A DNA stretch of 35,394 nt from Deltaproteobacteria bacterium (lineage in GTDB: Bacteria; Myxococcota_A; Polyangia; Polyangiales; JADJMO01), in the NCBI GenBank assembly GCA_022843175.1, contig JALHOE010000082.1, positions 1-35,394 of the forward strand, in the 5' to 3' direction. The notes beneath the pieces were generated by a model. It ran no database searches. It saw only the letters and a program-made list of their open reading frames with translations, and was not told the origin of the DNA. Within the stretch, counting starts at the first letter, position 1, and every line of letters starts with the position of its first letter. The translations under genes were made by a program, and so were the position numbers. This document shows, piece after piece, positions 1 to 35,394 of this stretch.

Positions 1-127
1 CACGTTGCTCAGGCAGCCAGCCGCTTGCGTCTAGTCAGCAGGCCTGCCAGGCGGGACGTCGGCGGCTTGCGGCCGCTTCATCCCATCTGGCGACCGGTCC
101 TCTTATCCGAACGGCATTGGGTCTCGT
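1..127. other. Intergenic/edge stretch, nothing recognised
   Basis: These 127 bases lie downstream of the first lipoprotein gene, which is transcribed leftward and stops at 128. I find no convincing gene, RNA or strong terminator hairpin here; the open frames crossing it are arginine-rich readings of GC-rich DNA. Confidence 0.4.
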
Positions 128-775
128 TCAGGCGGGGATGCACTTGTTTGCGCTGCAGATGCAGCACTCCCCGCAGCCGCCGTTGTCGGTGCAGTCGATG
201 CAATTGCCGAAGCCGTCGCACTGATCGAGGAAGCCGTTGCAGAAGGCGCCCTTGGGCTTGGGCGCGATCCCGCACGCGCCCTCGATGCACGCGCTCTGGT
301 AGCAAGGGTTCTTCGGCGAGGGGCACGAGGCCACCGTGCAGGCGGGAGCCGTGTCGACCACGACCGTGCCCGTGTCGACCATCACGGTGCCGGTGTCGAC
401 CATCACGGTGCCGGTGTCGATCATCACGGTGCCGGTGTCGATCATCACGGTGCCGGTGTCGATCATCGCAGCGCTGGTGTCGACCATCGCGGTGTCCACG
501 ATCGCGGTGTCGACCGTCGCCGTTGCCGTGTCGAGGATCGTGGTGCTGTCCGCCATCGCGGCGCCGCTGTCGACGGCGCCGGTGTCCGTCGCGGAATCGG
601 TGAGCACTCCGCTGTCGACACTGGCTTCGTCGCCGCTCGTGTCGCCCTCCGCGGGCCGAGGATCGCTCTCCGCGGGCACGTCGTCGCCGGTTTCGGGATC
701 GGCTCCGAGCGCGAACTCTGCGCTCGAACAACCCAGTGAGGACGCGAGGAGGCAAGCAAGGATCGAGGTGCGCAT
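128..775 (-). CDS. Lipoprotein with 7-residue VDTGTVM repeats and a Cys-rich C-terminal module
   Basis: This 215-residue protein starts with a short Arg-bearing signal peptide and a lipobox ending SLGC at residues 13-16, so it should be lipid-anchored in the cell envelope. An acidic linker follows. A threonine/aspartate tract (about residues 60-145) then repeats VDTGTVM/IDTGTVM in a 21-nt DNA period. The last 70 residues hold about 14 cysteines with spacings such as CxxxxC and CxxC, like the small disulfide modules common on myxobacterial surface proteins. The repeat is probably a stalk displaying the Cys-rich head. The gene is divergent from the glycine-rich lipoprotein starting at 912, sharing a 136-bp gap. 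The function is unknown. The start codon is well supported by the signal peptide. Confidence 0.8.
   Translation of the reverse strand: MRTSILACLLASSLGCSSAEFALGADPETGDDVPAESDPRPAEGDTSGDEASVDSGVLTDSATDTGAVDSGAAMADSTTILDTATATVDTAIVDTAMVDTSAAMIDTGTVMIDTGTVMIDTGTVMVDTGTVMVDTGTVVVDTAPACTVASCPSPKNPCYQSACIEGACGIAPKPKGAFCNGFLDQCDGFGNCIDCTDNGGCGECCICSANKCIPA
345..500. repeat. 21-bp in-frame tandem repeat
   Basis: Five to six copies of a 21-bp unit (core gtgtcgaycatcacggtgcc on the + strand), followed by more diverged copies, encode the DTGTVMI/V stalk of the leftward lipoprotein. Because the period is a multiple of three, copy-number change would alter stalk length without a frameshift. Confidence 0.8.
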
Positions 776-911
776 GCCCGCTCGGTACGAGGCGCGTCGA
801 AGGTTGGATCAGCAGTTTTTGGCTGCGAAACCGAGCCGCGCGCGCGACGTTAAGACCCGCCGCGCTCCGCTCGCGTTGTAACGGTTGTCTCTCGCGGAGG
901 GACGAACCTCC

Positions 912-2057
912 ATGAATCGAAGCTTCGCTCTCGCCGCTGTGTGCCTCGCGATCGTTGGTTGTGGTGAGGGCGAGGGCGGCTCCACGCCGAGTGACACCGG
1001 CACCGCCGACACGGCCACCGAAGCAGCGGTCGACGCCGCGCGCGGCCCGCTCGGCTTCCAACCGAGCAACGTCCCCGAGAGCAAGCTCGACTTCACCGGC
1101 CTCGGCGATGTCGTGTGGAACGACAACCTGTGCGGCAACACGCTGAGCCTCAGCGACTCGATGACGACGCTGTGCGACGGCCTCGGCACCAAGTTCCGCA
1201 GCTTCGAGCACGTCGACGGCAAGAACCGCTACACCGTGTTCGTGGCGCGCAGCTTCAAGATCGAGGCGGGCCAGAGCGTCACGCTGTCGGGCACGCGACC
1301 GATCATCCTCGTCGCGCTCGATTCGATCGAGATCCTCGGTCAGCTCAATGGCGACGCCGGTCGTGCTGGCGGCGCCGAGCAGGGCAACGGCGTCGACGCC
1401 GATGGTCCCGGTGCTGGCGGCGGCAAGTACGACGGCGCGCCCGGCAAGCGCGGTGGGGGCGCCGGCTTCTGCGGCAAGGGCGGAGACGCCGGCTCCGCGA
1501 TCGCGAAGGGCGGCGTCACGTACGGCACCGCCTCGCTCGTTCCGCTGCTCGGGGGGTCGAGCGGCGGTGGCCCGTATCCCGGTGCCGGCGGCGCAGCCGT
1601 GCAGCTCGTCGCTGGTCGAAGGATCCACGTCGGCGCGGCGGGCCGCGTGTACGTGCCGGGCGGTGGCGGCCACAGCGCGCTGAACCTGGGCGGCGGCGGC
1701 GGCTCCGGCGGCGCGATCCTCCTCGAGTCGAAGGACATCGCCATCGATGGCACGCTCGCAGCCAACGGCGGCGGCGGCGGCTCGAACAACGGCGGCGGCG
1801 ACGGCGAGAAGGGCACCGCGACGACGACACCCGCGAAGGGTGACGTCGCCGGCGCCGAGGGCGCAGGTGGCGCGGGCAGCGGAGGCACGAGCGTCGCCGG
1901 CGGCAACGCGACCGGCGCCGCCGACGTCGCGGGCAACGGCGGCGGAGGCTCGGGCTTCATCCGCCTCAACACCGCGAGCGGCGCCGCGACGCTCACCGGC
2001 GTCGTGTCGCCCTCGGCCGGCACGACGTGCATGACGCAGGGGAAGATCCAGCTCTAG
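912..2057 (+). CDS. Glycine-rich surface lipoprotein (beta-helix-like)
   Basis: I choose the ATG at 912 because it follows a purine-rich ribosome site (GCGGAGGGA) and begins a proper signal peptide with lipobox IVGC at residues 14-17. The protein has 381 residues. After a Thr/Asp/Ala linker comes an aromatic-containing segment (about residues 45-130). A long Gly-rich region follows with runs such as GGGGGSGG, interspersed with short hydrophobic strands of the pattern hIDGTLxANGGGG. This alternation suggests a right-handed beta-helix or other repetitive beta fold, as in PE_PGRS-like or adhesin-like surface proteins. A function cannot be assigned. Its stop codon overlaps that of the convergent histidine kinase within a CTAG tetranucleotide. 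Confidence 0.8.
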   Translation: MNRSFALAAVCLAIVGCGEGEGGSTPSDTGTADTATEAAVDAARGPLGFQPSNVPESKLDFTGLGDVVWNDNLCGNTLSLSDSMTTLCDGLGTKFRSFEHVDGKNRYTVFVARSFKIEAGQSVTLSGTRPIILVALDSIEILGQLNGDAGRAGGAEQGNGVDADGPGAGGGKYDGAPGKRGGGAGFCGKGGDAGSAIAKGGVTYGTASLVPLLGGSSGGGPYPGAGGAAVQLVAGRRIHVGAAGRVYVPGGGGHSALNLGGGGGSGGAILLESKDIAIDGTLAANGGGGGSNNGGGDGEKGTATTTPAKGDVAGAEGAGGAGSGGTSVAGGNATGAADVAGNGGGGSGFIRLNTASGAATLTGVVSPSAGTTCMTQGKIQL

Positions 2058-4009
2058 TCTCGGCGCCCCCCGGGAGTGAGGCTCGGTAGCCACATCGAGA
2101 ACGTCGTTCCCACGCCGAGCGTGCTCTCGACCGAGAGCCTGCCGCCGTGGGCCTCGACCATGCCTCTCGCGATGGAGAGACCGAGCCCGGCGCCGCCGCG
2201 CTTCGCGTGCGCGCCCTGCCAGAACCGATCGAACAGGTGCGGCAGATCCGCGGCTTCGATCCCGGCGCCGGTGTCCGCGACCGTGATCACGACGCCGTCG
2301 TCGCTGCGCTCCGCCCGCAGCGTGATCCGCCCACCCGGCTTCGTGAATTTGATCGCGTTGCCGACGAGGTTGCCGAGCGCCTGTTCGAATCGGTGACGAT
2401 CGACGCGGATATCGGGCAGCTCGGGCGCGCCCGCGACCTCGAGGGTCAGATCCTTGGCGCGCGCGAGCGGCTCGTGCAGCGCCGCCGACGCCTGCAGCAG
2501 CTCACGCGGAGCGTGTCGCTCCAGCTCGAGGGGGACCTTGCCGGACTCGAGCTGCGACGCCAGCAGCAGATCGGCGATGAGCCGGTTGGCGCGCGCCACG
2601 GCGTTGCGAATGAGCGCGACGTTGTCCTTCGGGTCATCGCCCCGCGCGATGAGCTGCGCGGCGATTGCGACCGCGTTGAGCGGGTTGCGCAGATCGTGGG
2701 AGACGATCGAGAGGACGTCTTCGCGAAGTTGATTCGCGCGCACTGCGTCGGCGAAGAGGTTCGCGTTCTCGAGGGCCAGTGCGGCGCGGTCGGAGACGCT
2801 TCGCGCCAGCTGCAGATCGGCGTCGTCGAACGCCGGGCGCCCCTGGCAGCGGGCGAGGGCGATGACGCCGAGCGATTGCCCGCGCGACATCATCGGGACG
2901 ACGATGGCGCTCGTGGCGCCGAGCGCGCGGACCGCGCGCGCCTGCTCCGCCGAGAGCGTGGCGTCGTGGATCCAGGCGTCGGTCACGCGCGTGACGAGCT
3001 CCGCGGTGCCGCTCCGCAGCACGCGCTCCATGACCGGCTCGACGAGCGCGCTGCTCGGTGCGCCGAACGCCGACGCCTGCTCGACGAGCTGCTGGTTCAC
3101 GCCGGCCACCGTTCGCTTGGCGCGTTCCCCGTGTGCGACCGCGTCGACCACGCAGACGTCGGCGAACGAGGGGACGAGCAGCGCGGTGAGGTTTCCCAAT
3201 GTCTCGTCCACCTCGAGCGACGAGACGAGCGCCCGGCCGGCGTCGGCGATGAGCTGAAGAGCGCTCTCGTCGCGCTTCCGCTCGGTGAGGTCGCGGATCG
3301 ACATGCTCGTTCGTGCTCGGTTCTGAGCGTCGAGGAAGACGCCTGACGCGACCTCGGCCTCGAAGGTCGAGCCGTCGGCGCGCCGCATCCGCAGCGCGCC
3401 GGAGGCCCTGCCGTTGAGCGCGCGTTCGCCGAGCAGCCGGCCCAGTCGCGGATCGGTCGCGTCGACGATCGCTCCGCGGCCGAGGCGACAGAGCTCGTCC
3501 GCGGAGTGACCGAACAGGCGCTCGGCGGCGCGGTTGACGGCGAGGATCTCGCCGGTCGGCGCGGTGAGCATGAGCGCCTCGTGGGCGTTGTCGAACACGG
3601 CGCGCCAACGCGCCTCCGCCTCGCGGAGCGCGTGCTCGGCTTGGTGACGTTCCGTGACGTCTCGGAAGTACACGACCAGCCCGTTCGGCCCGGGGAACAC
3701 ACGCTGGCTGAGCCAGCGACCCGTGACGGGCGAGACGTTCTCGAACTCGATCGGCTCCGTCCCGCCCGCGGCGCGGCGATACTGAGCCTCGAGCTCGGTA
3801 CCGACCGCCTCGGGGAACACCTCCCACACCACGCGGCCGAGCAGGCGCTCTCGCGGCCGCCCGAGGTACCGCTCGGCCGCTCGGTTGATGAACACGTAGC
3901 GCCACGCAGCATCGAGCGCGATGAAGCCGTCGGTGATCGTATCGAGGACCTCGTCGCGAGTGGTCGAGGGTTCGGCCGGGACCTGAGCCGTGCCGCGCGC
4001 CACGCTCAT
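2054..4009 (-). CDS. PAS-PAS-GAF sensor histidine kinase
   Basis: From the ATG at 4009 the protein has 651 residues. It shows PAS 1 (about 20-130, ending in a VTERHQAEHAL linker), PAS 2 (about 140-255, ending DLTERKRDES), a GAF domain (about 265-420), a HisKA domain with H-box SIVSHDLRNPL (phospho-acceptor His438), and an HATPase domain with N-box GNLVGNAIKFT, G1 DTGAGI, F-box FDRFWQ and G2 GGAGLGLSI. No transmembrane segment is visible, so it is likely a cytoplasmic sensor of a small molecule or redox signal. The frame stays open to 4126, but the extra N-terminus is Arg-rich and lacks a ribosome site, whereas AGCGGA precedes 4009. No cognate regulator is adjacent. It is divergent from the gntR operon. 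Confidence 0.9.
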   Translation of the reverse strand: MSVARGTAQVPAEPSTTRDEVLDTITDGFIALDAAWRYVFINRAAERYLGRPRERLLGRVVWEVFPEAVGTELEAQYRRAAGGTEPIEFENVSPVTGRWLSQRVFPGPNGLVVYFRDVTERHQAEHALREAEARWRAVFDNAHEALMLTAPTGEILAVNRAAERLFGHSADELCRLGRGAIVDATDPRLGRLLGERALNGRASGALRMRRADGSTFEAEVASGVFLDAQNRARTSMSIRDLTERKRDESALQLIADAGRALVSSLEVDETLGNLTALLVPSFADVCVVDAVAHGERAKRTVAGVNQQLVEQASAFGAPSSALVEPVMERVLRSGTAELVTRVTDAWIHDATLSAEQARAVRALGATSAIVVPMMSRGQSLGVIALARCQGRPAFDDADLQLARSVSDRAALALENANLFADAVRANQLREDVLSIVSHDLRNPLNAVAIAAQLIARGDDPKDNVALIRNAVARANRLIADLLLASQLESGKVPLELERHAPRELLQASAALHEPLARAKDLTLEVAGAPELPDIRVDRHRFEQALGNLVGNAIKFTKPGGRITLRAERSDDGVVITVADTGAGIEAADLPHLFDRFWQGAHAKRGGAGLGLSIARGMVEAHGGRLSVESTLGVGTTFSMWLPSLTPGGRRD

Positions 4010-4149
4010 GCGTCCGCTGATTTGCATCGGCCGTACCACGACGTGGCGCCCACGGGCGGCGCGCGAACGAGCGCCGTTGCCTCGTGAAATGACCGGCCGC
4101 CGGCGCGCGCCCTGCGCGGGGCGCATCCGGTTCGCGAACTCGTTTCATC

Positions 4150-4160
4150 GGTTGACAACC
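4150..4160. promoter_or_regulatory. Perfect 11-bp palindrome, candidate operator of the GntR-type regulator
   Basis: GGTTGACAACC is an inverted repeat (GGTTG, central A, CAACC) lying 27 bp before the start of the GntR/FadR-type gene and covering the TTGACA box. FCD-type regulators commonly bind short palindromes with GT...AC half-sites, so autorepression is a reasonable inference. No binding evidence is available. Confidence 0.55.
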
Positions 4161-4178
4161 AATACATCCGATCTAATG
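4152..4178 (+). promoter_or_regulatory. Sigma70-like promoter of the gntR-C45-M81 operon
   Basis: TTGACA (4152-4157) is a consensus -35 box, followed 15 bp later by TCTAAT (4173-4178) as a -10 box. The spacer is a little short. Transcription would start near 4185, almost at the GTG at 4187, which implies a leaderless or nearly leaderless message; no Shine-Dalgarno sequence is visible. Confidence 0.5.
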
Positions 4179-4186
4179 TCTCGGCC

Positions 4187-4948
4187 GTGGCGCTCCGGAA
4201 TCGAGACCAGCCCGTCCTCCGCAAGGCAGACGTGGTCGCCCGCGACCTGCTCGAGCAGATCGCGTCGGGCACGCTCGAGGTCTCGTCCATCCTCCCCAAC
4301 GAGGCCGAGCTCGCGGTGCACTATCAGGTCAACCGCAGCGTCATCCGCGAGGCGATCAAGCTGCTCGAGGTGCACCAGCTCGTGAAGCCGGTGCGGCGTC
4401 GCGGCACGGTGGTGCTCGACCCGTTCGCCTCGCTCAGCCCCGAGGTGCTCCGCGCGATGGTCACCCGCAAGAGCGGGAAGATCGACGCGGAGTTCCTCGC
4501 GAGCTTCCTCGAGATCCGCGCCGCGCTCGACGTGCTCATCTGCGGGTGGGTCGCCGAGCGCCGCAAGAAGGGAGACCTCGCGGCCCTCGAGCAGCACGTG
4601 GAGCGGATGCGCGGCCTCACCGGCGACCCCGACGCGTACACGGAGGCCGGCTTCGAGCTCGGCCTGCTGCTCGCGCGAGCCACCCACAACCCGGTGGCGC
4701 TCATGCTCGCCCACTGGAACCGCGCGGTCACCCGCGATCTCCCGCACGTGTTCGGGGTCGCGCGCGCCACGTCGGGCCCGCACCTCGAGGGGCTGACGAT
4801 GTTGCTCGAGCGCTTCCGCGAGAAGGACGCCGAACAGGCGCGCGCGCTCGTCACTGCATTTCACGCCTGGGCCACGCCGCGGATCCTCGCGGCCGCAGCC
4901 CTGGCGAACGGCGAGCCGATGGCTCGGGTGAAGAAGGAGCTGCGATGA
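4187..4948 (+). CDS. GntR/FadR-family (FCD) transcriptional regulator
   Basis: This 253-residue protein has an N-terminal winged helix-turn-helix (about residues 12-78). The signature LPNEAELAVHYQVNRSVIRE resembles the GntR 'LPSExxLaxxfgVSRxxVRe' motif, with a wing RRRGTVV. An all-helical FCD effector domain follows (about residues 95-240, from EIRAAL to TAFHAWATP). FCD regulators usually bind carboxylates or amino-acid-like ligands and repress adjacent catabolic genes. The GTG start at 4187 fits the winged-helix N-terminus, and no in-frame ATG lies upstream. The stop codon overlaps the next start (ATGA), so the three genes are very probably one transcript, with this protein sensing a substrate or product of the two hydrolases. 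Confidence 0.9.
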   Translation: MALRNRDQPVLRKADVVARDLLEQIASGTLEVSSILPNEAELAVHYQVNRSVIREAIKLLEVHQLVKPVRRRGTVVLDPFASLSPEVLRAMVTRKSGKIDAEFLASFLEIRAALDVLICGWVAERRKKGDLAALEQHVERMRGLTGDPDAYTEAGFELGLLLARATHNPVALMLAHWNRAVTRDLPHVFGVARATSGPHLEGLTMLLERFREKDAEQARALVTAFHAWATPRILAAAALANGEPMARVKKELR

Positions 4949-6663
4949 CTGCTGTTTCGTTGAACGCACAACCTCGCGTCACCGCGCACGGGCCGGCCAC
5001 GCTGCGCCGCGCCCACGGGCTCAACATCCTCAACGTCGCCGGCACCTTCGAGGACATGGGCCGGCAGCACGGCGCGCTGCTGCGCGACGAGATCCGCCGC
5101 GGCCCGATGCCCTACTACCGCACCTTCGCCGAGAAGCTGATGCGCGGCACCGCGCCGGGCGCGATCGGGAAGCTCGCGCGGCGCGTACTGCAAGAGACGG
5201 TCGGTCGGCGCATCGCGCGGCAGATCCCCGAGTTCGGGCTCGACACGCTGCGCGGGCTCGCCGCGGGCGCCGAGCTTCCGTTCGAAGAGGTGCTCGAGGC
5301 GGCGACGATGCCCGACACGCTGATGTGGCTCGCCGCGCGCTTCATCGACGTGAAGGGCATCTCGCCCGCCACCCGTCATCGCCTGGCGCTCGGCCTCGGG
5401 TGCACGAGCGCGATCGCGTGGGGCGACGCCACGCGCGACGGAAAGCTCTATCACGCGCGCAACCTCGACTACCACGGCGTGCGCTGCTGGCCGAGCACCG
5501 CCGCGGTGGTGTTCCACCGGCCGGCCGAGGGACAGCGCTACGTCTCGTGCTCGGCCGCGGGGGTGGTGCTCGGCGGCTTCACCGCGATGAACGAGGCCGG
5601 CCTCACGCTGACCGTGCACCAGCACATGTTCACCCACCGCACCGAGCTCGGTGGCACGCCGATCGCGCTCGTCGGCGATCTCGTGATGCGCGAGGCGCGC
5701 ACCCTCGAGGAGGCGCGCGCGATCCTCTCGCGCTACAAGCCGATCGGCTGCTGGACCTATCTCATCGCCGACGGTCACCGCAAAGAGGTGCTGTGCTGGG
5801 AGGAGGACCCGCGGCGAAACGTGGCGCGCCGGGTGCCCACCTCGGCGCAGACGTTCGGCTACGCCAACATCTACCTCGACGAGGAGCTCGGAGCGAACGA
5901 GCGCGATCTGTATCCGACCTACTGGCGTCACAACCAGGGCCGCTACGCGCACGCCAACCGAATCCTCCGCGAGCGCCACGGCGAGCTCGACGCCGCGGGC
6001 ATGGCCGGCATCCTCGCCGACATCGGCGACGAGCGGTGTCGCCTCCGCGACTCGATCGCGATGACGCTCACCGTGGCATCGGTCGTCTTTCGACCGGAGG
6101 ACGGGACGCTGTGGGTCGGCACCGGCGAGGCGCCCACGAGCCACGGGCTGTTCGTCCCGTTCTCGCTCCGCACCGGCGATGTGGCCGAGGGCGTCGAGCG
6201 CTTCACGCCGGGAGACGCGTTCGATCCCGCGATGCGCGACGCCTTCGAGCGGTGGCGCCGGGCCTACGTCGCGTACGTCGACGACGAGGACCTCGCCGCC
6301 ACCCGCCGAGAGCTCGCGATGGCCTGCACGCTCGCGCCGGAGCAGCCGGCGTATCAGGCCGTCGCGGGGATGTTCGCGCTCAAGGACACCGACGCCATCG
6401 GCGCCACGCAGCTCTTCGATCGCGCGATCGCGCTCGGACACCCCGACGAGGAGCGGGTCGCGTCGTTCCACCTGTGGCGCGCGCGCGCGAGCGACGTGGC
6501 CGGGGCTCGCGCTGCGGCGGAGCGGGACTACCGCGCGGTGATCGGGATGCACGCCGATCCGGCGGTGCGCGCCGCCGCCGAACGCGGGCTGCGTCGCGCG
6601 TTCGACGCGCGCGCCGCGCGGAAGATCCACGTCGACATGTCCCTCGGAGACGTGATCCTGTGA
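4945..6663 (+). CDS. C45-family (acyl-CoA:6-APA acyltransferase-like) Ntn hydrolase with helical-repeat tail
   Basis: The start at 4945 (ATGA overlap, AAGGAG 5 bp upstream) gives 572 residues. The N-terminal part carries the family's GTFEDMGRQHGALL segment. At residues 152-156 comes Gly-Cys-Thr-Ser-Ala, the autocleavage/nucleophile site of penicillin acyltransferase-like enzymes, with Cys153 as the presumed N-terminal nucleophile after self-processing. The conserved HARNLDY strand-turn and an MNEAGL motif follow. Family members transfer or hydrolyse acyl groups on amide bonds. From about residue 440 a helical segment with TPR-like alternation is added, beyond the usual size of the Ntn core. 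No signal peptide is visible, so a cytoplasmic amidase is likely. The substrate is unknown; lying between a GntR-type regulator and an M81 peptidase points to catabolism of an amide or peptide compound. Confidence 0.85.
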   Translation: MTAVSLNAQPRVTAHGPATLRRAHGLNILNVAGTFEDMGRQHGALLRDEIRRGPMPYYRTFAEKLMRGTAPGAIGKLARRVLQETVGRRIARQIPEFGLDTLRGLAAGAELPFEEVLEAATMPDTLMWLAARFIDVKGISPATRHRLALGLGCTSAIAWGDATRDGKLYHARNLDYHGVRCWPSTAAVVFHRPAEGQRYVSCSAAGVVLGGFTAMNEAGLTLTVHQHMFTHRTELGGTPIALVGDLVMREARTLEEARAILSRYKPIGCWTYLIADGHRKEVLCWEEDPRRNVARRVPTSAQTFGYANIYLDEELGANERDLYPTYWRHNQGRYAHANRILRERHGELDAAGMAGILADIGDERCRLRDSIAMTLTVASVVFRPEDGTLWVGTGEAPTSHGLFVPFSLRTGDVAEGVERFTPGDAFDPAMRDAFERWRRAYVAYVDDEDLAATRRELAMACTLAPEQPAYQAVAGMFALKDTDAIGATQLFDRAIALGHPDEERVASFHLWRARASDVAGARAAAERDYRAVIGMHADPAVRAAAERGLRRAFDARAARKIHVDMSLGDVIL

Positions 6664-8189
6664 GCGCCCTCCTCGACTTCGTTCGCGGCCGCCCGCTCCG
6701 CATCGGCTATGGCCGCATCTTCCACGAGGCCAACGCCCACTCGCCGCTCCTCACCGAGCGCGAGGACTTCGAGCGGATGCACCATCTCGAGGGCAAGGAG
6801 CTCGAGCGCGCGACCACGCTGCGCGGCGTGGAGTTGAAGTCGTTCATGCCGCACGCCGAGCTCACTGGCTTTCGGCAGGCGGCGCGGCTCGCGGGCGGTG
6901 TCGACACCGTCGCGCTCTCGTCGTCGCTCGCGGTCCCCAACGGCCCGCTCTCCGCCTCGTGCTTCGCGTGGCTGCTCGACGGGCTCGAGCGCAACCTGCG
7001 CGCGGCGGGGCCGCTCGACGGCCTCTACCTCGCGCTGCATGGCTCGATGCAGGTCGACGGCCTGCAGGAGCCGCCCGAGGCGGCGATCCTGCGGCGCGTG
7101 CGGGCGGCGCTCGGGCCGTCGGCGAAGATCGCGGTCAGCTGCGATCTCCACGCGAACCTCTCGTCGGGGTTGGTCGATCCGGTCGACGTCCTCGTCGCCT
7201 ACCGCACGAACCCGCACTGGGATCTGGCGCCCACCGGGTTTCGCGCCGGCCAGCGGCTGATCCGCGCGCTGCGCGGTCGCCAGGCGCCGGTGCACGCGTG
7301 GCGCAAGTTGCCGATGGTGCTCGGCGGCGGCACCACCATCGACTTCGTCGCTCCGATGCGCGGCGTGTTCCGCTTCGCCAAGGAGCTCGAGCGCGATCCG
7401 CGCGTCCTGACCGCCAACATCTTCATGGTGCACCCCTACACGACCGCCGCCGATCTCGGGTGGTCGGTGCACGTCACCACCGACGGCGACGAGCGCCTGG
7501 CCTGGGAGGTCGCAGACCGCCTCGCCGATCGGGTGTGGTCGGTCCGCAACGTGGAGATGCCGCGCAGCCGCTCGGTCGACGAGGCGCTCGACGAGGCCCG
7601 CGGGTCGGCGTGGCGGCGGCTCGGGCCGATCACGTTGGTCGACGGAGACGACATCGTCGGCGCCGGCGCGCCCGGCGGAAACACCCGCATCGTCGAGTCG
7701 CTCGCGCGCGACGACCGCGGCCTCCGCGCGTTCGTCCCGGTGCACGATCCCGCGCTCGTCGCCGAGGAGTGGGACACGCCGATCGGCGCGCGCCGGCGCG
7801 TGGTGCTGCGCGGAACGCCGGGCTACGCCGCGCCGGCGGTGGAGCTCGAGGGAACGCTCGCTGCGCGCTCGACGACCGACTTCGGCCGGACGCTGCGCTT
7901 CGACGTGGGCTCATTCCACGTGGTGGTCACCGACCGCTCGCCGCTCCCCATTCACCCGAGCTTCTGGTCCGCGCTCGGCCTCGCGGCCCGCGACGCAGAC
8001 GTCATCGTGCAGAAGAACTTCTTCCACTACCGGCTGTTCTACGCGACGACCTCGTTCCGGCACCTGCTCGTCCACAGCGACGGCGCCACGAGCCTGAGGC
8101 GCGTGCGCGAGCAGCCGTATCGCGTGCCCACCCATCCCCGCGACGTCGTGCGCGACTGGCGCGACCACGCCGAAGCGCTGCGCGGCTAG
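6660..8189 (+). CDS. M81-family metallopeptidase (MlrC-like)
   Basis: I place the start at the GTG at 6660, which overlaps the preceding TGA (GTGA) and gives 509 residues, the normal length of the family. N-terminal IGYGRIFHEAN, central LALHGSM and CDLHAN, and C-terminal GAGAPGGNT match MlrC, the enzyme that finishes breakdown of linearised microcystin, and the wider M81 group. Glu23, Asp162, His164 and His186 lie at positions and spacings (D-x-H, then 22 residues to His) compatible with the metal site proposed for MlrC. No signal peptide is present. Most M81 members are not microcystin-specific, so the substrate is probably another small peptide or peptide-like amide, consistent with the coupled C45 hydrolase. 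The last codons lie within a hairpin shared with the convergent gene. Confidence 0.88.
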   Translation: MSALLDFVRGRPLRIGYGRIFHEANAHSPLLTEREDFERMHHLEGKELERATTLRGVELKSFMPHAELTGFRQAARLAGGVDTVALSSSLAVPNGPLSASCFAWLLDGLERNLRAAGPLDGLYLALHGSMQVDGLQEPPEAAILRRVRAALGPSAKIAVSCDLHANLSSGLVDPVDVLVAYRTNPHWDLAPTGFRAGQRLIRALRGRQAPVHAWRKLPMVLGGGTTIDFVAPMRGVFRFAKELERDPRVLTANIFMVHPYTTAADLGWSVHVTTDGDERLAWEVADRLADRVWSVRNVEMPRSRSVDEALDEARGSAWRRLGPITLVDGDDIVGAGAPGGNTRIVESLARDDRGLRAFVPVHDPALVAEEWDTPIGARRRVVLRGTPGYAAPAVELEGTLAARSTTDFGRTLRFDVGSFHVVVTDRSPLPIHPSFWSALGLAARDADVIVQKNFFHYRLFYATTSFRHLLVHSDGATSLRRVREQPYRVPTHPRDVVRDWRDHAEALRG

Positions 8190-8204
8190 CTCCACAGCTA
8201 GCCG
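8183..8204. terminator. Bidirectional hairpin between convergent genes
   Basis: CGGCTAGC-tccaca-GCTAGCCG is a perfect 8-bp stem with a 6-nt loop. It contains the TAG stop codons of both the M81 gene (8187-8189) and the opposing small gene (8198-8200). No T-tract follows, so intrinsic termination would be weak; it may protect 3' ends or stall both transcripts. Confidence 0.55.
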
Positions 8205-8590
8205 GGCGCGCGGAGCCAGGCGAGCGCAGCGGCCTCGTCCTCAAAGACCTCGACCGCGGCCGCGACCTTGCTGGTGAGCCGGCGGACGTGGAGCTTGCCC
8301 GCCGCGCTGCGCACGAGGAACGCGACCTTCGCGAACGGGCGAAACATGCGCGCGTTGAGGTTGAGCACGACCGTCTCGAACTCCGGATCGTTGCGCGGCG
8401 GCGCGAGGCGCACGTCGAACACGGCGCCCCCGCGCGGCGGCAGCTCGCGCACGACGTCGGCCACGAGCTCGTGCGCGCGCACGCAGGCGCCGGTGTCGGA
8501 GAAGCCGTTCGCCGTGCGCGCGATGCGGCAGATGCCGTCGAGTTCGAGATCGATGCGGAAGGCGGGATCGTCGAGCAGACAGCGAATCAT
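8198..8590 (-). CDS. Small SpoIIAA/STAS-like protein, function unknown
   Basis: The protein has 130 residues and no signal peptide or membrane segment. The beta-alpha alternation, the central GGAVFDVR strand, the late FAKVAFLVRSAAGKL strand, and the ending VFEDEAAALAWLRA resemble SpoIIAA/STAS-like domains, whose last helix often reads 'F.dE.eAlaWL'. No clear phosphorylatable serine motif can be assigned by eye. It converges with the M81 gene and is followed upstream (76 bp) by the EEP lipoprotein gene on the same strand. A regulatory or lipid-binding role would be guesswork; an unrelated small alpha/beta fold remains possible. Confidence 0.65.
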   Translation of the reverse strand: MIRCLLDDPAFRIDLELDGICRIARTANGFSDTGACVRAHELVADVVRELPPRGGAVFDVRLAPPRNDPEFETVVLNLNARMFRPFAKVAFLVRSAAGKLHVRRLTSKVAAAVEVFEDEAAALAWLRAPG

Positions 8591-8666
8591 CGGCAGCTCT
8601 CGATAGAGCGGGGGCGCCGCCTCGGAAAGGGGCGATCGCCTCGAAGCTCGGCGCCAACGAGCGCGG

Positions 8667-9782
8667 TCATTCGAGCGCGAAGTCGCGCACGACCGCCATG
8701 TGCTGCATGTTCAACGCCGCCGAGTCGGTGGCCAGCGCTGGCGCGAGATCGGCGATGGGCGTGTAGACGCGGGTGTCCACGACGAGCCCGCTCGCAAACT
8801 CGCTTCCGCCGATGCGCACCGGGATCATCCGGGCGAAGAGGGAGGGACCGGGCAGCACCCAGTCGTAGGGTCGGTTGCGTGGCGCGTTGGTCTTGTTGTT
8901 GGCGGCCTGATCGACGGCGTAGGGCGCGGCGGTGACCACCACCGCCGAGAGCGTCGAGAGCGCCAGCTCGGTCTCGATGGAGGCGTTGAGATCGCCGCCG
9001 ACCACGAGGAAGGCCGCCGCGGGGATCTTGGCCTTGATGGTGTCGACGAGGAGCTTGGCCTCGGTGTCGCGCGCCGTCGCGCTCGTGGTGCGGAGGTGCA
9101 CGCTCACCGCGTAGAGATCGGTCGGTCCGGGCACGTCGATGCGAGCCCAGACGAAGTCGCGATCGAAGACGTCGGGATCGTCCCACTCGCCGGATTCGAC
9201 GATCGGATAGCGGCTGATGATCCCGTTGGGGATCGTCCCGAGCTCGGTCTCGATCGCGTAGGAGAAGCCGGTGCCGAAGGCAGTGTCGACGAGCGCGCGC
9301 GGGCCCGCGGGGTATTTGAACTCTTGGATGAGCACGATGTCGGGCTGGAGGCCCTGCATGATGCGGATGCCCGGGCCGTCGTAGGTGAGCGAGGGGCCGC
9401 TCGAGAGGTTTCCGGCCAGGATGCGGACGCGGGTCGCGGTGCAGCCGGCGTCGGTGCCGGGGGGGCAGACAGGGGGGAAGGAGGACGGCGGGAAGGCGGT
9501 GTCTGCGGTTGCGTCTGCGTCTGCGTCTGCGTCTGCGGTTGCGTCTGCGTCTGCGGTTGCGTCCGCGTCTGCGGTTGCGTCTGCGTCCGCGGTTGCGTCT
9601 GCGTCTGCGTCCGCGGTTGCGTCTGCGTCCGCGGTTGCGTCTGCGGTTGCGTCTGGGTCGGGTGCGGTGTCGATCGTCGTGCTGTCGACTGCGGAGTCGA
9701 GGGGCTCGGCGTCCGCGGTGGCGTCGGGGGAGCGGGAGCAGCCGAGTGCCAGGAGCAGCCAGGCGAGGCGACGGAAAACCAC
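8667..9782 (-). CDS. Endonuclease/exonuclease/phosphatase (EEP)-fold lipoprotein
   Basis: A GTG start at 9782 opens a signal peptide with Arg-Arg, LAWLLLAL and lipobox LGC at residues 13-15. A low-complexity ATADADA stalk (about residues 20-95), encoded by hexanucleotide repeats, leads to the catalytic domain. That domain contains the EEP signatures: GNLSSG, PDIVLIQEF (metal-binding Glu), YAVSVHL (His), GGDLNA (Asp/Asn), RPYDWVL (Asp) and a C-terminal QHMAVVRDF (general-base His). All the usual catalytic positions are present, so it should be an active Mg-dependent phosphodiesterase or nuclease acting outside the cytoplasm on nucleic acid, phospholipid or sugar phosphate; sequence alone does not decide which. 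The 371-residue total is the usual ~270-residue domain plus stalk. Confidence 0.85.
   Translation of the reverse strand: MVFRRLAWLLLALGCSRSPDATADAEPLDSAVDSTTIDTAPDPDATADATADADATADADADATADADATADADATADADATADADADADATADTAFPPSSFPPVCPPGTDAGCTATRVRILAGNLSSGPSLTYDGPGIRIMQGLQPDIVLIQEFKYPAGPRALVDTAFGTGFSYAIETELGTIPNGIISRYPIVESGEWDDPDVFDRDFVWARIDVPGPTDLYAVSVHLRTTSATARDTEAKLLVDTIKAKIPAAAFLVVGGDLNASIETELALSTLSAVVVTAAPYAVDQAANNKTNAPRNRPYDWVLPGPSLFARMIPVRIGGSEFASGLVVDTRVYTPIADLAPALATDSAALNMQHMAVVRDFALE
9501..9656. repeat. Hexanucleotide tandem array encoding the ATADAD stalk
   Basis: About 26 units of gcgtct, gcgtcc and gcggtt follow each other without interruption (+ strand). Read on the minus strand they give Asp-Ala and Thr-Ala dipeptides. 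The unit length is a multiple of three, so slippage would lengthen or shorten the lipoprotein stalk in frame. Confidence 0.85.
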
Positions 9783-9825
9783 GGGGAAGCCTAGTGCGCG
9801 GGGGGGGCGGAACCAAGCCGCGTGT

Positions 9826-10422
9826 TCATCGCGTCGGAAGGAAGTCCGAGTAGTAGTACTGCGCGCACACCGCGCAGATCCCGTGGGAAGTGCCCGGAGG
9901 GATGTGCTCGACGAAGGCGGGCACCCAGTCCCACGCTGCGGTGGCCGCGTCGTGGGCGTCCGGGCGGCGGACGCGGCGGCAGTTGCTGCATTGCACGACG
10001 ATCCTGCGATCGTCGCGGTATGCGTCCGCGAGCGCGGAGGCCGGGGCCTGTGGGTGGGCCTCCTGCCGGAGCAGCGAGTGGACGATCACCAGCGCGCCCG
10101 ACGAGCAGGGGTGCACGCGCATTCGGAAGACGCGATGGAGCTCGGGGCTCGAACACTCGTAGTCGTGCTCGAGCGGGGTTCGCGTCTGCCGCGCTCGCGC
10201 GAACAGCTCCGCGTAATACGGACGCAGCACCTCGGGCGTCACGGCGAGGACGTCCACGCCGACGTCGATGGCTTCGAGCGCCGCGACCCCGTTGCTCAGC
10301 CCGAACGCTCGCCAGGCCGGGTTCACGTAGGCGATGCGGAGCTCGGGCGTGACCGCGCACACCGTCGCCGGGAGCAGGTCGAGCGCGGCCGTCTCGAACG
10401 GCGCGATCAGGGCGGCGACCAT
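9826..10422 (-). CDS. Orphan PAS-domain protein with C-terminal Cys-pair module
   Basis: I place the start at the ATG at 10422 (198 residues); the upstream extension of this frame is Arg/Pro-rich and not PAS-like. Residues 10-110 form a PAS domain (DLLPATVCAVTPELRIAYVN and the following strands). The C-terminal part carries CSNCRRVRR and, about 45 residues later, GICAVCAQYY. This pair of CxxC motifs around a WDWV...H segment is often seen at the C-terminus of PAS-containing two-component proteins and may bind zinc or act in redox sensing. There is no kinase, receiver or HTH, so the protein must act on a partner. The gene is 43 bp upstream of the EEP lipoprotein gene's start on the same strand and may be co-transcribed with it. 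Confidence 0.75.
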   Translation of the reverse strand: MVAALIAPFETAALDLLPATVCAVTPELRIAYVNPAWRAFGLSNGVAALEAIDVGVDVLAVTPEVLRPYYAELFARARQTRTPLEHDYECSSPELHRVFRMRVHPCSSGALVIVHSLLRQEAHPQAPASALADAYRDDRRIVVQCSNCRRVRRPDAHDAATAAWDWVPAFVEHIPPGTSHGICAVCAQYYYSDFLPTR

Positions 10423-10580
10423 TCCAGGCTGTATACGGCCGCCGCCCGGCCGCCGGTAGGCGTTGGATGTGCGTGGCGGATCCAAGCGTCCTCCGCGGAC
10501 TCCCCCATGTGGCTGGGCGCAATATGACCCCTCGAATCGTCCAAGCCGCCGAGGGCCAACTCGGTATCCACTCTTCACGC

Positions 10581-10973
10581 TCACCGGGACGCGTCGCTCG
10601 ACGTGTCATCCCGGTTGGTGCACGTACCCGCCTCGCAGCTGAGCCCATCGTTGCAGGCGCCGCAGCTCCCTCCGCAGGTGTAGCTGCCGCACTTGGTGGA
10701 GCAGGTGTAGCTCGTGCCATCGATCTCGGCGACCTGGAGCGCGCCGTCGTCGTTGACGTCGATGCCGTAGTCCACGCGAAGGCCGCCGAACGGGCAGCGC
10801 GTCCCCGGCGCCTCGCTGCGGGTCTCGAGAGCGATGCCGTGCTCCTTCCTTGGCAGGCTCTCGATCGCCGCGAGCTCGACCGAAGGCTGGACTGTGCTCT
10901 CGCCCTCGGGCGGGAAAGCGCAACCCTGGATGCAGGCGACAACTGCGAGGGCGTGGAGTGTCAGTGCATTCAT
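10581..10973 (-). CDS. DUF7151-like small lipoprotein with Cys-rich tail
   Basis: The ATG at 10973 starts a 130-residue protein with signal peptide and lipobox IQGC at residues 15-18. The segment from GTRCPFGG through GIDVNDDGALQ to EIDGTSYTC matches the 'GxxCxxGGxxixxGxDxNxNGxLxxxEv...yxC' pattern of the DUF7151 family found in many myxobacterial surface proteins; the D-x-N-D-D-G loop resembles a calcium-binding loop. The tail repeats CGxYTCGGxCGxCxxGLxC-like disulfide spacing. A perfect TCACCCC-N2-GGGGTGA palindrome is centred 61.5 bp upstream of the start. The function is unknown, probably a small exposed envelope protein. Confidence 0.78.
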   Translation of the reverse strand: MNALTLHALAVVACIQGCAFPPEGESTVQPSVELAAIESLPRKEHGIALETRSEAPGTRCPFGGLRVDYGIDVNDDGALQVAEIDGTSYTCSTKCGSYTCGGSCGACNDGLSCEAGTCTNRDDTSSDASR

Positions 10974-11026
10974 ATTCGGTAGAACGGGCGCCCTGGGTCG
11001 CGCGGTTAGACCTCGCGAATCGGCCC

Positions 11027-11042
11027 TCACCCCGCGGGGTGA
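11027..11042 (-). promoter_or_regulatory. 7-2-7 palindrome TCACCCC-GC-GGGGTGA, site 1
   Basis: A perfect 16-bp inverted repeat centred 61.5 bp upstream of the DUF7151-like lipoprotein start (10973). Read toward that gene, 18 nt follow and then TAAC, in the position of a -10 box. It belongs to the set listed at 19720, 19755, 24681 and 24739. Confidence 0.7.
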
Positions 11043-11158
11043 CTCAGCCGAGCCGCTGTGCGGCCCGAGTGCTGTGGGAAGGCGTCGTGGACGCCCGGGC
11101 CGAAGGACGCCCGCGATTGCGTGACAACCGTCTTCTTCCGCGCGAAATCGCGGAGGGC

Positions 11159-13492
11159 TCAGGCGAGCGCGCGCTCCACCGCGCCAATCAGGCGCACGGA
11201 GTCGATCGGCTTGGCGAGGTAGTCGGTGCACCCGGCGGACAGCGCGCGCTCGGCGTCGCCCGCCATCGCCTGCGCCGTGACGGCGATGACCGGGATGCCG
11301 TGGGTGAGCACGTCGCGTTTGAGCTCGCGCGTGGCCGCGAGGCCATCCATGTCGGGGAGCATCACGTCCATGAGGATGACGTCCGGTCGCTCGTTTCGCG
11401 CGATGGCCACCGCGGAGAGCGCGTCGCGCGCTTCGAGCACGTCGTAGCCTCGGTGGGCGAGCATGGTGGAGATCAAGCGTAGGTTCTGGTCGTTGTCGTC
11501 GACGGCGAGAACCCGCCGGCGCCGCTGCTCGCCCGAGAGCGAGTTCACGTGGCGGAGGAACGACGAACGCGACAGGGTGCCCTTGGAGAGGACCAACACG
11601 CCGTGGCCCTGCAGGTCGCGCATCTCGGCGTTGGTCAGCTCGCGCGCTGTGAGCACGATCGTCGAACATCCCTTCCGCTTCTGGAGCTCGTCGAGGAGCG
11701 ACGCGCCGTCGCCGTCGGGCTGCGAGATCTCGAGCACGACCAGGCCGTAGCGGTTGGCGAGCGCGGCGCGCGCGCCGTGCAAGTTCGGGGCGATGTCGAC
11801 CTCGAAACCGTCGCTCTCGAGGAGGGCGCCGACGGTCGCTGCGTCCTCGGACGAATCGATGACCAGCGCGCGCCGCCGGAGCGCACGGCGACGCGCCGCC
11901 TGAACGTGCTCCACCATCGTCGCACGGTCGAACGGCTTGGCCGCGTAGGCCCGCGACGGCACGCCGAGGTCCTCGCTGCCGAGCGTCGACGTCACGACCA
12001 TCGACACGCCAAAGCGCTTTCGAGCGAACGCGAGCGCGTCGGTGACGGTGGTCTCCGGCAGCGTCGGGTCGATGACGATGGCCTCGACCGGTTGCGTCGC
12101 CGCGAGCTTGCGCGCGTCGGCGAGCGTGCAGGCGATCACCGCAGGGATGCCCGCCCCTTCCAGCATGTGCGCGGCGAGGCGGGCGGCGGCGTCGTCAGCG
12201 TCCACGATGAGCACCGTGGGCGGCTCGTGGTCGGTGCGAGCCGTCGGTCGGGCGCTGGTCGACCGCAGCGGACGAGTAATCCCGAACGTCGGCCGTACCT
12301 GCCGCTCGGCGCGCGGCAGGTTGAGCCAGAACCGCGAGCCCTTGCCCGTCTCGCTCTCGAAGCCGATCGTGCCGCCGTGCATCGCCGCGAGGCGCTTGCA
12401 GATCGCGAGGCCGAGGCCGGTGCCGCCGAACCGGCGGGTGACCGAGCCGTCGACCTGCGAGAAGTCCTTGAACAGCTTCTCCGCGTCCGCCGGAGCGATG
12501 CCGATCCCGGTGTCGGTGACGCTGATGGTCACGATGTCGCCGGTGGCCGTCGCCGAGAGGTGAACCGAGCCATGCGGGGTGAACTTCACCGCGTTCGACA
12601 ACAGGTTGATGAGGATCTGCCGGACGCGATCGGCGTCGCCCCGGATGCACAGCGGCTCCGAGGGCTCCGACAGCCGGAGCTCGATCGCGTTGGCGGCGGC
12701 CTGCGGGCGCACGAAGGTGAGCGCCTGCGACGTGAGCTCGGAGACGTCCAGGTTCTCGACCGCGAGCTCCATGCGTCCGGCCTCGATCTTCGAGAGGTCG
12801 AGGATGTCGTTGATCAGACCGAGCAGGTGGCGGCCAGCGCCGAGCACATCGGAGGCGCACGACAGCTGCCGCTCGTTCAGCGTGCCGTAGCAGCCGTCCA
12901 TCAGCACCTCGGTGAAGCCGAGCACGGCGTTGAGCGGCGTGCGCAGCTCGTGAGACATGTTGGCGAGGAACTCGCTCTTCTGCTGCGTCGCGCGGGTCAG
13001 GGCAGCGATGTTGGCCTCGAGCTCCGCGCCCTTGCGCCGCAGATCGTGCTCGAGGACTCGTTCGCGCGTCACGTCCCGGAAGACCGCGACGGCGGCGCGC
13101 GAGGCCTCGTCGTCCGAGAGCTTCGCGAGCTTGACCTGGATGATTTGGTTCTGCCCGTTGCCCCCGATCGCGACCTCCAGGCCCGACGAGGTGTTGCCCT
13201 CTCGGAGCGCCTGCACCAGCGGGTTGGTGTCGTCGGCGAGGGAGAGCCGCGAGGCGCGCTCGTCCTCCGTGGCGACGCCCACCAGCTCGCGTCCCACCGC
13301 GTTCAATCGCACGATGGTGCCCGCGTCGTCGGTGACCGCGAGCCCATCGGGCATCGCCTCGAACATCGCGCCGTGGTGCGCTGCGAGCCAGGACGCGCCG
13401 TCCTCGAAGCGCAGCGCGCGTCTGCGCTCGCGAAAGAGGGCGACGAGGGCGACGAGGGCGACTGCAGCACAGAGGATCGTGAAGGGCACCAT
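11159..13492 (-). CDS. Hybrid histidine kinase with PAS and three receiver domains
   Basis: The protein has 777 residues. An N-terminal hydrophobic segment (about 3-20) anchors it in the membrane, followed by a PAS domain (about 45-160). HisKA carries FLANMSHELRTPLN with phospho-acceptor His181. The HATPase domain has N-box LINLLSNAVKFT, G1 DTGIGI and G2 GGTGLGLAI. Three receivers follow: REC1 (about 425-540, Asp475, KPF), REC2 (about 540-655), where Glu588 replaces the acceptor Asp, and a canonical REC3 (about 660-775, Asp709, AVTAQA, AKP). REC2 is probably a constitutively 'on' or structural receiver. A ribosome site (GAGGGGG) lies at the end of the upstream receiver-kinase gene, only 10 bp away, so the two are co-transcribed and likely form one relay. 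Confidence 0.92.
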   Translation of the reverse strand: MVPFTILCAAVALVALVALFRERRRALRFEDGASWLAAHHGAMFEAMPDGLAVTDDAGTIVRLNAVGRELVGVATEDERASRLSLADDTNPLVQALREGNTSSGLEVAIGGNGQNQIIQVKLAKLSDDEASRAAVAVFRDVTRERVLEHDLRRKGAELEANIAALTRATQQKSEFLANMSHELRTPLNAVLGFTEVLMDGCYGTLNERQLSCASDVLGAGRHLLGLINDILDLSKIEAGRMELAVENLDVSELTSQALTFVRPQAAANAIELRLSEPSEPLCIRGDADRVRQILINLLSNAVKFTPHGSVHLSATATGDIVTISVTDTGIGIAPADAEKLFKDFSQVDGSVTRRFGGTGLGLAICKRLAAMHGGTIGFESETGKGSRFWLNLPRAERQVRPTFGITRPLRSTSARPTARTDHEPPTVLIVDADDAAARLAAHMLEGAGIPAVIACTLADARKLAATQPVEAIVIDPTLPETTVTDALAFARKRFGVSMVVTSTLGSEDLGVPSRAYAAKPFDRATMVEHVQAARRRALRRRALVIDSSEDAATVGALLESDGFEVDIAPNLHGARAALANRYGLVVLEISQPDGDGASLLDELQKRKGCSTIVLTARELTNAEMRDLQGHGVLVLSKGTLSRSSFLRHVNSLSGEQRRRRVLAVDDNDQNLRLISTMLAHRGYDVLEARDALSAVAIARNERPDVILMDVMLPDMDGLAATRELKRDVLTHGIPVIAVTAQAMAGDAERALSAGCTDYLAKPIDSVRLIGAVERALA

Positions 13493-13502
13493 GGTTTCCC
13501 CC

Positions 13503-14645
13503 TCAGTCGACGAACGCAGACGTGGCGCGTGCGGTGGGCTCCGGAATCGTGATGCGGAAGCGGGTCGGCCACGCCTCGTCGGAGTCGACCGCGATCCCCC
13601 CGCCGTGCGCCTCCGCGGCGAGGCGACAGAAGTAGAGCCCGAGCCCCTGGTGGCTCCCTCCTCGCTCGGTGGTCGCGTACTTCTCGAACAGCCGCGTGCG
13701 CTGTGCGGGCGCCATCGGAGCGCCGGTGTTCGACACGGTGATCGCGGTCGCGCGCCCGTCGCCGACCGCGGCGAGCTCGACGAGGCCGGGCGTGCCCGCG
13801 AACCGCGCCGCGTTCTCCACCAGGTTCTCGATCGCGCGCTCGAGGACCGAGCAATCGATCGTGGCGCGCAGGTCGGGATCGCCGGTGACCCGAATGGTCA
13901 CACCGCGAAGCTCGGCGTCGCGGGCGTGGCGGCGGGCGACGGCGTCGAGCAGCGCGCCCACGCGGGCGGGCTTGCGATCGAGGCGTAGCTGACTGTTCTC
14001 GACCCGGTCGACGTCGATCAGCGTGCCGATCATCAAGAGCAGTCGCGCCGTGCTCGACGTCGAGTCGTCAATCGCCTCGAGCATCATCGCGTCCTTGCTC
14101 TGCGCCGCGCGCGAACGCACCCATTGGAGGTTGCCCTGCAGCGCCGCGAGCGGGTTCTTGAGATCGTGGACGATCAGGCGCGAGAGGTCGGCGCGCGCCT
14201 GCTGCACGCGCTCGAGCTCTTCGGCGCGCTGACGCAGCGTCCGCTGGGCCTCGCGTAGGGCGATGAACGTGCGCACCCGGCAGCGAACCTCGTGGGGATC
14301 GAGCGGCTTGCTGAGGAAGTCGTCGGCGCCGGCCTCGAGGCCGCGCATGCGGTCCTCCCGCGCCGACAGCGCGGTCACGAGGACGATCGGCAGCCGCTCG
14401 CCGGCGGAGGTGCACCCCCGCATCTCCGCGAGGGCGCCGAAGCCGTCGAGCTCGGGCATCATCACGTCGAGGAGCACCAAGTCGAGCTCGTCGGTTGCGT
14501 GGAGCTCGCGGAAGAGCGCCACCGCCTGGCGGCCGTCGGTCGCTCGCCGTGTCTCGATGCCGATGGGTGCGAGGACCGCCTCCAGCAGCGCCAGGTTCCG
14601 CGGCTCGTCGTCGACGATGAGGACTCTGTTGGGTTTTTCGGACAT
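13503..14645 (-). CDS. Receiver-histidine kinase (REC-HisKA-HATPase)
   Basis: The protein has 380 residues and no membrane segment. Residues 5-125 form a receiver (IVDDEP acidic pocket, acceptor Asp60 in LLDVMMPELDG, Thr in VTALS, Lys in LSKPL). A coiled-coil linker (RTLRQRAEELERVQQ) leads to HisKA with LIVHDLKNPLAAL and His160. The HATPase domain has N-box ENLVENAARF, G1-like SNTGAPM and G2 HQGLGLYF. Asn-Thr-Gly in place of Asp-x-Gly in G1 is unusual and might lower ATP affinity. The protein can receive phosphate and then control its own kinase output. It is the first gene of an operon with the three-receiver kinase (10-bp gap), divergent from the single-receiver gene at 14811. Confidence 0.9.
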   Translation of the reverse strand: MSEKPNRVLIVDDEPRNLALLEAVLAPIGIETRRATDGRQAVALFRELHATDELDLVLLDVMMPELDGFGALAEMRGCTSAGERLPIVLVTALSAREDRMRGLEAGADDFLSKPLDPHEVRCRVRTFIALREAQRTLRQRAEELERVQQARADLSRLIVHDLKNPLAALQGNLQWVRSRAAQSKDAMMLEAIDDSTSSTARLLLMIGTLIDVDRVENSQLRLDRKPARVGALLDAVARRHARDAELRGVTIRVTGDPDLRATIDCSVLERAIENLVENAARFAGTPGLVELAAVGDGRATAITVSNTGAPMAPAQRTRLFEKYATTERGGSHQGLGLYFCRLAAEAHGGGIAVDSDEAWPTRFRITIPEPTARATSAFVD

Positions 14646-14810
14646 TTGATTCTACTCAGGGTTCACGGCCAGTCCGCGCAGTCTCATTAGGCCGGCGCTG
14701 AAATTGTGAAGCTCAGCCGATGATTACTGTCATGGAGCAGAGCGCTTGCTAGCGAAAATTGGGAACATGCCCCTTACGGAAGGCGCCCCCCCGACCGTAG
14801 GTATTGCGAC
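14646..14810. promoter_or_regulatory. Divergent promoter region between two signalling operons
   Basis: This 165-bp gap separates the leftward receiver-kinase operon from the rightward receiver genes. It is less GC-rich than its surroundings (for example aaattgtgaag and cgaaaattggg), as expected of a promoter region. I cannot assign clear -35/-10 pairs, and it lacks the TCACCCC palindrome found at the other signalling promoters here. Confidence 0.4.
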
Positions 14811-15200
14811 ATGACAACCACCGATCGCGTCCTTCTCGTCGACGACGAGCCGATCCTCCTCGGGCCGCTGCGCCGCCTGATCCAACGCGCGCATCCAGAA
14901 GCGCTGGTGGTCTACGCGTCCGACCCGGAGATGGCGGAGTGGCAGCTGCGCTCGACGCCGATCCTTCTCGTCGTCACCGACATGCGTATGAACTCCGACG
15001 ATCACGCCGGCCTCAAGGTAGTGGCCGCGGCGCGCGAGGCGGGGGTCGCGGTCGCCGTGCTCACCGGCGCCGGCGACGACGAAATCGCCGAGATGGCGCG
15101 CGGCGGCTTCCCCGTCGTCTCGAAGCGCGACTCGCTCAGCGTGACGCTCGCGAAGATCGTCAATGACGCGTTCGCCGCCGCGAACCGGCCTGCCGCCTGA
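14811..15200 (+). CDS. Single-domain response regulator
   Basis: At 129 residues this is a receiver alone: acidic pair in LLVDDEP, acceptor Asp57 in VVTDMRM, a Thr in VLTGAG and the conserved Lys in VVSKRD. Such stand-alone receivers carry phosphate between kinases, act as phosphate sinks, or bind targets such as motor proteins. It is 26 bp upstream of the NarL-type regulator gene and likely co-transcribed with it. The kinase partner is probably one of the two encoded divergently on the left. Confidence 0.88.
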   Translation: MTTTDRVLLVDDEPILLGPLRRLIQRAHPEALVVYASDPEMAEWQLRSTPILLVVTDMRMNSDDHAGLKVVAAAREAGVAVAVLTGAGDDEIAEMARGGFPVVSKRDSLSVTLAKIVNDAFAAANRPAA

Positions 15201-15226
15201 AGGCGGGGGTAGGTGAGGAGACGCCG

Positions 15227-15847
15227 GTGACCGACGACACCCACCCGGGATTTCTCGTGGTCGAGGACGACGACCTCGTCGCGCGCTGGCTCGTGCGTGC
15301 GTTCTCCAAGTTCAGACCGGTCCATCGCGCCGGCACGGTCGCCGACGGGCGTGCGCGACTCGCCGACCCGAACCTGAAGCTCGTCGCGCTGTGCACCGAT
15401 ATCAACCTCCCCGACGGACTCGGCCTCGACGTGCTCCGCACCGCGCGCGAGCTCCATCCACGCATCGCCACGCTGGTGCTCACCGCGAACACGCAGCCGA
15501 AGATCGTCAACAACTCGTTCCTCCTCGGCGCGTCGTTCCTCTCCAAGCCCACGACGGCGGAGTCGCTCGAGACCTTCGCGCGCCGCGCGCTCGCGTGCGA
15601 GGGCGTCGAGGACACCCGCGTGCTGCGGGTGCTCGAGATGGTCGCCGGGGAGTGGTCGTTGAGCGACCGCGAGGTCGAGCTGCTCGGTCTGGCGGTCGCC
15701 GACCGCCCGCGAGACCAGCTCGCCGACGCGCTCGGGGTCACCGAGAACACGACCAAGACTCAAGTGAAGAACCTCCTCCGCAAGAGCGGCACCAAGAACC
15801 TCGATCATCTGGTGCGCGTGGTTCTCCACCGGGCATTGCAGGGGTAG
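15227..15847 (+). CDS. NarL/FixJ-family response regulator (REC-LuxR HTH)
   Basis: A GTG start at 15227 is preceded by a good ribosome site (GGTGAGGAG). The 206-residue protein has an N-terminal receiver (EDDD acidic pocket, acceptor Asp58 in CTDINLPDG, Thr in VLTANT, Lys in LSKPT). A C-terminal LuxR-type helix-turn-helix follows (about residues 140-203: LSDREVELLGL, DQLADALGVTENTTKTQVKNLLRK). It is the only receiver protein in the window with a recognisable DNA-binding domain. NarL-family dimers often bind inverted 7-bp half-sites spaced by 2 bp, the geometry of the TCACCCC-N2-GGGGTGA sites in this region, so it is the prime candidate to bind them. That link is an inference. Confidence 0.9.
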   Translation: MTDDTHPGFLVVEDDDLVARWLVRAFSKFRPVHRAGTVADGRARLADPNLKLVALCTDINLPDGLGLDVLRTARELHPRIATLVLTANTQPKIVNNSFLLGASFLSKPTTAESLETFARRALACEGVEDTRVLRVLEMVAGEWSLSDREVELLGLAVADRPRDQLADALGVTENTTKTQVKNLLRKSGTKNLDHLVRVVLHRALQG

Positions 15848-15850
15848 ATT

Positions 15851-15969
15851 GCGTTAGACGCTCGCTGACGCGCGCGCCTGTCTTGGTAGCGCGCGCGTCA
15901 GCAAGCGCCCAACGCCAATGACGCGCGCGCCCGTCTTGGTAGGCGCGCGCGTCAGCGAGCGCCTGACGC
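15851..15969. repeat. Nested inverted/tandem repeat between convergent genes
   Basis: Outer arms of 28 nt (15851-15878 and 15942-15969) are inverted copies that match at 26 of 28 positions. Inside, a 53/54-bp unit occurs twice in tandem (15867-15919 and 15920-15973). Each unit is itself a hairpin: GACGCGCGCGCC, a loop containing GTCTTGGTA, then GCGCGCGCGTC. The element fills most of the gap between the narL-type gene and pilU, which point toward each other. It could be a strong two-way transcription stop, a REP/MITE-like extragenic element, or a source of structured RNA. It has no coding character. Confidence 0.8.
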
Positions 15970-16012
15970 CAATACTGTTGGCACCGCCGAGATCTGGCGC
16001 GGTCGTCGCGGC

Positions 16013-17206
16013 TCAGCGCCGCTTCCACGGCGCGAGCGGGAGCAGCTGGAGCGGGGCCTCGAACGGAGTGCCAGAGCTGCCCTTGTGTCGGTCGATCTCG
16101 AGGCGGAGGTTGTTCGGGCTGTCGGCTGCGCGGAGCGCTTCGGCCTCGGTGATCTTCCCCTCGACGAACAGCTCGAGCAGCGAGCCGTCGAACGTGCGAC
16201 ATCCCTCGAGACCGGAGACGCGCATCGCGTCCTTGATCGAGTCGATGTCGCGCTTCTTGATCAGGTCCTTGATCCGCGGCGTGTCGAGCATGACCTCGAG
16301 GCAGGCCGCGCGCCCGCCGTTGACCTTCGGGATCAGCCGCTGCGAGATGATCGCGCGGAGGTTGAGCGAGAGCTGGAGGCCGATCTCCGAGTGCCGCTCG
16401 CTCGGGAAGAAGTTCATGATCCGTTCGAGCGCCTGGTTGGCGTTGTTCGCGTGCAGGGTCGAAATGCAGAGGTGGCCGGTCTCGGCGAAGGTGATCGCAG
16501 CTTCCATCGTCTCGGCGTCGCGGATCTCGCCGATGAGGATGACGTCCGGCGCCTGGCGGAGCGTGTTCTTGAGCGCGCTCGCGTACGACCTGGTGTCGGT
16601 GCCGATCTCGCGCTGGGTGACGACGCACTTCTTGTGCGGGTGCACGAACTCGAGTGGATCCTCGACCGTGATGATGTGCCCGGTCTCGGTGCTGTTGCGG
16701 TGATCGATCATCGCCGCGAGCGCCGTCGACTTGCCGCTGCCGGTGGCGCCGACGACGAGAACGAGGCCGCGCCGGCTCATCGAGATGTCGGCCATCACCT
16801 TCGGGTACTCGAGCTCGCGGAGCGTCTTGATCTTCGCGCGCACCAGGCGGATGACCATGCCGACCGCGCCGCGCTGGCGAAAGACGTTCACGCGGAACCG
16901 GCCCTCCCCCTTGGACACGGCGAGGTTCATCTCGTGGGTCGAGGTGAACTCCACCCGCTGCTCGGTGGTCATCAGGGTCGACGCCATCATGGAGATGAAG
17001 CCCGCTTCGAGCGCGACCTTCCCGGGTAGACCGACGCCGTTCACCCGAAACACCGGCGGGCTCTCGGCCGTGAGGTAGAGATCGGAGGCGTCGATCTTGA
17101 GCATGTGCGCGAGCAAGAGCTCGATGGAGCGCGCCGGATCGCCCTTCTCCTCGCGGGCGACCTCGCGGATGGTGTGGGGCGGGTACACGTTCAGTGCGTT
17201 GCTCAT
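16013..17206 (-). CDS. pilU: PilU-type type IV pilus retraction ATPase
   Basis: This 397-residue AAA+ secretion ATPase shows Walker A GATGSGKST, Asp box VEDPLEFVH, Walker B ILIGEIRDAETM and His box TGHLCISTLHANN. The last motif and the run NNANQALERI...FFP..RH are diagnostic of PilU rather than PilT. The N-terminal domain (about residues 25-130) has the ASDLYLTAESPP motif of this family. PilU assists PilT in disassembling the pilus at the inner-membrane platform, giving forceful retraction and twitching (S) motility. The start has AAGGGAG 6 bp upstream and overlaps the pilT stop by 4 bp. The C-terminus is extended by roughly 25 residues with a basic end. It is the third gene of the receiver-AAA+/pilT/pilU operon. 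Confidence 0.92.
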   Translation of the reverse strand: MSNALNVYPPHTIREVAREEKGDPARSIELLLAHMLKIDASDLYLTAESPPVFRVNGVGLPGKVALEAGFISMMASTLMTTEQRVEFTSTHEMNLAVSKGEGRFRVNVFRQRGAVGMVIRLVRAKIKTLRELEYPKVMADISMSRRGLVLVVGATGSGKSTALAAMIDHRNSTETGHIITVEDPLEFVHPHKKCVVTQREIGTDTRSYASALKNTLRQAPDVILIGEIRDAETMEAAITFAETGHLCISTLHANNANQALERIMNFFPSERHSEIGLQLSLNLRAIISQRLIPKVNGGRAACLEVMLDTPRIKDLIKKRDIDSIKDAMRVSGLEGCRTFDGSLLELFVEGKITEAEALRAADSPNNLRLEIDRHKGSSGTPFEAPLQLLPLAPWKRR

Positions 17207-18285
17207 GGCCTGCTCCCTTGTTGTTCGGCGACGCGCTCGAGGCTGATGAGAAGCTCGGAGCCCGGCAGGCGCTCGCGCGCCTCCTTCGCGGTGATTGCCT
17301 TGCGGGTCACGAGATCGGCGAGCGCCGCCTCCATGGTCTGCATCCCGGCCTTGCCCCCGACCTGCATCTGCGATGCGATCTGGTGGGTCTTGCCCTCGCG
17401 GATCAGGTTGCGGACGCCGGGCGCCCCCACCAGGATCTCGTGCGCGGCGATGCGACCGCCGCTCGGCCGCTTGACGAGCATCTGGGTCACCACGCCCACG
17501 ATCGACTCGGCGAACATCGCGCGAATTTGCGCCTGCTCGCCGCCGGGGAAGACGTCGATGATGCGATCGACGGTCTTCGGCGCGCTCGCCGTGTGCATCG
17601 TGGCGAACACCAGGTGCCCGGTCTCCGCGGCGGTGAGCGCGAGCTGGATCGTCTCCTGATCGCGGAGCTCGCCGACGAGGATCACGTCTGGATCCTCGCG
17701 GAGCGCGCTCCGGAGCGCGGCGTTGAACGAGTGCGATTGCGGACCGATCTCGCGCTGGTTGACCAGCGAGCGCTTGCTCGGATGGACGAACTCGATCGGA
17801 TCCTCGAGCGTGAGGATGTGCCCGGCCATCGACTCGTTGAGGTAGTCGATCATCGCGGCGAGCGTCGTCGACTTGCCGCTGCCGGTCGGCCCGGTGACGA
17901 GCACGAGCCCCTTCTCCTCCTCGCAGAATCGAGCGAGCACCGGCGGCAGCCCGAGGTCCTCGAAGCGCGGGATCTTCGTCGGGATGGTGCGGAACACGGC
18001 GCCCTCGCCCCGGTTGTGGACGAAGGCGTTCACGCGAAAGCGGGTGTTGTCGTCGAGGTTGTAGGCGAAGTCGATCTCGAGCTTCTCCTGGTAGCCGCGG
18101 CGCTGGGCGTCGTTCATCACGTCGAACACGACGGCGTGGGCGTCGTCCCTCGACAGCGCGGGGAGATCGACCGACCGGAGCTCGCCGCTGATGCGGAGCA
18201 TCGGTCGCTCGCCGGCGGAGATGTGGAGATCGGACGCGCCCTGTTCGACGGCGAAGCGCAGCAGGCGGGTGGCGAGCGGGGTCAT
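17203..18285 (-). CDS. pilT: PilT type IV pilus retraction ATPase
   Basis: From the ATG at 18285 (GGAGGAA upstream, 4-bp overlap with the preceding stop) the protein has 360 residues, typical for PilT. It shows ASDLHISAGERP at the N-terminus, Walker A GPTGSGKST, Asp box LEDPIEFVH, Walker B ILVGELRDQETI, His box TGHLVFATMHT and the PilT-type tail with an LL pair near the C-terminus (GSELLISLERV). The ring-shaped hexamer powers depolymerisation of type IV pili. Placement behind a receiver-containing regulator and before pilU makes a dedicated, signal-controlled retraction module. No pilus assembly genes (pilB, pilC, pilA) lie in the window, so it may be a second pilT set. Confidence 0.93.
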   Translation of the reverse strand: MTPLATRLLRFAVEQGASDLHISAGERPMLRISGELRSVDLPALSRDDAHAVVFDVMNDAQRRGYQEKLEIDFAYNLDDNTRFRVNAFVHNRGEGAVFRTIPTKIPRFEDLGLPPVLARFCEEEKGLVLVTGPTGSGKSTTLAAMIDYLNESMAGHILTLEDPIEFVHPSKRSLVNQREIGPQSHSFNAALRSALREDPDVILVGELRDQETIQLALTAAETGHLVFATMHTASAPKTVDRIIDVFPGGEQAQIRAMFAESIVGVVTQMLVKRPSGGRIAAHEILVGAPGVRNLIREGKTHQIASQMQVGGKAGMQTMEAALADLVTRKAITAKEARERLPGSELLISLERVAEQQGSRP

Positions 18286-19667
18286 GACGCTTCCTCCACG
18301 AAAGAAATGTGGGACTTGGCGATGAAGTGGGTCGCGGCGGCGCTGTGCACGACGATCAGTTCGCCCGCCTCCGCGAGCACCGCGGCGGCGGTCATGCGGC
18401 CGACGCCGGCGATCCACCGGAGCTCTCCCTCTACGCTGTGGCCGCTGAGCAGCCGGACCGACACGTTGCGGGACTTACGGGGGAGCGAGTCGGTCGGGAG
18501 CCGTCGCTCCATGGTGACCATCGCGATCGTGGCTCTTCCATAGTGCCTGCAGACGCCCTCGTCCTCGACCATGAGAAAGGTGTCGGGCCCGACGAGCAGC
18601 GACTCGACGGACTGACCGCCGCAGGTAAGCAGCGACACGGAGCGTTTCGTGCCGTCGTGGAGCAGGAGCGCCGCGCGGACCTGATCGACGGCGATCGGCT
18701 CCTCCTCTTCGTTCTCTCGGTGGCTGCCTCCACGCTCCACGAGATCGGCGACCAGGGCCTCGAGCTCGCCGACGTTTCCTGGCAACCGATAGCTCTGGAG
18801 AGAGCCGACGATCGACGAGCCGAGCTCGACCCGTAGGCCGTGTCGCCGGTTGGCGGCGTCGACGAAGTGCCGAATCAGCGCAGGGACGTCCTCGGGGCGA
18901 TCGCGGAGAGGTGGTACGGACAGCCGCGTCTCGTGCAGCGGGGCGAGGTCGGTGCCGATCGCACCAACGCTGCCGGCGATCACCCGTACGACGCCGCGCG
19001 CGATCACCTTGCACAGGGTGGCGCGAGTGGCAGGGAACAGCGCGAGCACGTCGTCGATGAAGACGCTGCCACGCCCCGCGCGCTCCACGGCGGCGAGGAG
19101 CGAGTCGTCGTCGCAACAGCGACCGGAGATGCTCACCAGCGGCTCGCCAGCGCGCGACGAGAGTCCGTGGAGCAGGCGGGCGAACACCTCCGTGCCCACG
19201 CCGTGCTCGGCCTCGAGCAACACCGCCGACGTCCCCCGGGCCACAACCTCGAGCCGCGCCAAGAGCTCCCGCATCGGCTCGGACTCGCCGATCAGCGCCG
19301 CCGAGTTGGTGTCCCGCCCGATCGCCGACTTGACGACCTCGGCGAGCTCGATCGCGTTGTAGGGCTTGGTGAGGAAGTCGATCGCTCCCGCGCGGAGCGC
19401 ACTCACGCAGTCCACCGTGCGCGAGCCGGTGAGCATGACGACCGGGGTCTTCGGCGCCTTCTCGCGGACGCTCTTGATGACGGCGAAGCCGTCGGCGTTC
19501 GGCATCTCCAGATCGGTGAGCACGAGCTCGAAGCGGTCCTCGGCGAGCAGCTCGGCCGCCGCGAGACCGTCCGCGGCCTCGGTGACCTCGAAGCCGAGAT
19601 CCACCAGCGTTCGACTGAGTGCACGGCGAAACATCGCGTCGTCGTCCACGGCGAGAATGCGCTGCAT
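18282..19667 (-). CDS. Receiver fused to a degenerate sigma54-type AAA+ domain and an unusual C-terminal domain
   Basis: From the ATG at 19667 the protein has 461 residues (the frame is open to 19712). Residues 1-120 form a receiver with acceptor Asp52 (LTDLEMPNADG) and Lys in LTKPY. Residues 130-320 follow the layout of bacterial enhancer-binding proteins (IGESEPMRELL, GSVFIDDV, VPPLRDRPEDVPALI, YRLPGNVGELEAL). However, the Walker A segment reads LEAEHGVGTEVFA, with no GxxGxGKE, and no GAFTGA loop is visible, so it should not hydrolyse ATP or contact sigma54. The Fis-type HTH is absent. Instead a ~115-residue beta-rich domain ends in VRLLSGHSVEGELRW...HFIAKSHISFVEE. It is probably a phospho-dependent scaffold controlling the PilT/PilU proteins encoded in the same operon. 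Confidence 0.85.
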   Translation of the reverse strand: MQRILAVDDDAMFRRALSRTLVDLGFEVTEAADGLAAAELLAEDRFELVLTDLEMPNADGFAVIKSVREKAPKTPVVMLTGSRTVDCVSALRAGAIDFLTKPYNAIELAEVVKSAIGRDTNSAALIGESEPMRELLARLEVVARGTSAVLLEAEHGVGTEVFARLLHGLSSRAGEPLVSISGRCCDDDSLLAAVERAGRGSVFIDDVLALFPATRATLCKVIARGVVRVIAGSVGAIGTDLAPLHETRLSVPPLRDRPEDVPALIRHFVDAANRRHGLRVELGSSIVGSLQSYRLPGNVGELEALVADLVERGGSHRENEEEEPIAVDQVRAALLLHDGTKRSVSLLTCGGQSVESLLVGPDTFLMVEDEGVCRHYGRATIAMVTMERRLPTDSLPRKSRNVSVRLLSGHSVEGELRWIAGVGRMTAAAVLAEAGELIVVHSAAATHFIAKSHISFVEEAS

Positions 19668-19719
19668 GCACTGACTAACGGCCCCCGCGCGAGGCGGTGT
19701 AGCGGGCGCCACGCGGCGC

Positions 19720-19735
19720 TCACCCCGAGGGGTGA
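19720..19735 (-). promoter_or_regulatory. 7-2-7 palindrome TCACCCC-GA-GGGGTGA, site 2
   Basis: Both 7-bp arms are perfect. The centre is 60.5 bp upstream of the receiver-AAA+/pilT/pilU operon start (19667). Read toward that gene, TACA begins 19 nt after the palindrome, at the place of a -10 box. It lies 35 bp (centre to centre) from site 3, which faces the divergent gene. Confidence 0.7.
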
Positions 19736-19754
19736 CCTGTCGAGGCGGCGGGGT

Positions 19755-19770
19755 TCACCCCGTCGGGTGA
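19755..19770 (+). promoter_or_regulatory. 7-2-7 palindrome TCACCCC-GT-CGGGTGA, site 3
   Basis: One mismatch in the right arm. The centre is 60.5 bp upstream of the receiver-HD-GYP start (19823), exactly mirroring site 2 and the divergent operon. TTAT begins 19 nt after the palindrome. Confidence 0.68.
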
Positions 19771-19822
19771 TGGCCCGCCGTGTGGTGGTTATCGCGCACC
19801 GCGGCCCGCCGTTGGACAGTAC

Positions 19823-20881
19823 ATGAACGACCTATTCCAAGCCCCGGCCCGGATCGTCCTCGTTGAGGATGACGTTGCTCTCGCGCGCGCCACGCGCCGC
19901 CTCCTGTCCGAGCTCGGGCAGGTCAACATCGAGACCTACTACGACGTCGCGTCGGCCCGGAAGGCGCTCGAGCACGAGTTCGACGTGCTCGTCTCGGACT
20001 TCCAGCTGCCGGATGGAAGCGGCGTCGAGGTGCTCGCCGCGGCTGCCGCCACCTCCGCGAACGCGCCGCGCATCCTCGTCACGGCGAACACGCAATGGGA
20101 CTGCGCGACCAAGTCCATCAACGAGGGCGGCGCGTTCCGCGTCCTCGCCAAACCGTGCGCGGACGACCTGCTCCGCGCCACGGTGGGTCACGCGTTGGCG
20201 ATGAAGCGCCAGGCCGACGCGCGCGCCGAAGAGCAAGCTGCGCTCGAGCGCCATCACTGCGAGATCGCCGCGGCGAACGCCGACCTGTTCATCGATACGC
20301 TGAGCCGCTCGCGCGAGGTCGTCGCGTCGCGAGATCGCGTGGTGCGCGCGCTCAGCCGTGCCATTGACCGCCGCTTCGGAGCGGCGTTCGTCCGGACCGT
20401 CCGCCTCGCGTCCGTCGCGCGAGCGTTCGCGGAACACCTCGGGATCACCGGCGAGGAACTGCGCGCGATCGAGGCCGGCATCCTCCTCCACCGTGTCGGC
20501 GCCGTGGCGATGCGCGACGACGAGAGCCCCGATCTGCTCCCGTTCCTCGGCGTCGAGCTGCTGCAGGAGCTCGGCATGCCGTCCAACATCCAGCACGTCG
20601 TCGGCGACGTCGGTGAGCACTTCAACGGCAGCGGGCTCCAACGGCGGAGCGGCGTCGGGATCGCGCTCGGCGCGCGGATCCTCGCCGTCGTGCACCGCTA
20701 CCTGGTGCGTATGGATGGCCGCGACGATGCCGAGGCGCACGAAGAGGCGTGCCTCGAACTGCTCGCCGCCGAGGACCTCGACCCGGAGCTGGTCGCCGCG
20801 TTCGTCGTCGAGCGCGGCGGCAGCTTCGCGCGCAAGAGCGCCGACACCGTTCCCTTCATCCCCTGTCTGTCCGATGGCTGA
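19823..20881 (+). CDS. Receiver fused to a degenerate HD-GYP domain
   Basis: The 352-residue protein begins with a receiver (VEDD, acceptor Asp59 in VSDFQLPDG, VTANT, AKPC; about residues 8-125). A coiled linker leads to a C-terminal domain arranged like RpfG-type HD-GYP cyclic-di-GMP phosphodiesterases. The catalytic signatures are eroded: HDIGK reads HRVGA (LLHRVGAVAM), and the HHExxDGxGYP region reads EHFNGSGLQRR. Metal-binding His and Asp residues are missing, so hydrolysis is unlikely; binding of cyclic-di-GMP or of a partner protein is more plausible. It overlaps or abuts the following single-receiver gene and is divergent from the receiver-AAA+/pilT/pilU operon, with mirrored operators. 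Confidence 0.85.
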   Translation: MNDLFQAPARIVLVEDDVALARATRRLLSELGQVNIETYYDVASARKALEHEFDVLVSDFQLPDGSGVEVLAAAAATSANAPRILVTANTQWDCATKSINEGGAFRVLAKPCADDLLRATVGHALAMKRQADARAEEQAALERHHCEIAAANADLFIDTLSRSREVVASRDRVVRALSRAIDRRFGAAFVRTVRLASVARAFAEHLGITGEELRAIEAGILLHRVGAVAMRDDESPDLLPFLGVELLQELGMPSNIQHVVGDVGEHFNGSGLQRRSGVGIALGARILAVVHRYLVRMDGRDDAEAHEEACLELLAAEDLDPELVAAFVVERGGSFARKSADTVPFIPCLSDG

Positions 20882-20921
20882 CCCAACCGCCCCGAAACCC
20901 GTTCCCGAAGCGAGGTGCCCC

Positions 20922-21395
20922 ATGCTCAAGTCTTCCCGCAAGCTTCTCATCGTCGACGATGAACCAATCGCCCGCCGTTCGATCGCCCGCAGCCTCGCCG
21001 ATCCGGAGTACGAGATCATGCAGGCGGACTGCCCCGCGCAGGCGCTCGCCCTGCTCGCCGAGCACGACATCAAGGTCGTGATCAGCGATCAGCACATGCC
21101 CGGGGTCAGCGGCACCTCGTTCCTCGCGACCGTGCAGGCGAGCTACCCCGACGTCGTGCGCGTGCTCCTGACGTCCGACACCTCGACCGACGTCTTCGTC
21201 GCTGCGGTCAACGAGGGCCACGTGCGTCGCGTCCTCTACAAGCCGTGGGCCGACGAGCAGATCCGCAGCGTCGTCCGCCAGTGCTTCGGCCTCCCGCGGC
21301 GGAGCCCCAACGCGCCGCCGGTCTACAGCCTCAAACCGCAGACCTCGCGGACTCTGCGCCGGATCGCCGCGATCCTCGGCGTCGACAAGGCCTAG
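20922..21395 (+). CDS. Single-receiver response regulator with short C-terminal tail
   Basis: I choose the ATG at 20922 because GCGAGGTG precedes it; an in-frame ATG at 20874 would overlap the upstream gene by 8 bp but has no ribosome site. The 157-residue protein has IVDDEP, acceptor Asp56 in VISDQHMPG, Thr/Ser in LLTSDTS and Lys in LYKPW. This set is typical of receivers linked to RpfG-like proteins, where the 'NEG...YKPW' turn is common. A ~30-residue basic tail (KPQTSRTLRRIAAIL) has no recognised fold. It is co-transcribed with the degenerate HD-GYP protein and probably works in the same relay. Confidence 0.87.
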   Translation: MLKSSRKLLIVDDEPIARRSIARSLADPEYEIMQADCPAQALALLAEHDIKVVISDQHMPGVSGTSFLATVQASYPDVVRVLLTSDTSTDVFVAAVNEGHVRRVLYKPWADEQIRSVVRQCFGLPRRSPNAPPVYSLKPQTSRTLRRIAAILGVDKA

Positions 21396-21429
21396 GCCGG
21401 TCGGGTCCGCTCTCCCAGTCATTGCTGCT

Positions 21430-21462
21430 CTCGCGTTCGCCGTCGGCGGTGCCGATCGCGAG
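21430..21462 (+). terminator. Candidate hairpin terminator after the receiver operon
   Basis: CTCGCG (21430-21435) pairs with CGCGAG (21457-21462), and an inner CGCC-gtc-GGCG stem lies within. It follows the receiver gene by 35 bp. No T-run follows, so strength is doubtful. Confidence 0.3.
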
Positions 21463-21510
21463 CGCGCCGGGGCTATGGCCGAGTAGGCCACGCGCCCGAG
21501 ACGTCACCCT

Positions 21511-21526
21511 GCACCCTGCGTGGTGA
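21511..21526 (+). promoter_or_regulatory. Degenerate 7-2-7 site, site 4 (weak)
   Basis: GCACCCT-GC-GTGGTGA matches the TCACCCC-N2-GGGGTGA consensus at 11 of 14 arm positions. Its centre is 63.5 bp upstream of the gluzincin-like lipoprotein start (21582), the same distance as the strong sites. The following -10 region lacks the T/A tetramer. Further TCACCC half-sites lie at 21504 and 21532. Confidence 0.4.
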
Positions 21527-21581
21527 CTCGCTCACCCACCCCACACCCCACGCGTCGCTACGGCGCGGATGGAGGTTCGCC

Positions 21582-22871
21582 ATGCGTACGTTCTTCGCTG
21601 CTGCTGTCGTGTCTGTTCTGTCCTCTGGTTGCGCGCTCGGCTCGTCGGCCGACTCTGCGTCGTCCGTCTCGCCCGTGGAGCTCGACGCGCTCACGGCTGT
21701 CGCGCGCAAGGGAGACGCGCCGGTGGTCCGGTCGCCGAGCAAGCGACTCGAGACGGATTGGTGCGACGAGGCGTTCTTCAATGACGTCACGTGGCTCGAG
21801 AAGACGGAGGGCAACCTGACGTTCCGCTACGCCCCCGGCAGCGCGGCGGAGACGGACCTCGCCGAGATCGCCTCCACGAGGCGCGAGATGTACCTGCGGA
21901 TCGCGCAGTTCCTCCGCGTCGCGGAGCCCGGCCCGGTGAAGATCGTGCTGTCGCCGAACCGCGTCGCCGCGACCAAGAACGGTCACGGTCTCGGCTGGTC
22001 GCTGCTGTCGAAGAGCACGGCGGAGGTCGTGTACACCGGGGCGCCGGGGTCGTTCGAGAAGCGCTCTCCGGGCCACGAGCTCGCGCACATCATCGCCTCG
22101 AAGATCGACGGCGCGCTCTACCATCTGCCGTTCCTCGACGAGGGGCTCGCCGAGCTGCTCGACGGTTCGGGGCGGGATCTCCACGCCGCGTACATCAGCG
22201 AGATCCGCGCGAGCTACAGCTCGACGTCGGTGACGCGCCTCACCTCCGAGGACCTCAGCGGGCGCTCGTACGGGCGCGCGGGCTCGTTCGTGAAGTTCCT
22301 GGTCGACCGCTACGGCGTCGAGAAGTTCCTCGCGCTCTGGAAGGCGTCGTCGGTGACGTGGTCGGGCTCGACACCCACGACCAAGGCGGGCCTGAAGGTG
22401 AAGACCGCCGCGGACCTCGAGGCGGCGATGAGCCAGGCGCTCCTGACCACCCACGGCGTGAGCTTCGAGGGCGCGCGGCGCGAGTGGGAGAAGACTCTCG
22501 CCCCGTACTTCGTGACGCCCGCCGAGGTCGACGGCGACGACGCCAGCGAGATCAAGGACGTGATCCGCCACGCCGACAACGCGATCAACAGCAAGAACCG
22601 CTGGGCGCTCCGCTCCACGATGGAGGGCTTCTACTGCGACTGGTACAGCGACCAGGGCAAGCTCGACATGGCGAGTGCCGCTGTCGAGCTGCGCGGGACG
22701 GTCAAGACCGACGTCGTCTCGATCCTCCCCAACAACACCCGCAACTTCCCCGAGGTCATCGTCTACGCGATCCGCACCGAGGTGCGCAGCGGCGTGGAGA
22801 CCAAGACCGCCGAGCAGATCTGGATGGAGAAGTTTCCGATCGGTTGGCGCGTGACCTCGGCGACCTTCTGA
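21582..22871 (+). CDS. Gluzincin-like (peptidase MA-type) lipoprotein
   Basis: The 429-residue protein has a signal peptide with lipobox SSGC at residues 14-17 and a GGAGGTTCGCC ribosome site. Residues about 70-280 resemble peptidase MA-like domains: PGHELAHIIAS supplies an HExxH motif (His165, Glu166, His169), and FLDEGLAELLDG supplies the third ligand (Glu187) 18 residues later. The catalytic residues are therefore intact. The C-terminal ~110 residues (from AINSKNRWALRSTMEGFY) look like an NTF2/SnoaL-type cone fold, with strands ending IWMEKFPIGWRV. It is probably an envelope zinc protease. A weak regulon palindrome lies upstream. Confidence 0.8.
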   Translation: MRTFFAAAVVSVLSSGCALGSSADSASSVSPVELDALTAVARKGDAPVVRSPSKRLETDWCDEAFFNDVTWLEKTEGNLTFRYAPGSAAETDLAEIASTRREMYLRIAQFLRVAEPGPVKIVLSPNRVAATKNGHGLGWSLLSKSTAEVVYTGAPGSFEKRSPGHELAHIIASKIDGALYHLPFLDEGLAELLDGSGRDLHAAYISEIRASYSSTSVTRLTSEDLSGRSYGRAGSFVKFLVDRYGVEKFLALWKASSVTWSGSTPTTKAGLKVKTAADLEAAMSQALLTTHGVSFEGARREWEKTLAPYFVTPAEVDGDDASEIKDVIRHADNAINSKNRWALRSTMEGFYCDWYSDQGKLDMASAAVELRGTVKTDVVSILPNNTRNFPEVIVYAIRTEVRSGVETKTAEQIWMEKFPIGWRVTSATF

Positions 22872-22880
22872 GCGCCCGTC

Positions 22881-22889
22881 GGGGGGGGG
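22881..22889. repeat. Homopolymer of nine G
   Basis: A run of nine G in the 23-bp gap between two convergent lipoprotein genes. It is outside coding sequence, so slippage would not change a protein; it is also a likely sequencing-error spot. Confidence 0.6.
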
Positions 22890-22894
22890 CCTGC

Positions 22895-23758
22895 TCAGTC
22901 GCCGGTCGTGAATGAGGTCTCTGCGACCTCGCCGAAGCGCGCGCGGTAGGTCGTGCGCGGGGCGAGCGGGGCGAGCGGCACCAGATGGGCCTCGCCCGGG
23001 CGAATCAGCTTGTTCGGATCGTTGCTCGCCGTGAGAAGGACGCTCTTGATCGGCCCGCTCGGGCCCTCGAGGGTCGCCGTGAGGTGCGGGAGCGCCTTCT
23101 GTCGCACGAGCGAGATCGGCGCGCCGACGAGCGTGCTGCCGGCGACCGGGTTCGGAGTCTCGCGGGACGAGAAGAACGTGGTCGGTACGTGGTAGGCCCC
23201 GGGCGGGGGCCACACTACGGTCACGTCGGCGCGCTTGGTGTCGCGCCCGAAGTCGATGGTCGCGCAGGCGCCGACGCGTCCGTACCCGAACGACGTGAGC
23301 TCGCTGCGGAGGAACAGCGCCCGGTGATACACACTGTTCAAGAAGCCCGCGGGTGACGCGATCGCCTCTCGACCGGTGATGTTCGCGAGAACCTCGCCGC
23401 CCGGATCCTCGCGGAACCCGGCGGACCGCAGCCGGTCCTCGAAGCTCACGCCGGTGAACCCCTTGCGGCCGCGCTGCTGGACATGGGTGAGCTCGCCGTT
23501 TTCGATCACATACCGGCAGTGTCCGACGGCAGCGAGGGCAGCCGCCCGATCGCAGCGCAGCGCCGGGAGCCCCGCGAGGGCGCGGACCCGCGCGATGGCC
23601 ATGCGCGCGCCGTGTACGTCGTCGTCTTCGTCGGCGCACGGCGTGTCGTCGAGCGGCGCGCGGTCGACGCCGCCCATCTCGCTGGCCTCGTTCGTCGGTG
23701 CCTCGCGATTCGCCGTGCAGGCCGTCACCGCGAGAGCAGCGAACAGGAGCGCGCGCAT
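22895..23758 (-). CDS. CAP-domain (SCP/PR-1-like) lipoprotein
   Basis: The 287-residue protein has a signal peptide with lipobox VTAC (residues 11-14). The domain at about residues 50-190 has the bacterial CAP layout: a first helix with RVRALAGLPALRCD, a GHCRYVIENGELTHVQ helix with the conserved Asn-Gly-x-Leu-x-His, FEDRLRSAGF, GEVLAN, and VYHRALFLRSELTSFGYG, followed by the hydrophobic core strand. Bacterial CAP lipoproteins are envelope proteins of uncertain activity. The C-terminal ~85 residues form a beta-sandwich-like module (LAPRTTYRARFGEVAETSF). Its start lies 2 bp after the stop of the double-receiver gene, so signalling protein and lipoprotein share one transcript under regulon site 5. 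Confidence 0.82.
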   Translation of the reverse strand: MRALLFAALAVTACTANREAPTNEASEMGGVDRAPLDDTPCADEDDDVHGARMAIARVRALAGLPALRCDRAAALAAVGHCRYVIENGELTHVQQRGRKGFTGVSFEDRLRSAGFREDPGGEVLANITGREAIASPAGFLNSVYHRALFLRSELTSFGYGRVGACATIDFGRDTKRADVTVVWPPPGAYHVPTTFFSSRETPNPVAGSTLVGAPISLVRQKALPHLTATLEGPSGPIKSVLLTASNDPNKLIRPGEAHLVPLAPLAPRTTYRARFGEVAETSFTTGD

Positions 23759-23760
23759 GG

Positions 23761-24624
23761 CTACGCTGCGCGCGTGACCAGCGAGTCGACGATGCGGCAG
23801 AAGTGCTCGCCGTCGAAGGGCTTGATCAAGCAGCGGAGCGCGGAGACGTCGAACGTCTCCTCGTAGGTGGTGGCGCGGTTGTCCGCGGTGACGAACATGA
23901 TCGGGACGTCGCGGTTGCCGGCCCCGTACCTGCCGTTGCGGATCTGGTGCGCGAGCTCGATCCCGGTCTGCATCGGCATCGAGACGTCGAGCACCAACAT
24001 CTGGAAGCGGGTGGTGCGGAGCAGCTCGATCGCGTACGCAGGGCTCGGCGCGCTGAAGGTCGTGTAGCCCGCGGTGCGGAGGGTGCGATCCATCATCCGC
24101 AACAGCTGTGCGTCGTCGTCGACGATGAGTAGGTCAGCGGCGTAGATCGGGCGCGCGATCGCCAATGGCATCGGCTCGGGCTGCTTCTCCTGCTGCGTCG
24201 ACAGGGCGATCGGAGCAGCCTCGTCCTTGTGCGCGATGACGTTCGCGAGCAGCTGACGGAGGGTGCGCTCGAAGAGCGGCCGCTCGACGATGACGTTCGC
24301 GCTGGTGCCGACGGCCATCGCTTGCTCGGATCGGCGCGAGGCGCACACGTAGATCACCACCAGCGTCGGATCGACGCGGCGCGCGAGGCGAATCAGCCGT
24401 GCCGCGGACATGTCGTCGACGTCATCGCTGACGACCAACGCGTCGACGGCGCCATCGCACATCATGCCGAGCGCGTCCTTCACGTTGTCGAGGGACACTG
24501 CCCCGAGCTCGGCGACGACGGTCTCGAAGACGCGGTGGTCCTCGGTGTTACGACTGGCGAGCAGAAACGCGGCGCGATGGTTGGGGTTCAGCACGGCGAC
24601 CTCCCGACGCGGAGCTGTCCGCAT
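23761..24624 (-). CDS. Double-receiver response regulator (N-terminal receiver degenerate)
   Basis: From the ATG at 24624 (TTGAAGAG just upstream) the protein has 287 residues; the frame opens at 24684 but that start would fall within the regulon palindrome. Residues 5-125 have receiver-like alternation (ALVVSDDVDD at the acceptor strand, VIVERPL in place of the Lys-Pro turn), but the first acidic pair and the Lys are lost. Residues 165-285 are a canonical receiver (IVDDD, acceptor Asp213 in VLDVSMPMQTG, FVTADN, LIKPF). No output domain is present, so it relays by protein contact. It is the first gene of the operon with the CAP lipoprotein. Confidence 0.87.
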   Translation of the reverse strand: MRTAPRREVAVLNPNHRAAFLLASRNTEDHRVFETVVAELGAVSLDNVKDALGMMCDGAVDALVVSDDVDDMSAARLIRLARRVDPTLVVIYVCASRRSEQAMAVGTSANVIVERPLFERTLRQLLANVIAHKDEAAPIALSTQQEKQPEPMPLAIARPIYAADLLIVDDDAQLLRMMDRTLRTAGYTTFSAPSPAYAIELLRTTRFQMLVLDVSMPMQTGIELAHQIRNGRYGAGNRDVPIMFVTADNRATTYEETFDVSALRCLIKPFDGEHFCRIVDSLVTRAA

Positions 24625-24680
24625 CTCTTCAAGATCAACGGCGTCGCGTGGGCGGTGATTAAGAATCGCGCCGACGCGTC

Positions 24681-24696
24681 TCACCCCGCGGGGTGA
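24681..24696 (-). promoter_or_regulatory. 7-2-7 palindrome TCACCCC-GC-GGGGTGA, site 5
   Basis: A perfect 16-bp palindrome, identical to site 1, centred 64.5 bp upstream of the double-receiver gene start (24624). Read toward that gene, TTAA begins 19 nt after it. Confidence 0.7.
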
Positions 24697-24738
24697 GCGC
24701 TGCGGTCTGTGGGCCGGTGTCCACGGAGGCGGCGGAGA

Positions 24739-24754
24739 TCACCCTTCGGGGTGA
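24739..24754 (+). promoter_or_regulatory. 7-2-7 palindrome TCACCCT-TC-GGGGTGA, site 6
   Basis: One arm mismatch; with its flanks it reads ATCACCCTTCGGGGTGAT. It faces the Pro/Gln-rich lipoprotein gene (24861), with its centre 114.5 bp upstream of the start, farther than the other sites. A TTTT tract begins 18 nt after it, so the transcript would have a longer leader (about 85 bases). Confidence 0.62.
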
Positions 24755-24860
24755 TGCGCGATGACAGCCCCTTTTGCTCGGGTAGAGAGCGGTCGTCTTC
24801 ATTCACATCACCAACACCCGTGCGCTGCGCTCGAGAGAGCGTGGCGAGGAGGTATCGATC

Positions 24861-25457
24861 ATGCGCACTCAACTCGCTCTGCTGTTCATCCTCGCTCAGT
24901 CGATCGGCTGTTACGGCGGCGCCGACCCCACCGGTTCGGCGAAGTCGCAGAAGCTCCAGTGCGACCCGAACTGCGCAGACTGGGAGCTCTCGCCGAACAT
25001 CGCGCCGGTGAGCGACCTTCCGGTCGCCGATACCGGACCCGCCGACACCGACGGGGCGATCGAGGACGCGCCGGTTCGCGAGTTCGAGTACCCCCCGATC
25101 GAGGCGCCAGTGCAGCAGACGCCGCCGGCCGAGCAGTCGCCGCCGGCGCAGCAGTCGCCGCCGGCCGAGCAGACGCCGGTGACCGAGCAGTCGCCGCCCG
25201 CACAGCAGTCGCCGCCCGCGGAGCAGTCGCCGCCCGCACAGCAGACGCCGCCCGCGGAGCAGTCGCCGCCGGCACAGCAGACGCCGCCCGCGGAGCAGAC
25301 GCCGAGCCAGCAGGCACCGCAGGATCCGTGCGCCGGTCTCGGACCCGAGAGCCCGGTGACGCGGACGTGTCCGCCGCCCGCCCCCCCCGTCGATCAGGCA
25401 GCGGAGGATCCGTACGGCAACCCGCCGCCCGAGCAGCAGCAGCCCTCGGACGGCTGA
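24861..25457 (+). CDS. Pro/Gln/Glu-rich repeat lipoprotein
   Basis: A strong ribosome site (GAGGAGGT) precedes the ATG by 7 bases. The 198-residue protein has a signal peptide with lipobox SIGC (residues 14-17), then a Cys pair (CDPNC), an acidic segment, and a tract (about residues 85-150) of alternating PPAEQSPPAQQ and PPAEQTPPAQQ units. The end is again Pro/Gln-rich with two cysteines (DPCAGLG...TRTCPP). The repeat likely forms an extended, protease-resistant stalk or wall-associated spacer. There is no enzyme-like region. It is divergent from the double-receiver operon. Confidence 0.82.
   Translation: MRTQLALLFILAQSIGCYGGADPTGSAKSQKLQCDPNCADWELSPNIAPVSDLPVADTGPADTDGAIEDAPVREFEYPPIEAPVQQTPPAEQSPPAQQSPPAEQTPVTEQSPPAQQSPPAEQSPPAQQTPPAEQSPPAQQTPPAEQTPSQQAPQDPCAGLGPESPVTRTCPPPAPPVDQAAEDPYGNPPPEQQQPSDG
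25110..25315. repeat. 15-bp tandem repeat encoding PPAEQ/PPAQQ units
   Basis: About 13 units of 15 bp (variants of cagtcgccgcccgcg/gag) lie in frame within the Pro/Gln-rich lipoprotein gene. Copy-number change would alter stalk length without a frameshift. Confidence 0.8.
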
Positions 25458-25595
25458 TCGCGAGAGAGGGCCGCAGCGCCAGGCTGCGCTGCGGCCTCCC
25501 GGCGGAGTTGCTCGCGCGATTGTATCCAAGGGCGAAACAATGGCGTGTGCATCATACTGATGGTCAATACAGGCCGCGGCATCACACTGACCGTC

Positions 25596-26480
25596 ATGCA
25601 CCGCTTCACCTTCTTCCTTCTCGCGCTCGCTTCGGCCCACTGCGGCGGCAACGTCGCTACGGACACCGCGCCGCCGACCGACTCGGGCACCGTCACCGTC
25701 GATGCTCCTTCGCCCGAGTGGGCCGAGACGGCGGCGTGCGCCACCGTTCAGGCCTCGTGCACCACCGCGCCGGCGGTCTTCGTCCGCGGACACGCCGAGG
25801 GCCTTCCGGACCTCGAGGGCGCGCGCGTCGAGTTCGCGGTCCGCTACATCCTCGAGGAGGGCATGGGCCTCGACGTCCCGCACGGCGTGGTCGTCGGTCG
25901 CGCGCACGTGAAGGGCTCCGCGTTCGAGGCGTGCGTCTGCGTGCCGCGCGGCGCCAACATGTATCCGCAGATCGCGGCCGCGGTGTACCGCCCCGGCTCC
26001 ACGAGCATGATCAGCCGCGACGTGGTGCGCGCCTCGTTCAGCCAGCGCTACGCGACGCTCGGCGACGAGGACGTCGGCTACGCGCTCAAGGCGCTGCCCA
26101 ACGACCTGCAGAAAGAGGCGGCCGTCGCCGCGATGTCGGACCGCACCGCGAAGGCCACGCTCGGCGGTCTCGGCGCCGTCGAGGGGATCACCGCCGGGCT
26201 CATCGCCGACGAGCGCCCGCTCGCCGCGCAGGTAACCACGCGCGCCGTCGCCGGCGGCAAGGTGCAGCTCGCGTGGACGATGCCCGGCCGCGCGTTCTCG
26301 AGCGAGCGAATCGCGTTCTTCGTCGACCGCAACAAGAACGGCAAGTGCGACGTCGACGGCAGCGACGCTGGCGGCTTCGCCCCCTTCGCTACCACCATCG
26401 AGTTCGGGGGAGCGTGGCTCGAGGGCTCTCTCCTGACTCCGGTGTGCGACGCGCTCCGCGCCGACTCGCCGCGAGAGTGA
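25596..26480 (+). CDS. Lipoprotein of unknown function
   Basis: I choose the ATG at 25596 because it opens a clear signal peptide (MHRFTFFLLALASAHC) with the lipid cysteine at residue 16; the in-frame ATG at 25545 would add a non-signal sequence. The 294-residue protein has a Thr/Asp linker, then a domain with paired cysteines (ACATVQASC, EACVC) and beta-strands, and near the end FFVDRNKNGKCDVDGSD, a D-x-N-x-N-G-x-C-D calcium-loop-like motif. I do not recognise the family. It is followed 14 bp later by another lipoprotein gene on the same strand, so they are probably co-transcribed. Confidence 0.78.
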   Translation: MHRFTFFLLALASAHCGGNVATDTAPPTDSGTVTVDAPSPEWAETAACATVQASCTTAPAVFVRGHAEGLPDLEGARVEFAVRYILEEGMGLDVPHGVVVGRAHVKGSAFEACVCVPRGANMYPQIAAAVYRPGSTSMISRDVVRASFSQRYATLGDEDVGYALKALPNDLQKEAAVAAMSDRTAKATLGGLGAVEGITAGLIADERPLAAQVTTRAVAGGKVQLAWTMPGRAFSSERIAFFVDRNKNGKCDVDGSDAGGFAPFATTIEFGGAWLEGSLLTPVCDALRADSPRE

Positions 26481-26494
26481 GCTAGCCTGGGTGG

Positions 26495-27598
26495 GTGCGC
26501 TCCCTCGTCCTCGTCGCGCTCGTGGGTTGCGGCAGCGCGTCCGGCGATCTCGTCGAGTCCTCGCCCGACGCGCGGGCCGATACGGGGGCGGTGGAGGACG
26601 CGGCGGTCGACGTCGGCGACGTGGCGGTGGACGCCGCGGACGTCGCGCCCGACGGCCCCTGTCGCTCGGTGGCCGCGTGGTCTGCGAGCGCGCCGTTTGC
26701 CGACGCGTCGCACGGCTCGCACCCGTTGCCGTCCTTCGCGCGCGGCGGCTTCTACTACGTGCACACCCAATCGGGCGGCGGCGGCGATCGCGTGTTGCGC
26801 GCGGCGCGCATCGAGGGCGACAAGCTCTCGGCGTGGTTCGTCGCGTCGGCCGATCACGGCGGCGGACCGCACGGGTTCACCGCGATCGTCGCCGACGGCG
26901 AGGCATACCACTTCCGCAACGGCCACATCGCGCGCTACCCGTTCGACTCCACCACCGGCGCGATGACCGGCGACGTGGTGCTCGTCGAGAAGAGCGTCGA
27001 CGCCGCGTTCGGCGGCAACAAGTACGTGTGGGACTCGGCGGTCTATGCCGCGAGCATCAAGCGCGTCCTCCACCTCGGCGGCTTCAGCTTCACCGGCTAC
27101 ACCTACAAGCCCGACGTCTACGGCGCCGCGACGCCGATGCCTCCCGCGTTCACCGCGACGGGCAAGCGGCACCCCGCGGACCGCCCCGGCAAGAGCGCGG
27201 TCCTCGCGCGGGGCACCGACGCGCTGGTGTTCACCGGCGAGGGCTCCGGCGATCGACTCTGGCGCGCCCGGCTCGGCGCGGACGGCGCGCTCGACGCGTG
27301 GGTCGTGCTCGGCAACCTCCCGGCGGGCACCGGCAACCAGCGCGGCGATCTGTTCGTCGTCGGCCGCACGCTGTTCGCGGTCCGCGGCGCCGCGGTGTTC
27401 GCGGCCGACGTTCGCGACGACGGCGCGCTGAGCGCATGGAACGCGATGCCGTCGCTCCCGAGCGAGCAGATCGACGTCACCTGGGGCGAGGGTCACCTCG
27501 AGGGCGCAGCTTGGGGCGCGACCGCGGACGCGGTCTTCGTCACCGGCGCGAAGTCGGTGTTCGGCGGGCGACTCGTGCCGCGCGCGTGCGCGCCCTGA
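26495..27598 (+). CDS. Beta-propeller-like lipoprotein
   Basis: The GTG start at 26495 gives a 367-residue protein with a very short signal peptide and lipobox LVGC (residues 9-12). An Ala/Asp/Val linker (about 20-55) is followed by repeated beta-blades of about 45-55 residues, with turns such as ARIEGDKLSAWFVA, ARLGADGALDAWVVLG and ADVRDDGALSAWNAMP. This 'G.L..W.....LP' pattern is seen in kelch-like propellers of myxobacterial and actinobacterial surface proteins. Ligand and function are unknown. Its stop codon directly abuts that of the convergent universal stress protein gene (TGATCA). Confidence 0.75.
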   Translation: MRSLVLVALVGCGSASGDLVESSPDARADTGAVEDAAVDVGDVAVDAADVAPDGPCRSVAAWSASAPFADASHGSHPLPSFARGGFYYVHTQSGGGGDRVLRAARIEGDKLSAWFVASADHGGGPHGFTAIVADGEAYHFRNGHIARYPFDSTTGAMTGDVVLVEKSVDAAFGGNKYVWDSAVYAASIKRVLHLGGFSFTGYTYKPDVYGAATPMPPAFTATGKRHPADRPGKSAVLARGTDALVFTGEGSGDRLWRARLGADGALDAWVVLGNLPAGTGNQRGDLFVVGRTLFAVRGAAVFAADVRDDGALSAWNAMPSLPSEQIDVTWGEGHLEGAAWGATADAVFVTGAKSVFGGRLVPRACAP

Positions 27599-28132
27599 TC
27601 AACCGTACTGCTCGTCGTTGACGCGCTCCTCCTCGAGGGAGGCCCGCTCGCCGCACCAGTTGCAGCTCCGCGCGGCGCACTCGGGGGTCCACTGCGCACG
27701 GATCGTGGTGACGGGCACGTCGGCGGTGCGCACGACGCCCTCGGCGACGCTCCCATAGAGCGCGTGCGCGAGACCGGTTCGGCCGCGGGTGCCGACCACG
27801 ATCATCGAGGCTCGGCGCTGCCGAGCTTCTTCGACGATCTGCTCGGACGGGTTGCCGAAGCGCACGGCGACGCGCGCGCGTGGCTCTCCTCCGAGGAGCT
27901 CCGCGAAGCGCGAGAGGCGCTCCTCGGCCGAGCGCTGCAGGTACTCCTCCACCGTGGGGTCCGCCTGGTCGTGGATCTTGAGGCGCGTGTGGAGCGGCAC
28001 CGGCGTGGGCGGCACCACGTGGAGCAGCAACGGCTGTGCTCCCAGCTGCCGCGCCAGCTCGACCCCCTTTCGCGCGACGGACTCGGCGCAGCTCGAGAAA
28101 TCGAGGGCGATCAGGACTGTGGGGGTGGCCAT
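27599..28132 (-). CDS. Universal stress protein (UspA family) with Cys-rich C-terminal tail
   Basis: About 177 residues; the ATG at 28132 and the adjacent GTG at 28135 are both possible starts. The single Usp domain begins VLIALDFSSCAES and ends with the ATP-binding signature VVGTRGRTGLAHALYGSVAEGVVR (G-2x-G-9x-G-S), so it is of the nucleotide-binding subclass. A tail of about 28 residues contains CAARSCNWC, three cysteines in C-x4-C-x2-C spacing that could bind metal or form disulfides; standard UspA proteins end before this point. The neighbours are secreted proteins, so the context does not indicate a specific stress. Confidence 0.9.
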   Translation of the reverse strand: MATPTVLIALDFSSCAESVARKGVELARQLGAQPLLLHVVPPTPVPLHTRLKIHDQADPTVEEYLQRSAEERLSRFAELLGGEPRARVAVRFGNPSEQIVEEARQRRASMIVVGTRGRTGLAHALYGSVAEGVVRTADVPVTTIRAQWTPECAARSCNWCGERASLEEERVNDEQYG

Positions 28133-28165
28133 CACCCGTGAGAGCCAGCCACTCGCGCGGAGGGT

Positions 28166-29752
28166 TCAGGGCAGGGCGGGGAGGCGACGGTCGATCGCGC
28201 CGGTGAGCTCGTCGATCTCGAGCTGCCGCGCCGACAGGGGGAGCTTGGGGACGAGGATCGCGCCGCCGTCGTCGGCGTACGGGTAGAAGTAGCCGGTGAC
28301 GCTCGCCCTCGTGCCGTCCGCGGCGACGTACGAGACGACGTGCGGCTCGCCGAACATCGGCTCGTTGAGCGTGATGTCGGTGCCCCACTCGAGCTTGCCG
28401 TTCGGCTGCAGGTGGAGGAACTGATAGGTGACCTCCTTGCCGCCGACCACGCTCGCCGCGCTGGCCACGTGGTTCATGCGCCGGGCGAGCTTGCCGAACG
28501 CGTAATCCGAGACCCAATCGGGCGAGCAGTAGCCCATGAAGTCGGCGGTCTTCGCGGGATCGATGAGCGTGCTGGTGCGCGAGTCGTAGCCCCAGGTGCC
28601 GATCTTGCCGCCGCTGTACGGGAACTTGGAGTCGGGGCCGCTCACGCCGCCGCACGGCGCGTGATAGATGCCGTGCCCGTGTCCGAGCTCGTGGGCGAGC
28701 GTGCCCGCGGACGACGCGCCGGTGAAGCCGACGCCGACGCACGCGCGAAGGAACGTGTCCTCCGGCCCCGGCACGCTGCAGATGCCGGTGGTGCAGCCGC
28801 CCGCGCAGTAGGTCGAGCGCGACGACGTCGGAGCGACGAGGCCGTAGTAGTAGACGTCGGCCGGTGCGCCGTCCTTCTTGCGGAGCGACTGCACCGCGCC
28901 GAGCAGCGTGGATATGCCGGACCCGCCGGCCCCGATGTAGCCCGTGTACGCCCACACCTCGCGCACCTTGAGCTCGATCTTGCTCACCGGGTACATCGCC
29001 TGGAGCGCGCTGCGATAGCGCTCGATCTGCTCGGGTGAGGTGTCGGGCACGTAGCCGTTGGCCTTCACCGGGACGAGCGTGAGCTTGAAGGTTCCGGTGT
29101 CCATCGCGTCGAGTGACTCGAACGCGCCGCCCGCGGGGTAGGTCGCGTCCTTCACGGTGCCGCCGGTCTGTCCCGGCGCGGTGAGGAGTCGAACGCGGTA
29201 GCGCGAGCCCTTCGCGATCGCGCCGTTGGGCAGCGCCACGTTGATCGTCGACGAGAGCGTCGCGTCGGTCGACGCCGCGGTCACGGTCTTCTTGGCGCGG
29301 AACACCTTCGGCGCGGCGCCCTCGGACTCGAGCGTGAGCTCGGCCTCGACCTCGCGCGAGACGAAGCTCGCGGCCGGCGTGACGTACACGCGGAAGAGCG
29401 CCTCGCGTTCGGCGATCACTGGCGCGCGCGTGGACGCCGACTTCACGCCGTCCTTCTCGAGCGAGACCTTCACGCCCTGGAAGATCGCCAGCTCCTTGAT
29501 GGCGAGATCCTTCACCTCGACGAGCTCGGGGCCCGCGGGTGTCGCGTCGTTGCTCGGCGTGGCGTCGTCGCCCGGCGCGGCATCGTCGCCCGGCGCGGCG
29601 TCGTCACCCGGCGTCGGCGTCGCCGGCGTCGGGGTCGAGGGGACGCCCGTGTCGGCCGTCGCCGTCTGCTCCGCGCTCGGCCCGGAGATGGCGCCCTCCG
29701 CGCCCGAGCAACCCACGACCGCCCCGAGGATCACGAACGCGATTCGCTTCAT
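28166..29752 (-). CDS. M66-like zinc metalloprotease lipoprotein
   Basis: The ATG at 29752 gives 528 residues with lipobox VVGC (residues 12-15) and a GDDAAPGDDATPS linker (about 30-65). Two beta-rich regions follow. The catalytic segment AHELGHGHGIYHAPCGG supplies the metzincin pattern HExxHxxGxxH (His354, Glu355, His358, His364), and FMGYCSP about 60 residues later is a plausible Met-turn. The 'HELGHxxGxxHxPCGG' context resembles M66 (StcE-like) peptidases, some of which cut mucin-type glycoproteins. It should be an active envelope-anchored protease, perhaps used in predation. It is divergent from the carotenoid oxygenase gene across a repeat-rich 211-bp gap. Confidence 0.85.
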   Translation of the reverse strand: MKRIAFVILGAVVGCSGAEGAISGPSAEQTATADTGVPSTPTPATPTPGDDAAPGDDAAPGDDATPSNDATPAGPELVEVKDLAIKELAIFQGVKVSLEKDGVKSASTRAPVIAEREALFRVYVTPAASFVSREVEAELTLESEGAAPKVFRAKKTVTAASTDATLSSTINVALPNGAIAKGSRYRVRLLTAPGQTGGTVKDATYPAGGAFESLDAMDTGTFKLTLVPVKANGYVPDTSPEQIERYRSALQAMYPVSKIELKVREVWAYTGYIGAGGSGISTLLGAVQSLRKKDGAPADVYYYGLVAPTSSRSTYCAGGCTTGICSVPGPEDTFLRACVGVGFTGASSAGTLAHELGHGHGIYHAPCGGVSGPDSKFPYSGGKIGTWGYDSRTSTLIDPAKTADFMGYCSPDWVSDYAFGKLARRMNHVASAASVVGGKEVTYQFLHLQPNGKLEWGTDITLNEPMFGEPHVVSYVAADGTRASVTGYFYPYADDGGAILVPKLPLSARQLEIDELTGAIDRRLPALP

Positions 29753-29791
29753 GGGAAGCGCTCTCTTCAAGCGCTGGGCCAATCTGTCGCT

Positions 29792-29868
29792 GAATTTCCG
29801 CTCGAAAATTCTCGATCGTGTCACCTCGGCGAGGCGTGACATCGGGGGCGTCGACCGTGACATGTCAC
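29792..29868. promoter_or_regulatory. Cluster of inverted half-sites in a divergent promoter
   Basis: The gap between the protease gene and the carotenoid oxygenase gene holds GAATTT-8-AAATTC (29792-29811), a pair TGTCAC (29819-29824) / GTGACA (29836-29841), and the perfect 12-bp palindrome GTGACATGTCAC (29857-29868). Four copies of the same hexamer within 50 bp suggest a multi-site operator serving one or both genes. The regulator is unknown. Confidence 0.5.
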
Positions 29869-29963
29869 AGGGGTCGCGAGAGGCCGGCCCAACCTCACGG
29901 GTGGCGGGATCGGTCATGCGGTTGGCGGCTGTGGCCTAGAGCGTGGGTCGCTCCGGTACCATC

Positions 29964-31406
29964 ATGACCGTCATGCTGGTTGATTCCCTCGCGTCCGAAC
30001 CCACCCCCCTCCGTGCCCGCTCTCGTGCCCCGCACACCGTCTTCGAGAACGACGTGCTCGACGGCCCCTTCGAGGGCGAGGCCGTGCTCGAGGGCGCGCT
30101 GCCCGAGTGGCTGCGCGGCCGCCTGCTGCGCACCGCGCCCGTCCTCGAGGTCGGAGCGTACCGCGCCGCGCATTGGTTCGACGGCCTCGGCATGCTCTAC
30201 CGCCTCGACGTCGAGCGCGGTCGCGTCCGCTTCGCGCAGCGGCTGCTCGAGACCAAGGCGCTCGCCGCCGCGCGCGCCGGAAGGATGACGGTCTCCACGT
30301 TCGCCGGTCGCAACGAGCGGTCCTTCTTCAAGCGGCTCGTCCAGCCCATCCCGCCGATGACCGACAACACCAACGTCCACATCGTGCCCACGCCCGACGG
30401 CTGGCTCGCGATGACGGAGACCTCGCACCAATACCTCGTCGACGGCGACTCGCTCGGCATCAAGCGCGAGGTTCACTATCAAGACGCGATCGGACCGGTC
30501 GCCGGCATGCTGGCCCACCCGGAGTGGGACGCGCGCATGCACCAGCTCGTCAACGTGGCGACGCGGATGGGGGCGAAGACCGAGCTCGTCGTCTATCGCC
30601 ACGCGCTCGGCGAGTCCGAGCGCCGCCCCATCGCGCGGATCGCGCTCCCCGAGGTGGCCTACCTCCACGCGTTCGCCCTCACCGAGAAGAAGGTCGTGAT
30701 CGTCGCGCCCCCCCTGCTCGCGCGGCCGCTCTCGTTCCTCTGGTCCAACAAGGGGTTCATCGACCACTTCCGCTGGCACGGCGACCGTCCCACCCGGGTG
30801 TTCGTCATCGATCGCGCCACGGGCGCGGTGGCCGAGCACGAGGCCGATCCGTTCTTCTTCTTTCACACGGTCAACGCGTTCGACGACGGCGACGGGGTGG
30901 TGGTCGACCTCTGCACCTACCCCGACAGCTCGCTCATCGATCGGCTGCGCGCAGATCGCGTCGGCGCCGAGCTCGGGGCCGAGGCGCGGCTCGAGAGGCT
31001 CCGCATCGCGCCCGGCAAGCGGGTCACCCGCGAGGCGCTCGACACCGGCAACCTCGAGTTCCCCTCCGTGCATCGGGCGCTCGTCGCCGGGCGGCGGCAT
31101 CGCATGGTGTTCGGAGCGGCGCTCGATTCGAGCAAGAAGAGCACGGTGCGCGCGCTCGACCTCGAGAGCGGGCGCGCCACGAGCTTCGCGCGCGACAACG
31201 TCGTGTACGGCGAGCCGGTGTTCGTCCCGCGTCCGGGCAGCGAGCGCGAGGGCGACGGCGTCCTCCTCGCGGTCGGCAGCGATCTCGATCGCGGCACCGC
31301 CGAGCTGGTCGTGCTCGGGGCCGACGATCTGCAGCCGCTCGCCACGGCGCGGCTACCGATCGCGATCCCGCTCGGGTTCCACGGGAGCTTTCAGCTCGCG
31401 CGCTGA
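29964..31406 (+). CDS. Carotenoid cleavage oxygenase (RPE65 family)
   Basis: I choose the ATG at 29964 (480 residues); a GTG at 29943 and an ATG at 29973 are alternatives. The seven-bladed propeller signature is clear: HWFDGLGMLYRL near the N-terminus and four iron-binding histidines, His185 (AHPEWD), His235 (YLHAFAL), His301 (FFHTVNAF) and His473 (GFHGSF). The length matches bacterial members. These Fe(II) enzymes cleave a carotenoid or stilbene-like double bond with O2, yielding apocarotenoids, sometimes retinal. No carotenoid biosynthesis or rhodopsin gene is nearby, so the substrate is open. The stop is two bases from the opposing gene's stop, within a TGAGCTCA palindrome. Confidence 0.92.
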   Translation: MTVMLVDSLASEPTPLRARSRAPHTVFENDVLDGPFEGEAVLEGALPEWLRGRLLRTAPVLEVGAYRAAHWFDGLGMLYRLDVERGRVRFAQRLLETKALAAARAGRMTVSTFAGRNERSFFKRLVQPIPPMTDNTNVHIVPTPDGWLAMTETSHQYLVDGDSLGIKREVHYQDAIGPVAGMLAHPEWDARMHQLVNVATRMGAKTELVVYRHALGESERRPIARIALPEVAYLHAFALTEKKVVIVAPPLLARPLSFLWSNKGFIDHFRWHGDRPTRVFVIDRATGAVAEHEADPFFFFHTVNAFDDGDGVVVDLCTYPDSSLIDRLRADRVGAELGAEARLERLRIAPGKRVTREALDTGNLEFPSVHRALVAGRRHRMVFGAALDSSKKSTVRALDLESGRATSFARDNVVYGEPVFVPRPGSEREGDGVLLAVGSDLDRGTAELVVLGADDLQPLATARLPIAIPLGFHGSFQLAR

Positions 31407-31408
31407 GC

Positions 31409-32140
31409 TCACTTCGTGCACTCGTCGCCGGGGAAGCCCCACGACAAGTCGGTGGCCTTGCCGTCGCTCGTCGTGGGGAACCCGCTGACCGACCAGTCGG
31501 CGCGCATTCCCTTGTTGGTGCGATCGAACGACCAACGCAGCACGTGCGCGCGGCCGGGGCGCGGCGGGTTCTTTGCGGCCACGTGGGCGAGGGCCTGCTT
31601 GATCGTGCAGCGCGGGGTCTTCAAGAGCGCCTGCGGGAGCGCGCACAGCTTGGGGCCGAGCTGATCGCTCGTCTCGCTCCACGCGCCCTTCTCGTCGACG
31701 TACACCCAGTGCATGCACACGCCGGTGTCGACCGCGCTCGCGCTTCGGAACGCGTAGCTCACCGTGCGCTGATAGCCGTCGGTGAGATCCGAGACGCCCT
31801 TGTCGTCGACCTGGACCGCGCTGAGCCAGACCAGCGTCGCGTCCTTCCACTGCTTCTGCGCGTCGGCGAGCGCTTGGGGGAGAAACAGCTCGGCGTCGAA
31901 CTGCTTGGGGTCGATCGTCGTCGCCGGCCAGTAGTGCCGCGGTGGGGGCGGCGGCGTGGAGGCGACCACGGCGACGGGCGGCGGCGGCGGGACGACCGCG
32001 GAAGGAGGCGGGGCGGCCGTCGCGGTCACCGCCCTGGTCTCCTCTCCGTGCGATGCGAAGAGGAGAAAGAACGCGCCGCCGCCGAGCAGCCCCACGGCGA
32101 CGAACACCGCAGAGGCAACGAGCACCCGATCGCTGGACAC
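31409..32140 (-). CDS. Membrane-anchored protein with Pro-rich linker, unknown function
   Basis: The 243-residue protein has one N-terminal transmembrane segment (about residues 6-28, VASAVFVAVGLLGGGAFFLLF) and no lipobox. A proline-rich linker (about 40-68, PPPPPVAVV) leads to a soluble C-terminal domain of about 170 residues with four cysteines (CMHW, LCALP, RCTI, DECTK) and a HVLRWSFD strand. By topology the domain lies outside the cytoplasmic membrane. I do not recognise the fold. It lies downstream of the M23 surface protein gene on the same strand (20-bp gap), so it may be the last gene of that operon. Confidence 0.75.
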   Translation of the reverse strand: MSSDRVLVASAVFVAVGLLGGGAFFLLFASHGEETRAVTATAAPPPSAVVPPPPPVAVVASTPPPPPRHYWPATTIDPKQFDAELFLPQALADAQKQWKDATLVWLSAVQVDDKGVSDLTDGYQRTVSYAFRSASAVDTGVCMHWVYVDEKGAWSETSDQLGPKLCALPQALLKTPRCTIKQALAHVAAKNPPRPGRAHVLRWSFDRTNKGMRADWSVSGFPTTSDGKATDLSWGFPGDECTK

Positions 32141-32160
32141 CGGGCGAGCCTAGGTGAGAA

Positions 32161-34302
32161 CTACCGACGCCGTCGACGTCGGGTCCATGCGGTGAGCAAC
32201 GCGGCGAGGAGGAGCGCAGAGGGCGTGTCGCTGCGGCTCGTCGTGCGGCAGCCGCAGCTGCCCTGGAGCTCCTCGTCGAGCGCGTTGTCCGGGCCTGCCT
32301 CGGGGGTCACGGCGGCGCCGTCGGGGGCGGTGGCGCCCGCGTCGGCGCCGGGCATCGAGCACACGTCGTCCTCGTCGATCGCGCCGTCGCAGTCGTCGTC
32401 CCTGCCGTTGCACGTCTCGGGCTTCGGCGTGCAGCGCAGACCGAAGCGGAGCGTGCTCCAGTACTTCGCCTCGGCCCAGCCGCCGTCGTTCTTGAACTCG
32501 TCGACGGGGATCGCGTCACCGAAGGCGGCGCCGGTCGACGGGTAGACGAGGCCGCCGGCGCCGGCGCGGCCGAAGAGATCGGCCTTTCGATCGCCGGTGG
32601 CGTCGGCGAACATCAGCGTGCCGTGGTGGGCGATGTCGCCCCAGCCGCTCGCGTCGGAGAGCGGCGGGCCGGCGAGCTTCACGAACGCCGCGCCGTCGTA
32701 CTTGTAACACTCGATCGCGGCGTTGCTCCGCGCGCACAGCTCACCCGCGCCGTCGCCGTCGACGTCGGCGATGCGCAGCGTGCGGTAGTTTGCCGGATCG
32801 TCCCAGCCGTTGGCGTCGCTCAGCGGCGCGACCTCGATCGCCGGGCCGAACCCCTCGCCGGTCGAGAACCAGCAGAGGAGCGCCGTCGCGCTGCGCGCGC
32901 ACACGTCGGCCCTGCGATCGCCGTTCACGTCTCCGAGTCGGATCGTCGCCCAGTGCTTCTGCGCGCCCCAGCCGGCGGCGTCGCCCAGCCCGGCGAGCTC
33001 CACCTTGCGATCGAACCCGGCGCCGTTCGAGCGATAGCACTCGAACGCGGTGCTGGTGCGGATGCAGAGGTCGTCCTTGCCGTCTGCGTCGATGTCGCCC
33101 ACGCGCAGCGTGCCGAAGAAGCGCGGCGCGCCGAAGCCGGCCGCGTCGGACCACGCCGGACCGTCGAACGGTGCCTCGAAGCCGCTACCGGTGGAGAGCG
33201 CACAAGAAATGCCGGCCGCGGAGCGCGCGCACACGTCGTCCTTGCCGTCGCCGTTCACGTCGGCGAGGCGGAACGTGGTGAAGTGCTTGGGCGCGTTCCA
33301 CCCGCTCGCATCGGTCCACGTGGGGCCGGCCAGATCCGGTCCGAACCCCTCGGCGCCCTTCGACAGCTTGCAGACCACGCCGCTCGAGGCGCGGGCGCAC
33401 ACATCGGCGCGGCCGTCGCCGTCGAGGTCGCCCATGCGGAGCGTCGAGCCGTAGACGAGATCGCCCCAGCCGCTCGCGTCGCTGAAGCCCGACGGCGTGG
33501 TCTTCGGAGAGAACGCCGTGCCGTTGGAGAGGTGACACCAGAACCCGGAGCCGCCGCGACCGCACACGTCGGCGCGGCCGTCGCCGTCGACGTCGCTGCT
33601 GCGCGTGGGCGCGTAGGCCTCGGGCTGGAGGAGGAGCTCCTGCAGCTCGCACACGTCGTCCTCGTCGATCTTGCCGTCGCAGTCGTCGTCGCGGCCGTTG
33701 CACACCTCGGCGCTCGCCGCGCACTCGCAGCCGTCGCCCGGCACCGCGGCCTGCGCCGTCCAGTATCCCTTGGAGCTCGTGCACGCGCCCGAGTAGCTGT
33801 CGGTGTATGCGCCGCCGCCGGGCTTGATCGCGACGTGCAGGTGCGGACCGGTCGAGCTGCCGGAGCTCGCGGACCTGCCGATGCGTTGGCCGCAGGTGAC
33901 CTTCGCGCCGACGGCGACGACGATGCTGCCCTGCTGCATGTGCGCGTAGTACGAGATGTCGCCGTCGGCGTGGCGGATGGCCACGTGGTTGCCGAACCCG
34001 CCGCCGCAGGTGTTGCCGAGCCCGCCGTAGTTCGCGCAGGCGCTGACCGTGGCGATGACCTCGCCGTCAGCGCCGGCGAGCACGTCGGTGCCGAGCGGGA
34101 TCGGGAAGTCGGTGCCGCGATGGGTGTCGTAGCAGGTGCCGCCGCACGCGTTGTCGCGGCAGCCCGCGGCCGCGCCGTTGTTGTCGAAGCCGTAGTTGCG
34201 CGCGACGGCGGGCGCGTAGGGACGGCGAAGCTTGACCGCGCCGGCGCTCCCCTCGAGGAGCAGCACCGTCGTTAGCGCGAGCACCGTGCGGAGCGCGTTC
34301 AT
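32161..34302 (-). CDS. M23 (LytM) peptidase-MopE-FG-GAP surface protein with MYXO-CTERM-like tail
   Basis: From the ATG at 34302 (4-bp overlap with the upstream stop) the protein has 713 residues: a signal peptide (about 1-22), then an M23 peptidase domain with HRGTD (His61, Asp65) and HLHV (His154, His156), the four zinc/catalytic positions of LytM. A MopE-type motif (EVCNGRDDDCDGKIDEDDVC) comes next. Six or more FG-GAP/VCBS-like repeats of about 50 residues follow, each with a D-x-D/N-G-D-x-x-D-x-C-x-R calcium loop. A second MopE motif and a C-terminal CGC...hydrophobic helix...Arg-cluster complete it, as in MYXO-CTERM sorting signals cut by myxosortases. It is probably a calcium-dependent, surface-sorted peptidoglycan or peptide hydrolase. 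Start-codon coupling links it to the preceding lipoprotein. Confidence 0.9.
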   Translation of the reverse strand: MNALRTVLALTTVLLLEGSAGAVKLRRPYAPAVARNYGFDNNGAAAGCRDNACGGTCYDTHRGTDFPIPLGTDVLAGADGEVIATVSACANYGGLGNTCGGGFGNHVAIRHADGDISYYAHMQQGSIVVAVGAKVTCGQRIGRSASSGSSTGPHLHVAIKPGGGAYTDSYSGACTSSKGYWTAQAAVPGDGCECAASAEVCNGRDDDCDGKIDEDDVCELQELLLQPEAYAPTRSSDVDGDGRADVCGRGGSGFWCHLSNGTAFSPKTTPSGFSDASGWGDLVYGSTLRMGDLDGDGRADVCARASSGVVCKLSKGAEGFGPDLAGPTWTDASGWNAPKHFTTFRLADVNGDGKDDVCARSAAGISCALSTGSGFEAPFDGPAWSDAAGFGAPRFFGTLRVGDIDADGKDDLCIRTSTAFECYRSNGAGFDRKVELAGLGDAAGWGAQKHWATIRLGDVNGDRRADVCARSATALLCWFSTGEGFGPAIEVAPLSDANGWDDPANYRTLRIADVDGDGAGELCARSNAAIECYKYDGAAFVKLAGPPLSDASGWGDIAHHGTLMFADATGDRKADLFGRAGAGGLVYPSTGAAFGDAIPVDEFKNDGGWAEAKYWSTLRFGLRCTPKPETCNGRDDDCDGAIDEDDVCSMPGADAGATAPDGAAVTPEAGPDNALDEELQGSCGCRTTSRSDTPSALLLAALLTAWTRRRRRR

Positions 34303-35114
34303 CGCAGCACCTCCACGGCCGAGAGCACGCGGAGCGCGCGATCGCCGCCGAGGACGATGAGCTTGTCGCCCGCGAGCGCGATCGGCGCGGGGACGCCGCG
34401 CTGGCTCTTGCGGAGGCGGCCGTCGAGGCCGAGCACGCGGAGCGCGCCGTCGTGCTCGAAGACGAGCGCGTTGTCGACGAGGAGCGGCGTCGCCGGACCC
34501 TCGGGCGCGAGCTCCGGTTCGCCGAGGCTCTGCGGGGGCGCGGCGGCGCTTGCACGCGCGAGCTCGAGCTTGCCGCTGCGAGCGGTGACGAACACGACCG
34601 TCGAGTCCGCGGCGATGGCCGGGCACCACGCTGGCGTCCACTCCGGCGCGAGCGCGACGGGGGCGCCGCGATCGATGCTCGCGAGCGTGACTGCGAGCGC
34701 GGGCTGCTCGCCACGGACGTAGGCGACGAGGCCAGCGCGCACCGACAGCGGGCCGTAGACCTCGCGATCGATCACCCGCGTCGCGCCGTCGTCGCCCAGG
34801 CGCGAGAGCACGCCGTCGCGGCCGAGCACCACCACGCCGCCGTCGAAGAGCTTCGCGTCGGCGAGGGTGCCGAGCTCGATCGAGCTCGCGCCCGACACCT
34901 TGCGGACCGCGAGGCTCGCGACGCCATCCGACGCGGGGTCGCCCTCGTGACGACGGGCGAGGAGGAGCACCCCGTCGCTGCGTGCGTCGAGCACCGACTC
35001 ACCACTCTGGAGGGCGACGCGCACGCTCTCGATCGGCGCGCGCTCCGTGCGGCGCGCGTCGCAGCCGACGCCCCACGCGAGGGAGGTGAGGAGCGTCAGG
35101 CAGAGCGCGCGCAT
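34299..35114 (-). CDS. Beta-propeller-like lipoprotein
   Basis: The ATG at 35114 is preceded by GAGGGG at good spacing and opens a signal peptide with lipobox GVGC (residues 15-18), giving 271 residues. The frame is open further upstream but that part is not signal-like. The body consists of short beta-strand pairs with turns such as FDGGVVVLGRDGVLSRLGDDG, FEHDGALRVLGLDGRLRK and LVAYVRGEQPALAV, typical of WD40/PQQ-like propellers (about six blades). No catalytic motif is visible. It is the first gene of the operon with the M23 surface protein and may act as its partner or inhibitor. Confidence 0.8.
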   Translation of the reverse strand: MRALCLTLLTSLAWGVGCDARRTERAPIESVRVALQSGESVLDARSDGVLLLARRHEGDPASDGVASLAVRKVSGASSIELGTLADAKLFDGGVVVLGRDGVLSRLGDDGATRVIDREVYGPLSVRAGLVAYVRGEQPALAVTLASIDRGAPVALAPEWTPAWCPAIAADSTVVFVTARSGKLELARASAAAPPQSLGEPELAPEGPATPLLVDNALVFEHDGALRVLGLDGRLRKSQRGVPAPIALAGDKLIVLGGDRALRVLSAVEVLR

Positions 35115-35155
35115 GAGCCCCTCAAAATGCGCGCTCCGAGCGCCCTTGTCGACGG

Positions 35156-35394
35156 TCACGCAAGCGTGACAGTGCGGTGCGCAGGCAGCGAGCGGAGCTG
35201 GTCGCGTCGCTCCGGCGGCAGGCTCGTCGCGATCCGTTCGATGCGCTCGTTCGCGTGGGCGCGCGCGGCGTCTGCCTCTGGGCGCCCGAGCGCCGCGAGC
35301 GCTGCGGCCCGCTCGACGAACGCGTCGGAGCGATCGCGCACGTAGCCGGTGCGCGCGCCGATCGCGCCGGCCTCTTCGGCGTGCACGAGGGCCT
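35156..35394 (-). CDS. C-terminal fragment of a helical-repeat (TPR-like) protein, cut by the window edge
   Basis: The reading frame enters from the right edge with no start codon in view and ends at 35156. The visible ~79 residues are Ala/Arg/Glu-rich helices (FVERAAALAALGRPEADAARAHANERIERIATSL) ending in a short polar tail. Such ends are typical of tetratricopeptide domains attached to Ser/Thr kinases or ATPases in myxobacteria, but the domain that would name it is outside the window. It lies 41 bp upstream of the lipoprotein-M23 operon on the same strand. Confidence 0.6.
   Translation of the reverse strand, partial: ALVHAEEAGAIGARTGYVRDRSDAFVERAAALAALGRPEADAARAHANERIERIATSLPPERRDQLRSLPAHRTVTLA

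Follow-up and report, generated by a model that had tools for sequence, protein, structure and literature searches.

The closest described counterparts of the regulator considered here are Escherichia coli NarL, the FixJ, StyR, LiaR and RcsB proteins and FruA of Myxococcus xanthus, which has a LuxR-type helix-turn-helix (HTH). To our knowledge, few response-regulator targets have been established for uncultured myxobacterial relatives, and our literature search found no relevant paper linking TCACCCC to a response regulator. NarL has been crystallised on the 7-2-7 site TACCCCTAAAGGGGTA, in which the cores are arranged as ACCCC-N4-GGGGT, and its engineered high-affinity half-site TACCCCT contains ACCCC as well (PMC4549865). 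Here we describe P0001, a NarL/FixJ-type response regulator encoded in a stretch of 35,394 nucleotides (the window), one of the 470 contigs (C82) that make up a genome of 9.75 Mb. At this locus, the regulator, its likely operator, a small regulon and the promoter layout can be read from sequence. The original prediction had likened the palindromes surrounding the gene to NarL sites. The analogy holds for the fold and for the ACCCC core but not for the register: like NarL, P0001 combines a receiver with a GerE-type HTH, and the heptamers are inverted and separated by 2 bp, but the sites read ACCCC-N2-GGGGT (or N3), so that the cores lie 2 bp apart and not 4 bp as between the TACYYMT heptamers of NarL 7-2-7 sites. 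The outer bases are TC instead of the T of NarL sites.

The regulator gene and its upstream neighbour are:

15227-15847, forward strand: NarL/FixJ-type response regulator P0001, receiver plus GerE/LuxR HTH (Pfam, alignment, AlphaFold model)
14811-15200, forward strand: single-domain receiver protein (Pfam Response_reg)

The 206-residue open reading frame of P0001 matches the Pfam receiver with 37.9 bits (cut-off 30.2) and the GerE/LuxR HTH with 33.2 bits (cut-off 23.5). The acidic pocket, the phosphoacceptor D58, T86 and K107 are all kept, D58 being placed by alignment and T86 and K107 being invariant in alignment A1. The AlphaFold model (mean pLDDT 89) consists of the receiver and a four-helix HTH with helices at residues 147-157, 162-169, 173-187 and 192-205. 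P0001 thus has both the N-terminal receiver with Asp, Thr and Lys and the C-terminal four-helix HTH that define NarL/FixJ (LuxR-HTH) membership. The upstream receiver gene ends 26 bp before the regulator start and is probably co-transcribed with it. This operon carries no palindrome of the type described below, the best match upstream of 14811 having 6 mismatches, so that P0001 shows no sign of the autoregulation suggested by sites upstream of several homologues. Between the regulator and a convergent PilT-like gene, positions 15850-15975 hold two near-identical GC-rich hairpin-like tandem repeats (TGACGCGCGCGCC...TCTTGGTA...GCGCGCGTCAGC) that are possibly a terminator.

By Pfam, the window encodes seven receiver proteins, one fewer than the eight predicted for the block, and P0001 is indeed the only one with an HTH, none being found on the others. 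The only other DNA-binding regulator by Pfam in the window is of the GntR type (4187-4948), 6 kb from the nearest palindrome. Short tandem repeats with units of about 6, 18 and 21 bp occur at 9471-9716, 25069-25322 and 330-590, the first two inside predicted secreted or lipoprotein-like genes (8667-9782 and 24861-25457).

In the window, TCACCCCNNGGGGTGA occurs perfectly at 11027, 19720 and 24681 and with one mismatch at 19755 and 24739. These sites, listed without strand, are:

11027-11042: TCACCCC-GC-GGGGTGA, 53 bp upstream of the start (10973) of the lipoprotein gene
19720-19735: TCACCCC-GA-GGGGTGA, 52 bp before the likely ATG at 19667 of the NtrC-like gene
19755-19770: TCACCCC-GT-CGGGTGA, one mismatch, 52 bp before the receiver-HD gene start at 19823
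24681-24696: TCACCCC-GC-GGGGTGA, 56 bp before the likely ATG at 24624 of the two-receiver protein
24739-24754: TCACCCT-TC-GGGGTGA, one mismatch, in the same divergent region as the 24681 site

When up to three mismatches to this 7-2-7 palindrome are allowed, the window contains 7 matches versus 1.66 +/- 1.37 in shuffles; many perfect 7-2-7 palindromes of other sequence are also present and were taken as background. Genome-wide counts were made by pattern searches. Perfect TCACCCC-N2-GGGGTGA exists only four times in the 9.75 Mb, three of these in the 35 kb window (binomial P about 2e-7) and the fourth at C36:25298, which places three of the four within 10 kb of the regulator gene. Six genes or operons had been expected behind the palindromes; we found five sites in three intergenic regions, with five genes pointing away from them. 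The likely targets, their neighbours and a representative promoter are:

10581-10973, reverse strand: likely target, small lipoprotein with DUF7151 (Pfam, promoter geometry)
18282-19667, reverse strand: likely target, NtrC-like receiver-AAA protein, starting at the likely ATG 19667
17203-18417 and 16013-17206: two PilT-like ATPases after the NtrC-like gene
19823-20881, forward strand: likely target, receiver plus HD domain protein (Pfam, promoter geometry)
23761-24624, reverse strand: likely target, protein with two receiver matches (Pfam, promoter geometry)
22895-23758: CAP-domain protein after the two-receiver gene (Pfam)
10974-11026, reverse strand: promoter-like element from palindrome to start codon (CTAACC ... 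CCGTT ... ATG), with equivalents before 19667, 19823 and 24624

The lipoprotein has a lipobox-like IQGC, as read from its sequence. The gene behind the C36 site is predicted from its sequence to encode a hybrid kinase (kinase plus receiver). The original prediction saw in P0001 a possible common output of the surrounding kinases (2054-4126, 11159-13492 and 13503-14645), which is conceivable; what the sites point to instead is that kinase and receiver proteins are among its likely targets, namely the receiver proteins of the window and the hybrid kinase of C36. Five promoters (10973, 19667, 19823, 24624 and C36) have a common layout of palindrome, CTTAWC-like element, CCGTT and start codon. The distance from palindrome to CTTAWC-like element is 17 nt at the four window promoters and 7 nt at C36, and the palindrome centres lie at -61 (10973), -60 (19667), -60 (19823), -64 (24624) and -51 (C36) from the ATG, the C36 site thus being about one helical turn closer. 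CCGTT is present in all five near the same offset from the start, and such a shared 5-mer arose in none of 5000 shuffles. The narrow pattern CTTATC-N15-18-CCGTT retrieves the C36 promoter and only two others in the genome, which says little. For the site at 24739, no matching promoter element was found toward 24861. Because the distance from CCGTT to the ATG is short, the layout suggests leaderless transcripts, and a leaderless start would put the palindromes at class I activator positions.

Two of the sites, 19720 and 19755, lie directly upstream of the NtrC-like gene (open reading frame 18282-19712), and NtrC-type activators commonly bind palindromes, so this neighbour might be thought to act on its own promoter. 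We consider it highly improbable as the binder. An HTH_8 match is absent even at E 10 in Pfam, and the Walker-A lysine, the GAFTGA motif and the Fis-type HTH of a sigma-54 activator are all missing. The C-terminus is modelled as beta-strands (mean pLDDT 75), and in genomes G054 and G056 the stretch examined upstream of the orthologues contains nothing within 2 mismatches of a site. Given the lack of an HTH, a degenerate ATPase and siteless orthologues, we reject this candidate. The trio of NtrC-like protein and two PilT-like ATPases (16013-19667) is itself conserved in these two genomes, without palindromes.

Comparison across the order says more about the binder. Homologues of P0001 were sought in 184 genomes of the order, 78 of which have one. 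In the 330 bp upstream of 87 homologues, we tallied the perfect inverted repeats formed by each 5-mer. The top rank went to ACCCC-N2-GGGGT with 8 loci, to which N3 adds 4. The resulting 12 of 87 compare with 0.1 in dinucleotide shuffles and with 4 for the half-site ranking second at the same spacings, and at spacers other than 2 and 3 the ACCCC/GGGGT repeat appears at most once. In about 226 kb of flanking and gene-body sequence from these loci, ACCCC-N2/N3-GGGGT occurs 3 times. The perfect core is missing upstream of the other 75 homologues. Where present, sites are found at distances of roughly 40 to 230 bp ahead of the gene, and their bearers fall into at least five separate tree branches, some tree positions being poorly supported. 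The closest site-bearing homologue, from G078 (43% identity), is preceded within 260 bp by three N2 sites, and in its 20 kb neighbourhood no other gene in common with the window was detected. Four perfect N3 sites of the order adjoin subfamily genes, one of them (G143) at the downstream side; 0.007 would be expected using an estimated total of 1.2 million genes (P about 1e-10). All 10 genomes with at least three perfect sites have a homologue, versus 78 of 184 overall (Fisher 1.3e-4, phylogeny ignored). Since the palindrome stands upstream of homologues in at least five branches and the multi-copy genomes have a homologue, the NarL-type subfamily, not an unrelated factor, most likely recognises it. 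The proposed link between regulator and palindrome is therefore upheld at the level of the subfamily by upstream sites and genome co-occurrence, and it is weakened at the level of P0001 by the siteless operon.

These data also bear on a different, global transcription factor that would bind the palindromes and whose targets happened to include many genes for NarL-type and other signalling proteins. Many sites do precede unrelated genes, and five genomes have a perfect N2 site but no detected homologue. However, the enrichment is seen upstream of subfamily genes and not elsewhere in the same loci. Variant and spacer moreover track the regulator clade: within a single genus, one clade has WTACCCC-N2 and another TCACCCC-N3, and different paralogues are preceded by different variants, a pattern that shared promoter descent could also explain. 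We regard such a factor as quite unlikely. Some further observations concern individual loci. In G059 (contig C78, L113:52-123), a tandem array of three palindromes spaced 28 bp apart, with one mismatch in each of the first two and none in the third, stands upstream of a gene that encodes another kind of GerE-HTH protein, which also carries PilZ. In two site-bearing homologues, L082:10846-11430 and L084:9401-10003, the receiver phosphoacceptor Asp is apparently replaced by Glu, and these proteins may be constitutively active. A scan of genome contigs with the single P0001 protein returned only three relatives, one on Myxococcales bacterium 68-20.

Recognition by the subfamily leaves the question of which member acts in the window. 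The genome contains four further matches to P0001, and the sites might be bound by one of these (e.g. C14:36068, C38:45664 or C96:27028), P0001 then having other targets. We searched the whole genome for TCACCCC-Nx-GGGGTGA at every x between 0 and 20. Apart from a single site at x=12, matches were confined to x=2 (four sites) and x=3 (18 sites), and the reversed control pattern gave zero matches. As only spacers 2 and 3 recur, there are two spacer classes, and the window sites belong to the 2-bp class. The half-sites are identical in both classes, the C14 paralogue has its own 7-3-7 site 43 bp upstream and the P0001 operon has none, all of which would suit a paralogue as binder. The 2-bp-spacer sites nevertheless cluster on P0001's contig, and spacing is constant for each homologue clade and therefore arguably paralogue-specific. 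We think that binding by another member is rather unlikely, if less so than binding by a global factor. The 18 perfect N3 sites are found on C3, C7, C14, C15, C37, C45, C56, C115, C157, C168, C197, C223 and C415, with four on C37, and are mostly extended to ATCACCCCnnnGGGGTGAT; some (C3, C45, C115) precede genes with a phage-like look and share the downstream string GACACCTCGCCGTAAGT.

Several of the 3-bp-spacer sites are centred at -36 to -45, with the element TANNNT located 6-9 nt ahead of the start, which would be nearer to a class II position. It is conceivable, and for now a tentative idea that we hold with some reserve, that the NarL-type family of this order tells its targets apart by the spacer of one half-site, with paralogues in the same cell reading either TCACCCC-N2-GGGGTGA from about -61 or TCACCCC-N3-GGGGTGA from about -42. 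If true, spacer reading would give separate regulons that differ by one base pair. How NarL-type dimers read spacing and keep their paralogues separate could be tested cleanly on these two palindrome classes, whose half-sites are identical and whose spacers differ by one base pair.

Taken as a whole, the likely explanation is that P0001 itself binds TCACCCC-N2-GGGGTGA and activates the neighbouring signalling genes. The domains, the sites and their scarcity outside the window, the co-occurrence of sites and subfamily and the fixed promoter geometry stand as computed observations, and from them we infer binding, the choice of P0001 among its paralogues, dimerisation, phosphorylation and the direction of regulation. 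The subfamily would recognise inverted ACCCC repeats whose half-sites are 2 bp apart (or 3 bp, in paralogues). P0001, probably active when phosphorylated at D58, would bind TCACCCC-N2-GGGGTGA as a dimer. At one promoter on another contig, as well as at four in the window, it would most likely activate transcription from a position of class I type. Its assignment as the binder of the window sites would rest on proximity, homology, the G078 comparison and the C14 paralogue's own N3 site, and the other matches in the genome and the siteless operon leave room for doubt. The activated genes would comprise the NtrC-like gene with the PilT ATPases, the receiver-HD gene, the two-receiver gene, the lipoprotein gene and, elsewhere, the hybrid kinase gene. 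Class I-type activation is proposed because the site is centred some 60 (or 51) bp ahead of the start codon and precedes a TA-element/CCGTT promoter; we infer activation, the transcription start sites and the sigma factor alike.

P0001 differs in several respects from the proteins named at the outset. As a NarL orthologue it is rejected, scoring 28.5 bits against a cut-off of 250 for the NCBIfam NarL equivalog. Among solved full-length folds, StyR, FixJ, LiaR, DesR and RcsB come closest, with NarL lower in the ranking. With FixJ, StyR, LiaR and RcsB, compared by fold and sequence, P0001 shares the two-domain fold, the best full-length structure matches and FixJ-like family scores, but identity is about 17-24% and no equivalog cut-off is reached. 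For FruA, a GGGYR element has been proposed (PMC4320627). Compared at the level of this published element, the GGGTG of the palindromes is compatible with it, whereas the FruA consensus GGGYR-N4-6-YGGG differs from the inverted repeat of the P0001 sites.
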